Assembly: GCA_025517465.1 (NCBI GenBank)
Contig: JAOPKE010000002.1
Coordinates: 310,001 to 374,000 of the forward strand
Source of the DNA: Halobacteria archaeon HArc-gm2
GTDB lineage: Archaea > Halobacteriota > Halobacteria > Halobacteriales > Haloarculaceae
Length of the DNA stretch: 64,000 nucleotides
Direction: 5' to 3'
Made by a program: the position numbers and the translations under genes. The notes under the pieces are model-generated. The model saw only the letters and a list, made by a program, of their open reading frames with translations. It searched no databases and was not told the origin of the DNA. Below are positions 1 to 64,000 of the stretch, piece after piece (the first letter of the stretch is position 1; each line of letters opens with the position of its first letter).

Positions 1-135
1 GCGCTCGGGTAGCTCGCGGAGGAACGCGAGGAATTCGTCCATGAACTCGACCTCCTGGAGCGTCTCGTCGCCCCCGATGTGGAGGTCGCTGACGAAGTAG
101 TACCGCGTCGCATTCTGGTCTGGCTCTCCGCTCAT
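1..135 (-). CDS. Calcineurin-like metallophosphoesterase, N-terminal part (cut by window edge)
   Basis: Reading the minus strand from ATG at 135 gives 45 residues that run off the window. Residues 16-22 read SDLHIGG, the first metal-binding block (D-x-H-x-G-G) of calcineurin-like phosphoesterases, preceded by a short beta strand (RYYFV) as usual for the family. The remaining metal and catalytic blocks lie outside the window, so the substrate (nucleotide, phosphoprotein or lipid-linked) cannot be said. The ATG overlaps the TGA of a poor upstream minus-strand frame (ATGA), which may be chance. No signal peptide, so probably cytoplasmic. The family call is fairly secure; the exact enzyme is unknown. 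Confidence 0.8.
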   Translation of the reverse strand, partial: MSGEPDQNATRYYFVSDLHIGGDETLQEVEFMDEFLAFLRELPER

Positions 136-760
136 GCTACGTGCGGGTTCGCACGGGTGCGTCTCGGCCGCCCCCTCGCCTCCGGTCGACGAATGGTCTC
201 GACGGGTGCGGTGACGTCGTCCGGCGCCGTGTCGTGACGGTCCCGGGTCAGGAGAATCGTCGTCGGGAGTACGAGCACGTCTCCTCCTTCGACCGACGAC
301 TCAATGAATGTTGTCGGGGTACCGGTTCGGCGCCCCGACTCGTGGCGGTACAGTGAGAGCCCCACGCGCCGTCGGGGACGTCGCGGAGTCCGAGAACTGC
401 TCGTCGAGGAGCGCGACTCGGACCGTGGGATGACTGCTGCCGAGCTCGGCACGGTAGTCACGCCTCTCTACCGGGGAGTGGAGATACGCTTCTCCTTATT
501 CATTCCTCCATTAAGCAAACTCGCGCGTGCGCGCATTAATCATATCAAATTGTAGGGGTACTCTCGACGGACAGGAGCCGTGCGACGGGGAGTGATTCAC
601 TCTGACGTCAGTTCCCTGACGCCGACGTCGAGTTTCAGTGGTGTCCCCGAACTACTACCACTGGGGAGCGATGGGCGCGTGCACGACGAACTGTGGGTCC
701 GTTCCATTCAGGTGACAGTAACTGGACAGCTACCGCCGAAAATCACGTGAACGATAGGCT
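136..760. other. Intergenic stretch without a convincing gene
   Basis: About 620 bases with no frame that looks like a haloarchaeal protein. The longest minus-strand frame (132-461) is arginine/serine-rich and basic, opposite to the acidic composition of its neighbours, although it starts (GTG 461) just below a TATA-like stretch near 493-500 and ends in an ATGA overlap with the phosphoesterase. It could be a decayed gene. An AT-rich patch lies at about 495-555. Confidence 0.5.
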
Positions 761-762
761 CG

Positions 763-771
763 CTTTTTAAC
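763..771 (+). promoter_or_regulatory. TATA box for the zinc-ribbon gene at 802
   Basis: The sequence ctttttaac is centred about 35 bases before the ATG at 802, so transcription should begin a few bases before the start codon, giving an almost leaderless mRNA. Confidence 0.55.
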
Positions 772-801
772 TACCTGGGTGGTACCTCGGGTGTGGTCGC
801 A

Positions 802-963
802 ATGGGAGTCTTCACCGGAGCGAACGACGGATCGCGCTTCGGGAACCTCGATGGCCGTCCGTACATCTGCATGGGGTGTGAGGCGACCTTCGAGGTCCAG
901 TACCACTCGTGTCCGTCCTGTGGCGGGTTCGACGTCCGCCGGGCCGAGTGGCTCGGCGAGTGA
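802..963 (+). CDS. Small zinc-ribbon protein (53 aa)
   Basis: A 53-residue protein, too short for most ORF filters. It carries two CxxC knuckles: C23-x2-C26 and C37-x2-C40-G-G, the usual layout of a single zinc ribbon, with an acidic, tryptophan-containing tail. Nothing else is fused to it, so a specific DNA, RNA or protein partner cannot be named. Such mini zinc-finger proteins are frequent in haloarchaea and some affect gene regulation. The start is supported by a TATA box 35 bases upstream. A second one, with a similar finger but a different sequence, is at 19097. Confident as a gene, function unknown. Confidence 0.8.
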   Translation: MGVFTGANDGSRFGNLDGRPYICMGCEATFEVQYHSCPSCGGFDVRRAEWLGE

Positions 964-1133
964 CTCCCGGCGTCCACGAAACGGCACGTCCTGTCCGAGT
1001 GGGTCCGTGACCCACCGAACCGACGACAGCGGCAGTCCGGAATCTCCGTTCCTGTCATCGGTCCGTTTCGATCGTCCCGTGCGACAGCCTGTTTTGCACA
1101 TATCCAAGTGTGATCGGTGCATAGTCCCGTTAC

Positions 1134-2123
1134 ATGCAGCGACGCGAACTCGGTACGACTGGCTGGAACGTCACTGAGGTCGGCCTGGGAACCTGGAACA
1201 TCGGCGGAAGCTGGGGCGACGTGAGCGACGAAGACGGTCGCGACGTCGTCCGCACCGCGCTCGACGCCGGCATCGACTTCATCGACACCGCGGACGTCTA
1301 CGGCGACGGCCGGAGCGAGAAGCACATCGCGAACGTCCTCGACGAGCGCGAGGCACGCGACGACGTCGTCGTCGCGACCAAGGCCGGCCGTCGGCTCGAA
1401 GAGCACACCGCCGAGAACTACGACTACGAGCACCTCTCCGAGTTCGTCGATCGCTCGCGGGAGTACCTCGGTCAGGACACGCTGGAACTCGTCCAGCTCC
1501 ACTGCCCGCCCAACGACGCGTACTACCAGCCCGAGACGTTCGAGGCGCTCGACCGGCTGAAGGAGGAGGGCAAGATCGCTCACTACGGCGTCAGCGTCGA
1601 GAAGGTCGAACAGGCGCTGAAGGCCATCGAGTACCCCGGTGTCGAGACGGTGCAGATCATCTTCAACATGTTCCGCCAGCGCCCGGCCGAACTGTTCTTC
1701 GAAGAGGCCGAGCGTCGCGACGTCGGCGTCATCGTCCGCGTGCCACTGGCCTCCGGGCTCCTCACCGGGAAGCTCTCCAGGGACGACGAGTTCCCGGAGA
1801 ACGACCACCGGAACTTCAATCGCGAGGGCGAGGCTTTCGACCGTGGCGAGACCTTCGCCGGGCTCCCCTTCGAGCGCGGCCTCGACGCCGTCGACGAACT
1901 CGAAACCCACCTTCCCGGGGACCTGACGACGGCCCAGGCCGCCCTGCGCTGGATCCTCGACTTCGACGCGGTGTCGACGGTCATCCCGGGGTCGACGTCG
2001 CCGGAACACATCCGCGACAACGTCGCCGCCAGCGAGGCCGACCCGCTCAGTCACCAGACCCACGGCGCCGTCCGCGACGTCTACGAGAAGTACGTCTTCG
2101 ACGACGTGCACCACCGCTGGTAA
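1134..2123 (+). CDS. Aldo/keto reductase
   Basis: 329 residues, the normal length for the family. The catalytic tetrad is complete: D51 (in IDTAD), Y56 (in VYG), K83 (in ATKAG) and H123 (in QLHCP). The C-terminal NADPH-binding block is also present (VIPGSTSPEHIRDN). It is a cytoplasmic TIM-barrel oxidoreductase that should reduce aldehydes or ketones with NAD(P)H; the natural substrate cannot be read from sequence. It stands alone, with 170 bases before it and a long AT-rich gap after it. A close relative of the YccK/IolS-type group, without potassium-channel beta-subunit features. Family call firm, substrate open. Confidence 0.9.
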   Translation: MQRRELGTTGWNVTEVGLGTWNIGGSWGDVSDEDGRDVVRTALDAGIDFIDTADVYGDGRSEKHIANVLDEREARDDVVVATKAGRRLEEHTAENYDYEHLSEFVDRSREYLGQDTLELVQLHCPPNDAYYQPETFEALDRLKEEGKIAHYGVSVEKVEQALKAIEYPGVETVQIIFNMFRQRPAELFFEEAERRDVGVIVRVPLASGLLTGKLSRDDEFPENDHRNFNREGEAFDRGETFAGLPFERGLDAVDELETHLPGDLTTAQAALRWILDFDAVSTVIPGSTSPEHIRDNVAASEADPLSHQTHGAVRDVYEKYVFDDVHHRW

Positions 2124-2494
2124 TTATATACACTTCCGATCCCACTCTGTATTTAGACTTTTGGGATCCGTAATTAGCGTTCTTTCGCCGTTTCGGGTAG
2201 CGACAGCGCCATACTCTGGAACAGTAACTATAAGCGGAAAAGATGGTGACAAAACTGCATACCGCTATATCAAATCTCCATCGCAAAGCCCGGTGCGACC
2301 TTTTCAGAAACGTAAAATTCACACTCTTAATCCTGTTTTGAGCCATATCTGTGGTTCTCTCCGGAAAATTTGCTGGAATATCTCGAAATAGTGCGTTCGA
2401 TGCGATCATCGCTGAAGACGAGTAGCGCGATCGCCCCGAACGTGCTGGCTGATGCGACGGCGAGTGGACGCTCGTCGCGTCTCGAGAATGTGAA
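2124..2494. other. AT-rich intergenic region upstream of nikR
   Basis: About 370 bases visibly lower in GC than the surrounding genes, with no frame that looks like a haloarchaeal protein; the candidate frames are basic or cysteine/arginine-rich. It contains several TATA-like runs (near 2125, 2150 and 2230). It may be a long regulatory region or a remnant of foreign DNA. Confidence 0.5.
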
Positions 2495-2503
2495 TTTTTA
2501 TTA
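2495..2503 (+). promoter_or_regulatory. TATA box of nikR
   Basis: tttttatta is centred 28 bases before the ATG at 2527, the distance expected for a leaderless transcript starting at or just before the codon. It also fixes the start choice. Confidence 0.65.
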
Positions 2504-2526
2504 CTCGATGCCGTCTTCGTTAATAC

Positions 2527-2946
2527 ATGGGCGTCGTCAGCATCTCGATGCCGGACGAACTGGAGCACAGGATCGACGAGTTCGCGGAGGACCACGGCTA
2601 TACGGGCCGGTCTGAGATCGTCCGCGAGGCCGTGCGCAATCTGATGAGCGAGTTCGAGGACAAGCGCCTCGAGGACCGCGAGCTGATGGCCATCGTCACC
2701 GTCCTCTTCGACTACGAGACTACCGCCGTCGAGGAGAAGATGATGCACCTTCGCCACGACCACGAGGACCTGGTCGCGTCGAACTTCCACAGCCACGTCG
2801 GCGACCGCTACTGCATGGAGCTGTTCGTCCTCGAAGGGCAGCTGGAGGATATCTCGTCGTTCGTCGGTCGCGTTCGCGCGACGAAGGACACGCTGTCTGT
2901 CGATTACTCGGTGCTGCCGGTCGACGACATCGCGTCGATCACCTGA
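2527..2946 (+). CDS. nikR: NikR-family metal-responsive ribbon-helix-helix regulator
   Basis: 139 residues. Residues 1-45 form the ribbon-helix-helix DNA-binding domain ([10 protein letters not shown] followed by the [10 protein letters not shown] helix). Residues 55-135 are the ACT-like metal-sensing domain, with the NikR ligand pattern: H77/H79 in HLRHDHE, then H88, H90 and C96 in the segment [10 protein letters not shown]. In the family, nickel binding at these square-planar sites makes the tetramer repress nickel uptake genes. Here it sits 57 bases before a cobalamin operon and no nickel transporter is visible, so it may respond to nickel or cobalt and affect B12 or metal uptake genes; that is inference. 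The gene has its own leaderless promoter. Confidence 0.9.
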
Positions 2947-3003
2947 CCTGTCCCGCTCGACCTGACCGGACTGTTCAAGTGCGATTGCAGTAATCACAGG
3001 TGT

Positions 3004-3627
3004 GTGGCAGTATCGTTCGACTGCTTCGGGACGCTCGTAACTGCAGACCGGCCCACCGAGCCGTGGGTCGCGGTTGCGGCCGAGCTCCGCGAGCGGGACG
3101 TCGCCGTCCCGGACGACTGGGAGGCAGCCTACCGCTCGTCCCACCGCGAGTACGACCGCGGCGCGGAGGCGCCCCTCGACGAGCACGTTCGCCTCGCGCT
3201 GGCCAGCCGCGGCGTCGAAATCACGGCCGAGACGGCCCACGATGCGACACTGGCGGCCTTCGACTGCGACGTCTCGGTTCGCGACGGCGCTCGCGAGGCA
3301 CTCTCTACCGGACGCGATTACGGCCCCGTCGCCGTCTGCTCGAACTGCAGCGTGCCGGAACTCGTCGAGCGGACGCTCGACCGGGCCGACCTCGCTGTCG
3401 ATGCCGTCGTGACGAGCGTCGACTCCGGCTGGCGCAAGCCCCACCCCAAGATATTCGAGGCGACCGCGACGGCGCTGGAGTGCCCGCTCGACGCGCTCGT
3501 CCACGTGGGCGACGACGCCCGAACCGACGGCGGCGCTGGGCGGGCCGGCGCGACGTCGGTGCTCGTCGGGGACGTCCCGCTCACCGCGTTCCCGGCCTGG
3601 CTCGAAGCGGAGGGATCGCCGTGCTGA
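3004..3627 (+). CDS. HAD-superfamily hydrolase heading the cobalamin operon
   Basis: 207 residues from a GTG start. HAD blocks are all visible: nucleophile D6 in FDCFGT, S113 in motif II (CSN), K145 in motif III (WRKPHP) and D170/D171 in motif IV (HVGDD). The residue two after the nucleophile is F8, not the general acid/base Asp of HAD phosphatases; haloacid-dehalogenase-type members have an aromatic residue there. It overlaps cbiB by 7 bases and heads cbiB-cobS-cobY, so a role in the lower-ligand branch (for example removing the alpha-ribazole phosphate) is attractive, but the missing second Asp argues against an ordinary phosphatase. Soluble, cytoplasmic. Confidence 0.8.
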   Translation: MAVSFDCFGTLVTADRPTEPWVAVAAELRERDVAVPDDWEAAYRSSHREYDRGAEAPLDEHVRLALASRGVEITAETAHDATLAAFDCDVSVRDGAREALSTGRDYGPVAVCSNCSVPELVERTLDRADLAVDAVVTSVDSGWRKPHPKIFEATATALECPLDALVHVGDDARTDGGAGRAGATSVLVGDVPLTAFPAWLEAEGSPC

Positions 3628-4562
3628 CGCCCGTCGCCGTCGTCGTCGCGGGCGTGCTCGAAGCGACGCTCGGCGAACCACCGCAACGGCTCCACCCCGT
3701 GGCCTGGCTGGGCCGCCTCGTCACCCCGTTCGATCGCCAGTGGTCGCGCCCCCGGGCCGTCGGACTGACCGCGGCGGCCCTCTTGCCGCTGGTCGCCGCG
3801 GCGCTCGTCGGAACTGTGGTCGTCCTGGCGGTCCTCGCTCACTCGTGGCTGGGGATCCTGGTCACCGGCGTCGCGCTCTTCGTCACGACGAGTCTGCGAA
3901 TGCTCCTGACCGAGGCCAGGGGAGTCGTGACGACGACGGACGCTGACCTCCCGCGTGCGCGCGAACGGCTCCGGTCTCTCGCGGGACGGGACGCCGCCGA
4001 CCTCTCGGCCGGCCAGGTCCGCAGCGCGGCCGTCGAGAGCGCGGCGGAGAACCTCGCCGACGGACTGGTCGCGCCGCTCGGCGCGTTCACCGTCGTCGCC
4101 GCGGTGACCGGCGCGCTCGACCCGGCCGCACAGCTCGGACTCGCGGCCGGCGCGGCCACGTGGGTGAAAGCCGTGAACACCCTCGACTCGATGCTGGGCT
4201 ACCGGTCGAAGCCCGTCGGCTGGGCGTCGGCCCGCCTCGACGACGCCGTGATGTGGCTGCCCGCCCGCGCGAGCGCCGTTCTCCTCGCCGTCGCAAGCAG
4301 ACGACCGGACGCCCTTCCGGCAGCACGCGCGTGGCTCGACGGGGTTCCCTCCCCAAACTCCGGGTGGCCGATGGGCGTCCTGGCCGCGACGGCCGGCGTC
4401 CGACTCGAAAAGCCCGACGCGTACGTGCTGAATCCGGAAGCATCGCTGCCGACGACCGCGGCGGCGCGGTCGGCCATCGGTACCGTCGGCGTCGCCGGCG
4501 TGCTGGCCTACCTGCTCGCCGCCTGGGCGCTCGCGATGACGGAGGGGATCGCGTGGTCCTGA
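3621..4562 (+). CDS. cbiB: Adenosylcobinamide-phosphate synthase CbiB
   Basis: 313 residues from GTG 3621, a start chosen because it overlaps the HAD stop by 7 bases and restores the normal family length. CbiB is the membrane enzyme that joins aminopropanol phosphate to adenosylcobyric acid. Family hallmarks are present in order: HPVAWLGR near the N terminus, ESAAENLADG in the middle, KAVNTLDSMLGY, and PNSGWPM near residue 240. Several hydrophobic segments fit four to five membrane spans. Its substrate amine comes from CobD (6991) and its cobyric acid from CbiP (14349) or from CbiZ salvage. Translationally coupled to cobS downstream by a 10-base overlap. Confidence 0.95.
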   Translation: MLTPVAVVVAGVLEATLGEPPQRLHPVAWLGRLVTPFDRQWSRPRAVGLTAAALLPLVAAALVGTVVVLAVLAHSWLGILVTGVALFVTTSLRMLLTEARGVVTTTDADLPRARERLRSLAGRDAADLSAGQVRSAAVESAAENLADGLVAPLGAFTVVAAVTGALDPAAQLGLAAGAATWVKAVNTLDSMLGYRSKPVGWASARLDDAVMWLPARASAVLLAVASRRPDALPAARAWLDGVPSPNSGWPMGVLAATAGVRLEKPDAYVLNPEASLPTTAAARSAIGTVGVAGVLAYLLAAWALAMTEGIAWS

Positions 4563-5299
4563 CTGCTGTCCGGGGTGCGCTCGGGTTCCTCAGCCGGCTC
4601 CCCGTCGGCCGCGACGAGGCCGCGCTCGAAGCGTTCCAGCGTAAGCCGGTCGCCTTTCCACTGGCGGGCTACGTCGTCGGAGCGCTACTCGCGCTCCCGT
4701 TCGTCCTCGGCCTCCCGGCGACGACGACGGCCTTCCTGTTTCTCGCGTGGGTCGTGCTGAGTACGGGCGTCAACCACGCGGACGGCCTCGCCGACCTGGG
4801 CGACGCGGCGGTCGTCCACGGCGACCCCGCCGAACGGCGGGACGTGATGCGAGACACGACCGTCGGCGTCGGCGCGGTGCTCGCGCTGGGGACCGGCCTC
4901 CTCGGGCTGGCGCTCGCCGGCCTGGGACTCGCCGAACTGCCGGTCCGGGTCGCCGTCGGCGTCGTCGTGACCGCGGAGGTCGGTGCGAAACTCGCCGTGG
5001 CACTCCAGGTCGTCACCGGCGAGGCGAGCCACGAGGGGTTCGGATCGCGATTCGTCGACCGCGCCGCCAGCGGCGACCGGCCGTTGATCGCATTCGTCGC
5101 GCTCCCGGCGCTCCTCGCGAGCGGGTCGGTAGTGGTCGGCGTCGCCTGCTTCTCGGCGGCCCTCGCCGTCTCGGTGCTCGTCCACCGGTGGGCTGACCGC
5201 CGGCTGGGCGGCGTCGGCGGCGACGTCTTCGGCGCGACGAACGAACTCGCTCGCGTCGTCGCGCTACACGCGGGGGTGGTCGCGTGGACGCTCTGGTGA
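4553..5299 (+). CDS. cobS: Adenosylcobinamide-GDP ribazoletransferase CobS
   Basis: 248 residues from GTG 4553, overlapping the cbiB stop. CobS is the polytopic membrane enzyme that transfers alpha-ribazole (phosphate) onto adenosylcobinamide-GDP to complete cobalamin. The acidic active-site block appears as NHADGLADLGDA, the archaeal version of the G-L-x-x-D-G-x-x-D motif; the nearby RRDVMRDTTVG matches the second conserved block. Six or more hydrophobic segments follow. The upstream in-frame region is a shadow of cbiB. It overlaps cobY by 16 bases, so HAD, cbiB, cobS and cobY form one tightly coupled operon. Confidence 0.95.
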   Translation: MVLTAVRGALGFLSRLPVGRDEAALEAFQRKPVAFPLAGYVVGALLALPFVLGLPATTTAFLFLAWVVLSTGVNHADGLADLGDAAVVHGDPAERRDVMRDTTVGVGAVLALGTGLLGLALAGLGLAELPVRVAVGVVVTAEVGAKLAVALQVVTGEASHEGFGSRFVDRAASGDRPLIAFVALPALLASGSVVVGVACFSAALAVSVLVHRWADRRLGGVGGDVFGATNELARVVALHAGVVAWTLW

Positions 5300-5838
5300 T
5301 GTGCGGCGGCCTGGGCTCCCGGCTGGACGGTGACGTCGAGAAACCTCTCGTGGAGGTCGACGGCGTCCCGATGGTCGACCGCGTCGTCGCCGCGCTGGCT
5401 GGCAGTCCCGTCGACGACGTCTACGCCGTCACCTCGCCGAACGCGCCCGCGACGGCGGCCCACGTCGACGTCCCCGTCATCGAGACCGGTGGCGAGGGGT
5501 ACGTCGCCGACCTCCGGGCGGCCCTCACCGATTCGCGGGTCGACGAGCCGGTCCTCACCGTCGCTGCGGACCTCCCGTTGCTGGATTCGGAGTCGGTGAC
5601 GGCCGTCCTGGATAGCTGGGACGCGGGCTCGCTGACGGTCGCGGTTCCCGTCGCGCGCAAACGCGACCTCGAGGTGAGCGTCGACTCGTCGTTCGCACAC
5701 GAGGGCCGCGAGGTGGCGCCGTCGGGCCTCAACGTCGTCGGCGGGGAACCCGAGGCGGTTCTCGTCCGCGACGACGAGGGCCTGACGGTCAACGTCAACC
5801 GCCCCGCCGACCTGGCCCTCGCCCGGCGACTGGCGTGA
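5284..5838 (+). CDS. cobY: GTP:adenosylcobinamide-phosphate guanylyltransferase CobY
   Basis: 184 residues from GTG 5284, within the last codons of cobS. The N terminus VMCGGLGSRL is the nucleotide-binding loop of nucleotidyltransferases, followed by EKPLVEVDGVPMVDRV. This is the archaeal replacement for the bacterial bifunctional CobU: it activates adenosylcobinamide phosphate with GTP but has no kinase activity, which fits a pathway in which CbiZ/CbiB recycle incomplete corrinoids. D94 and following residues (AADLPLLD) supply the metal-binding motif. Soluble, with no anchor. Last gene of the coupled operon that begins at 3004. Confidence 0.95.
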   Translation: MDALVMCGGLGSRLDGDVEKPLVEVDGVPMVDRVVAALAGSPVDDVYAVTSPNAPATAAHVDVPVIETGGEGYVADLRAALTDSRVDEPVLTVAADLPLLDSESVTAVLDSWDAGSLTVAVPVARKRDLEVSVDSSFAHEGREVAPSGLNVVGGEPEAVLVRDDEGLTVNVNRPADLALARRLA

Positions 5839-5984
5839 GGCCCGGAAGAGGTCGGGCGAACGCCGCCGTCGTAGGACCGGCTTACACCCCACCTCGGCAG
5901 GCTTCGCGCCCGGTCGACAGTCACTGTCTCGGTGACCTAAGCGGTTCCTTACAATGTCACGAAGCGGTGTACCCCTCGGTACTG

Positions 5985-6812
5985 ATGTCACAGACGACCG
6001 ATCGCCTTCGGGACTGTCTCCTCGCAGAGGAACCGTTACAGGGCGTCTACGCGGCGACGCTCTCGGACGAGAGCGCGCCGAAGGAGGTGTCCGTCGGCGT
6101 GACCGACCGCCGGTTGGTCTGCCTCGCCGACGACGGGACCTTCCTCGACGTGGGTTACGGCGCCATCTGTGCGATCCGGAGCCGTCCCGAGTCGACGTTC
6201 ACCTGCCGCGGTAACGACTATCGCCTGGTGGCCGGGGCCGGTGCAGGACTCTCGGTTCTCGGATTCGTCGCGCTGGCGGCGTTCTCCTCGAACCCCGCCG
6301 TCCCCGTCCTCGCGCTCGCGACCGTCGGCGCGCTCGTCGCGACTGCCCTCTTCCGCTGGAACGATCAGGTCACCGAACTGGTGACGCTGGAGGCCCTCGA
6401 CGAGCGGACCGCCGCCGACTTCGACGGCGTAGCCGCGCTCCGCCGCGTCGAGCGCGCTCTGCCGGCCCGGGCCGACGGCCGCCGCGTCCTGCTCTCGGTG
6501 AGTGCGCTCCTCACCGTCGTGTGTTTCGCCGGCACCGTCGCACTGACGGTGAATCCATTGCTGCTGCTGCTGAGCTTCCTCCCGATGCTCGCCGGCATCG
6601 GACTCGTCGAGTACGCGCGCCGCCACGCCGACGAGCTCGACGGTATCGAGATACGCCGGGAACGCGCTCGTAACGTCCGGATCAGCACGGCGGACGGCCG
6701 GACGGTCTCGCTGGCGGTCGACCCGTCGGCGGAGATCGACCGCGAGCTCGGCCGACTCACCGCCGTCACCGCCCGCGACGACGCCGTCTCGGCTATCTCG
6801 GCGCGGGCCTGA
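5985..6812 (+). CDS. Membrane protein with N-terminal PH-like domain, function unknown
   Basis: 275 residues. Roughly the first 85 residues are soluble and beta-rich (VTDRRLVCLADDGTFLDVGY), resembling the PH-like domains often found before membrane helices in haloarchaeal proteins. Two pairs of transmembrane helices follow (about 78-125 and 165-205), then a short hydrophilic tail. It lies between cobY and cobD in the same orientation but separated by 146 and 178 bases, so it need not belong to B12 synthesis. The ATG at 5985 is preferred because upstream frames lose the acidic composition. Its stop codon abuts the inverted-repeat element at 6812. Confidence 0.75.
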   Translation: MSQTTDRLRDCLLAEEPLQGVYAATLSDESAPKEVSVGVTDRRLVCLADDGTFLDVGYGAICAIRSRPESTFTCRGNDYRLVAGAGAGLSVLGFVALAAFSSNPAVPVLALATVGALVATALFRWNDQVTELVTLEALDERTAADFDGVAALRRVERALPARADGRRVLLSVSALLTVVCFAGTVALTVNPLLLLLSFLPMLAGIGLVEYARRHADELDGIEIRRERARNVRISTADGRTVSLAVDPSAEIDRELGRLTAVTARDDAVSAISARA

Positions 6813-6891
6813 TAGTGGTGGTTGTAAGTCTGGCCCCCCTTGGACTGGCCGGTGCCGGCGAACGCCGGTAACAGGGTACAACCACCACTAT
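6812..6891. repeat. Dispersed inverted-repeat element, copy 1 (80 bp)
   Basis: The ends are ATAGTGGTGGTTGTA (6812-6826) and its exact reverse complement (6877-6891). The interior contains cgaacgccggtaa, shared with copy 2 at 60592-60673. The first base is the last base of the upstream TGA stop codon. The element could be a miniature mobile element or a 3' RNA hairpin. No open frame inside. Confidence 0.75.
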
Positions 6892-6956
6892 GAGCCGGTC
6901 CGTTCCCAGTCCCGTCACAGCCTGTTCCCCGTCCGTCCCCGGTTCTGCGCCCGCGA

Positions 6957-6966
6957 AAGTATTATC
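6957..6966 (+). promoter_or_regulatory. TATA box of cobD-cbiZ
   Basis: aagtattatc is centred 29 bases before the cobD ATG, predicting a leaderless transcript. It shows that cobD-cbiZ is transcribed separately from the cbiB operon. Confidence 0.6.
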
Positions 6967-6990
6967 CGCCGGTGCGACGGACGGGCGGAC

Positions 6991-8034
6991 ATGCACCCGG
7001 AGGCAGTCGACGCGCTCCGCTCGGGGGCCGAGGACGCCATCGACGCTGACGGCCGCGTTCCCCACGGGAGTTCCGACGACCCCGACGTTCTCGATTTCAG
7101 CGCCAACGTCAACCCGCGGGTCCCCGACGGCGCCGAGGCCGTCTTCCGGGAGTCGTTCGACACCGCTCGCAGCTACCCGGACGACGCCTACCCGGAGTTT
7201 CGCCGTGCAGCGGCGTCCTACGTCGACTGCGACCCGGACGCGGTCGTGCCGACGGCCGGCGGCCTCGCCGCGATTCGGCTGGCCATCCAGACGGCAGTGA
7301 GCCCTGGCGATTCGGTCCTCGTTCCGTTCCCCAGCTTCGGCGAGTACGCCCGCGAGGTCCGCTTGCAGGGCGCCGAGCCGACTTTCGTGGATCACGACGA
7401 ATTGCTCGACGCCGCCGTCGACGACCACGCGATGGCTATCCTCTGCAACCCGAACAATCCGACAGGCGAAGGTGTCGACGCCGACGCGCTCGACCGCTTC
7501 GCCGACCGGTGTCGCGACGCGAATACGACGCTGCTCGTCGACGAGGCGTTCCTCGGATTCACGGACCGGCCCTCGCTCGCCGGCGCCGACGGCGTGGTCG
7601 TCGCGCGCTCGCTGACCAAACTGTTCGGCCTGCCGGGACTGCGCGCCGGCTTTGCGGTGGCGACGGGTGACCACCGCGCCCGGCTCGAAACGGCCCGGAT
7701 GCCCTGGTCGCTTGGCACGCCCGCCGCCGCCACGGGGGCCTACTGCATGCGCCAGGACGCATTCGTCGAGGACACGCGAGCACGAGTCGAGCGGGAGCGT
7801 GCGCGCATGCGCGAGCGCCTCGAACACGAGTTCGCCGTCTTTCCGTCCGACGCCCCCTTCCTGCTGTTCGACTGTGGCTCTTCGGCGGCGGTCGACGACG
7901 TGCTGGAGCGCGTCGCCGACGACTCCATCGCCGTCCGGGACGCCCGGACCTTCCGCGGGCTGGACTCGCACGTTCGCGTCGCGATCAGGCTCCCCGACGA
8001 GAACGACCGCTTGCTGGAGGCCGTCGGTGTTTGA
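6991..8034 (+). CDS. cobD: Threonine-phosphate decarboxylase CobD (class I aminotransferase fold)
   Basis: 347 residues, PLP-dependent. The cofactor lysine is K210 in SLTKLFGLPGLRAGF, D184 (LLVDEAF) should contact the pyridine nitrogen, and CNPNNPTG (152-159) is the canonical aminotransferase turn. The residue pattern and length match HisC-like proteins, but overlap with cbiZ and the surrounding cob genes favour L-threonine-O-3-phosphate decarboxylase, which makes the aminopropanol phosphate used by CbiB. Histidinol-phosphate aminotransferase is the main alternative. It has its own promoter and overlaps cbiZ by 8 bases. Confidence 0.88.
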   Translation: MHPEAVDALRSGAEDAIDADGRVPHGSSDDPDVLDFSANVNPRVPDGAEAVFRESFDTARSYPDDAYPEFRRAAASYVDCDPDAVVPTAGGLAAIRLAIQTAVSPGDSVLVPFPSFGEYAREVRLQGAEPTFVDHDELLDAAVDDHAMAILCNPNNPTGEGVDADALDRFADRCRDANTTLLVDEAFLGFTDRPSLAGADGVVVARSLTKLFGLPGLRAGFAVATGDHRARLETARMPWSLGTPAAATGAYCMRQDAFVEDTRARVERERARMRERLEHEFAVFPSDAPFLLFDCGSSAAVDDVLERVADDSIAVRDARTFRGLDSHVRVAIRLPDENDRLLEAVGV

Positions 8035-8755
8035 CCCGACGGTCCGCGACGGCGTCTGCCGGTGCCTGCGCGACGGCGCCCGCTGGCTGGTCACCGGCTG
8101 GGACGGCGGCTACCGCGACGCCGACGCGGTGTACAACGTCACCGTCCCCGATGGGTTCGACCGGACCGACCTGGCCGCGTTTCGTGACGAACGACTCCGC
8201 GCCGTGGGCTTCGAGGAACCGGGACCCGCCCTGCTCACCGGCGTCTCGATGGCCCACGCCCGGTGTGCGAGCGCCGGCCCGGTGACGGCGCTGGCGACGG
8301 CCGGCGTCTCGAATCCCGCGGCGCTCCCGATGGACCCCGACGACGCTGGCTCCTCGGTGGACGGTGACGACCCGCCAGGCGAATCGGACCGGCGCCCCGG
8401 CACCGTCAACGTCGTCGTCGGGACGGAGCGGTCGCTCGCTAACGGCACGCTGGCGGAACTGCTCGCCACCTGCGTCGAGGCCAAAGCGGCGACGCTCTCG
8501 GACCTGGTCGGCGTTCCGGGAACGACGAGCGACGCCATCGCAGTCGGGTGCGTCCCCGAGGGTGAGCGAGCCGAGTTCGCCGGGAGTGCGACCGAAGTGG
8601 GGGGTCGCGCGCGGGCCTGCGTCCGGGATGCGATTCGGGCGAGTTTCTCGTCACGGTACGCGGAAGCGGAGCCGCCGGAGTCGGTCGCCGAGGCGGAGTA
8701 CGGCGTGGTGACGGACCGCACGACCGACGTCTGGAACCCGGCCGACCCGGGCTGA
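8027..8755 (+). CDS. cbiZ: Adenosylcobinamide amidohydrolase CbiZ
   Basis: 242 residues from GTG 8027, chosen for the 8-base overlap with cobD. CbiZ removes the aminopropanol side chain of salvaged adenosylcobinamide to give adenosylcobyric acid, which re-enters the pathway at CbiB. Family features are visible: GVSMAHARC, the TALATAGVSNPA block, NVVVGTERSLANGTLAELL, and the C-terminal GTTSDAIAVGC. A loop of about 20 acidic/polar residues (around 108-128) separates two core blocks, a typical halophilic insertion. Together with CobY it marks the archaeal corrinoid salvage route. Confidence 0.93.
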   Translation: MFDPTVRDGVCRCLRDGARWLVTGWDGGYRDADAVYNVTVPDGFDRTDLAAFRDERLRAVGFEEPGPALLTGVSMAHARCASAGPVTALATAGVSNPAALPMDPDDAGSSVDGDDPPGESDRRPGTVNVVVGTERSLANGTLAELLATCVEAKAATLSDLVGVPGTTSDAIAVGCVPEGERAEFAGSATEVGGRARACVRDAIRASFSSRYAEAEPPESVAEAEYGVVTDRTTDVWNPADPG

Positions 8756-8834
8756 ACTCGGTCGGTACGGTCGCTGTCGCTGGCTCCGGACTGTGGCTGG
8801 CACTCGTGCCCCATCGCGGGGAGTGCGCCGATGA

Positions 8835-9032
8835 CTACGGGAGATGCGAGAGGCCGGTCCAGATCAGTCCGCAACCCAGAATCCGGTGTAGCCAGAGACC
8901 GCCCCACGTCGGCTCCGACGACTCCCCTCGCAGGAAGTCGAACCCCGTGCTGTACACCCTTCGCGGAACGGCGACGTACGCGAGTCCGATGAGGACGGTG
9001 CCGATGGCGGCGATTTGTACGAGCAAACTCAT
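8835..9032 (-). CDS. Small two-helix membrane protein (65 aa)
   Basis: 65 residues from the internal ATG at 9032, preferred over an upstream in-frame ATG whose added residues look non-coding. There is one clear N-terminal hydrophobic helix (LLVQIAAIGTVLIGLAYVAV), a polar loop with FDFLRGESSEPTW, and a second weaker helix with a GCGLIWTG core. It resembles short two-span proteins common in haloarchaea, with no assigned function. It is downstream of, and in the same orientation as, the BtuF-like pair, with a 60-base gap, and converges on cbiZ. Confidence 0.65.
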   Translation of the reverse strand: MSLLVQIAAIGTVLIGLAYVAVPRRVYSTGFDFLRGESSEPTWGGLWLHRILGCGLIWTGLSHLP

Positions 9033-9092
9033 GTCGAATATCGCTCTTGTCTGGCATTTCAATCCGACGGACGTCCATCTCATCGCAGATGG

Positions 9093-10010
9093 TCAGTCGT
9101 GGAGCCGTTCCGCCAGCGGCTCGCCCTCGAACAGCTCCGGATGGAGCACGGTCGCGATGCGCTGGCACTCGCCGGCCAGCCGGGGCGTCCAGCGGTTGAG
9201 CGCCTTCCCGTCCAGCACGTAGACGCGGTCGTTCCGGACGGCTGGGAGGTCGTCCCAGCCCGGGCGGTCGGTGAGTTCCTCGATAGCGGCGAAGGAATCG
9301 TCCAGCGTGTAGCTACACGGCGCGACGACGATCACGTCGGGGGCGGCCTCGCGGACGTCGTCCCAGTCGACCTTCACCGAGCGGTCGCCCGGGTCCGCGA
9401 GCGGGTAGTCGCCGCCTGCGTGTGCGACGACCTCGGGGACCCAGTTCGCCGCCAGGTGGAGCGGATCGAGCCACTCGAAGACGGCGACGCTCGGCCGGTC
9501 GCCGGCGTCGGCGGCGACCCCTTCGTCGATGATCGACTCGACGGTCGCGAAGCAGTCTTCCAGCTGACCGATCAGCCTCGCGGCCCGCTCCTCCCGGCCC
9601 ACGGCCGCGCCGACGGTCTCGATGGTGTCGAGGACACTGGAGAGGTCGCTGGCCCGCATCCCCAGTACCTCCGGGTCGGTCGGTTCGTCGGCGAGGATCT
9701 CGCGGACGCGGCCCTCGTCGACGGCGCAGACGCCACAGATCGACTGGGTGAGGATCAGGTCGGGTTCGACTTCGCGGAGCAGCTCCTCGTCGACGTCGTA
9801 CACCTCGTGCGAGGAGGTGGCCTGGCCGTCGCGCTCCGAACTGGTTTCGCCGTCGACGCGGGAGCGGTCCAGGCGCGGCCGGTCGGTGATCGACGGCGGA
9901 TGGTCACACGACCCGGAGACGACTGCGGGCTCGACGCCGAGGGCGCAGAGTATCTCCGTGCCCGACGGCGACGTCGAGACGACCGTGGGGTCGGTCGACT
10001 GGTCGGCCAT
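9093..10010 (-). CDS. Cobalamin-binding protein of the BtuF fold without signal peptide
   Basis: 305 residues. The fold is that of helical-backbone metal/B12 receptors (two Rossmann-like lobes; VVSTSPSGTEILCALG at the start, WDDLPAVRNDRVYVLDG near the end). It lacks any signal peptide or lipobox, so it should be cytoplasmic. It has unusual cysteines in CDHPP (about 36), SICGVCAVDE (about 92-100) and APCSY (about 231). It follows btuF with a 2-base gap, so the two are co-transcribed. Possible roles are corrinoid carriage or storage inside the cell, or sensing; a periplasmic-type receptor that lost its leader is also possible. Family call good, function inferred. Confidence 0.82.
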   Translation of the reverse strand: MADQSTDPTVVSTSPSGTEILCALGVEPAVVSGSCDHPPSITDRPRLDRSRVDGETSSERDGQATSSHEVYDVDEELLREVEPDLILTQSICGVCAVDEGRVREILADEPTDPEVLGMRASDLSSVLDTIETVGAAVGREERAARLIGQLEDCFATVESIIDEGVAADAGDRPSVAVFEWLDPLHLAANWVPEVVAHAGGDYPLADPGDRSVKVDWDDVREAAPDVIVVAPCSYTLDDSFAAIEELTDRPGWDDLPAVRNDRVYVLDGKALNRWTPRLAGECQRIATVLHPELFEGEPLAERLHD

Positions 10011-10012
10011 CG

Positions 10013-11182
10013 TCAGGCCTCGCGGCGGGCGGCGACCAGCGAGAGGGAGACGAGCGCGACCAGCGCGCCGACGGCGGTGAAGCCAGGACCGCTCGCACCG
10101 GTGCCGGCGCCGTCGTCGGTGTCGGTACCGGGCGACCCGGTCGGGGGCGCGGTCGTCGCGGTCGGCGACTCGGTCCCGGTGTCACCTTCTGTCTGTCCGG
10201 TCTCCGTCGCCGTCTCGGACGCCGTCTGGTTCGCCTCGGCGTACGCCTCCGGGTGCATCGCCTTCGTCATCTCGACGAGCGGGTAAATCACCCGTGGCGC
10301 GGGTCGGTTCAGCTGGTTGTAGTTGACGACGACGATCTGGTCCTCCTGGACGGCGGTCGTCCCGTTGTAGGCAGCCGTCTTCGGGACCTGGCCGTTGTCG
10401 CTGTTGCGCAGTATCCAGTCGGGGTTCTGTTCGACGAGCACCTCGTCGTTGAGCTCCTCGTACCCGTCGATGCCGGCCTCGGCGGCGACGTTCCTCGCGC
10501 CGGCGCGCTCGACGAGGTTCCCGATGAACGTCCCGTCGCCGGCAGTCCAGCCGAAGAAGGTGTAGATCATCCCGGGGCGGTCCTGGCCCTCGACGGCCGC
10601 GTCGACCGTCGCGAGTTCGGCGTCCATCCAGTCGACGGTCTCCTCGGCGGCCTCGCACTCGCCGGTGAGTTCACCGATGATACGGGTCTTCTCCTGGATG
10701 CCCGCGATCGACCCGGCCTCGCCGAAGTGGTAGACGGTGAGGCCCGCGTCGCGGAGCGACTGGACCGTCTCGTTGTCGATGGTGTTCGGCGCGAGCACGA
10801 GGTCCGGCTCCAGGCCGACGACCTTCTCGTTACTGATGGTCTGGCCGCCCGCCGAGATGTTGGTCTTCGCCTCGGCGCCCTCCAGGTTCATGGCGTGTTT
10901 CGTCACGCCGACGACCTTGTCCCTGGCGCCGATCTCCCACATCGTCTGGGCCGCGCTGGGGTTCAGCGTCACGACGCGCGAGGGCTCTTCCTCGACGGTC
11001 ACGTTCGTTCCCGACTGGTCGGTCAGCTCGACCGGGAACGTGCAGTCCGATTCCTGTGCCACGACGTCCGCCGACGGCGCTGCAGGTGCAGCCGCCGCAG
11101 TCGCCGGTGCGGTCGCCGCAGTCGCCGGGGCCGTCGCTGCCAGCACGAGCAACAGGGCCCCGAACAGTGGTGCGTATCGCAT
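10013..11182 (-). CDS. btuF: Cell-surface corrinoid-binding protein BtuF with PGF-CTERM anchor
   Basis: 389 residues. Residues 1-24 form a Sec signal peptide with an alanine-rich stretch behind it. Residues about 45-315 are a class III solute-binding protein (SRVVTLNPSAAQTMWEIGA; DLVLAPNTIDNETV). A serine/threonine-rich linker (about 325-365) then leads to the tail GPGFTAVGALVALVSLSL followed by arginines, a PGF-CTERM signal cleaved and lipid-anchored by archaeosortase. The partner permease and ATPase (btuCD) are not in this window. Placement next to cbiE/cobA makes vitamin B12 or cobinamide the likely ligand. ATG 11182 is set by the TATA box about 31 bases before it. Confidence 0.88.
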   Translation of the reverse strand: MRYAPLFGALLLVLAATAPATAATAPATAAAAPAAPSADVVAQESDCTFPVELTDQSGTNVTVEEEPSRVVTLNPSAAQTMWEIGARDKVVGVTKHAMNLEGAEAKTNISAGGQTISNEKVVGLEPDLVLAPNTIDNETVQSLRDAGLTVYHFGEAGSIAGIQEKTRIIGELTGECEAAEETVDWMDAELATVDAAVEGQDRPGMIYTFFGWTAGDGTFIGNLVERAGARNVAAEAGIDGYEELNDEVLVEQNPDWILRNSDNGQVPKTAAYNGTTAVQEDQIVVVNYNQLNRPAPRVIYPLVEMTKAMHPEAYAEANQTASETATETGQTEGDTGTESPTATTAPPTGSPGTDTDDGAGTGASGPGFTAVGALVALVSLSLVAARREA

Positions 11183-11207
11183 TCTGCTAGGCACTCCATC
11201 GGCACCC

Positions 11208-11218
11208 AATAAATATTT
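11208..11218 (-). promoter_or_regulatory. TATA box of btuF operon
   Basis: Read on the minus strand the sequence is aaatatttatt, about 31 bases before the btuF ATG. It lies in the 97-base divergent gap with cbiE, so one short region serves both directions. Confidence 0.6.
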
Positions 11219-11279
11219 GTCTACCCCAACTGAGTTTTCATTCCATGCGACCAGCACCAGGCGCTTGCGGAGGGGTGAC

Positions 11280-12050
11280 GTGACCGACCCGGACGCGACG
11301 GATCCGGCGACGTTCGCGTCTCGGGAAGCGGAGTCGACCGCGGAGCCGGTCGTCCACGCCGTCGGCGTCGGTCCCGGTGCGCCCGCCTTCCTCACCGGGC
11401 GCGCCCGCGACCTCCTCGCCGCGGCCGACGTCGTCGTCGGGTTCGAGACAGTCGTCGACTTCGCTCGCGGGGCCATCGACGACGCCGACACCGACTGTCT
11501 CACCTGCGGCTACGCCGACGAGGGCGAGACGCTTTCGGCCTTCGCCGACCGCGTGGCAGAGGGCGAGCGCGGCGTCGCCCTGCTGATGGGCGACCCGAAC
11601 GTCTCGGGCTACCAGTTCCTCGGCAAGGTCGAGCGGGCCGTCGACGCTCCCGTCCGCGTCGTTCCTGGTATCTCGTCCATCCAGGTCGCCGCCAGCCGGG
11701 CGCGGACGCCGATGGAGGACACCACCTTCCAGACGCTCCACGTCCGCGGCGACGTGACCGGGGCGCTGGACCGACTGGCCGCCGACGCCGGCGAGCGCCA
11801 CCTCCTCGTCATCCCGCGGCCCTACGACTGGATGCCCGAGGACGTGGCACGGTTCCTCGTCGACCGCAGCGCGCCCGGCGAGTCGACGGCGCTCGTCTTC
11901 GAGCGCCTCACCCACGACGGCGAATCGCGAACCGAGACGACGCTGGCCGACCTGGCAACAGGTGCTGGCGGCGACGGCCCGGACGACACTGTGTTCTCGG
12001 ACCTCTCGATACTCGTGGTCCGGGCACCGACCGACACCGACCTATCATGA
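11280..12050 (+). CDS. cbiE: Cobalt-precorrin-7 C5-methyltransferase CbiE
   Basis: 256 residues from GTG 11280. The start is supported by a Shine-Dalgarno-like ggagggg about 5 bases before it, unusual here because most genes look leaderless. It is a tetrapyrrole methylase: VGVGPGAPAFLTGRA is the N-terminal SAM-site block, GDPNVSGY the second, and RVVPGISSIQVAASR the third. CbiE methylates C5 of the corrin ring. The other ring-building genes (cbiT, cbiL, cbiF and so on) are absent from this window. Its ATGA overlap with cobA indicates translational coupling. A 12-codon frame beginning at ATG 11245 ends over this start. Confidence 0.9.
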   Translation: MTDPDATDPATFASREAESTAEPVVHAVGVGPGAPAFLTGRARDLLAAADVVVGFETVVDFARGAIDDADTDCLTCGYADEGETLSAFADRVAEGERGVALLMGDPNVSGYQFLGKVERAVDAPVRVVPGISSIQVAASRARTPMEDTTFQTLHVRGDVTGALDRLAADAGERHLLVIPRPYDWMPEDVARFLVDRSAPGESTALVFERLTHDGESRTETTLADLATGAGGDGPDDTVFSDLSILVVRAPTDTDLS

Positions 12051-12712
12051 CCGACAACACAACCGACGCCCCCGACGAATCGCCGACCGACCACGCCATC
12101 GAACCCAGCGCGCCCGAGGAGTTCGGCCTCGTTCAGGTGTGGTGGGGCGACGGCAAGGGCAAGACCACCGCCTCGCTTGGCATGGGGATGCGCGCGGCCG
12201 GCCACGGCTACCGCGTCCACCTGCTCCAGTTCATGAAGGGCGGCACCGCCTCCGTCGAGAACGTCCGCGGCGAGTACAACGCCATCGCCGCCCTCCCCGG
12301 ATTCTCCTACGAGAACGCCGGCCACTTCGGCTGGCACGGCTTCATGGACGGCTCCGACGACGACGAGCACGCCGCCCGCGCCGAGGGGGCGCTCGCCCGC
12401 GCCCAGGAGATCGTCGAGGGCTCAGCCGATGCGGACCTGACGTCGCCGCTGGACCCCGACGGGGCTCCGGACGAGGGCGTCCACATGCTGATAATCGACG
12501 AGATCGTCTACGCCGCGAACCGGGACCTGCTCGACCCCGCGGACGTCGTGGACCTGATCGAGTCGAAGCCGGACGACCTGGAACTGGTCCTCACTGGCGG
12601 GCACGAGCGCCCCGAGTACCTGCTCGACCACGCCGACCTCGTCTCGAACGTCCGCAAGGAGAAACACCCGCTGGAGGACGGCCACCCCGCCCGGAAGGGG
12701 ACCGAGTACTAG
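12047..12712 (+). CDS. cobA: Cob(I)yrinic acid a,c-diamide adenosyltransferase (CobA/CobO type)
   Basis: 221 residues. A P-loop GDGKGKTT (residues 34-41) follows a disordered acidic N terminus of about 25 residues. The characteristic HLLQFMKGG, the histidine-containing FGWHGF and MLIIDEIVYA (Walker B) identify the BtuR/CobO/CobA family, which transfers the adenosyl group of ATP to Co(I) corrinoids and serves both new synthesis and salvage. The final LTGGHERPEYLLDHADLVS block is intact. It overlaps cbiE by ATGA and converges with the next gene, sharing a CTAG in which both stop codons lie. Confidence 0.95.
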   Translation: MTDNTTDAPDESPTDHAIEPSAPEEFGLVQVWWGDGKGKTTASLGMGMRAAGHGYRVHLLQFMKGGTASVENVRGEYNAIAALPGFSYENAGHFGWHGFMDGSDDDEHAARAEGALARAQEIVEGSADADLTSPLDPDGAPDEGVHMLIIDEIVYAANRDLLDPADVVDLIESKPDDLELVLTGGHERPEYLLDHADLVSNVRKEKHPLEDGHPARKGTEY

Positions 12713-12987
12713 TCGAAGCGAGAACGTGCGTCCGCGAGTCGCTCCCGCGCGGCCGCGACGTGTTCGTCGGCTCGCTCGTCGCCCGTTTCGTCGACTGCAC
12801 TCAGTAGTTCCTCGATCGTCGCGAGACGGTCGGCGACCACGTCGTCGGGGAGGTCACTCTCGCGCAGGTCAGCGGCGAGCGCTTCGGCCTCCCCGAGCCA
12901 CCGACTCGCCGACCGCTCGACGGGCAGTTCCGCGGTCGCGGCGAGGTGGTCGTGGAGCGCCGCCAGGTCGTCGGCGTCGTCGGTCAC
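12709..12987 (-). CDS. Small acidic helical protein (92 aa), unknown
   Basis: 92 residues from GTG 12987. The longer in-frame extension upstream is an arginine-rich shadow of the genes at 13065-14170. The protein is acidic and almost entirely helix-forming, with leucine and alanine spacing (EALAADLRESDLP, IEELLSAVDETGD) suggesting a coiled coil or helical bundle. No motif is recognised. It runs downstream of the satD pair in the same direction with a 77-base gap, so it may be the third gene of that unit. Confidence 0.6.
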   Translation of the reverse strand: MTDDADDLAALHDHLAATAELPVERSASRWLGEAEALAADLRESDLPDDVVADRLATIEELLSAVDETGDERADEHVAAARERLADARSRFD

Positions 12988-13064
12988 GACTGGTCGCAGG
13001 AGCGCCGGCGGGAAAGGTGGCCGGGAGTCACGCGGTCCGGCTAGCGGACCCGAACCGGTCCCGT

Positions 13065-13523
13065 TCAGCTCGCCACGGCGAGCACGCGGGCCAGCGCGAC
13101 GCCGTAGACGAGCGAGTAGGTGACGTTGGCGACGCTCCCGGTGAGGTAGTAGGTCGTGTTGCCGCTGGAGATGTCCTGGTAGCGGACGATGGACTTCGCG
13201 GTGAAGACCAGGCCCAGCGCCGTGTACGCGCCCAGGAGCGTCAGCGTGAGGATGAGAACGTTCTCGACTTTCCCGACCGCGCGGCCGGTGTCGGCCTCCT
13301 CCTCGCCGACGTCGGCGCCCGCGAAGCGGAGCGACCCGGCGACGACGTAGCCGCTGGTCGCCACGAGCAGGCCGTAGCCCGCGGCGAGCGTCAAGATGGC
13401 CGTCGCGTCGCGGGCGAAGACGGCCGGTGCCGGCGTCGCCCACAGCAGGACGGCCACGGACGCCGCCGCGATACCGACCGACGCGCCCCGTCGGAGTGCG
13501 CTGCGATACCCGTCCCCGATCAC
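13065..13523 (-). CDS. Four-helix membrane protein coupled to satD
   Basis: 152 residues from GTG 13523, whose GTGA overlaps the satD stop, so the two genes are translationally coupled. Four hydrophobic segments at about 15-35, 42-65, 88-110 and 128-148 give a small polytopic membrane protein; loops hold an acidic stretch (GADVGEEEADTG) and SSGNTTYY. In bacteria, SatD proteins are usually encoded next to a membrane protein of a different family (DUF3307), so this may be the haloarchaeal counterpart. No catalytic motif is visible. Confidence 0.78.
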   Translation of the reverse strand: MIGDGYRSALRRGASVGIAAASVAVLLWATPAPAVFARDATAILTLAAGYGLLVATSGYVVAGSLRFAGADVGEEEADTGRAVGKVENVLILTLTLLGAYTALGLVFTAKSIVRYQDISSGNTTYYLTGSVANVTYSLVYGVALARVLAVAS

Positions 13524-14170
13524 GCCAGGTCACCCCACAGTTCGGCCATGGCTGTCTGGAGGTCCCGCTCCATCCCCATAATCGTCACGGCGTCGGCCCT
13601 CGCGAGCGTCTGTGAGACCGACTGGACGGAGACGTCGAGCCGGTCTGCCACCGCCGCCATCTCCCCGAGGTCGCGGTACTCCTTCGCGACCTCCATCTGC
13701 CGGGCGGTCCACCCGGCCTTCCACATACAGACGAGGTCGACCTGGTTGGTCAGCAGGTCGACGAGCCACTCGTCGGTCCCGTCGACGGACAGGCCGACGT
13801 ACCGGTCGGCCCGTTCGACCTCGCCGAGGAGGTCGTCGGCCTCGTGGAACGCCGGGCCGTCCATCCTGGCGACGTCGTCGGCGTCGGTGCCCACGTCGAC
13901 GTCCCCCCAGACGACGGCGAACCGGATTCCCGTCGGGTGGACCGCGTCGGTCAGTTCCCGTACCGCGTGGTAGGCCCGGCCGGGATCCGTGAGGACGCCC
14001 CCTACCTCGTCGACGCCTTTCAGCGTCGTGAAGGGGGCGACGAGCCGGTCGCCGACGGCGTCGTTCGCCCGCTCGATGCCCGATTCGAGGCTGTCGTCGA
14101 GCGCCTCCCTGTCCTCGACCGCGCGCGAGTCGACGACGTCCCCGACGATCACGCATCGACGCCTGGTCAT
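13520..14170 (-). CDS. satD: SatD-family protein with C-terminal helix-turn-helix
   Basis: 216 residues. The N terminus CVIVGDVVDSR matches the start of the SatD family, and PFTTLKGVDEVGGVL is the second conserved block. The C-terminal 60 residues hold a helix-turn-helix of the kind used for DNA binding (MAAVADRLDVSVQSVSQTLARAD). SatD proteins are regulators of poorly known role, sometimes linked to stress or growth-phase control. It is transcribed away from cbiP and coupled to the membrane protein at 13065. The inverted GGTTT/AAACC half-sites just upstream could be its own operator (inference). Confidence 0.8.
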   Translation of the reverse strand: MTRRRCVIVGDVVDSRAVEDREALDDSLESGIERANDAVGDRLVAPFTTLKGVDEVGGVLTDPGRAYHAVRELTDAVHPTGIRFAVVWGDVDVGTDADDVARMDGPAFHEADDLLGEVERADRYVGLSVDGTDEWLVDLLTNQVDLVCMWKAGWTARQMEVAKEYRDLGEMAAVADRLDVSVQSVSQTLARADAVTIMGMERDLQTAMAELWGDLA

Positions 14171-14182
14171 TGTCCGATGTTC

Positions 14183-14215
14183 AAACCATTTCGGTTTAAC
14201 AGTTGTGGATAAACC
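14183..14215. promoter_or_regulatory. Candidate operator upstream of satD
   Basis: Three half-sites lie in alternating orientation: AAACC at 14183-14187, GGTTT at 14193-14197 and AAACC at 14211-14215. GGTTTA/TAAACC and AAACC/GGTTT each form a dyad. They cover the expected TATA region of satD (start at 14170). Confidence 0.45.
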
Positions 14216-14348
14216 GTATCCAATTTACTCCTGCCGCACCAGTCAACTGAAATCGTTTGAATAATTCTCAATCAATTATTTGTGTTTGACTCCCGGCGGG
14301 AGAGCAGTGGCGAAAGAAACGTGGCCCCACACGTCACAGGTGTGAGTG

Positions 14349-15881
14349 ATGACCCGGACCGTCCTCGTCGCCGGCACGGCGAGCCACGTCGGCAAGAGCA
14401 CCGTCGCGGCGGGGCTCTGCCGGCACCTGGCGAACGAGGGACGCTCGGTCGCCCCGTTCAAGGCCCAGAACATGTCCAACAACGCCCGCGTCGTACCGCG
14501 CGCCAGCGAGGACGATTCGGTCGGTGCCACGGACGGAACCGGGACCGCGGCAGACAAAGATCCCTGGGGCGAAATCGGCGTCTCGCAGTACGTCCAGGCC
14601 CGCGCCGCCCGAATCCCGGCGACGACGGACCACAACCCGGTCCTGCTCAAGCCCCGCGGGGACGGGGAGTCCCAGCTGATCGTCGACGGCCGGGCCGTCG
14701 GCCACTTCGAGGCAGGGACCTACTACGACGACCACTGGGACGACGCCCTGTCGGCGGCCAGCGCTGCCCACGACCGCCTCGCCAGCGAGCACGACGTCGT
14801 GGTCGCCGAGGGCGCTGGTTCAATCGCGGAGATCAACCTCCACGACCGAGACCTGGCGAACGTGGAGACGGCTCGATTCGCAGATGCCAATATCCTCCTC
14901 GTGGCCGACATCGAACGCGGCGGCGCGTTCGCTTCTCTCGTGGGTACGCTCGAACTGATGCCCGAGGACTGCCGCGAGCAGGTGGCGGGCTGCGTGATAA
15001 CGAAGTTCCGCGGCGACCGCTCTATCCTCGATCCCGGCATCGAGCAGTTCGAAGACCGCACCGGCGTGCCAGTGCTCGGCGTGTTGCCCTACGACGACCC
15101 TGGGTTACCCGAGGAGGACAGCGTCGCCCTTCCCGCAGTTGAGGAGCGGTCGATTCGCGGGGAAGACGATGGCGTGCCCGCGGACCGGAGCGTCACCGTC
15201 GCGGTCCCCCGACTTCCCCGCATCTCCAACGCCACCGACCTGGAGCCCCTCGCCGCGGAACCCGGCGTTCGGGTGGCATACGTCCCCCTCGACGGCTCGC
15301 TGGCCGACGCGGACGCCGTCGTCATCCCGGGGACCAAGAACACCGTCGACGACCTGCTGGCGCTCCGGGACGCGAATATGCACGAGGAACTCCGCACGTT
15401 CGACGGCCCCGTCGTCGGCCTCTGCGGCGGCTACCAGATGCTGGGTGAGGAGATTACGAACGCCGCTCTCGAAGGCACTGGCGAGGACGAGCGCGTCGAG
15501 GGCGTCGGCTTGCTCCCGATCACGACCCGGTTCGACCCCGACAAGACCGTGGAGGCGGTCACTCGCGAACTCGCCGGAGTTGGGCCGCTGGAAGGGGCAA
15601 ATGGGGAGGTTTCGGGCTACGAGATCCACGTTGGGGAGACAGAGGTCGTGGGTGACGTGAAACGGCCGTTCGCCGACGAGGGTGCCGCGACCGACCGCGT
15701 GCTGGGTACCTACCTCCACGGCCTCTTCGAGAACGAGGTCGCGCTGGACGCGTTCGTCGAGGGCGTGTTCGAGTCCGTGGGGCGGGAGCGGCCCGACGGG
15801 GATTCTGTGGCGGCTGATCCCTACGAGCGCGCCGCCTCGCTTATAGCGGAGTACGTCGATCTGTCGCCGATTCTTGGGTAG
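14349..15881 (+). CDS. cbiP: Cobyric acid synthase CbiP (CobQ)
   Basis: 510 residues from ATG 14349; a GTG directly before it is also possible. CbiP amidates four side chains of adenosylcobyrinic acid a,c-diamide using glutamine and ATP. The N-terminal half is a dethiobiotin-synthetase-like ATPase (P-loop [10 protein letters not shown], then KAQNMSNNA). The C-terminal half is a class I-like glutamine amidotransferase with [12 protein letters not shown] (nucleophile Cys) and the late histidine in TYLHGLFEN. About 20 acidic/polar residues (roughly 52-73) are inserted between NMSNNARVV and GEIGVSQ compared with the bacterial layout. It stands alone, divergent from satD, after an AT-rich 178-base gap. 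Confidence 0.95.
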
Positions 15882-15915
15882 TGCTCGTTACGACGAGAGC
15901 GACTGCAAACAGAGG

Positions 15916-16383
15916 AAAGCCCTCGGCGCGCTCGACTCGCGCGACCCCGCTGCGCTCCTCGCCTTCGGCTACGGTGCTTGCGGGCCCGTGCTTCGTCGAC
16001 CCCGCCTCGCCCTTTCATTCCGCCAGGATCAGCATCGCTCGCGCCACGGAAGCGCTCGCGATTGTGGCCACCAAACCTCCCCGGATTCGCGGCGTCCGCC
16101 GCGAATCACGCATCCTGACCGCGCCGCAACCGCCCGGCCGGGAGTGAGTGGCCGAGCGAAAGCGAGGCCCTCGCGACCAGGGGAAGGGCAGGGCTGCGGT
16201 GCTGTACGGTCCTGGTGGACTGAAAGGGCGAGGTGCGGTCCGGGAACCCCGGGCCCGCAAGCACCGCAACGGAGTGAGGAGCGCAGTGGGCCCGCGGGAC
16301 CGGAGCGCGCCGAGGGCTTTCTGGGTGTTGGCGTCTCGATTCCGACTCATGAGAGCGCGCCGAGGGCTTTCTGGGTGTTGGCG
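15916..16383. repeat. Large imperfect inverted repeat plus 31-bp direct repeat, non-coding
   Basis: The left arm (15916-16016) and right arm (16222-16320) contain matching reverse-complement blocks in mirror order: 15916-15933 with 16303-16320 (18 of 18 bases), 15950-15959 with 16277-16286, 15973-15988 with 16250-16265 (16 of 16), and 16005-16016 with 16222-16233. A 31-bp direct repeat occupies 16303-16333 and 16353-16383. A small hairpin (gattcgcgg ... ccgcgaatc) sits in the centre. Frames through it are shadows. Confidence 0.8.
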
Positions 16384-16427
16384 GTAGTACTGTTGATACC
16401 TCATACCACCTTTCCAGCGACCCACAC

Positions 16428-16436
16428 CTTTTAATC
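16428..16436 (+). promoter_or_regulatory. TATA box of the MinD-like gene
   Basis: cttttaatc is centred 29 bases before ATG 16461, immediately after the repeat region. Leaderless transcript predicted. Confidence 0.6.
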
Positions 16437-16460
16437 ACAAGGGAAAGACACCGTAAGATA

Positions 16461-17228
16461 ATGGTCGAGGCGTTCGCGGTGGCGAGCGGGAAAGGCGGGA
16501 CGGGGAAGACGACGAGTACGCTCGCGCTCGGGATGGCGCTGGCCGAGTCCCACGACGTGACCGTCGTCGACGCCGACACGGGGATGGCGAACCTGCTCTT
16601 TCACGCCGGGCTCTCGGAGGCGGAGACGACGCTGCACGACGTGCTGTCCGGAGACGCGACCGTTGAGGAGTCCTGTTACGAGCGGTTCGGGATGACCGTC
16701 GTCCCATGCGGCACGAGCCTGGACGGCTTCCGCGACGCCGACCCGGCGCGGTTGCGCGAGGTGGTCGCGGAACTCGCCGCGGATACGGACGTCATCCTGC
16801 TCGACTCGGCGGCGGCGCTGTCGAGTCGGTCGGCGATACTACCGGTCGTGCTGGCCGACCGCGTCGTCGTCGTGCTCCAGCCCACGATTCCGTCGCTGTC
16901 GGACGGGATCAAGGTCCAGGAGTACGCGAGTTCCTACGGCACCGGCGTGGCGGGACTGGTGTTCAACAAGGTGCGGGACGACGACGCCATCGGCCGGATC
17001 GCGGAGAAGTCCGAGCGGTACTTCGACGGGCCGACGCTGGCGACGGTGCCGGCCAGCGAGGCGGCCCGCGAGGCCCGGCGGGCGGGCAGACCGCTGCTGG
17101 CCCACGCCCCGGATTCGGACGCGGCGGCGGCGTTCGAGGACGCCGCGGCTGCCATCGACGTCCGCGACGGGGGCTCGGAGGCCGTGGCCGACCGCTTCCG
17201 CAGCGCCGTCATCCCGGACCCGCCATGA
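16461..17228 (+). CDS. MinD/ParA-family deviant Walker ATPase
   Basis: 255 residues. The deviant Walker A motif KGGTGKTT (11-18) has the signature lysine K11, followed by VTVVDADTGMANL (Walker A') and DVILLDSAAAL (Walker B). These features place it with MinD-like positioning ATPases; haloarchaea encode several and their roles include placing archaella or chemosensory arrays rather than division. There is no evident C-terminal amphipathic membrane-targeting helix; the tail ends in RSAVIPDPP. It overlaps the next gene by ATGA, so that protein is its probable partner. Confidence 0.88.
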   Translation: MVEAFAVASGKGGTGKTTSTLALGMALAESHDVTVVDADTGMANLLFHAGLSEAETTLHDVLSGDATVEESCYERFGMTVVPCGTSLDGFRDADPARLREVVAELAADTDVILLDSAAALSSRSAILPVVLADRVVVVLQPTIPSLSDGIKVQEYASSYGTGVAGLVFNKVRDDDAIGRIAEKSERYFDGPTLATVPASEAAREARRAGRPLLAHAPDSDAAAAFEDAAAAIDVRDGGSEAVADRFRSAVIPDPP

Positions 17229-17806
17229 ACCTCCCCGACGGTCGGCTCCTGAAGTCCCGCGTCGTGAGCGACCCGCGGTACCCGCTCGCGGAGGCGCTGG
17301 ACCGGAACCTCACCGGCTACGCCGTCCTCGAACCGCAGGAGACGCTCCTGCTCGAAGGCGAGGGGCGCGGCGTCGTCACCTTCCGCGACGGCGTCCCGGA
17401 CCTGACCTACGCCACCGGCACCGAGCGGGGCGGCCCGGCGGCGCTGGGCGACCTGGCCATGCCCGGGCCCTACCACGTCGAACTGTACGAACTCCCGGAC
17501 GACGCCTTCGACGCGCTCGACGACGCCGCGGCGTTCCGCGTGCCGCCGGGGATGCCCGCCGAGCGACTGGCCGGCGACCCCGCCCTGGCCGCGAGCACGC
17601 GCCGCGCCGCCCCGGACGCCCGTGTCGACGCTGGAACCGGTAGCGGCGCCGCGTCGGATGGCGACAGCGATGGCGCAGAGAGCCGGGCGCCGGAGGACCG
17701 CAGCGCCGTCGAGGCGTTCCTCGACGACGAGGAGAAGATCGAGGCGATCCGCGAGCAGGCCCGCCGGGAGGCCGAGGCCCGCGCCGAGGAGTGGGGCTTC
17801 GACTGA
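17225..17806 (+). CDS. Partner protein of the MinD-like ATPase, unknown family
   Basis: 193 residues, ATG overlapping the stop of the ATPase. Residues 1-115 look like a compact alpha/beta domain (DRNLTGYAVLEPQETLLLEGEGRGVVTFRDGVP). A low-complexity acidic/serine stretch (about 125-155) follows, then a charged helix (EEKIEAIREQARREAEARAEEW), probably a coiled coil. No catalytic residues recognised. Coupled translation suggests that it binds or regulates the MinD-like ATPase, for instance as its localisation target or activator; this is inference. Confidence 0.75.
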   Translation: MNLPDGRLLKSRVVSDPRYPLAEALDRNLTGYAVLEPQETLLLEGEGRGVVTFRDGVPDLTYATGTERGGPAALGDLAMPGPYHVELYELPDDAFDALDDAAAFRVPPGMPAERLAGDPALAASTRRAAPDARVDAGTGSGAASDGDSDGAESRAPEDRSAVEAFLDDEEKIEAIREQARREAEARAEEWGFD

Positions 17807-17890
17807 TCCAGCCGTCGATGGCTGTCACAGTACCAGTGGCCGCCACCGTACAGCGAAAGCCTATTTGCCCGCCTGTACCCACGAGTTCGC

Positions 17891-18850
17891 ATGGTACGAC
17901 CTGCACTCGTTCTGCCGCCGTATCCCGACGAGCGATGGGAACTCGCCAAACAGATGGGCGTCACCGACGCCGTCATCCACCCCCTGGAGATCGGCGACGA
18001 CAAGACCCAGTGGACGTACGACGAACTCCGCGGGCTGCAAAACTACCTGGAGGGTGCCGACCTGCGTTTCTCCGTCCTGGAGGGGAGCGTCCCCATCTCG
18101 GACCGGATCCGCCTCGGACTCGATGGCCGCGACGAGGACATCGAGGTGTTCAAGCAGTTCCTCCGGCACTGCGGTGACCTGGGCATCCCGGTCGTCTGCT
18201 ACGACTGGATGGCCGGCGTCCGCTGGGCGCGCACCGAGGCCCACAACGAGCTCCGGGGCGGCTCCCTCGCGACGGGGTACGACGACGCCAAGATGCAGGG
18301 CGGGCCCGCCGTCGAGGCTGCGGCAAAGAGCCACGAGGACATCTTCGAGGCGCTGGCGTACTTCCTCGAGGAGGTCGTCCCCGTCGCCGAGGACGCGGGC
18401 GTCAAACTCGGCCTCCACCCCGACGACCCGCCGCGCGAGGAACTGCGTGGCGTCCCCCGCGTCGTCACCAGCGTCGAGAACTACGACCGCATCCTCGACG
18501 TCTACGACAGCGAGTACAACGGCGTCACCTTCTGCCAGGGCAACTTCGCAGCGATGGGCGCGGACATCCCCGAAGCTATCCGCCACTTCGGCGAGAAGAT
18601 CAACTTCGTCCACTTCCGCGACGTCGACGGCGACGCAGACCGCTTCGTCGAGACGTGGCACGACGACGGACCGACCGACATGCACGCCGCGATGGAAGCC
18701 TACGTCAGCGCCGTCGACGACGACGTCCCGATGCGGCCCGACCACGTCCCGACGATGGCTGGCGAGGACAACTCCAACCCCGGCTACCACACGAAGGGAC
18801 GGCTGTGGGCCATCGGCTACATGCGCGGGCTGCTCGACTCGCTGGAGTAA
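17891..18850 (+). CDS. uxuA: Mannonate dehydratase (UxuA family)
   Basis: 319 residues. UxuA converts D-mannonate to 2-keto-3-deoxygluconate in glucuronate breakdown. It is a TIM barrel with a metal site; the block GLHPDDPPREEL and the later FCQGNFAAMG and INFVHFRDVDGD are characteristic and carry the metal-binding His, Cys and Asp residues. It is shorter than enterobacterial UxuA, as in other archaeal/thermophilic forms. TATA-like gcctatttg (17860-17867) is 28 bases before the ATG. A link with the GH4 and GH10 genes at 30746-37319 (methylglucuronoxylan side chains) is plausible but the genes are 12 kb apart. Confidence 0.88.
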   Translation: MVRPALVLPPYPDERWELAKQMGVTDAVIHPLEIGDDKTQWTYDELRGLQNYLEGADLRFSVLEGSVPISDRIRLGLDGRDEDIEVFKQFLRHCGDLGIPVVCYDWMAGVRWARTEAHNELRGGSLATGYDDAKMQGGPAVEAAAKSHEDIFEALAYFLEEVVPVAEDAGVKLGLHPDDPPREELRGVPRVVTSVENYDRILDVYDSEYNGVTFCQGNFAAMGADIPEAIRHFGEKINFVHFRDVDGDADRFVETWHDDGPTDMHAAMEAYVSAVDDDVPMRPDHVPTMAGEDNSNPGYHTKGRLWAIGYMRGLLDSLE

Positions 18851-18903
18851 GTTCCACCACTGATTCTCGTAGCGCCGGTCGTTCGTCGATGTCCGGTCAG
18901 TCC

Positions 18904-18981
18904 GCGTCTGACAGGCGTCAGACGCCCCTTCCACGGTTTCGGCTGGAAACCGACCGCGTAGCGAGCCCGCAGATTCCGTGG
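18904..18981. other. Structured intergenic segment after uxuA
   Basis: Three perfect inverted pairs occur in 78 bases: GCGTCTGA/TCAGACGC (18904-18911 with 18918-18925), CGGTTTC/GAAACCG (18934-18940 with 18946-18952) and the enclosing CCACGG/CCGTGG (18931-18936 with 18976-18981). It may end the uxuA transcript or be a small structured RNA. No gene is seen between 18851 and 19096. Confidence 0.4.
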
Positions 18982-19096
18982 TAGCGGTGCCACGTCGGGG
19001 CGAGAGACGCCTTCCCCACGACTGGCGACCAGCGTCGCGTTTCACTTCCGGTCCGGTTGGCTGGCGTATATACTCGTCTGGGTCGAAGCCGGGGAT

Positions 19097-19243
19097 ATGA
19101 TCGAACGCCTGCAGCGAGCACTGGACCGGCGGACCAGTGCCACCGAGTACGGCGAATGCAGACAGTGCGGGACGACCGTCGACACCGATACCGCGCGGTG
19201 TCCCGACTGCGGGTCGGGCGAAATCGCGAGCTACACGTTCTGA
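19097..19243 (+). CDS. Small zinc-ribbon protein (48 aa)
   Basis: 48 residues with an N-terminal basic amphipathic helix (MIERLQRALDRR) and two knuckles, CRQCG and CPDCG (cysteines at about 21/24 and 36/39), then IASYTF. The sequence between the cysteines (TTVDTDTARCP) fits the double-zinc-ribbon style of many haloarchaeal mini-proteins. No partner or target can be named. It is followed 69 bases later by a lipoprotein with its own promoter. Too short for routine gene calling but clear in composition. Confidence 0.75.
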   Translation: MIERLQRALDRRTSATEYGECRQCGTTVDTDTARCPDCGSGEIASYTF

Positions 19244-19312
19244 TGCCTGAACGTTCAAACCGGATTTTGAGCGTAGGGAACCTTAACTGACCGTCCCGGT
19301 GAACGACCGGGT

Positions 19313-20119
19313 ATGAACCGACGAGAACTGATCGTCGCGTCCGGAGGTATCGCTGCGACCGCGCTGTCCGGCTGTCTCGGCATCGGCGAGGGCGACGGGA
19401 GCGCCGCTGCACAGCAGTCGTCGCCAACCGTCGAGGAACGGAGTAACCGGAGCATCGTCGTCAGCAACGCCGGCCAGGTCCAGGGCGAACCAGACCTCGC
19501 GCTCCTCGACGTGGGCGTGGAAGCCAGCGGCGAGTCGGCCGGGGCCGTGCGAAACGAACTCGCGACCCGTGCCGAGGAACTGCGGACGGCGCTGCTCGAT
19601 TACGGGCTCGACGAGGACGCCGTGACGACGAGCAACTTCTACATCAGCGACCGCGTCGACCGCCGCCGGATGGAGGAAGAAGGCGTCCGACCCGACTCCG
19701 AGAAGGCCGACGAGTACGTCTACTACCAGGGAACCCACTCGTTCTCCGTCGAGGTCGAGGCCATCGACGAGGTCGGCGCGGTCATCGACGCCGCAGTCGA
19801 CGGGGGCGCGGACCGGGTCGGACGGGTGACGTTCACGCTCTCCGAGGAGCGCCGGACCGAGTTGCGCGAGGAGGCCCTCCGGAAGGCCATCCAGGGGGCC
19901 CGCTCGGAGGCCGAGGCCATCGCCGACGAGGTCGGCACGTCCATCGCCGAGACCACGGTCGTCGACGCGTCCCAGGGGCAAGTGACCCCGTTTCACCGGG
20001 AGTTCGCCTACGACGCCGCTGCCACGGCCACGGAGACGGCCGGCGGCGCGTCGACCGGCGTCGAACCCGGCGACGTAACCGTCTCGGCCAGCGTGCGCGT
20101 CCGGTACCGGATGGCCTGA
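19313..20119 (+). CDS. SIMPL/YggE-domain lipoprotein
   Basis: 268 residues. The N terminus MNRREL plus a hydrophobic stretch ending in LSGC (C21) is a Tat-type lipoprotein signal, so the protein is anchored outside the membrane. Residues about 45-265 form a SIMPL (DUF541) domain: RSIVVSNAGQVQGEPDLALLDVGV at the start, AREEL-type helices, FSVEVEAIDEVGAVIDAAVDGGAD in the middle, and TVSASVRVRYRM at the end. Homologues such as YggE are linked to oxidative-stress tolerance in bacteria, with unknown chemistry. TATA-like ccttaactg (19281-19289) is 29 bases upstream, so leaderless. Confidence 0.9.
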   Translation: MNRRELIVASGGIAATALSGCLGIGEGDGSAAAQQSSPTVEERSNRSIVVSNAGQVQGEPDLALLDVGVEASGESAGAVRNELATRAEELRTALLDYGLDEDAVTTSNFYISDRVDRRRMEEEGVRPDSEKADEYVYYQGTHSFSVEVEAIDEVGAVIDAAVDGGADRVGRVTFTLSEERRTELREEALRKAIQGARSEAEAIADEVGTSIAETTVVDASQGQVTPFHREFAYDAAATATETAGGASTGVEPGDVTVSASVRVRYRMA

Positions 20120-20175
20120 CGCGCCCGGACTCGAATCGCAACCCGCTCACTCGAACGACGGAATCCGTAGCCCGC

Positions 20176-21183
20176 TCACTCGAACGCTGGTAGCACGTCC
20201 TCGGCCATCACGTCGCAGAAGGCGGCCTGGTCGGGACTGGAGCTCTGGAAGACGACCTCGTCGAAGCCGACGTCCACGTAGGTCTGCGTGACGTCGACCA
20301 GGTCCTGCGGGTCCGAGGTGACGACGAACGCCTCCCGCAGTCGTTCGTCGGAGACGTCCGCGCCCATCGCCTGGAGTTCGCGGGGGTCCGCCGAATCCGA
20401 CGACCAGACGTCGTCGAGCAGCGTGAGTCCCCAGGGACGGATCTCTTCGAGCGCGGCCTGCTCGTCCTCGGCGTAGGCGCAGTGGACGTGGACCGTCCGG
20501 TGGACGTCGTCGAGCGAGTCGTTGCGAGCCGATTTCTCGACTCCGGCTTCCGCCGCGGGGAACAGCTCCTCGCGGACGCGCTCGGGCGGCTCGTACACCG
20601 TGACCAGTCCGTCGCCGAGGTCGCCGGCCATGCGGGCGGAGGTGGGCCCGCTCGCGGCGACGTGAATCGGTGGGGCCTCGTCCGGGCCGGTGTAGAGGTT
20701 CGCGCCGTCGAGGGTCCAGAACTCCCCTTCGAAGTCGACGAACTCCTCCGCGAACAGCCGGCGGATCATCCGGATGGCCTCGGCGGTGCGGCGGGCGCGC
20801 TCGCCGTAGTCGGGCAGCGCGTTGCCCAGCGGCACCTCGTTGAGCGACTCGCCGGTGCCGATGCCGAGGAAGACCCGGTCGGGATACAGTTCAGCGAGCG
20901 TGGCCAGCCGGTGGGCGACGTTGGCGGGGTGGTAGCGGTTGATGACCGCCGTCACGCCGGTCCCGACGTCGATGTCCTCGGTCCGGTCCAGCGCGGCGGG
21001 GAGCCACGTCCAGCAGTTACCGCCGTGGGCCGAAGAGCCGTCGGCGAGGTGGTCGAACCAGGGGTGGAAGTGGTCGTTCACCCAGACGCTGTCGAAGCCC
21101 GCGGCCTCGGCGAGTTCGACCTGGTCGAGGCAGGCGGCCGGCGAGAACTCCTCCAGCGAGGCGAAGTAGCCGAATCTGACCAT
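20176..21183 (-). CDS. F420-dependent LLM-class oxidoreductase (TIGR03557-like)
   Basis: 335 residues, a luciferase-like TIM barrel. FGYFASLEEF at the N terminus, VNDHFHPWFDH, GTGVTAVINRYHPANVAH and LGIGTGESLNE are the marks of the F420-dependent glucose-6-phosphate-dehydrogenase-like subgroup. Haloarchaea make coenzyme F420, so a hydride transfer involving F420 is likely; whether the substrate is a sugar, an alcohol or an aldehyde is open. It is divergent from the SMP-30 lactonase, and a dehydrogenase plus lactonase pair would make chemical sense for sugar oxidation. It has a leaderless promoter. Confidence 0.88.
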   Translation of the reverse strand: MVRFGYFASLEEFSPAACLDQVELAEAAGFDSVWVNDHFHPWFDHLADGSSAHGGNCWTWLPAALDRTEDIDVGTGVTAVINRYHPANVAHRLATLAELYPDRVFLGIGTGESLNEVPLGNALPDYGERARRTAEAIRMIRRLFAEEFVDFEGEFWTLDGANLYTGPDEAPPIHVAASGPTSARMAGDLGDGLVTVYEPPERVREELFPAAEAGVEKSARNDSLDDVHRTVHVHCAYAEDEQAALEEIRPWGLTLLDDVWSSDSADPRELQAMGADVSDERLREAFVVTSDPQDLVDVTQTYVDVGFDEVVFQSSSPDQAAFCDVMAEDVLPAFE

Positions 21184-21203
21184 GCCGACCAGACGGGCGA
21201 GGC

Positions 21204-21280
21204 CGGAATAAGCGTCGGGGTCGGGCCGCCAGCCGTGGTGGCCGGAACTCCCGCCCGCGTCTGTTCTGGTGGACTTAAGG
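21204..21280. promoter_or_regulatory. Divergent promoters of the F420 oxidoreductase and SMP-30 genes
   Basis: On the minus strand cgcttattccg (21204-21214) is 27 bases before the oxidoreductase ATG. On the plus strand ggacttaagg (21271-21280) is 28 bases before the lactonase ATG. Both predict leaderless transcripts and the 120-base gap could permit joint control. Confidence 0.55.
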
Positions 21281-21303
21281 GCCGCTCGGTCGTGTGTCCG
21301 TCC

Positions 21304-22170
21304 ATGACACGGTACGAGCGCGTCGCGGACTACCGCTCACACACTGGCGAGGGACCGCTGTGGCACCCCGACGAGGAACGGCTCTACTGGGTCGACATCC
21401 CGAACGGCGACCTGTTCCGGTACGACCCCGATACCGACGAGCACGAACAGTGCTTCGAACGGGACGTCGTCGGCGGGTTCACCATCCAGGACGACGGCTC
21501 GCTCCTCCTGTTCGAGGACGGCGGCCGGATCGAACGCTGGGTCGAGGGAGCGGGGACGACCACCGTCGTCGAGGGCATCGACGGCGAGGCCGACTCCCGG
21601 TTCAACGACGTCGTCGCGGACCCGCGCGGCCGGGTGTTCTGCGGGACGATGCCGACCGACGACCGGCCCGGGCGACTGTACCGACTCGATACGGACGGCT
21701 CGGTGACGACGGTGCTCGACGAGGTCGGCCTCCCCAACGGGATGGGGTTCACCCTCGACCGGCGACGGTTCTACTTCACCGACTCCGGCAACGGACGCAT
21801 CGACCGCTACGACTACGACCAGGCGACGGGTGCCATCTCGAACCCCGAGACGGTCGTCGAAGTCGACGAGGGCGAGGCCATCCCGGACGGGATGGCCGTC
21901 GACGCCGAGGGATACCTCTGGTCTGCCCGCTGGGACGGCGGCTGTCTCGTCCGCCACGACCCGACGGGCGCCGAGGTCGCCCGCATCGAGTTCCCGGCGC
22001 GGAAGGTGTCCTCGGTGACGTTCGCCGGTCCGGACCTCTCCGAGGCCTACGTGACGACGGCGCTGACGGAGAATTCGAGGGACGAGGAGGGCGACGGCGC
22101 GGGTGCGCTGTTCCGGTTCGACCCGGACGCCGTTGGGGTGCCGGAGTTCCGGTCGCGAGTCGAGATCTGA
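21304..22170 (+). CDS. SMP-30/gluconolactonase family protein
   Basis: 288 residues, six-bladed beta-propeller. Metal-site residues of the family are visible: E16 in HTGEGPLW, the Asn in PNGMGFTLD and the Asp in PDGMAVDAEGYLW; DSGNGRIDRYDYD is the conserved propeller block. It should hydrolyse a sugar lactone, giving the free acid for an archaeal pentose or hexose oxidation pathway such as the one started by XacA (31757). The long in-frame extension upstream is a shadow of the divergent oxidoreductase. Cytoplasmic, with no signal. Confidence 0.92.
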   Translation: MTRYERVADYRSHTGEGPLWHPDEERLYWVDIPNGDLFRYDPDTDEHEQCFERDVVGGFTIQDDGSLLLFEDGGRIERWVEGAGTTTVVEGIDGEADSRFNDVVADPRGRVFCGTMPTDDRPGRLYRLDTDGSVTTVLDEVGLPNGMGFTLDRRRFYFTDSGNGRIDRYDYDQATGAISNPETVVEVDEGEAIPDGMAVDAEGYLWSARWDGGCLVRHDPTGAEVARIEFPARKVSSVTFAGPDLSEAYVTTALTENSRDEEGDGAGALFRFDPDAVGVPEFRSRVEI

Positions 22171-22264
22171 GGGGGCCGGTTTCGGGCTGTCCGTCGACGA
22201 ACCGACTGTCGGTTAGGGATGCAAACTGAGCACTGAGGATTACACGATAGAGGGCGCTTCCAGA

Positions 22265-22438
22265 TCAGTATATCGACAGAGTTGCAATCACACCAATAAA
22301 AAATCCTGCGAGGAGTAAAAAGAATGAACCATCACCTGCGAAGACACCAATTACAGTCAATTGGAGGGCAAAGAGTAGTAATGCGATCCCTCTAAGAGCA
22401 GCGAGGATGTCAAGCCAGACTGAATCATTAGCAGCCAT
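22265..22438 (-). CDS. Small two-helix membrane protein (57 aa)
   Basis: 57 residues from ATG 22438, chosen over GTG 22456 because a TATA-like ttaatttata read on the minus strand lies at 22458-22468, so the transcript should begin near 22438. Two hydrophobic helices (ILAALRGIALLLFALQLTVIGVFA and FFLLLAGFFIGVIATL) are joined by a GDGS turn. The gene is clearly lower in GC than its neighbours, which suggests recent acquisition or relaxed codon use. Function unknown. Confidence 0.6.
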   Translation of the reverse strand: MAANDSVWLDILAALRGIALLLFALQLTVIGVFAGDGSFFLLLAGFFIGVIATLSIY

Positions 22439-22592
22439 ATGATCGGTACATTTCACCTATAAATTAATATTGGTGTCAAACCTAAATCGTAATCGAAATT
22501 CTGTTCTCGTTCGGTCGCTCTTTAGCCTGTACTGACCGAGAGCGCAGTCCCGATAGACGAACAATTCCACCCACCGATCCGAATAGAATCCG

Positions 22593-22826
22593 TCAGTCCA
22601 TCCGGACCGGGATCCACCAGACGCGACTGCGCCCGCCTACCTTCTTGCTCGTGACGTCGGTGCTCTCCTGCAGGTCGTGGAGTTTGTTGAGCGCGGTCCG
22701 GCGCGAACAGCCCAGCAACTCGGCGACCTCCGACGCCGTCAGCGGTTCGGCGTAGTCGGAGCGGTCCTTGAAGACCTGGATGACGTCGGACTCGGAGTAC
22801 TCGATCTCCCGTCCAGGTGGTGACAT
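22593..22826 (-). CDS. Small winged-helix transcription regulator (77 aa)
   Basis: 77 residues from ATG 22826. The middle holds a clear winged helix-turn-helix: LTASEVAELLGCSRRTALNKLHDLQES, with a C-terminal wing VGGRSRVWWIPV. This mini-regulator type (an N-terminal YSESDVIQVF segment then one wHTH) is abundant in haloarchaea, often close to the genes it controls. It is divergent from the membrane protein at 23044 with a 217-base gap, so the surface cluster 23044-29854 is a reasonable target; this is inference. Confidence 0.82.
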   Translation of the reverse strand: MSPPGREIEYSESDVIQVFKDRSDYAEPLTASEVAELLGCSRRTALNKLHDLQESTDVTSKKVGGRSRVWWIPVRMD

Positions 22827-23043
22827 GGGTCGCGCTAGGGAGTCGAGATACTTAGCGGTTCGTACGTCCGCCGTCCCTGGATTTTCGTGGTCGGGGCGCC
22901 TGTGTACTGGGGGTCGAATCGGCCCGCTACCCCGGAAACGACGAGCGGGCGAGCGATCGTTCGGACCGGCACCCGGCGCCCGCGTTCGCCGTCGGCCCGG
23001 GGGAGTGCAAGATATTTCCACGTCCGCGCCCACGGTCCGGTAG

Positions 23044-24240
23044 ATGCGGTACCGCCGGGCTCTCGCCGTCGCCGTGCTGGTCGTCCTCGTCACGACGGCA
23101 GTCGTCGTCGCCGCGGAACTGAACAGCGACCCGCGGGTCGGGCCCGGACCGAACGACGTTCGCCTCGTCGACATGGAGACGGGCGACGACCGCCTCTGGC
23201 CCTACACCAGCCGGCACGCGGACTTCGCTTCGCGGACGCTGGCCATCAACCTCATCGTCTACGACGACCCCGAGGTCGTTCGCTATCGGCTCGAACGGCG
23301 CTCGAACGCGACCTGGACCGAACTCAACGAGTCCGAGGAGACGGCGAACTTCAGCATCGAACTGACCGAGGAACGGGTCGGGTTCGACTGGCACTCGGCC
23401 CACGGCGCGATGCGCTACACCTACGTCGAGCGCGACGGACGGGGCCGGTGGCTCCCCCAGCGCTACCAGTTGCACGCCGGCACCTACCTCGGGACACGCT
23501 CGCACGTCAGAGTGTACGCGCCCGGGGGCGACAGCGAGTGGAGCGCCATCCAGGCACACAGCGAGTACTGGGACTGGTTCCGCATGCGCCACGGCGTCAC
23601 CGACGTCTGGGGCACTAGCCGGCAACTGGAGGAGGACTTCGCCGACCAGCCCCTCGTCTCGGACGTCGAGCGGGCCTACGCGACCGAACGGGGTCCGATG
23701 TCCGACGGGATCTCCGTGGTCCACGTCGCCTCGGTGCTGCTCGCGGTCTCGGTGCCCGCGGTCCGCCGGCGAGTCACCGCAGTGGCCGACGAAGCCGGAC
23801 TGGCGACGCCGACCCGACGCCGCTCGGTCGCGCTGTTCGGCTTCGCGCTGGCCGTCCCTCTCGTCGTCCGGGGCGCCGGAATCGGGCTGGAACAGGCGCT
23901 CCCGTGGCTCCCGCCGAAACTGATCGCTGCACCGCTGTACGTCGTCCTCGTCGCCGGGCTCCCCGTCGGCGTCTACCGGCTGAGCGAGGACGTTCCGACC
24001 GAGCGGGCCGTCGCCCTCGCGGTGATGGGGTTCCTCGCCGGCATCACGCTGGACGCCGTGGCCATGGACGTCACGGCGACGGTGATGGCGCGGTACGCCT
24101 GGCACCGCCTGGCGCTGGCTGTCGGCCTCGGCGCTATCGCTGGCGGGACGCGAGAACCGGGCCGGTCGCGCACGTTGCTCACCGCGGGATTCTGTCTCTG
24201 GTCGGCCGCGGTACTGGCGGCCGCACTGGACGTCATCTGA
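23044..24240 (+). CDS. Membrane protein with extracytoplasmic N-terminal domain, unknown
   Basis: 398 residues. Residues 5-24 form a signal-anchor helix. Residues about 25-220 are a soluble, probably external domain rich in aromatic and charged residues (WPYTSRHADF, YVERDGRGRWLPQRYQLHAG, EYWDWFRMRHGV). Five or six membrane helices follow (about 228-395). No enzyme motif is recognised. It starts a same-strand run with a solute-binding lipoprotein and a PAP2 enzyme, which suggests a job at the cell surface. Confidence 0.75.
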   Translation: MRYRRALAVAVLVVLVTTAVVVAAELNSDPRVGPGPNDVRLVDMETGDDRLWPYTSRHADFASRTLAINLIVYDDPEVVRYRLERRSNATWTELNESEETANFSIELTEERVGFDWHSAHGAMRYTYVERDGRGRWLPQRYQLHAGTYLGTRSHVRVYAPGGDSEWSAIQAHSEYWDWFRMRHGVTDVWGTSRQLEEDFADQPLVSDVERAYATERGPMSDGISVVHVASVLLAVSVPAVRRRVTAVADEAGLATPTRRRSVALFGFALAVPLVVRGAGIGLEQALPWLPPKLIAAPLYVVLVAGLPVGVYRLSEDVPTERAVALAVMGFLAGITLDAVAMDVTATVMARYAWHRLALAVGLGAIAGGTREPGRSRTLLTAGFCLWSAAVLAAALDVI

Positions 24241-24293
24241 CACTCGTTCGACAACGGAGGACTGTTATGGCATCGACGTAAATATTCAGGTCG

Positions 24294-26072
24294 ATGACTC
24301 CGCCGGTCGACCGCCCCTCCACGACAGCGACCCGGCGAGCCGTACTGGCAGGTGTCGCTGGCAGTATGGCCGCCACGAGCGGTTGCGTCAGCCGTCTGCG
24401 AACGGTGATGGGCCGCGAGCGCCCGGACCCGGTGACCGTGACGATCAAGACCGTCCCCGCGGACGACGACCCCTACGCCCTGTTGATCGCTCGCCAGCTA
24501 TCCGAGTGGCTTCGCGCCGCGGGGATCAACGCCAACGTCCTGCCGATGGCGAGCGAGGAACTGCTCCGACAGGTGCTGGTCAACCACGAGTACGACCTGT
24601 TCGTCGGCCGCTATCCGGACTCGACCCTCGACGCCGACTCGCTGTACTCGCTGTTGCACTCCCAGTTCGCCACGGAGCCGGGCTGGCAGAACCCCTTCGG
24701 CTACGCTAACCTCTCGGTCGACGACCTGCTGGCGCGCCAGCGAACCACCGACGGTGACGAACGGCGCCAGGCGGTCGCCGACCTCCAGTCGACCGTCGCC
24801 CGCGAGAACCCCTTCACGGTGCTGGCCTTCCCGGACGTCATCCGCGCCGCCCGGGACGACCGGTACTCGCGATTCGGGACGACCAGGAGCGACGAGGCGC
24901 TGGGCATGCTCCAGTTGCACCGCGCCGACGACGGCGCCGACGCGCTCCGCGTGACGACGACCGACGAGCGCGTCACCAGTACCCTCAACCCGCTGCTGGC
25001 CTCGGTCGGCCGGGTCGGGACCGTCACCGACCTGATCTACGACCCGCTGGTCCGGCGCTACCGGGGCGAGCGCTACCCCTGGCTCGCCGAGTCGACGACG
25101 TGGGTCGAAGACGGCGTCCTCGAAGCGACGCTCAGGCCCGACCTCTCCTTCCACGACGGCGAGGCGCTGACCGCCGACGACGTCGTCTTCTCGTACAGAT
25201 TCCTCCGCGACACCGCAAGCGGCGAGCGAAACCGGGCGGCGCCGACCATGCGCTTTCGCGGCCGGTCGACGCTGGCCGAATCGGTCACCGCGCCCGACCG
25301 GCGAACGGTCAGACTCACGTTCGGTGAGGAGACGGACTCGGTCGCGGAACGCGCGCTGACTGTGCCGATCCTCCCCCGCCACGTGTGGACGGAGCGGACT
25401 GGCGAGCCCAGGGTCGGCGGCCTCGACCTGGGTGGCGGGACGACGGAGGCGCTCGTCACCGCCAACGTCCCGCCGGTCGGGAGCGGGCCACTCGCGTTCG
25501 TCAGCGCGACGCGCAACGACCGGCTCGTCCTGAAGCGGTTCGCGGACCACTTCCTCGAGACGGCGGACACGCCGGCGTTACCCGACGCGGTGGCCGACGG
25601 CGCCGCCTTCGAGGAACTCGTGATGAAACACGTCGGGTCGGACTCCTCCGCCGTCGACCTGGTCGACTCCGGGGACGCGGACCTGACGCTCGCCGGGCTC
25701 GGTCCCGGCGTCCTGCGACGCATCGGGCAGGCCGACGAGCTGGACCTGCTCGTCGACCGCTCGCAGTCGTTTTACTTCCTGGGGTTTAACACCCGCCGGG
25801 CGCCGTACGCGAACCCCCGCTTTCGACAGCTCATCGCACAGCTCGTCGACAGACGCCACCTGGTGCAGTCCGTCTTTTCGACGTTCGCCGCCCCCGCCAT
25901 CTCGCCACTGGCACGCACCGACTGGGTCACCGACGACCTGACCTGGCGCGGCCGAGACCCGATCACTCCGTTCATCGGGGCCGCGGGGGAAGTCGACGAC
26001 GCCCAGGCCCGGGCGGCGTTCCGTGAGGCCGGCTACCAGTACGACGAGCAGGGCCGACTGCTGGGGGTCTGA
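24294..26072 (+). CDS. Solute-binding lipoprotein, family 5, apparently circularly permuted
   Basis: 592 residues. The N terminus (TRRAVLAGVAGSMAATSGC, lipid Cys31) is a Tat lipobox. Residues 216-592 match the family-5 (peptide/oligosaccharide) receptor from its usual beginning (STLNPLL, IYDPLVRRY, LSFHDGEALTADDVVFSY) through NPRFRQLIAQLVDRR and stop after AGYQYDEQGRLLG. In ordinary members that block is followed by the last 150 or so residues of the fold; here that piece (VTIKTVPADDDPYALLIARQ ... DLFVGRY) stands first, at residues 46-198. No permease or ATPase gene adjoins it, so it may act in sensing or in cell-surface chemistry. Gene end is 2 bases before the PAP2 ATG. Confidence 0.88.
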   Translation: MTPPVDRPSTTATRRAVLAGVAGSMAATSGCVSRLRTVMGRERPDPVTVTIKTVPADDDPYALLIARQLSEWLRAAGINANVLPMASEELLRQVLVNHEYDLFVGRYPDSTLDADSLYSLLHSQFATEPGWQNPFGYANLSVDDLLARQRTTDGDERRQAVADLQSTVARENPFTVLAFPDVIRAARDDRYSRFGTTRSDEALGMLQLHRADDGADALRVTTTDERVTSTLNPLLASVGRVGTVTDLIYDPLVRRYRGERYPWLAESTTWVEDGVLEATLRPDLSFHDGEALTADDVVFSYRFLRDTASGERNRAAPTMRFRGRSTLAESVTAPDRRTVRLTFGEETDSVAERALTVPILPRHVWTERTGEPRVGGLDLGGGTTEALVTANVPPVGSGPLAFVSATRNDRLVLKRFADHFLETADTPALPDAVADGAAFEELVMKHVGSDSSAVDLVDSGDADLTLAGLGPGVLRRIGQADELDLLVDRSQSFYFLGFNTRRAPYANPRFRQLIAQLVDRRHLVQSVFSTFAAPAISPLARTDWVTDDLTWRGRDPITPFIGAAGEVDDAQARAAFREAGYQYDEQGRLLGV

Positions 26073-26073
26073 G

Positions 26074-26862
26074 ATGGGGCTGCTGGCCGTCGTCGTGGAG
26101 GTGGTGACCGCAGTGAGCCTGTTGCTGGTGACGACCGCCGCAGCCGTCGTCGGTCCGGAGCGACTCCGGCGGCTCCGGTGGACGCTGCGCGGCCGCGTTC
26201 GCGGCGCCCTCGGACCGATCGTCGCGCTCGCGGTGGTCCTCGCGATCAACGCCGTCGTCCGTGACGTCGGCCTGGAGCTGTCCTGGCTCGTCGGCGTCAA
26301 CGTCACGGCGGCCATCTACGCCGTCGAGGGCGAGTTCGTCGCCTGGTTCCAGTCGCTCGGGACGCCCGCCGTCACCACGGTGCTTGGCTACGTCTACGTC
26401 TACGGGTACGCCTTCCTCGTCACCTTCCCGCTGGTGGCGTATCTGGCTCTGGAGGACCAGCGATACCTCCGCGCGACTGCGACGGCCTACGTCGTCAACT
26501 ACGGCGTCGGCCTGGTCTGTTACGTACTCTTTATCGCCTACGGCCCCCGGAACTACATGCCCGACATGGTCCAGTCGTTGCTGTACGACGCATTGCCGCG
26601 GTTCCAGCTGCTGACGAGCGAGATCAACACGAACACGAACGTCTTCCCCTCGCTGCACACCTCGCTGTCTGCGACCGTCGCGTTGCTGGCCGTCCGGACG
26701 CGCGATATCTATCCGCGCTGGTTGCCGGTGGCATCGGTTCTCGCCGTGCTCGTCGCGCTCGCGACGATGTACCTCGGCATCCACTGGGCGACCGACGTGG
26801 TCGCCGGACTCGTCCTGGCCACGGGGGCCGTCGCCGTCGCCTCGCGAGTCCACTCCATCTAG
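26074..26862 (+). CDS. PAP2-superfamily membrane phosphatase/phosphotransferase
   Basis: 262 residues from ATG 26074, directly behind the binding lipoprotein. Six membrane segments. The acid-phosphatase motifs are visible: the PSLHTS histidine block near residue 195 and the final HWATDVVAGLVLA with the second catalytic His and Asp. The arrangement, with a long central insertion (YGPRNYMPDM), is like inositol-phosphorylceramide-synthase-type PAP2 members, which move a polar head group between lipids. It may remodel lipid or polyprenyl-phosphate carriers for the neighbouring glycosyltransferase. It converges with that gene in a shared CTAG. Confidence 0.88.
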   Translation: MGLLAVVVEVVTAVSLLLVTTAAAVVGPERLRRLRWTLRGRVRGALGPIVALAVVLAINAVVRDVGLELSWLVGVNVTAAIYAVEGEFVAWFQSLGTPAVTTVLGYVYVYGYAFLVTFPLVAYLALEDQRYLRATATAYVVNYGVGLVCYVLFIAYGPRNYMPDMVQSLLYDALPRFQLLTSEINTNTNVFPSLHTSLSATVALLAVRTRDIYPRWLPVASVLAVLVALATMYLGIHWATDVVAGLVLATGAVAVASRVHSI

Positions 26863-28463
26863 CCGTCGCCGTTCCCGGTAGCACTACTGCCACCCACACC
26901 ACCGCCACCGTCGCCGACGTCGCGGACCCGGAAGACGACGACGCCCTCGTTCTCGAACACCGGCTCGTACCGCTCGCGATGGGCGAGCGACCGGTCGAGC
27001 GTGCCGAAGTTCGCCTGGTCGAAGCCGCGGACGGTGTAGTGGCCCTTCGGGACGTAGAGGTAGTCCGGCTCCTGTTCGACGCTGGCGGTCCACCGTTCCA
27101 CGCAGCCGGCCGACTGGCACGTCGACGCGTTCACGTACGTGCCGAGGTGGCGCTCGTAGGTGGCCGGCTCGCGCCACTCCATCCCCCACGGGCCGAGGAG
27201 GATGGTCCGGTCGGCCACCACCGGGAACCACTCTGCCGCGTCGCCGAGCACGACGAACGTGGCATCCGGCGACGTCTCGGTGCCGGCCCACTCCATCGCC
27301 GCGACGTCCGCGTCGTCGACGAACGCCGGCGTCGTGTCGCCCGTCCGCTCGTCGAACTCGTAGCCGACGGCACCGACACCGGCCGTCGCGACGACGACGA
27401 GCGCGACCATCGCCAGTTCCCGTCGGTGCTCCCTGACTGTCGGCGACCACGAGCTACCCCTGTCGACGAGGACGACCGCCGCGCCGACGAACGCGAACGC
27501 GCCCACGGTGTAGGCGAAGCGGGGCTGTTTGAACAGGAACTCGGCGGCGAGGAGCCAGACTCCGATCACTCGCCAGCCGCCGAGGACGGCGACGGCGCCA
27601 GCGGCGAGGACGAGGAGGGACCACGTCGAGACGCCCGACAGCGCCGCGAACAGGCCGCCGCCGACGCCGCCGTGGGTCCCCGCGGCGGACGTGAACACGT
27701 CGAACCCGAACCGCGAGGCGACGGTCAGCCACCACGGGGCGGTGAGGACGAGGCCGCCGACGCCGACGACGGCGCCGTCGAGGAGGCCGGGCACGGAGCG
27801 GTCGTAGCCCGCCCAGAACACGAGGTAGGTCACGACGACGAACAGCGCGTACGTCGGATGAGTCAGCAGGACGAGCGCGAACAGCGGGAGTCCGACTGCC
27901 ACCCACTCCCGGTCGCGGTCGCGGAAGATCCGGAGGGCGGCGTACGCACCCGAGAGCGCGAGCAGGAATGCCGGCGCGCGGACGAGTCCGCCAGCGCTGA
28001 CGTGCCACTCCAGGACCTGCGGGTTCACCGTGACGAGGATTGCTGCGGCCGCCCCCCGGGGACGGCCGTCGAGCAGGTCCCTGCCCAGCAGGTAGGCGGG
28101 GACGAGGGCGAGGACGACGACCAGCGGCGGGACGAACCGTGCCGCTGCGAACGCGCCGGCCCCCAGGTCCCGCAGGACGGCGAGCGCGTAGAACGCCAGC
28201 GGCGGGTAGGCGAAGGGGACGCCCTCGGCGGTGTAGTGGGGTATCGTCTCCGGCAGTCCGTAGCCCGCCGCGCGTATCTCGTCGGCCGTGAGCGTGTACA
28301 GTCCCGCCCCGTAGGCGGGGTACTGGTTGAGCGCGAGGTAGAGGCCCGCGACGACCAGGCCCACGAGCAGCGCGCCGCCGAGCCAGGGGCGGTCCCGCCG
28401 GTCGAGGGGGACCTGCAGTCGATGGAACCGGTCGGCCGAGCGGGTGAACAGGCGGTAGCTCAT
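26859..28463 (-). CDS. GT-C type membrane glycosyltransferase
   Basis: 534 residues from ATG 28463. About eleven membrane helices in residues 30-385, then an extracytoplasmic C-terminal domain (about 390-534). The first outer loop holds the acidic motif (TADEIRAAGY) and PFAYPPLAFY, typical of GT-C enzymes that use polyprenyl-phosphate sugars (PMT/ArnT/AglB-like fold). The substrate is unknown; surface glycolipids, S-layer glycans or pili are candidates. Its ATG overlaps the stop of the ASST-like gene (ATGA), so the two are co-translated. The tail is a glycine/serine-rich stretch. Confidence 0.82.
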   Translation of the reverse strand: MSYRLFTRSADRFHRLQVPLDRRDRPWLGGALLVGLVVAGLYLALNQYPAYGAGLYTLTADEIRAAGYGLPETIPHYTAEGVPFAYPPLAFYALAVLRDLGAGAFAAARFVPPLVVVLALVPAYLLGRDLLDGRPRGAAAAILVTVNPQVLEWHVSAGGLVRAPAFLLALSGAYAALRIFRDRDREWVAVGLPLFALVLLTHPTYALFVVVTYLVFWAGYDRSVPGLLDGAVVGVGGLVLTAPWWLTVASRFGFDVFTSAAGTHGGVGGGLFAALSGVSTWSLLVLAAGAVAVLGGWRVIGVWLLAAEFLFKQPRFAYTVGAFAFVGAAVVLVDRGSSWSPTVREHRRELAMVALVVVATAGVGAVGYEFDERTGDTTPAFVDDADVAAMEWAGTETSPDATFVVLGDAAEWFPVVADRTILLGPWGMEWREPATYERHLGTYVNASTCQSAGCVERWTASVEQEPDYLYVPKGHYTVRGFDQANFGTLDRSLAHRERYEPVFENEGVVVFRVRDVGDGGGGVGGSSATGNGDG

Positions 28464-29854
28464 CGGCGGCGGACGTCGAGTGGTGACTGGAGGTCGACCT
28501 GCAGGTCGGCCCGGCGCCACTCGTGGCGCGCCCAGAGCGGGACGGCCACGAGCAGACCCACCGCGGCCACGATCTGGAGGGGACCGACCCATGAGGGGAG
28601 CAGGTAGATGATTCCGTTGACGACCGGCTTCGGCAACAGGTCGAGGACCGACTGGGACGCCTGCTCGGTCCCGGAGTCGGCGGACGGTTCGCGGCTCGTC
28701 AGGTCCAGACTGGCGGCGCTCTCGCCGCCCGCGCTCTCGTCGCCGGTCCCCAGGCGTTCGGCCTCGTACGGGAAGCCGACGTCGACGCTCCAGACGACGC
28801 TCCCGTTGGGGGCGACTTCGATCACTCGATTCCCGTTGGAGTCGGTGACGAGCGTGTTGCCGTTCGGCAGTCGGTCGGCGTCGCGGGGCCACTGGAGGCG
28901 GCGGTCTTCCCAGGACCAGGACTGCTCCCAGTCACCGTCTTCGCGCTGGTACTCCACGACGCGGCCGTTCTCCGAGTCGGCGACGACGACGGCTGGCCCG
29001 CCCCGCTCGGCGGGGACGAAGTCGGGGTTGTGCTGTTCGTATATCGTGTCGTAGTCGTCCTCGCTCCCGAGGGTCCACTCGTCCATGAGCCCCTGTTCCA
29101 TATCGACGAAGACGACCTGGTCCTGGTTGCGCAGGCTGATCATGACGACGTCGCGGCCGTCGATTTCGACGAGTTCGACGTCGTTCAGGTGCGTCCAGTC
29201 CTCGGGGTAGGGGCCGCCGCTGTCGGTGTCGAAGTCGGCCTGGGCGTCCCACTCCCACTCGACGAGCTGGGTCGTCGTGTTGACGACGTAGGCGCGGTCG
29301 CGGTCGATGTCGGCGACGAGGAGTCGGTGCTCGTCGATCCGGTCGACGTCGTGCCACCGGGTCGAGTGCTTTCCGGGCGTGATCCGGCTGTAGACGTCGG
29401 TCACGTCGCCGGTGGTGAGGTTGACGCGCTCGACGCCGTTGCGCGTACAGACCGTCTCTGCGTCGCACTCGTCGGCGTCGAGGTGGTCGGCGTAGACGTA
29501 CTCCACGGTCGCGTCGGTTCCGGCGACGGGGTCGACGTCCCAGTAACGCGTGTGTGAGTTGTTGTGGTAGTAGATACTCCCGTCGGGGGCGAGGGCGACC
29601 AGTTCCGCGCGCTCGCGGGGACCGGACCCCTCGTCGGTGACGAACGCCGTCGAGTCCGTCGCGATGACGGTGATGTTCTCGCGGGGTTCGACGATCGGGT
29701 CGCGGTCCCCGGTTTCGAAGGCGCGTTCGAGGCTCGATTCGTCGCGGAGCTCGTCGCCGGTGACCTGGGGCGCCGCGTAACTCACCAGGAGCGTCGCCGC
29801 GAAGACAACGGAGACGACGGCGAAGACCAGTCTGACCCTGTCGGAACCGACCAT
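28460..29854 (-). CDS. Membrane-anchored arylsulfotransferase (ASST)-like beta-propeller
   Basis: 464 residues. The N-terminal helix (about 8-28) and a C-terminal helix (about 425-447) anchor an external domain of around 370 residues. Repeated blade motifs (GRDVVMISLRNQDQVVFVD, ENGRVVEYQREDGDWEQSWSW, LPNGNTLVTDSNGNRVIEV) are those of ASST-type propellers. Characterised ASSTs move sulfate between phenols without PAPS; catalytic use here is not proven because the key His/Arg set could not be checked. First gene of a two-gene unit with the glycosyltransferase; sulfated surface glycans or glycolipids, which haloarchaea do make, are a reasonable guess. Confidence 0.8.
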   Translation of the reverse strand: MVGSDRVRLVFAVVSVVFAATLLVSYAAPQVTGDELRDESSLERAFETGDRDPIVEPRENITVIATDSTAFVTDEGSGPRERAELVALAPDGSIYYHNNSHTRYWDVDPVAGTDATVEYVYADHLDADECDAETVCTRNGVERVNLTTGDVTDVYSRITPGKHSTRWHDVDRIDEHRLLVADIDRDRAYVVNTTTQLVEWEWDAQADFDTDSGGPYPEDWTHLNDVELVEIDGRDVVMISLRNQDQVVFVDMEQGLMDEWTLGSEDDYDTIYEQHNPDFVPAERGGPAVVVADSENGRVVEYQREDGDWEQSWSWEDRRLQWPRDADRLPNGNTLVTDSNGNRVIEVAPNGSVVWSVDVGFPYEAERLGTGDESAGGESAASLDLTSREPSADSGTEQASQSVLDLLPKPVVNGIIYLLPSWVGPLQIVAAVGLLVAVPLWARHEWRRADLQVDLQSPLDVRRR

Positions 29855-30712
29855 CTACCCGAAAATCGAGGAGAACGCGAAAAACTGTTGTGTTTTCTCA
29901 CTGGTGTGTCGGACGTCGGTCCGCACGCCAACCGTCGACGTCGAGGCGGCCCGCCCCGTCTCGAACACTGGTAGTCGGTGTGACGTCGTCGGTCAGTCAC
30001 CGATTGCGTTTCAGCGTCGGGGCACTCACGCGGTCGAGAACGGCGAAACGTACCAGTTCCAGATACATATACGGAATTGTATAGATAGGATGCCGGTACC
30101 GCTCCCGGGGGACACGATGCATTACCTCGGTGACTCTCCGAACCACGGCGCGCGAGCGCTCTTCAGTTGTCGACGAGTGTCGTCACTCCGCCCCTCGCCA
30201 GGGACCCTGACGGCGAGAGCGGGGCCACCCCGGAGACTGTCCATCCCTCGACCAGTTTCACAGCAGACTGGATACGGTTGCAATCGCTATCCTGCGAACA
30301 GTCTGGGCGTTCTCCGGTCAGACTCCACGGAGTCGGTTCCCTACGACTGTACGGGCTCGAGCGGATCCGCTATCGTTCGGATCGACCGCTGACGGATCGA
30401 ACGTCATCCGTCCGCTATCGCCGTCCCTGGTCCTGTGACGCCCGGCTCGTCGAGGGGGCGCCGACGCACAGCGATCTGATCACGACAGTCGGTGTTACTG
30501 ACTTCTGTGACTAGTCGAGATACCTAATTATCCAGTGAATAATTTTCAGTGATGTCGTCTCCCTTCCCCCATCACTGGGACCAACCGGCCGCACCGCGCA
30601 GTCAGTTGACGGACGCCGAGTCCCATTACAATACTAAGATTGTAAATGTCGTCTGGGGAAGACCTCGCGAGTAATGGATACTGGGAATACCGTCCACTCG
30701 CGCCGGCACCAC
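29855..30712. other. Long intergenic region between ASST-like and xylanase genes
   Basis: About 860 bases with no convincing gene on either strand. It holds a TATAC/GTATA dyad (30068-30083), the 11-mer AATTATCCAGT (30526-30536) that recurs before the secreted GH10 gene, and a perfect 7-bp dyad TTACAAT/ATTGTAA with a 6-base spacer (30626-30645), the best operator candidate for the xylanase. Confidence 0.5.
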
Positions 30713-30722
30713 TAATTTTATC
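30713..30722 (+). promoter_or_regulatory. TATA box of the cytoplasmic xylanase
   Basis: taattttatc is centred 29 bases before ATG 30746, giving a leaderless transcript. The dyad at 30626-30645 lies about 70 bases further upstream. Confidence 0.65.
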
Positions 30723-30745
30723 CAACTACCGGCGAGAGTAACTCT

Positions 30746-31720
30746 ATGCCAGAGAACGACACCCTCAGAACGGTCGGCACGGAACGCGGATTCGACGTCG
30801 GTGCGGCGGTGAGCGCCGCGCCGCTCCGGAGCGACCCCGGCTACAAGAAGACGCTCCGGCGGGAGTTCAACACCATCACCGCCGAGAACGCGCTGAAGAT
30901 GGGGCCGCTGCGGCCGTCGCGACACACCTACGACTTCCACGACGCCGACGCGGTCGTCGACTTCGGCCGGGCCAACGACATGCGGGTCAGGGCGCACACG
31001 CTCGTCTGGCACAACCAGACACCCGAGTGGTTCCAGGAGTGGGACTACACGGACGACCAGCTCGAGGCGTTCCTGCGGGACCACGTCCACACCGTCGCGG
31101 GCCGGTACCGGGACAAAGTCGACACCTGGGATGTCGTCAACGAGGCCGTCGCCGACGACGGCTCGATGCGCGAGACGGTGTGGTACGAAGCGATGGGCGA
31201 GGAGTACCTGGACAAGGCGTTCCGGTGGGCGAGCGAGGTCACCGACGCCGACCTGTTCTACAACGACTACGGCGCCGACGGGGTCAACGAGAAGTCCGAC
31301 GCTATCTACGACCTCCTGGAGCGGTTGCTGGACCGGGGCGTCCCCATCGACGGCGTCGGCCTCCAGATGCACGCCCTCCACGAGAAGCCCGACCCCGAGT
31401 CCGTCGCCGAGAACATCCGCCGATTCCAGGACCTGGGGCTCGACGTCGAGATTACGGAGATGGACGTCGCGTACCTCCCCGAGGACGACCCCGGCGACGA
31501 GGCCGCGCGCCACGAGTTGCAGGCCGAGTTCTACCGCGACATCGTCGAGGTCTGCCAGGAGACCGGCTGTGACACCGTCGTCGTCTGGGGCGTCCGGGAC
31601 TCGGACTCGTGGATCCCGACGTGGTTCGGCGATCTCACGGACGACCCGCTGCTGTTCGACGCCGGCAACGACCCGAAACCAGCCTACGACGCGGTCAAAG
31701 AAGCGCTCGCGAACGACTGA
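30746..31720 (+). CDS. Endo-1,4-beta-xylanase, GH10, cytoplasmic
   Basis: 324 residues, a complete GH10 barrel with no signal peptide. Acid/base E133 is in WDVVNEAV, nucleophile E238 in EITEMDV; NALKMG and HTLVWHNQTPEWF carry the usual substrate-binding residues. Without a leader it should cut xylo-oligosaccharides that have already been imported, which fits the family-5 binding proteins and the DppBCDF-type importer downstream. It is convergent with the XacA-type dehydrogenase. GH10 also covers some beta-1,3/1,4 activities, but xylan is the common substrate. Confidence 0.93.
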   Translation: MPENDTLRTVGTERGFDVGAAVSAAPLRSDPGYKKTLRREFNTITAENALKMGPLRPSRHTYDFHDADAVVDFGRANDMRVRAHTLVWHNQTPEWFQEWDYTDDQLEAFLRDHVHTVAGRYRDKVDTWDVVNEAVADDGSMRETVWYEAMGEEYLDKAFRWASEVTDADLFYNDYGADGVNEKSDAIYDLLERLLDRGVPIDGVGLQMHALHEKPDPESVAENIRRFQDLGLDVEITEMDVAYLPEDDPGDEAARHELQAEFYRDIVEVCQETGCDTVVVWGVRDSDSWIPTWFGDLTDDPLLFDAGNDPKPAYDAVKEALAND

Positions 31721-31756
31721 AGTGGGAACGTCGGCTGCCGATTTCGGGACCGGACG

Positions 31757-32824
31757 CTACAGATCGACGCGGCGACCCTCGTCGCTGGATTCGTAGACGG
31801 CCTCCGTCACGCGCAGGTCGAAGTGGCCGTGGCGGCCGTCCGGCCCGATGTCTCGGTCGCCGAGCACGGCCGTCGCGAAGAAGTCGAACTCTTCGACCAT
31901 CTCCGGGGGTTCGGTCACGTCGACCGTCGTCTCGCCGTGGTCGCGCGCGATGGTGATCCGACGGTCGGCGTCGACGTCGAACACCGGGTCGACAGTGATG
32001 CGTCCGTCGGTCCCGACGATGGTCATGTGGTTCGCGCCGCTCGCGCCGTAACTCGCGGTACACTGCGCCGTGACGTCGTCGGGGAACTCCAGCGTGAAGC
32101 TGACGTGCTCGTCGACGCCGTCGAATTCGGGCGGGTTCTCGATTGCAGTCGCGTGGACCGCCACCGGGTCGGCGTCGAGGACGAACCGAGCGGTGTTCAG
32201 CGGGTAGACGCCGACGTCCATCAGCGCGCCGCCGCCCGCCAGGTCCGGGTCGAGTCGCCACTGGTCCGGGTCGCCGCCGCCGGCGAGCATGTTGAAGGAG
32301 AACTCGCCGGCGAACTGGACGGGGTCACCGATCACGCCCGCGTCGATCTGGTCGCGGACCCACCGGACCGACCGCGTCGTCTGCATGCGGTAGGCCGTCA
32401 TCAGGCGGACCCCGGCCTCTTCGCAGACATCGACGACGCGTTCGGCGCGCTCGGCGGTCGCCTCCAGGGGTTTCTCGCAGAGGACGTCCTTGCCGAGAGT
32501 CGCCGCCGTCTCCACGTGCGGGAGGTGGAGCGCGTTCGGCGTGACGACGTAGACGGCGTCGTATGCCTCGGCGTGCTCCCCGTCGGCGTACTCCTCGTAG
32601 GTGAGCGCGGCGTCGAGTCCGCGTTCCTCGGCCACCGACGAGGCCTTTTCGGCGGATCCGCTGACGACCGCCGTCGCTTCACAGTAGTCTGAATCTTCGA
32701 TGGCCGGGAGGGCGACGTCCCGGCCGAACCAGCCGAGCCCGACGACGGCGAACCGCAGCGGTCCGCCGTCGACGGCTCGCTCCCAGTCTCGGTCGGCGAA
32801 TCGCGTCGGGATTTCCAGATTCAT
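31757..32824 (-). CDS. xacA: Gfo/Idh/MocA dehydrogenase, probable D-xylose 1-dehydrogenase (XacA type)
   Basis: 355 residues from ATG 32824, preferred over an upstream in-frame start because a TATA-like ctatttg on the minus strand is about 28 bases before it. The Rossmann loop is VGLGWFG (28-34), the conserved lysine is K118 in CEKPL, and the active-site helix GGGALMDVGVYPLN has D203 and Y207. The N-terminal segment before the Rossmann fold (ADRDWERA) also resembles haloarchaeal xylose dehydrogenases, which oxidise xylose or arabinose with NADP. Placement beside two GH10 genes supports xylose. The specific substrate is inferred. Confidence 0.8.
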   Translation of the reverse strand: MNLEIPTRFADRDWERAVDGGPLRFAVVGLGWFGRDVALPAIEDSDYCEATAVVSGSAEKASSVAEERGLDAALTYEEYADGEHAEAYDAVYVVTPNALHLPHVETAATLGKDVLCEKPLEATAERAERVVDVCEEAGVRLMTAYRMQTTRSVRWVRDQIDAGVIGDPVQFAGEFSFNMLAGGGDPDQWRLDPDLAGGGALMDVGVYPLNTARFVLDADPVAVHATAIENPPEFDGVDEHVSFTLEFPDDVTAQCTASYGASGANHMTIVGTDGRITVDPVFDVDADRRITIARDHGETTVDVTEPPEMVEEFDFFATAVLGDRDIGPDGRHGHFDLRVTEAVYESSDEGRRVDL

Positions 32825-32973
32825 GCACGGTCCTTTACGGTCCTCCCTCAAATAGTGCGCTGATACGGCTACTACCGTCGCGCTCGGACCGGAGACGAGT
32901 CGTCGCGGAACGGCGGGAGAGTGATCCGTCGCCCACCGTCCGACCTCGTCTTTCCTGACGATCGTTGTTCTAC

Positions 32974-32996
32974 GATACAGAATCTTATTCTCTATC
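32974..32996. promoter_or_regulatory. 23-bp dyad, candidate sugar-regulator operator
   Basis: GATACAGAAT (32974-32983), a three-base centre, and ATTCTCTATC (32987-32996) pair in 9 of 10 positions. It sits 150 bases upstream of xacA and 540 bases upstream of the GH4 gene in a gap with no gene. The size suits IclR- or LacI-like homodimers. Confidence 0.5.
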
Positions 32997-33341
32997 CATG
33001 GGCGTGATGTGGTATTTCATCGCATGACATGTTCAGCGAAGCGGAACGATACTGCGAGGGAGGTGTCTCGAGGAGATCTCGACGGCGCTAGAACGGTGAG
33101 TCAGGCCCTCAGCCGTCGATCACTGGCCGGCGGCTACGTCGCGACCACAATAACGCCCTTAGGCCCGTTATCCCGCTGCCCCTGACTGTCGGCTCATCTT
33201 TCAGATGGATAGATCGTGATAATCAATCTGTGATATCTGGGGGGCATTCACAATTACCGGGTTATACGCGCTCGTGGCGGGATTTTCTGTCGCAGCTGTC
33301 GCCGAATCTCGGCAGAGAAATTTGGAGTGTGTGGTAGCGGT

Positions 33342-33360
33342 CGTTCTGCGAAACAGAACG
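33342..33360. other. Perfect 7-bp hairpin in the xacA-GH4 gap
   Basis: CGTTCTG, loop cgaaa, CAGAACG, followed by a run of five G. It could be a regulatory site or an RNA hairpin. The rest of 32997-33500 shows no gene; a basic 79-codon minus-strand frame there is not convincing. Confidence 0.4.
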
Positions 33361-33502
33361 GGGGTCTAGTAGGATCCGGTACTGTTCTACTTGTCCTCGA
33401 ATTCGTTCTCGTAGGTGGAATATCGAAGGTGTGGGGTCGCCAGGTCGTGGCCACCGACCGGCGGTGCGCGCGTCGACCGGGCCGTCTGTGACGGTGACCA
33501 CA

Positions 33503-33511
33503 GTTATTTAC
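33503..33511 (+). promoter_or_regulatory. TATA box of the GH4 gene
   Basis: gttatttac is centred 29 bases before GTG 33536 and decides in favour of that GTG as start. Confidence 0.6.
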
Positions 33512-33535
33512 TCTCCCGGTCGCCATCGAACGGAC

Positions 33536-34993
33536 GTGACAATCGAGTCTTTCGACGCAGACGGCGGTCTGGACGGTGACGACCTCACGATCGCGTACGT
33601 CGGGGGCGGGAGCCGGCAGTGGGCCCCCAACCTGATCCGCGACCTGGCGCTCTCCGAGTTCGACGGACACGTTCGGCTGTACGACACGAACGAAGAGAGC
33701 GCCCGGCTCAACGCAGAGTTCGGGAACTGGGTTCAGGCAGACGACGACGCCACCGCCGACTGGAGTTACGAGGCGGTCAGCTCGCTGGAGACGGCGCTCG
33801 CCGGCGCCGACGTCGTGATCCTCTCGACCCAGTACGACCCGCGGGAGACGTTCGTCCACGACCTGTCCATTCCCAGGGAGTACGGCATCTACGGGGCCGT
33901 GTCGGCGACGATCGGTCCAGGCGGCATCTTCCGGGCGATGCGGACCATCCCGGTGTACCGGCGCTTCGCAGCTGCGATCCGCGAGCACTGCCCCGACGCC
34001 TGGGTGTTCAACTACACCAACCCAGTTCACTTCGTCACGCGCGCGTTGTACGACGAGTATCCCGACATCAACGCGCTCGGGCTCTGCCACGAGGTACTCG
34101 GGACGCGGTGGCACCTCGCCATGCTCGCCGAGGAGGAACTCGGGATGGACGCGGAGCGCGCCGACGTCGACGTGAACGTCAAGGGGATCAACCACTTCAC
34201 GTGGGTCGACGAGGCCCGCTGCAAGGGCGTCGACCTCTGGCCGCTGCTCGAGGAATTGAAAGACGGCGAACGCGGAAACAGACGGTTCACCTGGGAAGAC
34301 CTGGCAGACGAGAGCGTCTTCACCGACAACTGGCAGGTCACCTGGGAGCTGTTCCGCCGGTTCGGCGTTCTGCCCGCGGCGGGCGACCGTCACCTCGTCG
34401 AGTACGCCACCTCGTTCATCCAGGGCGGCCAGGAGACGCTCAACCACTGGGGCGTCAAGCGCACCGGTGCCGACTACCGGGCGAAACACTGGACGCCGGC
34501 CGAGTCCGACCAGACCACGGACGTCGAGGCCTGGCTGGAGGGCGAGAAGGAGTTCGAACTCGAACCCTCCGGCGAGGAGTTCCTCGACATCCTGGAGGGG
34601 CTCACCGGCGACGGCCCGTACGTCACGAACGTCAACCTGCCCAACACCGGCCAGATCTCGGATATCGAGCAGGGTCCGGTCGTCGAGACGAACGCCGTCG
34701 TCCGCGCGGGCCAGGTCAAGCCAGTCGCCGCCGGCGGCTTCCCGCGACCTGTCCGGAGTCTGCTCCAGGGCCACGTCGACACCATCGAGACGATCATCGA
34801 GGCCGCACGGGAGGGGGACGTCGACAGGGCGTTCGAAGGCTTCTCGATCGACTCCCAGGTCCAGACGCTGACGCCAGACGAATCGCGTGATCTGTTCGGC
34901 GAACTCGTCGCCGCCGAGGCCGACTACCTGGCGGACTGGGACCTCGGGGAGTCGGACGTGCTCGCCGAGGCCGAGACGTACCCCCGGGCCTGA
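33536..34993 (+). CDS. GH4-family glycosidase (NAD- and metal-dependent)
   Basis: 485 residues from GTG 33536. GH4 enzymes cleave alpha- or beta-glycosides by an NAD-linked redox mechanism with a Mn/Ni/Co ion. The Rossmann loop is YVGGGSRQW (21-29); NYTNP (159-163) and C184-H185-E186-V187 carry the metal-binding Cys, and H220 in GINHFTW is the other metal ligand. The CHEV tetrapeptide is the form described for alpha-glucosidases, whereas alpha-glucuronidases usually have CHG. The genomic setting (xylanases, UxuA elsewhere) would favour alpha-glucuronidase, so specificity is undecided. Cytoplasmic. Confidence 0.88.
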   Translation: MTIESFDADGGLDGDDLTIAYVGGGSRQWAPNLIRDLALSEFDGHVRLYDTNEESARLNAEFGNWVQADDDATADWSYEAVSSLETALAGADVVILSTQYDPRETFVHDLSIPREYGIYGAVSATIGPGGIFRAMRTIPVYRRFAAAIREHCPDAWVFNYTNPVHFVTRALYDEYPDINALGLCHEVLGTRWHLAMLAEEELGMDAERADVDVNVKGINHFTWVDEARCKGVDLWPLLEELKDGERGNRRFTWEDLADESVFTDNWQVTWELFRRFGVLPAAGDRHLVEYATSFIQGGQETLNHWGVKRTGADYRAKHWTPAESDQTTDVEAWLEGEKEFELEPSGEEFLDILEGLTGDGPYVTNVNLPNTGQISDIEQGPVVETNAVVRAGQVKPVAAGGFPRPVRSLLQGHVDTIETIIEAAREGDVDRAFEGFSIDSQVQTLTPDESRDLFGELVAAEADYLADWDLGESDVLAEAETYPRA

Positions 34994-35156
34994 CCCGCGG
35001 GAGGTCGACCTGACGCGCGGGAAGGCAGGACCTGAAGCCCCACTCGGATCCACCGCGAGACGGCCGCCGACATCCACCTTCGATATTCGCCAACACGACT
35101 CTCGATCGTGCAATTTTCGCAGTAGCTACGCTGCAATTATCCAGTACATATTTGGC

Positions 35157-35166
35157 GTAATAATAG
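35157..35166 (+). promoter_or_regulatory. TATA box of the secreted GH10 gene
   Basis: gtaataatag is centred 26 bases before ATG 35187. The 11-mer AATTATCCAGT (35135-35145), also found at 30526-30536, lies just upstream. Confidence 0.55.
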
Positions 35167-35186
35167 AAAGAACGGGTGAACCACAG

Positions 35187-37319
35187 ATGACAAACGAACG
35201 CGCGGACATCGGCAGCGACCGACGGACGTTCATCGGTTCGCTCGCGGCGCTGGGCGCACTCGGCGCCCTGCCGGGAGCGGCCAGGGTGGGCGCTGCACAG
35301 GAAGACGACTCGATCGACGGCTACTATCAGACGCTTCGACAGATCCTCACCCAGTTCCGGGGCCTCCCCGAGGGTGAGTTCGTCTACGAACCGGACGAGC
35401 AGGTGACCATCGAGACCTTCGACAACGTCGGCCCAGGGGGGAGCAGCTCGTCGACGTTCACCGTGGACGACGTGAACGTTCCCTTCACGCAGGCCGAACG
35501 CGTCGAGATCAACGAGGACCCGGAGAACAACTGGACGTACTCCTACCAGGGGATCATCCCCGACGGCCAGTTCGAGGCCGGCGACGTGCTCCTGGGCGTG
35601 GCTCACGTCCGGAGCGAGACCAGCGACGCTCAGATACAGGCCGGGTTCAAGTACCGCTACGAGAACTCCGGCGGCGAGACGGCCTACGGGGACGAGAACT
35701 TCGTCGCGGAAGGGGCGTTGATCGAGCCGACCGGGTCCTGGGAACGATACTACTTCCCCATCGAGGTCGGCGAGAAGCCCGAGGGGTCGAACCACGAGCC
35801 GTACATGGAGTTCTGGACCGGCTTCACGCAACAGAACCTCGATTTCGGTGGGCTCGCGCTCATCGACTACAGCGCCACGGACGTCGCCGTCGGCGACCTT
35901 CCCGTCGGCCAGCACTCGCACCCCATCTTCGACTACGACGGTCGGTCCGAGGGTGCCACGTGGCGCGAAGACGCGTACGCGCGCATCGAGGAACTCCGGA
36001 AGGCGTCGCTGGACGTCTCCGTCGTCGACGCCGACGGGAACCCGCTCCCCGGGGCGAGCGTCGACGTCGCGATGCAGGACCACGAGTTCGACTTCGGCAG
36101 CGCCGTCTCCGTCGAGCACATCACCGGTGACGGCGACGACGACGACGTGTACCGCGCTCGGTTCCTGGAGAACTTCAACAAGGCCGTCGTCGAGAACGGG
36201 ATGAAGTGGCCGGCCTGGGGCGGCGACTGGGACATCGACAAGGAGGCCACCAGACAGGCCGTCCAGTGGCTGAACGACAAGGAGATTCCGACGCGCGGGC
36301 ACTACCTGGTATGGGAGGAGTACGGCGGCGCCAACGGTGGCGGGATGGACGTCAGCGAGGGCCTCTCGGATAGCGAGTTGCAGGACGAGATCCTCTCCAA
36401 GATCGAGAGCCACACCGCCGAGTTCGAGGGGCAGGTCACAGACTGGGACATGCACAACCACCCGATGTGGCAGAGCAACATCCGTGACCGTCTCGGCTGG
36501 GACGCGGCCCTCGAGTGGTGGTCGACCGCAGCCGAGGCGACCGACGCCGGCCTCTACACCAACGAGATGGGCAACGTCGCGGGTGACTTCCTCCGCGACC
36601 AGCACCTCGAGTTCGTCCAGCGCCTGGTCGACGAGGGCGCGCCCGTCGACGGCGTCGGCTTCATGGGCCACGTCCAGTTCTCCAACGGCAACGTGACCCC
36701 GCCCAAGGAGGTGCTCTCGACGTTCGACCAGTTCGGGGAGCTGGATCTGCCGATCCTCATCACGGAGTTCGACATCCAGATCGACAGTCGCGACGACCAG
36801 CGACAGGTCGACTGGCAGGCGGACTACCTCAGGGACTTCCTGATCGCCTGCTTCAGCCACGAGGCCGTCGAGGGCCTCGTGAACTGGGGCTTCTGGGCCG
36901 GCGACCACTGGCGGCCGACCGGTGCCCTCTTCGACTCGAACTGGGGGCTCCGACCCCACGGTGAGCAGTTCATGAATCTGGTCTTCGACGAGTGGTGGAC
37001 CGAGAACAGCGGCGAGACGAACGACCAGGGCGTGTACTCCTCCTGGGCGTTCAAAGGCGAGTACGAGGTCACCGCAAGCTACGAGGGCGCGGATGCGTCG
37101 ACGACGGCGACGCTCTCGGACGGCGGGACGACGGTCGAACTGTCGCTCGACGCCGAGCAGTCGACGGCGACAGCGGAGAGCGGGTCGGACGCCGACGCCG
37201 ACACCGAGACGGAGTCGACGTCGGCCGTCGGCCCCGGTCTGGGCGTGGGCTCGGCAGTGGCGGGCGCCGGTGCGCTCGCGGGCTACAAGCTGACGCGCGA
37301 CGACGACGACGAAGCGTAG
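35187..37319 (+). CDS. Secreted CBM + GH10-like protein with altered catalytic motif
   Basis: 710 residues. A Tat signal (SDRRTFIGSLAALGALG, about 10-35) leads to a beta-sandwich carbohydrate-binding module (about 70-235, CBM4/9/22-like), a GH10-type barrel (about 260-605), an acidic Ser/Thr linker and a C-terminal VGPGLGVGSA helix with charged tail, like PGF-CTERM anchors. The barrel nucleophile E527 is kept (LITEFDI), but the acid/base position in WDMHNH is H425 instead of Glu, and the usual LVWH block reads LVWEEY. It may therefore be a binding protein, a glycosidase with another acid, or act on a different glucan. The probable first step of external polysaccharide use. Confidence 0.88.
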   Translation: MTNERADIGSDRRTFIGSLAALGALGALPGAARVGAAQEDDSIDGYYQTLRQILTQFRGLPEGEFVYEPDEQVTIETFDNVGPGGSSSSTFTVDDVNVPFTQAERVEINEDPENNWTYSYQGIIPDGQFEAGDVLLGVAHVRSETSDAQIQAGFKYRYENSGGETAYGDENFVAEGALIEPTGSWERYYFPIEVGEKPEGSNHEPYMEFWTGFTQQNLDFGGLALIDYSATDVAVGDLPVGQHSHPIFDYDGRSEGATWREDAYARIEELRKASLDVSVVDADGNPLPGASVDVAMQDHEFDFGSAVSVEHITGDGDDDDVYRARFLENFNKAVVENGMKWPAWGGDWDIDKEATRQAVQWLNDKEIPTRGHYLVWEEYGGANGGGMDVSEGLSDSELQDEILSKIESHTAEFEGQVTDWDMHNHPMWQSNIRDRLGWDAALEWWSTAAEATDAGLYTNEMGNVAGDFLRDQHLEFVQRLVDEGAPVDGVGFMGHVQFSNGNVTPPKEVLSTFDQFGELDLPILITEFDIQIDSRDDQRQVDWQADYLRDFLIACFSHEAVEGLVNWGFWAGDHWRPTGALFDSNWGLRPHGEQFMNLVFDEWWTENSGETNDQGVYSSWAFKGEYEVTASYEGADASTTATLSDGGTTVELSLDAEQSTATAESGSDADADTETESTSAVGPGLGVGSAVAGAGALAGYKLTRDDDDEA

Positions 37320-37340
37320 TCGGTCGGATACCGGATTCCG

Positions 37341-37346
37341 TTTTTT
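37341..37346 (+). terminator. T-tract terminator after the secreted GH10 gene
   Basis: Six T residues follow a GC-rich stretch 21 bases after the stop codon, the usual form of archaeal intrinsic termination. Confidence 0.45.
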
Positions 37347-37443
37347 GTCGCTGCCACGGACCACCGAAGCGATCGCCTGGCCCGTCCGGAGTGGGGTAGC
37401 CGGCCTCGGTATCTTTTTACGCTCCCCCGGGTGACCAACTGAC

Positions 37444-37692
37444 ATGAATCAGGAGGCCCGCAGCGGGAACGAGTCGCGCGAGCGGCTGGTGGCGGAACTG
37501 TGCGACCGGCAGCACTACTTCGTGGTCCTCTTCGCGTTCGCGGTGGTGTTCCTGCTGATACAGGTCCCCTACCTGTTCGTCGCCGACAGTGACTCGGCGC
37601 TGTACGTGGTAGTCACGATGAACGTGGCCGGGAGCGCTGCGTTCGCCCTCGGAAGTGGCGTCGTCCTCCGGACCTGTGCCCGGCGGGACTAG
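37444..37692 (+). CDS. Small two-helix membrane protein (82 aa)
   Basis: 82 residues with a charged N-terminal 22 residues, then two hydrophobic helices (FVVLFAFAVVFLLIQVPYLFV and YVVVTMNVAGSAAFALGSGVV). TATA-like atctttttac (37411-37420) is 28 bases before the ATG. No family recognised. It ends on a CTAG shared with the stop codon of the convergent gene. Confidence 0.72.
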   Translation: MNQEARSGNESRERLVAELCDRQHYFVVLFAFAVVFLLIQVPYLFVADSDSALYVVVTMNVAGSAAFALGSGVVLRTCARRD

Positions 37693-38072
37693 AAGGAGTT
37701 GAGTTCGGCGTCGAGGTCGGATTCGGGCTCGGTGTCGGCGTCGGACTCGGCCGACGAATCGGTCTGGATCCGTGCGACGAACTGGTTGAGCCAGAGGGCA
37801 CCGTACGCGAGGACGCCGAGGAGGACGACCGTCGCGCCCCAGACGCCGAACATCCCCGCGAAGACGCCGTGGGCGAGCACGTTCAGCGGTCCGTCGGCCC
37901 CGAACAGGAAGCCGGGGCGACCCGAGAGGACTGTGGCGCCGAACGCCATCATGGCGATGCCGACGAGCACGGCCACGATGGACATGTTGTTCGCCAGGAA
38001 GTAATACGCGGCGAGCAGATATCGTTTCGCGCCCGTGGCCTCCGCGTTCGCCCGTTCGAGTGATCGCTTCAT
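37689..38072 (-). CDS. Membrane protein with acidic tail (127 aa), unknown
   Basis: 127 residues. Basic N terminus (KRSLERANAEATGAKRY), then three membrane helices in about 20-45, 60-75 and 75-100, then an acidic, disordered tail (ESDADTEPESDLDAELNSF). No motif recognised. It is divergent from the oligosaccharide-binding lipoprotein with a 117-base gap that contains the CGGTACTAGTACCG palindrome. Confidence 0.7.
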   Translation of the reverse strand: MKRSLERANAEATGAKRYLLAAYYFLANNMSIVAVLVGIAMMAFGATVLSGRPGFLFGADGPLNVLAHGVFAGMFGVWGATVVLLGVLAYGALWLNQFVARIQTDSSAESDADTEPESDLDAELNSF

Positions 38073-38115
38073 CGGTGAGTGCTGCCACGGGAGATTATTT
38101 CAAAGTTTGGGTCGT

Positions 38116-38129
38116 CGGTACTAGTACCG
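38116..38129. promoter_or_regulatory. 14-bp perfect palindrome, candidate operator
   Basis: CGGTACTAGTACCG lies in the divergent gap between 38072 and 38190, about 30 bases upstream of the TATA box of the binding-protein gene. Confidence 0.5.
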
Positions 38130-38157
38130 CCGTCAAAGATCGTGAAAGAATCGGGTA

Positions 38158-38170
38158 CTTTTATATAATA
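38158..38170 (+). promoter_or_regulatory. Strong TATA box of the 712-aa binding lipoprotein
   Basis: The run cttttatataata is centred about 27 bases before ATG 38190, predicting a leaderless transcript. It is one of the strongest TATA matches in the window, fitting a highly expressed receptor. Confidence 0.7.
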
Positions 38171-38189
38171 TTGGCTGAACGTAGGTAGC

Positions 38190-40328
38190 ATGCGGGAAAC
38201 TGACAATAACCGCGAGAAGTTGTCGCGACGACGGTACGCGCAACTGGTAGCTGGATCGAGTGCGGCAGCACTGGCCGGCTGTCCGGAGTCGGGGTCCGAG
38301 GGAACCGAGACGGAACCCGCCACGAGCGAATCGGACACTGACGAGTCGACGACCACGGACGGGGACTCGACGCCCGATCCGAGCAACCGGATGACCGACA
38401 CCGTCCGCGTGTTCGTGTTGAACACGCCGGACACCTTCGACTGGAATCCCCACACGCCACAGGACAACACCACTGGCGACCTGTTCATGTCCGAACTGCA
38501 CGGCATGTCGAACTCCCACGATACGTCGAAGCGCCTCCACGGCGACGACGCGACGTTCGACGCGCCGTGGGTCCAGGGGAAAGACGAGATCAGCCTCGTC
38601 ACCTGGATCAAGGACTGGGAGGTCGAACCGCCCTACGACCTGTGGAACACCCACGACGAGCGCTCCACGTTCTGGAACGGCGAGCCCAACGACGCCGAGA
38701 CCCGGTACAAGTACGACAAGGTGCGCTACTTCGTCGAGGGCAACAAGTTCCAGGAGGGCCAGATCCACCGTGCCGAGGCCGAGAGCCAGTGGCGCTACCA
38801 CTTCTGGCACGCCAGAGCCGAGGTCGAGGGCGCGGACGACGACCCGGCGAACGAACCGCTGCTCGCCGACGAGGCGGCGGCGACCGACGGCGACCCGCCG
38901 CTCCCGCAGGAGTGGAGCGACCCGAAGCTACGGGAGTTCGACGCCGCCGGGACCCAGGAGCGGTACAACGAGGTCATCAGCAACGTCCGCGGCGACCGCG
39001 TCTCGCTCGAACGGCTGGCCGAGAACGGCTGGGGGACGGGCCCGTACGAACTCCGCTCGACCGACGACATCGGCTCCGACCGCGCCATCCTCCGGCTCCG
39101 CGACGAGGACGCCGAGTCGCCACATCCCCACCGCGAGCACATCAACATCCCCAAACTCCAGCTCCAGTTCGGTAACGAGGACCGTGAGCAGACGCTGGCG
39201 AACAACGGCGCCATCGACGTCCACGCCGGGTCCATCACGCCCAACAACACCTGGAATCCGGAGAGCCTCCCGGACCACGTCGACAACGTCACCACCTATC
39301 TGCGCCCGAACGGCGGCGACTCGTGGTGGTTCAACTGGAACAACCCGCACCTCGGACGGCTGTGGGTCCGACGGGCGCTCGTCACGGCCATCGACTGGAA
39401 CGTCGTGGGCGCGAACGGCTGGGGCGACCAGCGCTCCGTCCCGCTCGAACACGACACCGGAATGCTCGACGCCCACTCCGAGTCGACGTTCTCCGAGGAG
39501 TTCCTGAACAGCCTCCACTCCTGGCCGAAGGAGGCCGACGTCGAGACCGCCAACGAGTACATGAAGCGGGCGGGCTACACGAAGAACGGCAACATCTGGG
39601 TCGACCCCGACGGCAACGACTTCAAGCTCGACGTCCTCATCACCTCGAACATCGAGGACTGGATCGGTGCCGGCCAGACCATCCGGCAGCAACTCCGCAA
39701 CTTCGGCGTGGACGCGACGTTCACCCAGCAGGACTGGGGGACGTGGTCGAACAACCTGGACACGTTCAACAACGAAGAGCCGAACTTCGACACCTCGATC
39801 CACTGGTACAACCAGCCGACCCGCTTCGGCTACTACAAGTCCCAGGCCGCGTGGTGGGACAACGCGTCGCTGCTCGGCGGCGACCCCAACGCTACCGGGT
39901 CGGACCGCCGCGCCGTCGACCCCGACGACGAGTTCACCATCAAGGGCGAAGTCGTGCAGGCCCATCTGCCGACCAAGGTGGGCTCAATCGAGGCCCCCGA
40001 CCAGGCCGGGCAGCAGCCCGACCTCGAGGGCGTCACCGACTACGAGGAGGTGAACATGGCCGAAGTGGTCGAGAACATCCGGAAGCCCGCCGATTCGGAA
40101 GAAGAGCTCCAGGAGCGCTTCCGGACGTGTGCCCGGTACTACAACTACTACGTGCCGAAGTTCGCGTTCCACCAGTACACCTACGGCGAGTGGGCGAACG
40201 TCCGCGACTTCGACTGGCCCGGGGAGGACGACGACGCCCTGGACTGGGAGCGGAGCTTCAACATCACGGACACCGTCACGCTGGGCGGTATCGCCCAGGC
40301 CAGCTACGACTCCGAGATGGACCGCTGA
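38190..40328 (+). CDS. Family-5 solute-binding lipoprotein, probable oligosaccharide receptor
   Basis: 712 residues, long for the family. SRRRYAQLV plus AALAGC (lipid Cys31) form a Tat lipobox, followed by an acidic Ser/Thr spacer (about 32-68). The fold is in the normal order: FDWNPHTP at the start, GPYELRS, WVRRALVTAIDW, YMKRAGYTKNG, then the C-terminal lobe (DFKLDVLITSN, ANVRDFDWPGED). Peptide- and oligosaccharide-binding members cannot be told apart by family alone; xylanase neighbours and the importer at 48504 favour xylo- or gluco-oligosaccharides. It is a paralogue of the receptor at 40451 (shared W-x-N-x-R-D-F block near the end). Confidence 0.9.
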   Translation: MRETDNNREKLSRRRYAQLVAGSSAAALAGCPESGSEGTETEPATSESDTDESTTTDGDSTPDPSNRMTDTVRVFVLNTPDTFDWNPHTPQDNTTGDLFMSELHGMSNSHDTSKRLHGDDATFDAPWVQGKDEISLVTWIKDWEVEPPYDLWNTHDERSTFWNGEPNDAETRYKYDKVRYFVEGNKFQEGQIHRAEAESQWRYHFWHARAEVEGADDDPANEPLLADEAAATDGDPPLPQEWSDPKLREFDAAGTQERYNEVISNVRGDRVSLERLAENGWGTGPYELRSTDDIGSDRAILRLRDEDAESPHPHREHINIPKLQLQFGNEDREQTLANNGAIDVHAGSITPNNTWNPESLPDHVDNVTTYLRPNGGDSWWFNWNNPHLGRLWVRRALVTAIDWNVVGANGWGDQRSVPLEHDTGMLDAHSESTFSEEFLNSLHSWPKEADVETANEYMKRAGYTKNGNIWVDPDGNDFKLDVLITSNIEDWIGAGQTIRQQLRNFGVDATFTQQDWGTWSNNLDTFNNEEPNFDTSIHWYNQPTRFGYYKSQAAWWDNASLLGGDPNATGSDRRAVDPDDEFTIKGEVVQAHLPTKVGSIEAPDQAGQQPDLEGVTDYEEVNMAEVVENIRKPADSEEELQERFRTCARYYNYYVPKFAFHQYTYGEWANVRDFDWPGEDDDALDWERSFNITDTVTLGGIAQASYDSEMDR

Positions 40329-40450
40329 CGTCGGTCCGACTCCAGCGGCTCGGATCGGAACTTTCGTCGAATCGAACGGACCAGACAGGCTGTCACTACC
40401 ACTGCGATACGCGCCGTCGATTCCGGGGGCGTCCCGGACTGCCGTGCTTT

Positions 40451-42235
40451 TTAGCTGTCTCCCGGCCGGACGAGCCCGTGCTTCAGCGCGTAGAACGCCG
40501 ACTGGTTCTCCGGGCCCGCGGTCCGGTAGGCGTCGTCGTCACCGACCCACTCGAAGTCGCGCGTGTTCCCCCACGTCCCGCTGACGCTCGTCGCGACGTG
40601 GATATCTGGCAGGGCGTGGTTCCACCACCGGGCGAACGCGGCCACCGCGTCGGCCGTCGTCTCCCGGTCGGACTGGCTCCCGAGTCGGCGCCACTGGTCG
40701 ACGAGGTTCACCGTCCGCTCGTCGTCTCCACCGGCCGCCGGAATCGTGACCTCGACCGGCTTGCCGTGGGCCGACGTCTCCGTCGCCGGGTCGGTGACGC
40801 CGTAGCCGAGTGCGGTCGTCCCAGTCGCCGTGACGTCGTAGAGCGTGTGGGGGCTCCCGTCGCTGGGCCACAGCAACACGTCGAAGTTGTGCGTGTCGAC
40901 GTCGGTGACCAGCCGCGGAGCGGGGATCTGCGAGAAGTCGACGTCGAACCCGAACTCGGTCAGCGCCTGGTCGACGAGTTCGGCGCTGGCCTTCCAGTCC
41001 GGCCACATGGGCGTGCGGAGGCGGAACCAGACCGACTCGCCGTCGGGGTCGTACCAGTCGCCGTCGTCGCGCGTGTACCCCGCCGAGCGCATGTACTCCG
41101 CCGCGCGCTCGGTGTCGGACTCGACGGGGGACTCGCGGAGGTCGCCCAGCACGTCCTCGTCGAGCCAGCGCCGTTCGGCTGGCGTCGCCATCCCCGTCTG
41201 TCGCGTCGTCGCCTCGCCGAACCCGCCCACGTCGACGACGTCGTCGAGCGGGAGGGCCGCGAGTAACGCGCGCCGGACCGCCAGCCGACCGAGGTGGGCG
41301 TTCCGCCAGTCGAGGGCGAGTTTCGTCCCGCCGGTCGTCGGGTACCGGGCGATCTGGTCGACGTTGTCCGCGGGCGACCCCTTCAGCCCCGTCAACAGGC
41401 CACTGCCGCCGTCGAGCGTCCCCTGCTGGACGAACTTGTCGAGGGACACCGACTGGACGACGGGGAACCACAGCGTCGGGATCGCGATGTCGTCGGCCCG
41501 GGGATGGTCCTCGAAGCGCTCGAGCATCAGCCGGTTCATCGACGCCTCCACGAGCTCGTAGGGCCCGCACCCGACCCCCTTCTCCGCCGCGTCCTCGAGC
41601 GAGACGCGCCACTCGTGGAGTTCCGAGACGACGTCCTCGCGGGTCGCCGAGGTCGACGCGGCGTCCAGGCGGTCCACCCACTGTTCGAACAGCCACGCCG
41701 GCGTGTTGACGGCGCCGCCGACGACGTGGGACAGGACCAGGGGTTCGGCGAGTGCGCGGTCGAACTCGTAGACGAGGGTGTACTCGTCGCCCAGCGTCAC
41801 GGCCGGCCGGTCCTCGTCGCTCACGGCCGACTGGATCCGCTCGTACACCCACTGGTCGCGCGCCGTCACGGGCTCACCGTTCCACCAGGAGAATTCGTCG
41901 CTGTAGGTCACCGCCGCAGTCGTCCCGTCGATGGCGACGTCCTCGACGACGTCGCCCAGTCGACGCTCGCCGCCGGGCCGCTGGACGGACTGGACCTCGA
42001 ACAGCATCGTGTAGAAGTGCCAGGGGTACGAGCCCGACAGCCAGGGATTGAGCTGGACGCTCTCGGTGGCGTATGGAAAGGCGTGACCGAACACGTCCGT
42101 GGCGTGTTTGACGTCGTCCGGGTCGGACGAGCAACCCGCGAGGCCGCTCAGGGTGAGCGCGCCGGCGCTCGCCAGGACCTGCCGTCGCGTCGTCGTCCCC
42201 GAACCGGATCCGTCGCGTCCGCGGCCGTCTCTCAT
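40451..42235 (-). CDS. Second family-5 solute-binding lipoprotein
   Basis: 594 residues from ATG 42235, whose TATA box (gtgtataaacg, about 42259-42269) is 29 bases upstream. TTRRQVLASAGALTLSGLAGC (split here as a Tat motif and lipobox, Cys35) anchors it. The order is normal: QLNPWLSGSYPWHF, GCGPYELVEA, LGRLAVRRALLAALP, YMRSAGYTRDDG, then FDVLLWPSDGS. The end (WGNTRDFEWVGDDD) matches the receptor at 38190, so the two are diverged duplicates that face each other. Probably another sugar receptor sharing the importer at 48504. Confidence 0.88.
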   Translation of the reverse strand: MRDGRGRDGSGSGTTTRRQVLASAGALTLSGLAGCSSDPDDVKHATDVFGHAFPYATESVQLNPWLSGSYPWHFYTMLFEVQSVQRPGGERRLGDVVEDVAIDGTTAAVTYSDEFSWWNGEPVTARDQWVYERIQSAVSDEDRPAVTLGDEYTLVYEFDRALAEPLVLSHVVGGAVNTPAWLFEQWVDRLDAASTSATREDVVSELHEWRVSLEDAAEKGVGCGPYELVEASMNRLMLERFEDHPRADDIAIPTLWFPVVQSVSLDKFVQQGTLDGGSGLLTGLKGSPADNVDQIARYPTTGGTKLALDWRNAHLGRLAVRRALLAALPLDDVVDVGGFGEATTRQTGMATPAERRWLDEDVLGDLRESPVESDTERAAEYMRSAGYTRDDGDWYDPDGESVWFRLRTPMWPDWKASAELVDQALTEFGFDVDFSQIPAPRLVTDVDTHNFDVLLWPSDGSPHTLYDVTATGTTALGYGVTDPATETSAHGKPVEVTIPAAGGDDERTVNLVDQWRRLGSQSDRETTADAVAAFARWWNHALPDIHVATSVSGTWGNTRDFEWVGDDDAYRTAGPENQSAFYALKHGLVRPGDS

Positions 42236-42335
42236 TGGCGGCTTCGTTGTGTAGCGGGGTGTATAAACGCTCCGTCGGCCTGCCGGACGGCTGCTCGACG
42301 GAGTGCGGGACCGCGAGAAGTGGTACGGTCGCGGC

Positions 42336-42752
42336 TTATTCGCAGGGGAGCGATCCGACGTCGTCCTCGCTCGTGTCACCGACGGCGACGGCGCCACACA
42401 TCAGGAAGTGCGTGTCCTGGGCGTCGTGGTAGGAGTACACGCCGGAGCTCTGGAACGTGTGGGCGCCCGACTCTCCGGCCGCGATGGCCAGGTCCAGTTC
42501 CCACTCGTTCGAGTTGTCGACTTCGGTGTTCGCCCGGACGGTCCGCTGTTCACCGGTCTCGTTGATCCACCTGACGGCCTCACCCTCGGCGACGTGGACC
42601 CGAAGCGGGTCGAAGGCCTCGCCCTCGGTCAGCGTCACCTCCGCGGTGACCTCGCCCTGTGGTTCGCTGGAGCCGCTCCCGCCGCCACAGCCGGCCACCG
42701 CGATCGTCGATGCCGCCACTGTCGTCGTCGTGAGGAATTGTCGTCGTTTCAT
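42336..42752 (-). CDS. Cupredoxin-like lipoprotein with degenerate copper site
   Basis: 138 residues. MKRRQFL and IAVAGC (Cys22) form a Tat lipobox; a cupredoxin-like beta sandwich follows (GEAFDPLRVHVAEGEAVRWIN, then FQSSGVYSYHDAQDTHFLMCG). In halocyanins and plastocyanins the ligands are His, Cys, His and Met in an N-terminal His plus C-x2-H-x4-M pattern. Here the first His position reads Q/R (GEQRTV), the ligand Cys is missing, and the cysteine present follows the Met. It may bind copper differently, or nothing. It is divergent from the DUF4129 gene. Confidence 0.78.
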   Translation of the reverse strand: MKRRQFLTTTTVAASTIAVAGCGGGSGSSEPQGEVTAEVTLTEGEAFDPLRVHVAEGEAVRWINETGEQRTVRANTEVDNSNEWELDLAIAAGESGAHTFQSSGVYSYHDAQDTHFLMCGAVAVGDTSEDDVGSLPCE

Positions 42753-42921
42753 AACCTTTGATCCCCGGGTGTATGAGGGTAGCTCACACCGTTGGGGAAA
42801 ATACTTTTCCCCCGGACAGGGTCACCCGAGTTCGACCAGCGCCGATCGTTCCGGTGATCGACTGCCAACTGGATGAAAACAATCCGAACAAACATATAAC
42901 CGGGTGTCAACACATCGGTGT

Positions 42922-43902
42922 ATGGACTACGTGTCACGTGACACGGCGCGAGTCGTTGCTATCGGGGTGGTGAGCATCGTGGCCATCGCGATGGGGGCGG
43001 CGACCATCCAGACTACCGTCGATTTCGGGACCGGCACCGCGTCGGGCGGGCTCGAAATCGGCCAATCGGGTGGCCAGGCCGGTGGCCTGAACGACTCGAC
43101 GTCGGAGACCAACGGCAGTATCGACATGGGGGAGGGCGGAGGCTCGGACGGGTTCATCGCACAGACCTCGACCTGCGTGGAACCGCTCTCGAAGTGGTAC
43201 GGCGGACTCGGCTACTTCGGCTTCTTCGGCCTCGTGCTGTACGGGATCAAGCGTCGCTACTCGCTGGGGGCTTCCTTCCTCGGAATGTACGCGATCGCGC
43301 CGGTGGCGCTGACGGCGTACTTCCTCACGACCGACTGTACGGCGGCCCTCGACGGCCAGAACGGCCAGTCGGGCGTCGTAGAGGGAATCGGCGACGCGGC
43401 CGGACAGGGCGTCGTCTCGACGGACGTCTCGCCGATGGTCGTCGGTGGCGTGTTCGCCGTCGCGCTGGTCGCGACGGCCGTGGTGCTCTACCGCGCGTCG
43501 AGCGACCAGACGGTCGCGATGGTCGAGGAGGACGACGAGGAGGAACTCGGCAAGCCGGACGTCGGCGACCTGGCGGCCGCCGCGGCCGCCGCGGCCGACC
43601 GACTGGAGGAGCGCAACGCCGACGTGGACAACGAGGTGTACGCCGCGTGGCGCGACATGACCGCGTTGCTTCGGGTGTCCAGGCCCGAGAGCTCCACGCC
43701 GGGCGAGTTCGCCGAGGCGGCCGTCGAGGCCGGTCTCGACGAGGACGACGTCGGACAGCTCACGCAGCTGTTCGAGGAGGTCCGCTACGGCAAGCGCGAC
43801 CCCGAGTCCCGCGAGGAGCGAGCCATCGAGGTCTTCCGCTCCATCGAGGCGGCCTACGGGACGGGCGACGACGCCGGCGCGGACGAGGGAGGTGAACGAT
43901 GA
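42922..43902 (+). CDS. DUF4129-domain membrane protein, first gene of the DUF58/MoxR operon
   Basis: 326 residues from ATG 42922, preferred over an upstream in-frame start because TATA-like catataac (42893-42900) is 26 bases before it. One N-terminal helix, a glycine-rich external stretch (about 40-80), further helices at about 95-140 and 178-196, and a cytoplasmic C-terminal DUF4129 domain (VYAAWRDMTALL, SSTPGEFAEAAVEAG, EVRYGKRDPE). In bacteria and archaea this domain is found beside DUF58 and MoxR genes. ATGA overlap with the next gene shows coupling. Confidence 0.85.
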   Translation: MDYVSRDTARVVAIGVVSIVAIAMGAATIQTTVDFGTGTASGGLEIGQSGGQAGGLNDSTSETNGSIDMGEGGGSDGFIAQTSTCVEPLSKWYGGLGYFGFFGLVLYGIKRRYSLGASFLGMYAIAPVALTAYFLTTDCTAALDGQNGQSGVVEGIGDAAGQGVVSTDVSPMVVGGVFAVALVATAVVLYRASSDQTVAMVEEDDEEELGKPDVGDLAAAAAAAADRLEERNADVDNEVYAAWRDMTALLRVSRPESSTPGEFAEAAVEAGLDEDDVGQLTQLFEEVRYGKRDPESREERAIEVFRSIEAAYGTGDDAGADEGGER

Positions 43903-45890
43903 ACGTCGACGAGATACTGAAGCGGCTGATCGTCGGGATCGGCCTGCTGTTCGTCGTCGTCGGCGTCGCGCTTATCGCCGTCCCGGACCCGTTCCCGTTC
44001 GGCGCAGAGGTCATCTTCGCCGCCGGCGTCGCCGCGCTCCTGGCCGCGGCGCTGACGGTCCGGGGCCGACTCCAGGGCGAAATCACCGAGACGGTGATGC
44101 CCGACCCCGAGCGACCGGCGGACAACCAGCGCCCCGGCGACGAGGTCGACCGGATGCTGTACGAGATGACCGAACTCCGTCAGGGCGTCGCGGAGAACAG
44201 CGAACACCTCGAAGAGCGCATGGATCGCCTCGGGGTCGCCATCGTCCAGGACCGCGAGGACTGCTCGGTCGCGGAGGCCAGGGCGGTCCTCGAGTCCGGC
44301 GACTGGACCGGCGACCCCGACGCCGCCGCGTTCTTCCAGGGCCAGCGGACCGAGGCCGACGAGGCCGGATTCACGGGACTCGTCCAGGACGGCGACGACG
44401 GCGGCTTCGAGACCGAGTTCCGCGCGGCCGTCGAGGCGCTGCTCGACTACGGCGAGATCGAGGTCGACCCCATCGAGACCGAGGAACCGCCGAGCCGGTT
44501 CGAGCGGATATTCGGCCGGTCCGGTGACGACGACGCCGAAGCGGGCGTCGAGACGAACTGGAACGAGGCGGACTCCTCGATCCCGGACTTCGACACGAAC
44601 GGGCCGCTGGAGGACGTCTCGCTCCACCACACCAACCGGTGGCTCGGTGTCACCGCCTTCGGGCTGTTCGCCGTCGGCGTCGGCGTCGTCACCTTCTCCC
44701 CGGCGCTGATGATGGCGGGGACGGTCGGCATCGCCTACACCATCTACGGTCGCGTCTCGGCGGTACCACGCGTCGAGTCGCTCGCCGTCGAGCGCGAACT
44801 CGAGGCCGAGGACCCACAGCCCGGTGACGAGGTAGCGGTGACCGTCACCGTCCGCAACGAGGGTGACTCGATACTGCCCGACCTGCGGCTGGTCGACGCC
44901 GTCCCGGACGCCTTCGTCGTCACCGACGGCGTCCCGCGCCTGCACACCGCGCTGCGGCCCGGGTCGAGCGCGACGTTCTCCTACGTCGCCCGGGTCGAGC
45001 GCGGCGAGTACCGGTGGCCGGTGGTCTGCGTCTCGCGGGACTTCAGCGGCGGGGCCGAGCGGACGTCGCTGCTGACGCCCGAGACGGAACTGACCTGCGT
45101 GCCGTCGCTCAAAGTCACGAACGACGTGCCGGTACGGGCACAGACGACCCAGTACTCCGGCGACGTGAACACCCAGAAGGGCGGCTCGGGCCTGGAGTTC
45201 CACTCCGTCCGGGACTACCTGCCCGGCGACCCGATGAACCGGATCAACTGGAAGCAGGTCGCCCGCACCGGCGACCTGGCGACCATCGACTTCCGCCAGG
45301 AGCGGGCGGCGACGGTGACGCTGCTGTTCGACACGCGCCAGCGCGCCTACGTCGCCTCCGAGCCGGGCAAACCCCACGCCGTGGACAGCGCCGTCCACGC
45401 CGCCAGCGACGTGTTCGGCGCGCTGTTCGACCAGGGCAACCTCGTCGGCATCGCGGCGTTCGACACCGTCCCGTGCTGGTACGACGCCGGCGCGGGCAGC
45501 GAGCACCGCGAGCGGGCCCGGATGCTGTTCGCCCAGCACCCAGCGCTGTCGCCGCGGCCGCCGGACCGCCAGGACACCGAGGGCGGCTACATCGACCCGA
45601 TGACGCACGTCCTCCGGCGGCTGTCCAGCAACTCCCAGATATTCCTGTTCACGCCGCTGGCAGACGACTACGCGATGGAGGTCGCCAGTCGGTTGGACTC
45701 GAAGGGACACCTGGTGACGGTGCTGAGCCCCGACGTGACGAACGACCAGACGGTCGGCCAGCGCCTCACCCGGGCCGAACGGACGGCGCGCGTCCGCAAC
45801 CTCAGGCAGCGCGGCATCCGCGTCATCGACTGGAATCCGGACGACAAACTGCGACTGCAGATCGATCGAGCGAAAGCGAGGTGGGCATGA
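43899..45890 (+). CDS. DUF58 protein fused to an N-terminal membrane module
   Basis: 663 residues. Residues 1-155 have two membrane helices (about 10-55) followed by a cytoplasmic helical region (PGDEVDRMLYEMTELRQGV, DCSVAEARAVLESGDWTGD), a module that is usually a separate small gene in haloarchaeal operons of this type. From about 215 onward it is a DUF58 protein: two further helices (about 245-285), a CARF-less beta domain, and the signature GLEFHSVRDYLPGDPMNRINWK (split by the 20-residue rule at LPGD) leading into a von Willebrand A-like domain. MoxR AAA proteins act on such vWA partners. It overlaps both neighbours by 4 bases. Confidence 0.88.
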   Translation: MNVDEILKRLIVGIGLLFVVVGVALIAVPDPFPFGAEVIFAAGVAALLAAALTVRGRLQGEITETVMPDPERPADNQRPGDEVDRMLYEMTELRQGVAENSEHLEERMDRLGVAIVQDREDCSVAEARAVLESGDWTGDPDAAAFFQGQRTEADEAGFTGLVQDGDDGGFETEFRAAVEALLDYGEIEVDPIETEEPPSRFERIFGRSGDDDAEAGVETNWNEADSSIPDFDTNGPLEDVSLHHTNRWLGVTAFGLFAVGVGVVTFSPALMMAGTVGIAYTIYGRVSAVPRVESLAVERELEAEDPQPGDEVAVTVTVRNEGDSILPDLRLVDAVPDAFVVTDGVPRLHTALRPGSSATFSYVARVERGEYRWPVVCVSRDFSGGAERTSLLTPETELTCVPSLKVTNDVPVRAQTTQYSGDVNTQKGGSGLEFHSVRDYLPGDPMNRINWKQVARTGDLATIDFRQERAATVTLLFDTRQRAYVASEPGKPHAVDSAVHAASDVFGALFDQGNLVGIAAFDTVPCWYDAGAGSEHRERARMLFAQHPALSPRPPDRQDTEGGYIDPMTHVLRRLSSNSQIFLFTPLADDYAMEVASRLDSKGHLVTVLSPDVTNDQTVGQRLTRAERTARVRNLRQRGIRVIDWNPDDKLRLQIDRAKARWA

Positions 45891-46450
45891 TGAGTTCAGA
45901 ACGAGTCAACGGAAACACGGCAGGTACGGACCACGCCGACGAGACGGTACGGGCGGTCGAGGTAACGCACTCTCCGGCGACGGTGAGCAGCGTCCTGGCG
46001 GTCGTCGCGGCGGTGCTGGCAGTCGTCGCCAGCGCCACGTCGCTGCTGGCGATGGCGGTCAGCGCATTCGGCCTGGTCGGCGTCGTCGCGGGCCTGTTCG
46101 CGTTCGAGTCCGAGCGCGCGGCCGCTATCGGGACGGGCATCGTCTTCGTCGGCGTCGTCCTGAGCGGCGTGTTCGGCAACTCGCTGCCGCTGCTGGTGCT
46201 GGGCGCGCTGGCGACGGTGCTGTCGTTCGACTACGGGCAGAACGCCTTCAGCGTCGGCTCGCAGCTCTCGGACCAGACCGACACGGTCAGGGGAGAGGTC
46301 GTCCACGCCGCGGCGAGCGTCGTGGTCGGCATTCTCATCGTCGGCGTCGCCTACGGCGTGTACGCGGTCGCCGTCGACGGACTGTCCTACGGCGCGCTCG
46401 CGTTCCTGCTGTTCGGCGGGTTGCTCCTGATCTGGGGCATCAGGTCCTGA
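45887..46450 (+). CDS. Polytopic membrane protein of the DUF58/MoxR operon
   Basis: 187 residues, ATG overlapping the DUF58 stop (a second ATG follows directly). Short polar N terminus, then four to six membrane helices packed into about 38-185 with glycine/alanine-rich helices (LVGVVAGLFAF, FVGVVLSGVFGNSLPLLVLG). A haloarchaeal family that recurs at this place in the operon; no enzyme motif. Probably part of the membrane complex acted on by the MoxR ATPase. Confidence 0.8.
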   Translation: MMSSERVNGNTAGTDHADETVRAVEVTHSPATVSSVLAVVAAVLAVVASATSLLAMAVSAFGLVGVVAGLFAFESERAAAIGTGIVFVGVVLSGVFGNSLPLLVLGALATVLSFDYGQNAFSVGSQLSDQTDTVRGEVVHAAASVVVGILIVGVAYGVYAVAVDGLSYGALAFLLFGGLLLIWGIRS

Positions 46451-46593
46451 CCGGTTTCGCCCCGAACATTCGTTCACGACGCGTCGCGCGGTCGTTCCCG
46501 GGTCGCGGAGTGGCGACGACGCCGCGCGGTCCGTGGTATCGTGAGGTGCGACACACCGTCACAATTAAGGTGACCTGTCTGCCCATCCATACT

Positions 46594-47565
46594 ATGGCGT
46601 CAGAGTTATCGATCCAAGCGGCAAGTGAAGAGATTGACCTGGTAGTCGACGAGATACGATCGTCGGTTATCATCGAGGAGGAGTTCCTCGAGACGGTCCT
46701 GGTGGGGCTGCTCTCCCAGGGCCACGTCCTCCTCGAGGACGTCCCCGGGACGGGGAAGACGCTGACCGCGAACAGTTTCGCCGAGGCGCTCGGGCTCTCG
46801 TTCTCCCGTATCCAGTTCACGCCGGACCTGCTCCCCAACGACGTCACTGGGACGTACATCTACAACGAACAGAAAGGCGAGTTCGAGTTCAACGAGGGCC
46901 CCATCTTCGCAAACGTGATCCTGGCCGACGAGATCAACCGCGCGCCGCCGAAGACCCAGGCTGCCCTGCTCGAGGCGATGGGTGAGGGCCAGGTCACCAC
47001 AGAGGGTGACACGCGCCAGCTGCCCGAGCCGTTCTTCGTCATCGCGACGCAGAACCCCGTCGAGCAGGAGGGGACCTTCCCGCTCCCCGAGGCGCAGGTC
47101 GACCGATTCAACATCAAGTCCAGCATCGGCTACCCCGACAACGACGGCGAGGTCGAACTCCTGCGCCGCCGGAACGACCGCTCGGCGCCGACGCCGACGG
47201 TCGAGCAGGTGCTGGACCACGACCGCGTCACGGCGCTCCAGGAGGTCCCCGAGACCGTCACCGTCACGGAGGACATGCTCGAGTACATCGCGGCCATCTC
47301 CCGGGCGACCCGGGAGGACCACCGCGTCCAGGTCGGTATGAGCCCCCGCGGGACCCAGCGTCTCTACGAGGCCGTACGCGCCCAGGCGGTCGTCGAGGGG
47401 CGCAACTACGTGACGCCGGACGACGTCAAGACCGTCTCGCGGGCGACGATGGCCCACCGCATGGTCCTGACCGCCGAGTCACAGGTCCAGGACGTCGACC
47501 GCAACGACATCATCGAGGACGTCCTCGAAGAGATTCCGGTACCGACCGTCGAGGCACCGGCCTGA
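46594..47565 (+). CDS. MoxR-family AAA+ ATPase
   Basis: 323 residues from ATG 46594; TATA-like caattaag (46562-46569) is 28 bases upstream, so this gene also has its own promoter. Walker A is DVPGTGKT (49-56), Walker B and the MoxR signature are ILADEINRAPPKTQAALLEAMGEGQ (cut here in the middle of one block), sensor 1 is IATQNP, and SPRGTQRLYEA is sensor 2. MoxR proteins are chaperone-like ATPases that mature or remodel vWA-domain partners, here the DUF58 protein at 43899. Normal length, soluble. Confidence 0.93.
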   Translation: MASELSIQAASEEIDLVVDEIRSSVIIEEEFLETVLVGLLSQGHVLLEDVPGTGKTLTANSFAEALGLSFSRIQFTPDLLPNDVTGTYIYNEQKGEFEFNEGPIFANVILADEINRAPPKTQAALLEAMGEGQVTTEGDTRQLPEPFFVIATQNPVEQEGTFPLPEAQVDRFNIKSSIGYPDNDGEVELLRRRNDRSAPTPTVEQVLDHDRVTALQEVPETVTVTEDMLEYIAAISRATREDHRVQVGMSPRGTQRLYEAVRAQAVVEGRNYVTPDDVKTVSRATMAHRMVLTAESQVQDVDRNDIIEDVLEEIPVPTVEAPA

Positions 47566-47579
47566 CCACATAGATACCA

Positions 47580-48302
47580 ATGGCTATCTCACAGGCGGTT
47601 CGAAACCCGCGATCGTACCTGAGTCGGACGCTCGGGATGTACCGGACGCTGCTGACCGACCCCGGGACGTTCTACGACGAGTACGTCGGCACCCGCGGGC
47701 TCCGGGTCGAGATACTGCTGGTCCTGGTCGTCGGCGCCGTCGGCTTCGTCGGGAACGTCTACGCGCTCCTCCAGGTCGAGGAGCTGTTCGCACAGCTCGA
47801 AATCCCGCTGGGCCAGGACGTCGCCTTCGCGATGTGGGGCGAGGTCGCCGCGCCGCTGGTCGGCGCCGTCCTCCTGTGGATCGGCCTGACCACGGCACTG
47901 TACATCGTCGGCTGGCTATACTCCGCGGTCGGCGAGTACTACGTGCTCCTGAAGTGGACGGCGTGGGCGCTGGTGCCGCTGGCGTTCGCGAACCTGATCC
48001 ACTCGGTCGCGGTAGCGTACGCCGCGTTCTCCGTCTCGGCCGGGGACGTGGCGACCTCGGAAGTCCCACGGGTTCCGGAGGACCGTGCTGCCTTCGTGTG
48101 GGACGTGGTGGCGGGCGAAATCGCCGTGGTCGCCGCCGCCGTCGTCGGCATCGCCTTCGCGGTGTGGGCGGGGTACATCGCCGCCTACGCCATCCGCGGC
48201 GTCCGGGACATCGAGACCGACGAGGCCTACCGGGTCGCGGCCGTCCCGACGGTGGCCTACGTGCTCTACGTGGTCTACGAAGTGGCCACGACGGCGCTGT
48301 AG
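47580..48302 (+). CDS. Yip1-family membrane protein
   Basis: 240 residues, five membrane helices. An N-terminal amphipathic stretch (RTLGMYRTLLTDPGTFYDEYV) precedes them, as in Yip1 domains (here with P-x-x-F before the first helix). It follows the MoxR gene by 14 bases in the same direction, so it is part of that transcript. Archaeal Yip1 proteins have no fixed function; membrane organisation or partner of the AAA system is possible. Confidence 0.8.
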   Translation: MAISQAVRNPRSYLSRTLGMYRTLLTDPGTFYDEYVGTRGLRVEILLVLVVGAVGFVGNVYALLQVEELFAQLEIPLGQDVAFAMWGEVAAPLVGAVLLWIGLTTALYIVGWLYSAVGEYYVLLKWTAWALVPLAFANLIHSVAVAYAAFSVSAGDVATSEVPRVPEDRAAFVWDVVAGEIAVVAAAVVGIAFAVWAGYIAAYAIRGVRDIETDEAYRVAAVPTVAYVLYVVYEVATTAL

Positions 48303-48460
48303 ACCGGGCGAACCGATCAGGGCGAGCGGTCGCCGGGGCCGAACTCGCTGTCGTCGAACGCGACGGTGACGACCCGACCGTCACTGCACGGACGCGAGGG
48401 TGGTGGGGACCGATCCATTCGTCCGCCCAGCGGACGGTCCGTCCCGCGATTGCTCATCAT

Positions 48461-48500
48461 TGTTGACGGAAGATATAAGGGGTGCTGGGTTGCGTCAACA
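48461..48500 (+). promoter_or_regulatory. TATA box enclosed by an 8-bp dyad, importer operon
   Basis: TGTTGACG (48461-48468) and CGTCAACA (48493-48500) are exact reverse complements. The TATA box agatataagg (48471-48480) and the expected transcription start lie between them, 29 bases before ATG 48504. A bound dimer or loop here would block transcription of the whole transporter operon. Confidence 0.6.
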
Positions 48501-48503
48501 TAC

Positions 48504-49523
48504 ATGCGATACTATGTCAGACGCATAGCGCAGTCAGTGTTTACCTTGTTGTCGGGACTGTTCCTGACCTACGCCCTGTATCGCCTCATCCCGGGGAGTC
48601 CGCTGAAGGCGATCATGGCCAACCTCATCGCCCAACAGCAACGCAGGGGGGAGGTAGACACCGAACAGGTCGCGAGGATGGCCGAGCAGATGACGGGGAT
48701 CAACCCGGACGAACCGATCATCGTCGGATTCTTCAACTACGTCAGCGGGATCGTCTTGCGCGGGGACTTCGGGACCTCGATCCTCTACCAGGACCCGGTG
48801 TTCGACATCCTCTTCCGGGCGATGCCGTGGTCCATCTTCCTCAGCGTCTACGGCATCATGCTCGGGTTCACAGCGAGTATCCTCGTCGGCGTGCTGATGG
48901 CCTGGCACGAGGGCTCGAAGCTCGACTCCGGGCTGACGGTGCTGGTCCTCTCGGTGAACGCCATCCCGTACTACGTCGGCGCGATCGTCATGCTCTCGCT
49001 GCTGGCGTTCCAGTGGGGACTGTTCCCGACCGGCGGTCGGGCGCCGCGGGCAGTCGCGCCGGGATTCAACGTCCAGTTCATGCTGGGTATCCTCCATCAC
49101 GGGGCGTTACCGATCCTGTCCACGTTCCTCCTCGGGTTCGGCGCGGGTTCGCTCGGGATGCGGGCTAACACCGTCCGCATCGTCGGCTCCGACTACCTCC
49201 GGTCGGCGCGCCTGCGGGGGGTGAGCAGCAACCGCATCCTCACCCGATACCTGACCCGGAACGCGATACTGCCGCTGTACACGGGACTGGTCGTGGGAAT
49301 CGGCGCGCTGTTCGCGTCGAACGTCATCACGGAGTACATCTTCCAGTACCAGGGCGCCGGGTGGTTCCTGTTCGAGTCCGTGGTCAATCAGGACTACCCG
49401 CTGATCATGGGGTCGTTCCTCTTCTTCGGCACCGTGACGGTGCTCGGCATCCTGCTCGCCGACCTCACGTACGGCCTCATCGACCCGCGTGCGGAAACCG
49501 GCGCAACGAGGGATACCTTCTAA
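48504..49523 (+). CDS. ABC importer permease, DppB type
   Basis: 339 residues, six membrane helices. The start is typical of DppB/OppB permeases (MRYYVRRIAQSVFTLLSGLF), with the DEPIIVGFFNYVSGIVLRGDFG block and, near residue 240, the EAA-like loop LRSARLRGVSSNRILTRYLTRN (cut: LRSARLRGVSS is the part contacting the ATPase). First gene of a four-gene operon and placed right after the dyad-flanked promoter. Substrate: peptides or, more likely here, oligosaccharides imported for the cytoplasmic xylanase. Confidence 0.92.
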   Translation: MRYYVRRIAQSVFTLLSGLFLTYALYRLIPGSPLKAIMANLIAQQQRRGEVDTEQVARMAEQMTGINPDEPIIVGFFNYVSGIVLRGDFGTSILYQDPVFDILFRAMPWSIFLSVYGIMLGFTASILVGVLMAWHEGSKLDSGLTVLVLSVNAIPYYVGAIVMLSLLAFQWGLFPTGGRAPRAVAPGFNVQFMLGILHHGALPILSTFLLGFGAGSLGMRANTVRIVGSDYLRSARLRGVSSNRILTRYLTRNAILPLYTGLVVGIGALFASNVITEYIFQYQGAGWFLFESVVNQDYPLIMGSFLFFGTVTVLGILLADLTYGLIDPRAETGATRDTF

Positions 49524-49524
49524 C

Positions 49525-50541
49525 ATGTCACGAGACGACCTCGAGACGGACGGCGGCGTCACGCAGGAGAGCATCTTCGGAACCGGTGAGGACGAGCGGC
49601 GCAGTCGGTCCTCGCCGAAGGAACGCTTCGGCAGGGGGTTCGACTCCTACGTGCGAACGCCCTTCCGGATCGCCTGGAACGACTGGCGGACCCGCATCGG
49701 CGGCATCGGCATCCTGATCTACCTCCTGATGGGCACGGTCGGCGTCATCATCGTACCAGCGCCGACGCTGAACGAGGGGCCGCGCTACCTCCAGCCGTTC
49801 CAGGACTGGACGATTCCGTTCGGCACCGACAACCTCGGTCGCGGCATCTTCAAACAGCTCATTCACTCGACGCCCGCAATGTTGAAGATGGCGCTGGCCG
49901 GCCTCGTCTTCGCCGTCGGTGTCGCCATCCTCTTCGGCATGATCGCCGGCTACAAGGGCGGCGTCATCGACACCGTGCTGATGACCATCACGGACATCTT
50001 CTTCGTGATCCCGGGGCTCCCGCTCATCATCGTCCTGTCGGCCATCTTCACGCCGCGGGACCCCTTCATCGTCGGCGCCATCCTCTCCATCTCCGTCTGG
50101 CCCCGGCTCGCCAGGGAGTTACGCTCGCAGGTCCTCTCGTTACGGACGGAGGACTACGTCGAGGCCTCACGCTCGATGGGGCTGTCGACGCCGACCATCA
50201 TCGGCCAGGAACTCATGCCGAAGCTCGCCCCCTACATCCTCATCCGCGGGTCGGGGTCCGCGGTGCGGATCATCAGGGACTCGGTCGCGCTGTACTTCCT
50301 GGGCATCCTGCCCTTCAGCACGACCAACTGGGGCATCATGATGCAGTTCGCCTACAGCCAGGGGAACGCAATCTCGACGCCGAGTCACCTCTACTGGCTG
50401 GTCGTTCCCCTCGTCGCGCTGGCGGGGATGGGCTTTTCACTGATCCTGTTTTCGCAGGGCCTCGACCGGGTGTTCAACCCGCGACTCCGGGCCCGGAACA
50501 CGGAACACGGTGCCGACGAAGACGGGACAGGGGTGATGTGA
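49525..50541 (+). CDS. ABC importer permease, DppC type
   Basis: 338 residues, one base after the dppB-like stop. A hydrophilic N-terminal arm of about 55 residues, then a first helix (IGGIGILIYLLMGTVGVIIV), a long external loop with the DppC-like FGTDNLGRGIF, and five more helices. The cytoplasmic EAA loop reads YVEASRSMGLSTPTIIGQEL. Pairs with the 48504 product to form the channel. Same operon. Confidence 0.92.
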   Translation: MSRDDLETDGGVTQESIFGTGEDERRSRSSPKERFGRGFDSYVRTPFRIAWNDWRTRIGGIGILIYLLMGTVGVIIVPAPTLNEGPRYLQPFQDWTIPFGTDNLGRGIFKQLIHSTPAMLKMALAGLVFAVGVAILFGMIAGYKGGVIDTVLMTITDIFFVIPGLPLIIVLSAIFTPRDPFIVGAILSISVWPRLARELRSQVLSLRTEDYVEASRSMGLSTPTIIGQELMPKLAPYILIRGSGSAVRIIRDSVALYFLGILPFSTTNWGIMMQFAYSQGNAISTPSHLYWLVVPLVALAGMGFSLILFSQGLDRVFNPRLRARNTEHGADEDGTGVM

Positions 50542-50542
50542 G

Positions 50543-51670
50543 ATGGCGATAGACCAGCCGGGAACGACCGGCACGCCCGACGCAGACGAGGACGAACCGG
50601 AAGATATCGTCATGTCGGTCCGCGACGCGCGGGTGTCCTTCGACATGGCCCGCGGGCAGGCGTGGGTGCTCAACGACGTCGACCTCGACGTCCGGCGCAA
50701 CGAGATTCTCGCCGTCGTCGGCGAGTCCGGGTCGGGCAAGTCGATGTTCGCCTCGGCGCTGCTCGACGCCGTCGAGGACCCCGGCGTGCTCGCCGGTGAC
50801 GTCACCTACTACCCGGACGAGGCGGCCGGGGAGAGCCAGACCATCGGCTCGTTCGACCAGGGACTCGACGACTCCGTGGACGTGCTGGACCTGGACTCGG
50901 ACGAACTGCAGGCGTTCCGGTGGGAGAAGGTCTCGATGGTGTTCCAGGGGGCGATGAACTCGTTCAACCCCACGATGAAGATCAAGGCTCACTTCCACGA
51001 GACCATCCAGGCCCACAACGCGGTCCTCGAGGAGCGGATGGACCACGTCCGGAAGCTCTTCGACGCGCTGTACATCGACTTCGACCGCGTGATGACGTCC
51101 TACCCCCACGAACTCTCCGGCGGGATCAAACAGCGGACGCTGATCGCGCTGGCGCTGGTGCTGGAACCCGAGGTGCTCGTGATGGACGAGCCCACCGCCG
51201 CGCTCGACCTGTTGATGCAGCGCTCTATCATCTCGATGCTGCGCAACCTCCGCGACGAGTTCGACCTCACCATCGTGTTCATCACGCACGACCTGCCGCT
51301 GGTCGGCGGCCTCGCGGACCGCATCGCCGTGATGTACGCCTTCGAGTTCGTAGAGGTCGGCGCGACGCGGGACCTCATGAAGAACGCCGCCCATCCGTAC
51401 ACCCGTTCGCTGTTGCGGTCGGTGCCGAGCATCAACTCGGACGTCGACGAGATGGAACCGATCGAGGGGGCGCGGCCGGACCCGGTCAACATCCCGACCG
51501 GCTGTTCGTTCCACCCGCGCTGTCCCGTCGCCGACGACCGCTGTGAGATCGAGGACCCGGACCTGGCCGCCGTCGAGGACGACCTCCAGGCGGCGTGTTT
51601 CTACACCGACCAGGCGCGCGAGAAGATCGACTACACGCTGGAAGACGAATCCACGGAGGACGACAGATGA
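50543..51670 (+). CDS. ABC importer ATPase, DppD type
   Basis: 375 residues. Walker A GESGSGKS (60-67), Q-loop in MVFQGAMNSFNP, signature LSGGIKQR, Walker B VLVMDEPT with AALD, and switch His in FITHDLPL. About 45 residues (EAAGESQTIGSFDQGLDDSVDV) are inserted between Walker A and the Q-loop, longer than usual. The C-terminal oligopeptide/dipeptide domain carries the four-cysteine pattern (GCSFHPRCPVADDRC and AACF) that in relatives can bind an Fe-S cluster. ATGA overlap with the next ATPase. Confidence 0.93.
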   Translation: MAIDQPGTTGTPDADEDEPEDIVMSVRDARVSFDMARGQAWVLNDVDLDVRRNEILAVVGESGSGKSMFASALLDAVEDPGVLAGDVTYYPDEAAGESQTIGSFDQGLDDSVDVLDLDSDELQAFRWEKVSMVFQGAMNSFNPTMKIKAHFHETIQAHNAVLEERMDHVRKLFDALYIDFDRVMTSYPHELSGGIKQRTLIALALVLEPEVLVMDEPTAALDLLMQRSIISMLRNLRDEFDLTIVFITHDLPLVGGLADRIAVMYAFEFVEVGATRDLMKNAAHPYTRSLLRSVPSINSDVDEMEPIEGARPDPVNIPTGCSFHPRCPVADDRCEIEDPDLAAVEDDLQAACFYTDQAREKIDYTLEDESTEDDR

Positions 51671-52821
51671 GCACCGACGACGCGACCGACGGGGAACAGC
51701 ACGACGAGGAAGCCGAGCACGCCGACGAACCCCTCCTCTCGCTTTCGGACGTCGAGGTCCACTACGATACGGGGACCGGCATCGAGCGCTACCTCAGCGA
51801 CAAGCGCGTGAAGGCCGTCGACGGGGTGGACCTCGAACTCGAGGAGAACGACATCGTCGTGCTGGTCGGCGAGTCGGGGTGTGGGAAGACGACGCTCGGG
51901 AAGTCCGCTGTCGGGCTCGAACGGCCGACTGGTGGCTCCGTGAAGTACCGCGGCCAGGACATCTGGGAGGCCAAGGACCACCCCAGAGGGGCCGACATCG
52001 AGTTCCGGGAGATCCGCCGGGCGATGCAGATCATCCACCAGGACCCGGCGAACGCGCTCAACGCCTCGCGTCGGGTGCGGGCCATCCTGTCCGACCCGCT
52101 GAAGAAGTACCGGACGGAACTCGGCCCGCAGGAACGCGAGGAGACGATCTACCGCTACCTGGAGTACGTGGACATGACGCCGGCGGAGGACTACGCCGAC
52201 CGGTACCCCCACCAGCTCTCGGGCGGCGAGAAACAGCGCATCACGCTCGGGCGCGCGCTGTTGATGAACCCGGACGTCATCCTGGCCGACGAGGCGATCA
52301 GCGCGCTGGACGTCTCCCTGCGCGTCGAGATGATGGACCTCATCCTCGACCTGCAGGAGACGTTCGACACCTCCTACGTCTTCATCTCGCACGACCTGGC
52401 GAACGCCCGCTACCTGGCCAAGCGGGCCGGCGGCCGGATCGCCATCATGTACCTCGGCAACATCGTCGAGATCGGCGGTCCGGACGAGGTGATCCAGAAC
52501 CCGAGCCATCCCTACACGGAGGTACTCCGGTGGTCGACGCCCTCGATGGACCCGGACGTCGCGATGGAACGGATCAAGGAGAAACCGCCCGTGCGTCAGA
52601 TCGACGTTCCCGACCCGCAGGACCCGCCGTCGGGCTGTGCGTTCCACCCGCGCTGTACGAAGGCCCGGGAGGCCTGCGCCGAGGGGGCACCGGAACTGTA
52701 CGACGCGGAGGAAACCGAGGCGGCCTGTTTCCGGGCCCTCGACAACCACGAGTACTGGTCGAGTCCGGAACTCGAGGACGCCGAGGGCTCCGGGACGGCG
52801 GAACTCGGCGTCGGCGACTAA
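51667..52821 (+). CDS. ABC importer ATPase, DppF type
   Basis: 384 residues. Walker A GESGCGKTT (around 72-80), Q-loop in QIIHQDPANALN, signature LSGGEKQR, Walker B VILADEAISALD, switch His in FISHDLAN. The C-terminal domain again has the cysteine set CAFHPRCTKAREAC and AACF. With the two permeases and the DppD-like ATPase this completes an importer; binding proteins are supplied in trans by 38190 and 40451. Last gene of the operon. Confidence 0.93.
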   Translation: MSTDDATDGEQHDEEAEHADEPLLSLSDVEVHYDTGTGIERYLSDKRVKAVDGVDLELEENDIVVLVGESGCGKTTLGKSAVGLERPTGGSVKYRGQDIWEAKDHPRGADIEFREIRRAMQIIHQDPANALNASRRVRAILSDPLKKYRTELGPQEREETIYRYLEYVDMTPAEDYADRYPHQLSGGEKQRITLGRALLMNPDVILADEAISALDVSLRVEMMDLILDLQETFDTSYVFISHDLANARYLAKRAGGRIAIMYLGNIVEIGGPDEVIQNPSHPYTEVLRWSTPSMDPDVAMERIKEKPPVRQIDVPDPQDPPSGCAFHPRCTKAREACAEGAPELYDAEETEAACFRALDNHEYWSSPELEDAEGSGTAELGVGD

Positions 52822-52926
52822 GTCCTAATCTCCTGCGACCGTCGCACCGAACCGCACGCCGCCGCCCGCTCGCGATGACCGTGGGAGGGCAACGCTTATC
52901 TTTGCTACCGAGTCATCAGGGTACAC

Positions 52927-54552
52927 ATGACACGGCAGACGCAGTCAGGCCCGACGAGCGTCACGTCCGAGGAAACCCAGCGCAGCGCCGGCGAGCAGGC
53001 GCTGGCGCTGAACGTGGCCGCCGCCGAGGGCGTCACCGACGCGGTGCGGACCACGCTCGGCCCCCGCGGGATGGACAAGCTGCTCGTCGACGGCTCGGGC
53101 GACGTCGTCGTGACCAACGACGGCGTCACCCTGCTTTCGGAGATGGACGTCTCCCACCCGGTCGCCCGGTCACTCATCCAGGTCGCGACGACCCAGGAGG
53201 CCGAGGTGGGCGACGGAACGACCTCCGCCGTCGTGCTGGCCGGGGCGCTCCTGCAGGAGGCCCTGGACCTGGTCGACGACGGCGTCCACCCGACGACCGT
53301 CGCCACGGGGTACTGGATGGCGGCCGACGTCGCGAGCGAGGCGCTGGACGAGATGGCCCGGGGCGTCGGGTCGGACGACGTCTCCGTGCTCGAACGCATC
53401 GCCGCGACGGCGATGACGGGCAAGGGCGCAGAGCAGGCCAGGGACCAGCTCGCCTCGGTCGTCGTGCAGGCGGTGCGCGCGGCGCTGGCGGAGAACGGCC
53501 GGGTGAACGACGACTCGCTCGTGCTGCGAGCGTTCCCGACGCGCTCGCTCACTGACTCTCAGTTCGTCCCCGGACTGCTGTTCGACTACAATCCGTGCCA
53601 CCGGGGAATGCCCCGCTCGAAGTCCGACGCGGACGTGCTGGTCTACGACGGCGCCGTCGAGACCGCCGAACTGTCCAACGACGGCGGGGCCACCGTCACC
53701 GACTTCGGCGAGTACCAGTCGTTCGTCGACCGGGAACACGCCGAACTCGACGCCGCCGTCGACCGAATTCTCGACGCCGGTGCGGACGTGGTCCTCGCGA
53801 CTGGGAACGTCGAGTCCCGCGCCCGGGAACGACTGGCCAGAGCGGACGTGACGGCGTTCTACGAGGTCGACGACGACGACTGCCGGCAGGTCGCACTGGC
53901 GACCGGCGCCACGCCCGTCGGCGACCTCGACGTGCTGACCGCGGACCACCTCGGCTTCGCTGGCAGCGTCGAGCAGGAGAAGTTCCGGGAGCTGACGCAC
54001 AAGCAGGACGCGCCGGCTGAGCGGACGATGGTGTTCGACGACCTCCCGGGCGAGACGGTCGGGACCATCCTGCTGCGCGGCGGGACCGAGCACGCCCTCG
54101 ACGAGGTCGAACGCGCCGTCGAGGACAGCGTCGGTGTGACGGTCGCGGCCGTCGAGGACGGCGTCATCGTGCCAGGCGCGGGCGCCCCGGAGATAGAACT
54201 CGCACGCGCCGTGCGCGAGCGCTCGACGGACGTGGCGGGGCGCGAGCAACTCGCGCTCGAGGCGTTCGCCGATTCGCTGGAGACCCTGCCCCGGACGCTC
54301 GCGGAGAACGCCGGTCACGACGTCGTCGACGCGCTGGTCGCACTGCGGACGCGCCACGACGACGGCGACTGGGCCGCTGGCCTCGACGCCGACACTGGCG
54401 AGGTCGTCGACGCCTACCGGGCCGGCGTCATGGAGCCCTATCGGGTGAAATCCTGTGCGCTGTCCACCGCGGTCGACGCCGCGACGCTGGTCCTGCGCAT
54501 CGACGACGTCATCTCGGCGGGCGACCTGACGGCGACAGCGGACGAGAACTGA
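52927..54552 (+). CDS. Divergent thermosome (group II chaperonin) subunit
   Basis: 541 residues. Equatorial ATP-site blocks are intact: TLGPRGMDKLL, TNDGVTLLSEM and GDGTTSAVVLAG; the C-terminal APEIELARAVRER is also kept. The apical region is far from ordinary alpha/beta subunits (GLLFDYNPCHRGMP in place of the usual lid approach), the metal-site block near the end reads VMEPYRVKSCALSTA, and there is no GGM-rich tail. Haloarchaea often have a third, dispensable and divergent chaperonin subunit, and this looks like that type. TATA-like aacgcttatc (52891-52900) is 29 bases before the ATG, so leaderless. Confidence 0.93.
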   Translation: MTRQTQSGPTSVTSEETQRSAGEQALALNVAAAEGVTDAVRTTLGPRGMDKLLVDGSGDVVVTNDGVTLLSEMDVSHPVARSLIQVATTQEAEVGDGTTSAVVLAGALLQEALDLVDDGVHPTTVATGYWMAADVASEALDEMARGVGSDDVSVLERIAATAMTGKGAEQARDQLASVVVQAVRAALAENGRVNDDSLVLRAFPTRSLTDSQFVPGLLFDYNPCHRGMPRSKSDADVLVYDGAVETAELSNDGGATVTDFGEYQSFVDREHAELDAAVDRILDAGADVVLATGNVESRARERLARADVTAFYEVDDDDCRQVALATGATPVGDLDVLTADHLGFAGSVEQEKFRELTHKQDAPAERTMVFDDLPGETVGTILLRGGTEHALDEVERAVEDSVGVTVAAVEDGVIVPGAGAPEIELARAVRERSTDVAGREQLALEAFADSLETLPRTLAENAGHDVVDALVALRTRHDDGDWAAGLDADTGEVVDAYRAGVMEPYRVKSCALSTAVDAATLVLRIDDVISAGDLTATADEN

Positions 54553-54596
54553 GAACGGTTCGGGCGGCGGTGAGATCAGGGGCAACCGCGAGCCGG

Positions 54597-55358
54597 TCAG
54601 GAGTGGTTGTGTTCCAGTTCGACGACGTTGGCCGCACTGAGAACTTCGTTGGGAAGTTCCTCGAAGAACCGCTCGTCGTCGACCCGCTGACTCGGACAGG
54701 AGACGCTGATGGCGGCCAGCGCCCGGTCGTGGCCGTCGGTGATGGGCACCGCGATACAGCGCAGGCCGGGGAGTCCCTCCTCGCGGTCGACGGCGTAGCG
54801 CTGCTCGCGTATCTCGTCGAGCTCTTCGAAGAACGTCTCGCGGTCGGTGATCGTCTTGTCCGTCGCCGCGGGCATCCCGTGCTCGTCGAGGATCGCCTCG
54901 ACCTCCTCGCGCGGGCGGAACGCGAGGATGGCCTTGCCGAGCCCGGTCGAGTGGAGGTGGACTCGCTGGCCTGCGTAGGTGCCCAGCTGGACGGCCTGGT
55001 CGCCCTCGGCCTTGTAGAGGAAGATGCCCCGCCCCTGTTTCTCGACGAGCAGGTTCACGAGCTCGCCGGTCTCCTCGGCGAGTTTGTCGACCGCCGGCCG
55101 GGCGGTGTCGTATATCTCGTTCCGATTGCGGGCGTAGGCGCCGAGGCCGAGAAAGGCCAGGCCGATGTGGTACTCGTCACCCTCCTTGACGACGTACTCG
55201 CGCTGGGCGAGCGTGTTGAGGTGATTGTGCACCGCGCTCTTCCCCACCTGCACCCTGTCGGCGATCTCGGAGACCCCCGCCCCGTCGAGTTCGCGGATGA
55301 TCTCGAGGATCTCCAGCGTCCGGTCCACGGTCCGGACCGGATGGTTCGTCTGTGCCAT
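54597..55358 (-). CDS. IclR-family transcription regulator
   Basis: 253 residues from ATG 55358, chosen because TATA-like ttatattc (read on the minus strand, about 55380-55387) is 26 bases before it. N-terminal winged helix-turn-helix (VSEIADRVQVGKSAVHNHLNTL), then the IclR ligand-binding domain (about 85-250) with HSTGLGKAILAF and GLRCIAVPI. In haloarchaea, IclR-type XacR controls pentose genes; this one is beside no sugar gene but only 2 kb from the importer operon, so a link is possible and unproven. Confidence 0.88.
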   Translation of the reverse strand: MAQTNHPVRTVDRTLEILEIIRELDGAGVSEIADRVQVGKSAVHNHLNTLAQREYVVKEGDEYHIGLAFLGLGAYARNRNEIYDTARPAVDKLAEETGELVNLLVEKQGRGIFLYKAEGDQAVQLGTYAGQRVHLHSTGLGKAILAFRPREEVEAILDEHGMPAATDKTITDRETFFEELDEIREQRYAVDREEGLPGLRCIAVPITDGHDRALAAISVSCPSQRVDDERFFEELPNEVLSAANVVELEHNHS

Positions 55359-55483
55359 ACCTTCGCAACTTACCGAACGAATATAATGGTTCTGCCTGGC
55401 CAAACGGCGTTCTGTCTGTGGCGACGACCACCGGCTCACAGACGAGGAGCGTCCCGACGAGCGATTCGGCCCGTGGCTGTCGT

Positions 55484-55496
55484 AATTTTATATAGG
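55484..55496 (+). promoter_or_regulatory. Strong TATA box far upstream of rdfA
   Basis: aattttatatagg would start a transcript near 55515-55520, 200 bases before the rdfA ATG. Possible outputs are a long rdfA leader, an N-terminally extended protein from GTG 55541 or ATG 55580, or a separate small RNA. The interval 55520-55700 holds no acidic, haloarchaeal-looking frame. A weaker TATA-like gatttgg (55691-55697) close to the ATG could give a leaderless rdfA. Confidence 0.5.
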
Positions 55497-55723
55497 ATGG
55501 GATCCAAATAACGTCTGTCCCGGGGTAACACACGGGACTGGTGGAATCGAACAGCCACGAACCACTGCTACTCACTGCTATGAGTACGCGCGGCGGCGTC
55601 GCGGACGCGTCGCGGGACGGATCGCCACTATCCACCCGCGTCCGTCTGCACCGATCCGGAGACACGAACGCCGCCGCGCTCACCACAACAGATTTGGCTC
55701 CCATTCCCCAAGACCCGACAGGA

Positions 55724-56377
55724 ATGACTGACGAGGGCCACGTAGACGAGGACGGCGCGGGCGGGGACGGCCCGACGACGCCCGAGAGCCGGCGGAGCAA
55801 GGTCGGGCGCGTCCTCGCAGAGCGGGAACTGGACGGGCTGGGCACGGAACTGGAAGCGTACTGGACCGGCGAGGGGAGCGAGCGCTACAGCCTCCGGGAT
55901 CTCGCAGACCACTTCAACCGGCGCGTCCTCCGGGAGGCGCTCCGAGCGGCCGACCAGGACCCTCTCGACGGCGAGGCCGAGAACCTCTACGAACTGCTCA
56001 CCGGCGACGAGGTGACCAGCGGGACCCGTATCCAGGCCGAACACCGGCTCGAACGGGCCGGCGTCGACGTCGACCGGCTCGAGCGCGACTTCGTCTCCCA
56101 CCAGGCCGTCCACACCTACCTCACGAAGTACCGCGACGTCGAGGCGCCGTCCTCTGGCGACGGCACGACCGTCGAGAGCGCCCGGACGACGGTCCAGCAA
56201 CTGCGGAACCGCCTCCAGGCGGTGACGGAGACGACGATCGGCGCCCTGCTGAACGCGAACCTGCTGTCGCTCGGTGACCATCACGTCTACGTCGACGTCC
56301 GCGTCACCTGCAACGACTGCCAGAACCAGTATCCGGTGACCGACCTGTTCGACGCGGGCGGTTGCGAGTGCGAGTGA
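55724..56377 (+). CDS. rdfA: Rod-determining factor RdfA-like protein
   Basis: 217 residues from ATG 55724; longer in-frame starts (55541, 55580) would add a non-acidic segment. The order RSKVGRVLAE, YSLRDLADHFNRRVLREAL, TYLTKYRDVEAP and a final cysteine set (CNDCQNQYPVTDLFDAGGCEC) matches the haloarchaeal protein needed for rod shape in Haloferax volcanii. The four cysteines at the end probably bind zinc; the middle is helical. It presumably acts in the cytoplasm on cell-shape genes or the cytoskeleton. Recognised from memory of the family, not by search. Confidence 0.78.
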   Translation: MTDEGHVDEDGAGGDGPTTPESRRSKVGRVLAERELDGLGTELEAYWTGEGSERYSLRDLADHFNRRVLREALRAADQDPLDGEAENLYELLTGDEVTSGTRIQAEHRLERAGVDVDRLERDFVSHQAVHTYLTKYRDVEAPSSGDGTTVESARTTVQQLRNRLQAVTETTIGALLNANLLSLGDHHVYVDVRVTCNDCQNQYPVTDLFDAGGCECE

Positions 56378-56419
56378 CGCGTTCGAGGCCTCTTCTCTCC
56401 GTGCGTTCTTCCGTGCGCC

Positions 56420-56878
56420 TCACCCCATGACCACCGTGACCGGGCCGTCGAAGTTGAGGATGATTCGCTGGGCCACGTCACCGAAGATGACCTTCCCCGT
56501 CGGCGAGCGCCGGCGGCCGACGACGAACACGTGGTCGCAGTCCTCGCGACTCGCCGCGTCGAGTATCTCGTCGGCCAGTTCGCCGTCGTCGGCGACCGAG
56601 GCGGTGACGTCGAAGGCGGGCGCGTCGTCGCCAAAGACGTCGTCGGCCAGCGTCCGCGCGAAGTTCCGCGCGACGTCCAGCGCGTCGGTGCCGCTGTAGG
56701 AGGCGTGCTCGGCCGTCTCGAGGGCCTCCATCGTCTCCGCGTCCTCGTCGTACTCTCCGGGAGTGACCCAGGAGAACAGGACCAGTTCGGCATCGACACC
56801 TCGGGCGAGTTGCCCCGCCTCTGCGAGCAGTTCGCGATTCGCGTCGCTGTCGTCCACGACGACAAGTGCCCGTTCCAT
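56420..56878 (-). CDS. UspA-family universal stress protein
   Basis: 152 residues from ATG 56878. ALVVVDDSDANRELLAEA is the first strand-helix of the Usp fold, and the nucleotide-binding end G-R-R-R-S-P-T-G-K-V-I-F-G-D-V-A is present in slightly altered form, with ILNFDGPVTVVMG as the last strand. It may bind ATP. Single domain, cytoplasmic, convergent with rdfA at a 42-base gap. Confidence 0.85.
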   Translation of the reverse strand: MERALVVVDDSDANRELLAEAGQLARGVDAELVLFSWVTPGEYDEDAETMEALETAEHASYSGTDALDVARNFARTLADDVFGDDAPAFDVTASVADDGELADEILDAASREDCDHVFVVGRRRSPTGKVIFGDVAQRIILNFDGPVTVVMG

Positions 56879-57408
56879 ATCCACGTACCTGCACGCTCTC
56901 CCCCATAAGTGTTCCTGGGACGGCCGTTCAGCGGTCCGGATACGTCCCCGGCGACTGCCGGAAACCGATCGAACGGGGATCGAATTACATAAAATCCTAC
57001 TAATACATACATTTCTGATACAACGTGGGATCGTCAGTGACGGGATGCTGCGCTGGTTCACGTCGTTTCTTCGGGTCAGGACTGGGCTGCAGCTCGATAG
57101 TTGCTTCTAGAGGGCCGGAACGTGTCTAATCGGTCGTCGAGTTATCTCGTTCCAGTCGGTTTACCGATCGCTGGAATCACGCCGATCTACCGGGCCGCCT
57201 TCGAGGGTAAATACTTGTCCCTGGTTCCTTAAACGGTGTTTTTGGACGATGAAGGCCTCCGATAGAACCTGCACGGCTGTCCGTTCGACTCGGATTGCCA
57301 GATATGATAGAACTTTTACCATTCACATAATTTATATGTGTTCTGCTATTAGTATTGCCGATCTCGTCACCACATGGCTATCCGGGCCCGGCGTCGATGG
57401 CAACCGAT
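56879..57408. other. AT-rich intergenic region with a perfect dyad
   Basis: About 530 bases without a convincing gene. CACATA (57325-57330), a 5-base attta centre and TATGTG (57336-57341) form an exact dyad about 100 bases before the lipoprotein gene at 57441. Several TATA-like runs occur (near 57000, 57210, 57225). Confidence 0.45.
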
Positions 57409-57440
57409 ACTATAAACAGAGTGCCACGAGCACTGCCGCC

Positions 57441-58364
57441 ATGCCCATCGACCGTCGAACCGCCCTCCAGACGGTGGGAACGGCTGGCCTAGCCGCACTC
57501 GCCGGGTGTCCCCTCCTGTCCACGAACCACTACGAGTACACCCTCACGGTGGACTCCGTCGACCAGTCGCTGGCCGACTACGCGCTGTACGACCCGGACG
57601 AGGAGTCGCTGTTCGACACCGCGGCGCGGGACGCCCTCGACGCGATACTCCCGGACGGCCGGCACACGACGTACGGCTACGAACCGCTCCCGACCGGCGC
57701 CTACGTCGAGGATGGGGGCCGGTACTACCAGACGGCGGCCGTCGTCACCGGCCGCGAGCGGATGGAACGGACGCTCGTCCGCGCCGACCTGCTCGAATTG
57801 GACTCCGTCTCGGCCGAGACGGTTCCCCTCGATTCCCTCTCGACGGTGAGCCGCCGTATCGTCGAAAACCTCCACGAGTACCACGCGACGGACGGCGCTG
57901 GTCACTCGACTGATTTGCTCTGGGACGGCGCGTACGTGCTCCGCCGGCCGGCCGAACTGGACAGCGCGGTCACCGACGAGATCGACGACGCGACAGTGGC
58001 GGTGGATCCAGGGGAAAACTCGGCCTACCGCGTCTCGCTCGCCACCGAGCGGATCACCGAGCGCGTGGTCGAATCGTTCGCCGTCGCCGTCGCCGAGGAC
58101 TCGCAAACTTTCAGCGACGTCGTCCTCGCCACCAGGATCGACGCCGAGGTCGAGGGCCCGGACCTGGATCCAGGGGTCAGGGAGGCGCTCGACGACGTCG
58201 TCGAAACCGGCGAGACGAGCGAGACGACGCCGTTGACCCCCTCGTTCGAGGGATTGCTCGAACGCCTGGGGCTGGGCGACGTCGACGTCGGCAGGAACGG
58301 ACAGTTGCTGTGGTACGACGAGCGGCTCTATCGCTACGGCCTGTACGTGAGCCCGGCCAACTGA
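57441..58364 (+). CDS. Lipoprotein of unknown function
   Basis: 307 residues from ATG 57441, backed by TATA-like actataaac (57409-57417) 28 bases before it; an in-frame ATG at 57249 would add an unlikely stretch. MPIDRRTALQTVG and LAALAGC (Cys23) form a Tat lipobox. The mature part has two similar-looking halves of strands and helices (YEYTLTVDSVDQSL ... LVRADLLELD; then SAYRVSLATERITERVVESF ... DVDVGRNGQLLWYDERLYRY). No family recognised. Surface-anchored. Confidence 0.8.
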   Translation: MPIDRRTALQTVGTAGLAALAGCPLLSTNHYEYTLTVDSVDQSLADYALYDPDEESLFDTAARDALDAILPDGRHTTYGYEPLPTGAYVEDGGRYYQTAAVVTGRERMERTLVRADLLELDSVSAETVPLDSLSTVSRRIVENLHEYHATDGAGHSTDLLWDGAYVLRRPAELDSAVTDEIDDATVAVDPGENSAYRVSLATERITERVVESFAVAVAEDSQTFSDVVLATRIDAEVEGPDLDPGVREALDDVVETGETSETTPLTPSFEGLLERLGLGDVDVGRNGQLLWYDERLYRYGLYVSPAN

Positions 58365-58403
58365 GCGGGGTTCGGTTATGGACTGGCCGAGTTGCGTCCG
58401 CGC

Positions 58404-59675
58404 TCAGTTGACCGGTTCGCCGAAGGCGTACACCGTGTTGTGGCTCGTTATCTCGCAGTCGACGAACTCGCCCAGTTCCAGCCCGCGCTCTTCGGCGTCG
58501 GCGATCACGACCTGCCGGTATGCCCCGTCGTAGCCCACGAGCGACTCGTCGGTGCCGTCCTCGACCAGGAGGACCTCGCGGGTCTCGTCGCTCTCGACCA
58601 TCGCCTCGTAGGCCTCGGCGACGACGTCCATCTTCAGTTCGGACATCGCCTTCGAGCGCTCCTTCTTGACCGTCCCGCCGAGCCCCTTCATGTCGGCGGC
58701 GTCGGTGCCGGGCCGCTTCGAGAAGCGGGTGACGTTGATCTTCTCCGGGCGCGTCTCGCGCAGGAGCGCCATCGTCTGCTGGAAGTCGCGGTCGTCCTCG
58801 GTCGGGAAGCCGACGATGAAGTCCGTCGAGAGGGTCCAGTAGTCGAGGTACTCGTCGAAGGTCTCCACGACTTCGACGTACTCCTCTACCTCGTGCTGGC
58901 GTCGCATGTCGGCGAGCACGTCGTCGGAGCCCGACTGAACTGGCGCGTGCAGGAAGCTGTACAGTTCGTCGTGGGTCGCGAACAGGTCGGCCAGTTCCTC
59001 GCGGACGCCGTGGATGCCCTTGGGATTCGCCATTCCGATCCGGACCCGGAACTCGCCGTCGATTTCGGTGCAGATCCGCTCCAGTAGCTCCGGGAGGAGG
59101 CTCTCGCCCTGGTTGCGGTCCCAGCCGTAGACGCCGGTGTCCTGGCCCGTAATCCTGATCTCCTTCGCGCCGGCGTGAACCAGCGCGCGGGCCTTCTCCA
59201 GGTTCTCCTCGACCGGTGGGGACTCGATCCGGCCAGTCGCCTGCTTGGTGATGCAGTAGGAACAGTCGCTCATGCACCCGCGGGCGATGGGGAGGATGCC
59301 GACGACGCCGTCGAGCACCGGTTCGGTGTCGGGCGTGACCGTCGGGCACTCGCCGTTGAGGACGTGCTGGGGGACGTCGTCCCAGTGCAGGACGTCGGCC
59401 TCGATGTCCGCGTTCCGGAACTCCTCGCCCTGGGCCAGCGCCATGCAGCCTGTGATGACGAGGTCTGCGGGGGTCTCTTCGTCGAGTTCTTCGGCCCGTC
59501 GGAGCATGTTGCGCTCCGTCTTCTCGACGACCGTGCAGGTGTTGAGGATGGCGACGTCCGCCGACTCGGGGCCGTCGGCCGGGTGGTGGCCGCCGTCGCG
59601 GAGCGCCTGCTCGATCTGTCGGGACTCACCCCTGTTCGAGGTGCAGCCGTACGTTTCGATGTGGTAACGGGCCAT
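58404..59675 (-). CDS. tRNA t6A37 methylthiotransferase (MtaB/CDKAL1 type)
   Basis: 423 residues from ATG 59675. Three N-terminal cysteines for the auxiliary cluster (C11, C47, C77) and the radical-SAM triad C134-x3-C138-x2-C141 are all present, followed by the TIM-barrel (GVYGWDRNQGESL, FLHAPVQSGSDDVL, VGFPTEDD) and a C-terminal TRAM domain (about 360-420). Archaeal and eukaryotic members add the 2-methylthio group to t6A at position 37 of tRNAs reading ANN codons. Soluble, in one piece, divergent from arlH. Confidence 0.93.
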   Translation of the reverse strand: MARYHIETYGCTSNRGESRQIEQALRDGGHHPADGPESADVAILNTCTVVEKTERNMLRRAEELDEETPADLVITGCMALAQGEEFRNADIEADVLHWDDVPQHVLNGECPTVTPDTEPVLDGVVGILPIARGCMSDCSYCITKQATGRIESPPVEENLEKARALVHAGAKEIRITGQDTGVYGWDRNQGESLLPELLERICTEIDGEFRVRIGMANPKGIHGVREELADLFATHDELYSFLHAPVQSGSDDVLADMRRQHEVEEYVEVVETFDEYLDYWTLSTDFIVGFPTEDDRDFQQTMALLRETRPEKINVTRFSKRPGTDAADMKGLGGTVKKERSKAMSELKMDVVAEAYEAMVESDETREVLLVEDGTDESLVGYDGAYRQVVIADAEERGLELGEFVDCEITSHNTVYAFGEPVN

Positions 59676-59818
59676 GGTGGATCGGAGACTGCGACCGCTG
59701 CTTGTCCTATCCTTGGTGCTCGCGGCCAAAAGCGCGACGGATCTGACCGGGGCGATTGGACAGGGCGGGGGCGGGTTTTATCGTGCCGTCTCCACTGGAT
59801 GGGACAAGGTTCTACTGC

Positions 59819-60592
59819 ATGCGTTCGTCCTCGTTCCCGACCGGCCCGATGGAGAGCGTGACCGGTCGGCTCTACTCGCTCGGCTTGGCCCACCACGACC
59901 GGCTGAACCACGCCTTCGGCGGCGGCCTTCCCCGGGGGAGCATCGTCCTCGTCGAAGGAGAGTACGGCGCCGGCAAGTCCGTCCTCGCCCAGCGCTTCGC
60001 CTACGGGCTTTGCTCGGAGTCCCACGACGTCACCTACCTCTCGACAGAACTGACGACGGGCAAGTTCGTCGCCCAGATGGACTCGCTGGGCTACGACGTC
60101 ACCTCGCTACTCCTCCAGGACCGCCTGCTCTTCCTCCACGGCGCCGTCGGCGGCACGACGAGCGACGGCAAGCGACTGAACCTGCTGGAACGACTCATGG
60201 GCGCGACGGCGATGTGGGACGCCGACGTCGTCCTCGTCGACACCTTCGACGCCATCCTGCGCAACGACCCCACGTTCGAGTCGCTCGTCGCCGACGGCGA
60301 ACACCGCCAGGCCGCCCTCGAAATCATCTCCTTCTTCCGCCGCCTCACCGCCTCGGGCCGGACCGTGGTCCTGACCGTCGACTCGTCGAACCTCTCCCGG
60401 GATTCGCTCGGCCCGTTCCGCTCCATCGCCGACGTCTACCTCGAACTCTCGGTGATGCAGGTGGGGCGCCACCAGCGACGGAACATCGAGGTGAAGCGCT
60501 TCGCCGGGATGGGTACGCAGGTGGGCAACAGGATCGGTTTCTCCGTCCGGCCGGGCATCGGTATCGTCGTCGAGAATCGGATGGTCGTCTGA
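59819..60592 (+). CDS. arlH: Archaellum/KaiC-type ATPase ArlH (FlaH)
   Basis: 257 residues from ATG 59819 (M11 at 59849 is the alternative). Walker A GEYGAGKS (47-54), Walker B VVLVDTFDAILRND, and the FlaH-typical RFAYGLCSE, IISFFRRLTASG, NIEVKRFAGMG and GTQVGNRIGFSVRPG. ArlH is the KaiC-like partner of the motor ATPase ArlI at the base of the archaellum. No other arl/fla gene or archaellin is nearby, so it is an isolated copy or a paralogue with another role. Divergent from the methylthiotransferase, with a TATA-like ttttatcg (59776-59783). Its stop abuts repeat copy 2. Confidence 0.85.
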   Translation: MRSSSFPTGPMESVTGRLYSLGLAHHDRLNHAFGGGLPRGSIVLVEGEYGAGKSVLAQRFAYGLCSESHDVTYLSTELTTGKFVAQMDSLGYDVTSLLLQDRLLFLHGAVGGTTSDGKRLNLLERLMGATAMWDADVVLVDTFDAILRNDPTFESLVADGEHRQAALEIISFFRRLTASGRTVVLTVDSSNLSRDSLGPFRSIADVYLELSVMQVGRHQRRNIEVKRFAGMGTQVGNRIGFSVRPGIGIVVENRMVV

Positions 60593-60673
60593 TAGTGGTC
60601 GTTGTAACTTTTTACCGGCGTTCGCCGGTACCGTCCACGTCGAACGCCGGTAAGGGTTTACAACGACCACTAT
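60592..60673. repeat. Dispersed inverted-repeat element, copy 2 (82 bp)
   Basis: The ends ATAGTGGTCGTTGTAA (60592-60607) and its exact reverse complement (60658-60673) match copy 1 except one position where both arms changed together (G/C swapped). An inner pair ACCGGCGTTCG / CGAACGCCGGT continues the hairpin. It begins at the last base of the arlH TGA and is followed by gag, as in copy 1. Confidence 0.8.
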
Positions 60674-60689
60674 GAGGGATACGCGGTCC

Positions 60690-60878
60690 TCAGGCGGTGC
60701 CCTGCGCCGCCGCCATCTTCATGATCTGCGGGACGACCAGAACCTCGAGCACGGCGATGCCGAGCACGAGCCATCGCATCGTCCCCTCGAGGACGGTGAA
60801 CGCGATAATCGTGAGTATCACTGCGCTGCCGATGCCCATGCCGTAGCGCATCGCGGGGGTCTCCAGGGGTGCAGGCAT
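60690..60878 (-). CDS. Small two-helix membrane protein (62 aa)
   Basis: 62 residues from ATG 60878; an AT-rich caaatattatg (minus strand, about 60903-60917) sits 25-35 bases upstream. Two hydrophobic helices: RYGMGIGSAVILTIIAFTVL and LVLGIAVLEVLVVPQIMKM (split by the MRW turn). Upstream in-frame residues are not convincing. It faces arlH across the repeat element. No family recognised. Confidence 0.7.
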   Translation of the reverse strand: MPAPLETPAMRYGMGIGSAVILTIIAFTVLEGTMRWLVLGIAVLEVLVVPQIMKMAAAQGTA

Positions 60879-61006
60879 ACGATCGGGTGCCCGCGAGCTA
60901 CCTACATAATATTTGTCAACTACGGCGGGTAGCAGTGTATCCCTGGTCGATTCAGCCTTGACGTGGCGGTCACGATAGTGCCTCGACGGGGTGGGATCCA
61001 AGCATA

Positions 61007-61165
61007 CCGCTCGCCGGAGGCGAGCGGTTTCCCCGGTCGCGAACGGAGTGAGCGACCGGCCTTTTTCACCACCGGGAGAGCAGAGCTCTCCCGAGCCCAC
61101 ACTCGCTCCGCTCGCGTGGACGACGTTTTTCGAGGAGAGGTTCCCGCAGGCTGCCGGAGGCAGCC
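61007..61165. repeat. Array of four perfect hairpins downstream of the KaiC-like gene
   Basis: Stem pairs: 61007-61015 with 61019-61027 (9 bp, loop gga); 61033-61040 with 61052-61059 (8 bp); 61073-61081 with 61085-61093 (9 bp, loop aga); 61149-61155 with 61159-61165 (7 bp, loop gga). T-rich or A-rich runs lie between or after them. The region 60879-61193 otherwise holds no gene. Confidence 0.75.
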
Positions 61166-61193
61166 GAGGAAACCCGACGAAGAAAAAGGTCGC

Positions 61194-62315
61194 TTAGAAG
61201 ATACTCGCCTGCTGGTAGACCGAGATGCCGTCAGCCGTTATCTCGTAGGGTTTGGTCTCGCGGGAGTGGTTGGCGTTCCGGATTTTCTGTATCTCGACGG
61301 CGAGTCTGGTCTCCTGGTTCTCCGAGCGGACGTACTTGAGGACGAAGACGGCGTCGGTGAGGTACTCGATGATGCCGTGGCGGGAGGCGTAGGGGTTGGT
61401 CTCGCTGGCTTCGGAGGTGAGCATGGTCGTGACGCCGGCGCGCTTGAGTGCGCGCGTGAAGTCGAACACTTCGGTCCGGCGGCGGGCCTGGTCGTCGTAC
61501 ATCATCTCCAGCAGCGAGACGGAGTCGAGCACGAGGCGGTCGGCGTCGAACTCTTCGATGAGGTCCGGGAGTTCGCCGCGGATGTTGTCGAGGCTGTTGG
61601 CCATCTCCACCGGGTCGAGGTCGACGACGGCGAGCTGGCCGTCGTCCTCGTAGGTCTCGAACTCCCAGCCCCACTCGTCGGCGGTGGCCATGATGGCGTC
61701 GTGGCTCTGTTCGAGCGTGACGAAGATGGCGTTCTCCCCCTGTTCGAGGCCGTGATGGAGGAACTGGAGGCCGAAGGTCGTCTTCCCGGTCCCGGCGGAG
61801 CCGATGGCGACGATCAGGTGGCGCGCCGGGACGCCGCCCTGGATCATCGCGTCGAGGCCGGCGATGCCGATGTCGATGCGCGGGATCTCGGACTCGAAGT
61901 CCTCGTCGTCGAACTCCGCCTCGCCCGGTCCGCCGGCCGATTCGAACGCGGACTCGAAGTCGTCTTCGAACAGCGATCCGCCGCCGTCCTGGGCTCCGAG
62001 GTCGACGCCGCCGGCACCGTTGGTCGCGTCGAATCCGCCAGCCCCGCCGTCGTCGAACGGGTCGTCGTCGGTCGCGTCCGACGGCTGGTCCACCTCGCTC
62101 TCGATGCGGGCCTGTGCCGCCGCGAAGGCGTCCTCCGCCGCGTCGTCGAGATCGCGATCCGACGGCCCGGCCGCCGTCGTTCCGTCACGCGCCCCCGCGT
62201 CGCTCGTCGTCCCGCCGTTCGTCGAGTCGTCCGTCGACTCGCTCTCGTCGACGTCTCCGTCGTCGCCGCTGACGGCGCGTTCGAACCAGTCGTCGTCGGA
62301 GGACTCCTCACTCAT
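61194..62315 (-). CDS. KaiC/RadA-like RecA-superfamily ATPase with long acidic N-terminal region
   Basis: 373 residues. Residues 1-143 are acidic and low-complexity (Asp/Gly/Ser-rich), probably disordered. Residues 147-373 form one KaiC-type ATPase domain: IDIGIAGLDAMIQGGVP, Walker A GSAGTGKTTF (about 172-181), Walker B RLVLDSVSLLEMM, and a C-terminal EIQKIRNANHSRETKPYEI. Single-domain KaiC-like proteins in haloarchaea are signalling or gas-vesicle/archaellum-related ATPases of unclear task. Divergent from NAD kinase with a 153-base gap. Confidence 0.88.
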   Translation of the reverse strand: MSEESSDDDWFERAVSGDDGDVDESESTDDSTNGGTTSDAGARDGTTAAGPSDRDLDDAAEDAFAAAQARIESEVDQPSDATDDDPFDDGGAGGFDATNGAGGVDLGAQDGGGSLFEDDFESAFESAGGPGEAEFDDEDFESEIPRIDIGIAGLDAMIQGGVPARHLIVAIGSAGTGKTTFGLQFLHHGLEQGENAIFVTLEQSHDAIMATADEWGWEFETYEDDGQLAVVDLDPVEMANSLDNIRGELPDLIEEFDADRLVLDSVSLLEMMYDDQARRRTEVFDFTRALKRAGVTTMLTSEASETNPYASRHGIIEYLTDAVFVLKYVRSENQETRLAVEIQKIRNANHSRETKPYEITADGISVYQQASIF

Positions 62316-62468
62316 CTGTGATCCGGGCCCCGCCAGCGAGCCGTTGGGAGGTAACTCGCGTCGGGACAGATTAACCTTACCCGCCGCGTTCGCGTTCCTG
62401 ATAATTCCGTCGCGGCTCGCGGCCGCCCGTGGACGGGTTTATGTGGACCCCGCCGAAAGCCCGAGGCA

Positions 62469-63338
62469 ATGAAGGTCGGCATCGTCGCCCAGCGGGACAA
62501 CCGCCGGGCCACGTCTCTCGCCGGGCGCCTCGGCGTGCGACTCCGTTCGGCGGACGCGACCGTCGTGTTCGACGAGACGACAGCGGCCACGCTCGACGGC
62601 ACCGACGGCGACGACGGCGAGTGGGCGGCGGCGAACGAATCGCCAACCGGCGTCGACGTCGACGAGATGGCGTCGTGCGACCTGGTAGTGAGTATCGGCG
62701 GCGACGGCACGTTCCTGTACGCCGCCCGCGGCGCGGGGTCGACGCCCATCGTCGGTGTCAACCTCGGCGAAGTCGGGTTCCTGAACGCTGTCTCGCCCAG
62801 CGAGGCCATCGACGCCGTCCTCGAGGAGGTCCGCCACTGCCGGGAGAACGGCGGGCCGCGGACGACTGACTTGGCGCGCATCGCCGCCAGCGGCGCGGAC
62901 TGGTCGCTATCGCCCGCCATCAACGAGGTCGTCGTCCACGGCCCGCGCCGGGGACACGGCGGCGGCGCGGAGTTCGAAGTGCGCGTCGACGGGTCACTGT
63001 ACACCAGCGGCCACGCCGACGGCGTGCTCGTGGCGACGCCGACCGGGTCGACGGCGTACAACCTCAGCGAGGACGGGCCGCTCGTCCACCCTGGCGTCGA
63101 CGGACTGGTCGTCTCCGAGATGGCCGGCGAGGAGTCGATGCCGCCGCTCGTCGTCGGTGCCGACAGCGAGGTGACGGTACGAATCGAGGGCGCAGAATCC
63201 GGGGTCGTCGTCAGCGACGGGCGCGCGCGACAGCGGGTCGACCCGCCGGAACTGGTGACGCTCACGCGGGCGGACGTCCCGGTGCGGATCGCCGGGCCGC
63301 CACGGGACTTCTTCGGTGCGCTCGGGAAACTGGCCTAA
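62469..63338 (+). CDS. nadK: NAD kinase
   Basis: 289 residues. GGDGT (77-81) in [14 protein letters not shown] is the catalytic motif; INEVVVHGP, the [12 protein letters not shown] block and the GDVPVRI-like end complete the family set. It phosphorylates NAD (with ATP or polyphosphate) to make NADP in the cytoplasm. About 20 extra acidic residues (about 43-62) are inserted before the catalytic loop, a halophilic feature. TATA-like ggtttatgtgg (62436-62446) is 29 bases before the ATG. It converges with the next gene on a shared CTAA. Confidence 0.95.
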
Positions 63339-63622
63339 CGACGGCCGATGGCGAAGATGACGGGCGCCATGACGAGCAGCGCCAGGCCGACGAACTTGTA
63401 CATCGCCACGCTCTGGAGGAGGCTCCCGCCTTTCGGCTCGAGCATGTTGCCGGGCAGGACGACGAACAGGAGCCCGAACGTGAGCAGGTGGAGCCCGAAC
63501 AGCTTGTTCGAACGCTGGACGAGGATCCCGATGGCACCGAGTACGGCGACGAGCAGGAGAACGTCACCGATGTTGTAGTTAAACAGGAAGCTGTCGACGA
63601 CTTGCAGCGGTAACGCGAGCAT
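63335..63622 (-). CDS. Small three-helix membrane protein (95 aa)
   Basis: 95 residues. Three hydrophobic segments ([52 protein letters not shown]), short polar turns, and a basic end (GRR). A TATA-like aagtttattg on the minus strand (about 63651-63660) lies about 31 bases before the ATG. No family recognised; haloarchaeal membrane protein. Confidence 0.75.
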
Positions 63623-63750
63623 CCTTGTCCGAATCTCACGATGGCGGAATCAATAAACTTCCGTTCCGCGCCCGCGCGCTCGGTCGTCGGTGGCCAGGCC
63701 GGCGCGGGAGCAAACACACTTATTAGCTGTCGGCCGTGAAACAACTCATT

Positions 63751-64000
63751 GTGCCGGAGTCATCCGCCGACGCGAGCGTGCTGGTCGTCGACGACGAACG
63801 GGACGTCGCCGACGTCTACGCGCTGCGACTGTCAGACGAGTTCGAGACGCGGACGGCCTACAGCGGCGGGGCAGCCATGGAGTCGCTCGACGACGACGTC
63901 GACGTGGTGTTGCTCGACCGTCACATGCCGGAGATCTCGGGCGACGACGTCCTCGAGGAGATCCGCGCGTGCGACGTCGAGTGCCGGGTGATCATGTTGA
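63751..64000 (+). CDS. Response regulator receiver domain, N-terminal part (cut by window edge)
   Basis: 83 residues visible from GTG 63751; TATA-like cttattagc (63719-63727) is 29 bases upstream and excludes the in-frame GTG at 63736. VLVVDDERDVADVY carries the two acidic Mg residues, VVLLDRHMPEISGDDVLEEI the phospho-accepting Asp (in LLDRHMP). The shape and N-terminal spacer resemble haloarchaeal HalX-type regulators, which have a C-terminal HalX domain that here lies outside the window. Confidence 0.85.
   Translation, partial: MPESSADASVLVVDDERDVADVYALRLSDEFETRTAYSGGAAMESLDDDVDVVLLDRHMPEISGDDVLEEIRACDVECRVIML

Follow-up and report, generated by a model that had tools for sequence, protein, structure and literature searches.

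A haloarchaeal family-5 solute-binding lipoprotein with the sequence and predicted fold of a circular permutant, encoded beside a PAP2 membrane enzyme

The receptor gene described here lies in a 64,000-nucleotide stretch of DNA from Halobacteria archaeon HArc-gm2 (the window) and encodes a lipoprotein of solute-binding family 5 (Pfam SBP_bac_5). As judged from sequence profiles and structure models, the protein is circularly permuted, with the canonical C-terminal lobe moved to the front of the chain. The first-pass annotation of the DNA had proposed this rearrangement, and the split of the family profile, the match recovered on re-ordering, the matches of the front lobe to the C-terminal ends of solved receptors, the predicted fold of that lobe and the order of parts across the family all agreed with it. 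The open reading frame, the lipobox and the boundaries between the parts also lay where they had been placed (Table 1). We think it likely that the permuted receptor once served import and was taken over as the partner of a PAP2 lipid-phosphate enzyme, which is the explanation that best accounts for the observations as a whole.

Table 1. Features of the receptor gene and of its immediate neighbors (window coordinates)
Feature	Position	Strand	Basis
Membrane protein upstream of the receptor, 398 aa, outer domain followed by several hydrophobic segments	23044..24240	+	Homologue in about 20 of 55 loci
Circularly permuted family-5 solute-binding lipoprotein (from sequence and model), 592 aa	24294..26072	+	Pfam, colinear relatives, AlphaFold model
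Predicted twin-arginine signal peptide and lipobox	24294..24386	+	RR at residues 14-15, GC at 30-31; inferred from motifs
Front lobe, residues 46-198, equivalent to the canonical C-terminal lobe	24429..24887	+	Pfam, PDB profile matches, lobe fold
Linker, residues 199-215, bridging the old C- and N-termini	24888..24938	+	Alignment
Core, residues 216-592, equivalent to the canonical N-terminal and middle part	24939..26069	+	Pfam profile 3-283
PAP2 superfamily polytopic membrane enzyme, 262 aa	26074..26862	+	PAP2_3 3.5e-18, PAP2 3.5e-11

The native receptor scored 157.9 bits against SBP_bac_5 (cut-off, 32.4), which makes it a member of the family by sequence. Its match was split in two, however, the best stretch aligning residues 261 to 586 with profile positions 3 to 283 of 368, and the end of the profile was absent at the C-terminus, where the core stops in the loop following AGYQYDEQGRLLG. 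Tested separately, residues 213 to 592 matched profile positions 3 to 283 with 141 bits, and residues 34 to 212 matched positions 289 to 362. We then put the front part back behind the core, a check that the first-pass annotation had suggested, and this canonical order gave one continuous match to positions 3 to 362 at 171.5 bits. NCBIfam models agreed, a NikA-type model being matched unbroken at 155 to 477 once the receptor had been re-ordered. Both lobes of the family are complete (profile positions 3 to 283 plus 289 to 362, in a model with a pLDDT of 88), but the C-terminal lobe comes first, so that the protein is a permuted member of SBP_bac_5 by homology. The two other family-5 receptors in the window, at 38190 and 40451, gave Pfam matches that reached profile positions 339 and 348 and are of normal order, as had been noted.

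A profile of the front lobe, built from 34 relatives, matched 80 PDB sequences at an E value of ≤0.01. All of the 60 matches listed were to peptide/nickel-type solute-binding proteins, at or near the C-terminal end; they included AppA (1xoc; E, 3.1e-18; chain positions 363 to 497) and DppA (1dpp; chain positions 357 to 486). None of the solved chains listed was matched over its full length in permuted order. The lobe profile fell after the core in about 35 normal-order receptors and before it in about 80 permuted proteins. Three loci (L109 from Clostridium, L113, and L143) that had seemed permuted from a single tblastn range were shown to have the normal arrangement.

AlphaFold modeled the whole receptor with a pLDDT of 88.0 and a pTM of 0.85, and the front lobe folded separately with a pLDDT of 82.6. 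When the front-lobe model was searched with Foldseek, family-5-type proteins were found throughout the 50 matches listed, each over about 130 columns. The whole model, in a sequential Foldseek search, matched family-5 structures through its core only, with TM scores of about 0.4 to 0.5; such values fit a permutant and are no proof by themselves, since a sequential search is blind to permutation. That the best native Pfam stretch stops at position 283 would also be expected if residues 46 to 198 were an unrelated extra domain ahead of a truncated receptor. The front part, however, supplies exactly the missing profile positions and corresponds to the C-terminal ends of solved receptors, and its own fold retrieves family-5 receptors, so we regard an extra domain as highly improbable.

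Colinear relatives of the receptor, with 38 to 97% identity, were found across many haloarchaea, which excludes chance and misassembly as the source of the order. We found no evidence in support of two genes having been falsely joined by assembly or gene calling; the receptor is encoded in one uninterrupted frame, and because the same order of parts is common to more than 100 haloarchaeal genomes, it cannot be an assembly error. The chance of a false join is therefore vanishingly small. Among 194 high-quality genomes drawn from across the class, 126 (about two thirds) had a strong match to the receptor. A copy in Halobacterium sp. CBA1126 (L098:7001-8512) matched the core without the front-lobe profile in the same frame and had a PAP2 gene downstream, possibly reflecting a frameshift or decay.

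The RR and GC residues of the signal were invariant in 24 relatives of the receptor, as in haloarchaeal Tat lipoproteins, and Cys31 is the predicted lipidation site. In the alignment of relatives, the linker was highly variable in length; the shortest had fewer than 20 residues, whereas that of Halorubrum was long and acidic. We interpret this variable joint as what a linker replacing two former termini should show. Domain-swapped dimers of the permuted receptor may be possible.

More distant permuted relatives, with 22 to 28% identity, were present in other haloarchaea, in Alphaproteobacteria (Aliihoeflea, Pararhodobacter, Roseibium, and probably Paracoccus), in an Anaerolineae MAG, and in a Desulfobacteraceae MAG. 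Their Pfam matches stopped at profile positions 284 to 286, close to the C-terminus. In this permuted sister group, DppB/DppC-type genes came directly after the receptor gene on the same strand in all 14 loci with enough flanking sequence, and ATPase genes were present as well in 13 of them; judged from gene order, these proteins are import receptors. The transporter-linked permuted group, with its dppBC(DF)-type genes (loci L063 to L069, L093 to L100, L107, and L121), has apparently gone unrecognized.

To place the permutation, we built a tree of the core and ran an AU test of single origin on 43 rows. Forcing the 24 permuted rows into one clade gave a likelihood 1.88 above that of the free search (p-AU, 0.55); as the constrained clade was slightly likelier, a single origin is the simplest account. 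One contig-end fragment of apparently normal order (L116) fell among the permuted rows in this weakly resolved tree. Most likely the permutation arose once, in a transporter-linked receptor common to haloarchaea and bacteria, a conclusion that is supported but not proven.

In the window, a single base separates the receptor stop codon from the ATG of the PAP2 gene. The PAP2 gene was the immediate, co-oriented neighbor of the receptor gene in 52 of the 55 loci of the window's clade, a set in which some genomes were present in both collections. The exceptions were L050, L057, and L060, the last of which is cut by a contig end. Strong matches to receptor and PAP2 protein occurred in the identical 126 of the 194 genomes, the remaining 68 giving strong matches to neither, and both presence patterns showed clear gaps in E value. 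The co-occurrence had a Fisher p of about 4e-54, a value that ignores kinship, and it could stem in part from inheritance as one operon. Several genera include members with both genes and members with neither, and in one genome (G205) the two genes were on different contigs and both were retained. The PAP2 protein, mentioned by the first-pass annotation as a mere neighbor, is thus adjacent as described and in fact a conserved partner.

The PAP2 motifs PSLH and HxxxD were at least 90% conserved among 52 relatives, which places the partner in the PAP2 superfamily. The substrates of PAP2 enzymes are lipid or polyprenyl phosphates, and the active site lies on the external side of the membrane; the motifs of the partner point to lipid-phosphate or lipid-linked chemistry on that side. 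PgpB and undecaprenyl-diphosphatase are PAP2 enzymes too; the partner resembles PgpB weakly, with scores that stay well under the curated cut-offs of NCBIfam. Some loci, from Natrinema, Halovivax and relatives, have a permuted receptor on either side of a single PAP2 gene (L048, L049, L077, L078, L080, L082, L083, L084, and L092).

The first-pass annotation had taken the lack of an adjoining transporter as a sign of a role other than import, with the permutation as part of the reason. The first half of this argument held. An Opp/Dpp transporter was found near the receptor in none of the 55 loci of the window's clade. Moreover, domain searches of three near-complete genomes (about 99%) that have both receptor and PAP2 genes (G121, G133, and G178) found no oligo_HPY ATPase, no OppC_N permease, and no family-5 receptor besides the permuted one; a fourth genome, G106, was similar apart from one weak ATPase match (5.4e-5). 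In haloarchaea the OppC_N search has low sensitivity: it gave one match in the window's genome, which has about three permease pairs of this kind. The case for a missing importer therefore depends mainly on the ATPase and receptor searches. In these three genomes, the permuted receptor can hardly serve a known Opp/Dpp importer. The second half of the argument failed, since genes of the permuted sister group are part of dppBCDF-type operons; permutation by itself does not mean that there is no transport. An Opp/Dpp-type permease pair with two ATPases does occur in the window at 48879 to 52677, about 23 kb downstream and past the receptors at 38190 and 40451.

These results bear on the alternative that the lipoprotein is an orphan import receptor, supplying a nutrient to an ABC importer of the Opp/Dpp type whose genes lie elsewhere in the genome, with the PAP2 gene a bystander. 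Its fold is that of an import receptor, gene order marks its permuted sisters as import receptors, and Opp/Dpp ATPases are encoded in most genomes of the sample. Set against this are the importer-free genomes, the transporter-free loci, and the exact co-occurrence with PAP2, and we consider an orphan importer rather improbable. The data support the view that members of the window's clade are not import receptors.

Binding proteins serve taxis or signaling in some prokaryotes, including with some haloarchaeal taxis transducers, and the first-pass annotation had suggested a sensing or surface-processing role. A lipoprotein that binds a solute and signals via a membrane transducer would fit both the surface anchoring of the receptor and the lack of a transporter nearby. 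The partner common to nearly all loci, however, is a PAP2 membrane enzyme (the neighbor clusters were annotated in part), and none of our results spoke in favor of sensing, which we judge to be unlikely.

A route to the arrangement that we favor, recruitment from import to work with the PAP2 enzyme, can be outlined. Sequence profiles and model show the old N- and C-termini joined by the linker and new termini in the loop that follows the EAGYxYDxxGxL helix, which leaves the predicted lipid anchor on the former C-terminal lobe. The permutation would have arisen first in a transporter-linked receptor, and the window's clade would later have left ABC import and been coupled to the PAP2 enzyme encoded one base downstream, a coupling that we infer from the observed gene order and co-occurrence. 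The lobes of the receptor probably close around a ligand at the outer membrane surface, be it a polar head group or a molecule that is phosphorylated or glycosylated, and the receptor would present this ligand to the PAP2 enzyme, a lipid phosphatase or phosphotransferase, or gate that enzyme, in a way comparable to the steering of lipoglycan synthesis by LpqW. More tentatively, and with some doubt, the receptor, permuted first within an ABC importer, could have become an obligate outer-face subunit of the PAP2 enzyme; the two genes would then make up a ligand-gated lipid-phosphate system of haloarchaea in which the permutation positions the lipid anchor such that the cleft is turned toward the enzyme.

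We know of no PAP2 partner of LpqW, and our likening of the receptor to LpqW-like regulators is by analogy only. LpqW is a mycobacterial lipoprotein that regulates membrane glycolipid/lipoglycan synthesis and is not involved in import (PMC3229680, PMC12421883). As a lipoprotein without a transporter, it is the nearest functional analogue of the receptor, and its structure (PDB 2grv) was among the family-5 matches to the front lobe, the matched part lying late in the chain (406 to 466), as expected of canonical order. With LpqW as the first example, the haloarchaeal receptor is a candidate for a second import receptor drawn into envelope-lipid chemistry, and the PAP2 pairing offers a testable function for a protein that about two thirds of the sampled genomes encode.

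The receptor shares family, fold, and all parts with AppA, DppA, OppA, NikA, and NikZ, but differs from canonical SBP_bac_5 proteins in that its parts are rotated, its anchor is on the other lobe, and its clade has no importer nearby. Natural permutation has been described in two other families of binding proteins. The Treponema glucose receptor TpMglB-2 (Tp0684) is a lipid-anchored natural permutant, whose authors raised anchoring as a possible reason for the permutation (PMC4990184). Unlike the haloarchaeal receptor, it is a type I/cluster B sugar receptor with another cut site and is encoded with its ABC transporter; the receptor belongs to family 5 and hence not to the TpMglB-2-type cluster Bc. 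The glycine-betaine binding proteins OpuAC and ProX are circularly permuted relative to each other (CPSARST, PMC2395249); this permutation is likewise natural, but they are of a different family and are import receptors. We found no report of natural circular permutation within family 5 in the open-access literature, and permuted family-5 proteins pass for ordinary SBP_bac_5 matches. The occurrence of transporter-linked beside transporter-free permuted clades raises directly the question of how permutation affects docking and anchoring.

The first-pass annotation had also asked whether haloarchaeal relatives share the neighbors of the receptor. This was true of the PAP2 gene, as it was of the order of parts, but not of the PMT-like glycosyltransferase and ASST-like protein encoded on the opposite strand at 26859 to 29854, which were near the receptor in only about 7 of the 55 loci and are not a general association. 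The membrane protein encoded upstream of the receptor gave no Pfam or NCBIfam match above the cut-off, and a guess from its motifs that it is LssY_C-like found no support in either collection. Its outer domain carries WPYTSR and HxGTYLGTRxHVR motifs.

Follow-up and report, generated by a model that had tools for sequence, protein, structure and literature searches.

Coupled substitutions accompany histidine at the acid/base position of a group of GH10-derived proteins, a candidate secreted xylan depolymerase of haloarchaea

Can a GH10 barrel function when histidine stands in place of its acid/base glutamate? To our knowledge, this glutamate is a textbook constant of GH10. The gene that raises the question lies at positions 35187–37319 (+ strand) of the window, by which we mean the whole 64,000-nucleotide stretch analysed here, from Halobacteria archaeon HArc-gm2 (contig JAOPKE010000002.1). 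It encodes a 710-aa protein that an earlier note, made from the sequence alone, had described as a secreted GH10-like protein with a Tat signal, a CBM and a surface-anchor tail.

The protein consists, in order, of a Tat-type signal, a CBM4/22-like domain, a GH10-fold domain with histidine at the acid/base position, a short C-terminal beta domain and an anchor-like tail. By our by-eye reading of the translation, the signal region (35187–35297, +; SDRRTFIGSLAALGALGALPGAARVGAA) contains the twin-Arg signal SDRRTFIG, and its Arg-Arg pair is also present in relatives. The N-terminal beta-sandwich (aa 43–248; 35313–35930, +) had no Pfam match, and the CBM it was said to be is recognisable only as CBM4/CBM22-like, from its model: when this domain was modelled alone (AF2 pLDDT 84.4), CBM4-2 and CBM22 modules were the closest among the VIA matches listed, the best being CBM4-2 4bj0 (Z 13.3, rmsd 2.6, 144 aligned). 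The barrel region (aa 297–588; 36075–36950, +) passed the GH10 profile PF00331 with 109.6 bits against a cut-off of 22.1. In the whole-protein AF2 model (mean pLDDT 80.6, barrel blocks mostly >90) it forms the GH10 (beta/alpha)8 barrel, which among the VIA matches listed superposes best on XynA 7d88, with Z 40.3, rmsd 2.5 and 356 aligned residues; these lists span part of each model, and the absence of a family from them excludes nothing. The tail (37227–37316, +), which terminates in GPGLGVGSAVAGAGALAGYKLTR and had no family match in profile searches, is anchor-like by eye only.

We then compared the active site with that of XynA from Bacillus sp. KW1 (7d88/7d89), the nearest solved structure (phmmer 3.1e-44). 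The acid/base E182 of XynA aligned to His425 (codon CAC; 36459–36461, +), in a block reading W420-D-M-H423-N424-H425-P, confirming that histidine occupies the position at the end of beta4 where GH10 has its acid/base Glu. The nucleophile is kept, as had been proposed: Glu527 (codon GAG; 36765–36767, +), on beta7 in the block T-E527-F-D529, aligned to E280 of XynA, and the positions mutated in the XynA double mutant E182A/E280A (7d89) align to His425 and Glu527. XynA thus has the barrel, the nucleophile and an LFWE block in common with the window protein, but differs in its normal acid/base Glu182, its normal Gln and the lack of the His. The -1 subsite set of Lys, Asn, Gln and Trp, listed for GH10 in the accessible part of PMC8874783 and matched here by residue order, is incomplete: Lys340, Asn424, Trp567 and Trp575 are retained, and Gln is replaced by Met493 (36663–36665, +). 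In the secondary structure of the AF2 model, His425, Glu460 (36564–36566, +) and Met493 lie on beta4, beta5 and beta6, respectively, and because these are three adjoining strands the three positions are probably neighbours in space. Alignment also places the protein, by position only, with glycosidases that have His as acid/base. The only one of these families that it matched above the Pfam cut-off was GH10, and it belongs to neither the GH3 nor the GH117 sequence family. Since the defining acid/base Glu is missing though sequence and fold are those of GH10, we class the window protein as a variant derived from GH10 and not as a GH10 xylanase.

To place His425 among relatives, we built an alignment of 120 distinct GH10 domains, leaving out one interrupted gene (L015), short signal-less GH10s, identical GH10 domains and matches that did not cover the domain (e.g. 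L187); the loci were the best matches per search and further variants may be missed. Residue 425 was His in 31/120 rows and Glu in the other 89. The proposed check, whether the N-H pair is conserved as a clade, did find a conserved group. Position 493 was Met in all 31 His rows and in none of the Glu rows (Gln in 86, Glu in 3), and position 460 was Glu in 31/31 His rows, compared with Asp in 72 and Glu in 17 of the Glu rows; these counts take relatives as independent, and Fisher values from them are not probabilities. Because 31 of 120 distinct relatives have His425, always with Met493 and Glu460, His425 is, judged by this alignment, not a chance substitution. The rest of the site was retained: His372, Asp421, Asn459, His495, Glu527 and Asp529 were present in 31/31 His rows, and Asn337 and Lys340 in 29/31, being lost only in a Halocatena pair. 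Glu527 and His495 (36669–36671, +) were both invariant in the 120 relatives, and we take His495 to be the helper of the nucleophile; in Cex, Gln203 and His205 have assigned roles. Position 461 was mostly Tyr or Phe in the Glu rows and mostly Met, Gly or Leu in the His rows.

Several other candidate features were rejected. The earlier note had read LVWEEY as part of the same change and had pointed to 'E376 or E377' as a substitute carboxylate. The Glu is real, with numbering one too low (the block is L374-V375-W376-E377-E378-Y379), but active XynA has the same Glu beside a normal acid/base residue, and position 377 is Glu in only 17/29 His rows, which rules it out as the replacement acid. The acidic residue that does accompany the histidine is Glu460, in the sole acidic column specific to His rows; neither it nor Met493 had been remarked on before. 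His423 (36453–36455, +) was present in 25/31 His rows and was ruled out as an essential core residue by its absence from L137/L142, L139/L143, L165, L067, L176 and L186; on this alignment it is limited to the main His clade. Loss of Trp341 was discarded as a signature, since Trp is found there in 79/79 Glu rows but also in 4/29 His rows, the window protein included; in the window's short GH10, the equivalent residue is Met.

Individual relatives depart from these patterns. A protein of genome G556 (L165:958-3156) has a natural Ser-His pair for Asn-Glu and no Trp at position 376. Three Glu-type proteins (L063, L046:5991-8099 and L039:2750-4855) have Glu for Gln at position 493, so that a third carboxylate would lie close to the catalytic pair. 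Two others (L025 and L105:11524-14448) read WEVHNE, combining His423 with a normal acid/base residue and with Glu for the usual Asp of WD.

Next, we considered selection and origin. The dN/dS of the GH10 domain was 0.17 between the window gene and its G138 orthologue; a 'full' value of 0.25 is not usable, as it takes in ~60 codons of the stop-to-stop frame before the start. The domain value indicates purifying selection and, together with the invariant residues, rules out decay, in line with the earlier opinion that the protein is not a decayed one. In a tree of 58 rows with the trait columns removed, 25 His rows fell on one side of a branch with support 98/97. Larger trees (91 and 87 rows) needed three changes of the His/Glu label (bootstrap range 2–3). 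AU tests of a single His origin gave p 0.147 (28 His against 63 Glu rows), p 0.097 (27 against 39 rows, without L067 and the far haloarchaeal group) and p 0.025 (25 against 62 rows, without near-duplicates and that group). Two or more origins are therefore favoured on these trees, with a single origin rejected in only one of the three tests. Under the standard code, neither Glu to His nor Gln to Met can be reached with fewer than two base changes, and drift is thus an unlikely source of the paired change.

The His form occurs in haloarchaea and in some bacteria. A search at 1e-20 matched 41 of 391 genomes of the class (window genome included), and the WDxHNHP motif was read in loci of 17 of those 41; three genes of this kind occur in the genome from which the window comes. 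Among the identified carriers are Natrinema zhouii, Saliphagus infecundisoli, Halosimplex carlsbadense, Halosimplex pelagicum, Halocatena pleomorpha, Halobacterium sp. CBA1126, 'Halobonum tyrrellensis', Halomarina oriensis, a Salinarchaeum MAG and a Lentisphaeria MAG. A match on a Halorussus vallis plasmid (47% identity over 92% of the window protein) agrees in its coordinates with L016, in which the WDxHNHP motif was read. More distant His rows came from G417, G583 and G556, in the phylum group of the Lentisphaeria MAG, from G1005, in the phylum of a Bacteroidetes MAG, and, twice, from a Halocatena marina plasmid. In genome G265, a His-type gene (L015) is, as sequenced, broken by one in-frame TGA. 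Two His members come from MAGs named CSSed, presumably for soda-lake sediment; at high pH, a His acting as acid would need a raised pKa.

We also examined the surroundings of the gene. Upstream in the window lie a short, signal-less GH10 (30746–31720, +), a Gfo6-type D-xylose 1-dehydrogenase (31757–32851, -; NF041392, 458 bits against a cut-off of 350) and a GH4 family glycosidase (33431–34993, +; PF02056, PF11975) that is 69% identical to its GH4 counterpart in the H. vallis cluster. The short GH10 has the canonical residue at each corresponding site (Asn132, Glu133, Asp174, Gln207, His209 and Glu238), and thus both catalytic residues, as the earlier note had read. Downstream are an SBP_bac_5 solute-binding protein (38190–40328, +) and ABC transporter genes (48303–52818, +) with homologues in the H. 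vallis xylan cluster at 60–66% identity. The H. vallis plasmid cluster also contains an esterase, a GH2, a xylose dehydrogenase and, further along, an alpha-glucuronidase. Xylose, glucuronate and transport genes thus adjoin the His-type gene, as in a xylan-utilisation cluster. In both the window (52927–54552) and the H. vallis plasmid (L111:7041-8660), a thermosome (Cpn60) subunit gene adjoins the sugar ABC transporter genes. An arylsulfotransferase-like protein (28460–29854, -; PF05935, PF14269) is encoded beside the xylan genes of the window.

Across 19 neighbourhoods (the window, L037–L043, L046, L047, L066, L100–L106 and L108, with L109 extending L103), the short GH10 was found in ten, GH4 in ten, uxuA and/or uxaC in eight and three or more genes from a single ABC transporter set in nine. 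The His-type gene is therefore repeatedly located in glucuronoxylan-use clusters. No xylan-cluster marker genes were found in 6/19 (L039, L040, L042, L105, L106 and L108, with weak ABC ATPase matches in L042), and the two annotated bacterial neighbourhoods showed neither a xylan cluster nor a glucuronoxylan link. At the Halosimplex loci L039 and L046, the His-type gene lies beside canonical GH10 genes. On the Halocatena marina plasmid NZ_CP109982, the two His-type genes (L067:7743-9344 and L186:5905-7254) lie among GH78 rhamnosidase and sulfatase genes, and, from these neighbours, the pair may have as substrate, instead of xylan, a sulfated rhamnose-xylose polymer. The earlier suggestion of a different glycan may therefore hold for these two; for the window protein it does not clearly do so.

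In 8 of 21 His genomes (G159, G319, G353, G035, G383, G207, G121 and G392), the His-type gene was the only GH10 besides the short type, with no GH11, GH30, GH8 or GH5 match. It is thus the only secreted xylanase candidate found in them, a statement that covers GH10, GH11, GH30, GH8 and GH5, with GH43, GH98, GH141 and GH3 not counted; misses are possible in G353 (87% complete) and in G392 (a MAG). Halomarina oriensis, Halorussus vallis and Halobacterium sp. CBA1126 are among the organisms for which this holds. The short GH10 was present in seven of the eight, interrupted in G319 and absent from G035, and its non-secretion is judged by likeness to the short GH10 of the window (52–73% identity where compared, with G392 outside the comparison). 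In G319 it is in two pieces with an internal stop (L086 / G319:C1:1481018-1481638), and the His-type gene is intact.

In the open-access literature searched, we found no naturally occurring GH10 described as having His in place of the acid/base residue; a Ser-His mutant of a xylanase reportedly features in an azidolysis paper of 2018. The closest precedent is a laboratory mutant, the Streptomyces olivaceoviridis E-86 xylanase N127S/E128H (5gqd, 2D20, 2D22, 2D24), in which Glu is changed to His at the same place; among the relevant open-access papers, it was found by name only in a table of PMC5811086. As far as the 5gqd title and that table (2D22) go, xylanases whose acid/base residue was mutated to His still form the covalent glycosyl-enzyme, and N127S/E128H is also listed with xylopentaose bound intact, as a Michaelis complex (2D24, PMC5811086). 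The structure titles mention no substitution of the Gln or of the Asp. Unlike this mutant, the window protein retains Asn424 and combines it with Met493 and Glu460, while the natural L165 has the same Ser-His pair. Because the E128H mutant bound xylopentaose without cleaving it, a His placed by itself into an otherwise canonical site appears to work slowly. Since the engineered enzyme forms the intermediate yet leaves unactivated xylopentaose intact, the changes at 460 and 493 may, by analogy, be what makes the natural site work. In other families, histidine with an acidic partner has been described, in the accessible text, for the GH3 His/Asp enzyme Nag3 phosphorylase, where it replaces a carboxylate acid/base (PMC8950772), and for His302/Asp320 of a GH117 anhydro-galactosidase, where it is the general acid (PMC11574756). 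Nag3 differs from the window protein in family and substrate, and the partner Glu460 is here a proposed one; the GH117 enzyme is inverting, of another family and acts on agar. The canonical secreted GH10s of haloarchaea and Bacteroidota (L024, L025, L048–L057), several of which match the N-terminal domain of the query, are of the same family but have Glu425, with position 493 occupied by Gln or Glu and position 460 mostly by Asp.

From these observations we infer, at roughly even chances, that the window protein is an active extracellular (glucurono)xylan depolymerase in which a contacting His425–Glu460 pair serves as acid/base. Glu527, held by His495, would attack C1 of the -1 xylose as in GH10, giving a covalent xylosyl-enzyme. 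Glu460, on the adjacent strand, would orient His425 and tune its pKa, and His425 would protonate the leaving group and then activate water; Met493 would occupy the space of the Gln found in the canonical -1 subsite. The CBM4/22-like domain and tail would keep the enzyme on xylan and at the cell surface, and products would supply the ABC transporters close by, the short GH10, the GH4 or alpha-glucuronidase, and the breakdown of xylose and glucuronate. Consistent with this reading, Met493 and Glu460 occur in 31/31 His rows with the remaining -1 machinery retained, the His form is the sole secreted GH10-type candidate in 8/21 genomes, and the clusters hold uxaC, uxuA, esterase, GH4, short GH10, xylose dehydrogenase, alpha-glucuronidase and ABC transporter genes. 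The earlier proposal that the protein might use another acid is thus the best-supported one, in the form of His425 with Glu460. Against it, Glu460 also occurs in 17/89 Glu rows, and six of the 19 neighbourhoods and the two annotated bacterial ones lack the xylan-cluster genes sought. Haloarchaea with these clusters could live on oligosaccharides freed by others.

Loss of the acid/base residue is the usual mark of a pseudo-glycosidase, and a barrel that holds the polymer near transporters or other enzymes without acid/base catalysis would fit the CBM-like domain, the anchor-like tail and the Halocatena pair, which also lost the -1 residues Asn337 and Lys340. Yet a lectin has no need for Glu527, His495 and Asp529, which 31/31 His rows retain, and the concerted changes to Met493 and Glu460 look like redesign. 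Moreover, no other extracellular xylan-cutting candidate was found in 8/21 genomes. Binding without cutting, also raised in the earlier note, is therefore possible but not favoured, and we consider such a xylan-binding surface protein rather unlikely. A metal site formed in the old active site by His425, His495, Met493 and Glu527 (with His423 in one clade) would account for the joint presence of His and Met at the centre of the barrel, where neither varies among the His rows. However, His495 and Glu527 are found in 120/120 rows regardless of residue 425, and His423 is absent from 6/31 His rows, making metal chemistry highly improbable.

A neutral His could also let an anion or a sugar, not water, take the covalent intermediate, as in a phosphorylase or a transglycosylase. 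GH3 phosphorylases use a His/Asp pair for that reason, according to the accessible text of PMC8950772, and the engineered GH10 E128H was trapped as the covalent intermediate (5gqd). This is improbable for a protein with a by-eye secretion signal, from which sugar phosphates would be lost outside, and the Met, Gly or Leu at position 461 of most His rows does not suggest a kept acceptor site. Alternatively, His425 might only bind substrate, with protonation coming from Glu460 itself or, in a substrate-assisted manner, from the glucuronate side chain of the substrate. Glu460 is indeed the only acidic residue specific to His rows, and glucuronate genes accompany many members, but Glu460 coexists with a normal Glu425 in 17/89 rows and the two annotated bacterial neighbourhoods show no glucuronoxylan link, leaving protonation from elsewhere decidedly improbable. 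A bolder version of the active reading, which we think unlikely, is that His425-Glu460-Met493 is a second natural GH10 design that arose more than once from the Glu form, cuts decorated xylan by a proton-transfer route undescribed for GH10, possibly with a uronic acid of the substrate or a metal, and is the sole secreted xylanase of several haloarchaea.

A natural set of proteins that lack the acid/base Glu, share two coupled changes and seem to have arisen repeatedly makes His-pair catalysis by a retaining GH10 glycosidase directly testable, and offers a natural counterpart to the engineered E128H mutants. It is also a warning, as annotation pipelines name the His-type proteins endo-1,4-beta-xylanase without checking the catalytic residue. 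If active, these proteins would carry out the initial step by which several haloarchaea use glucuronoxylan; if inactive, those haloarchaea would need another explanation.
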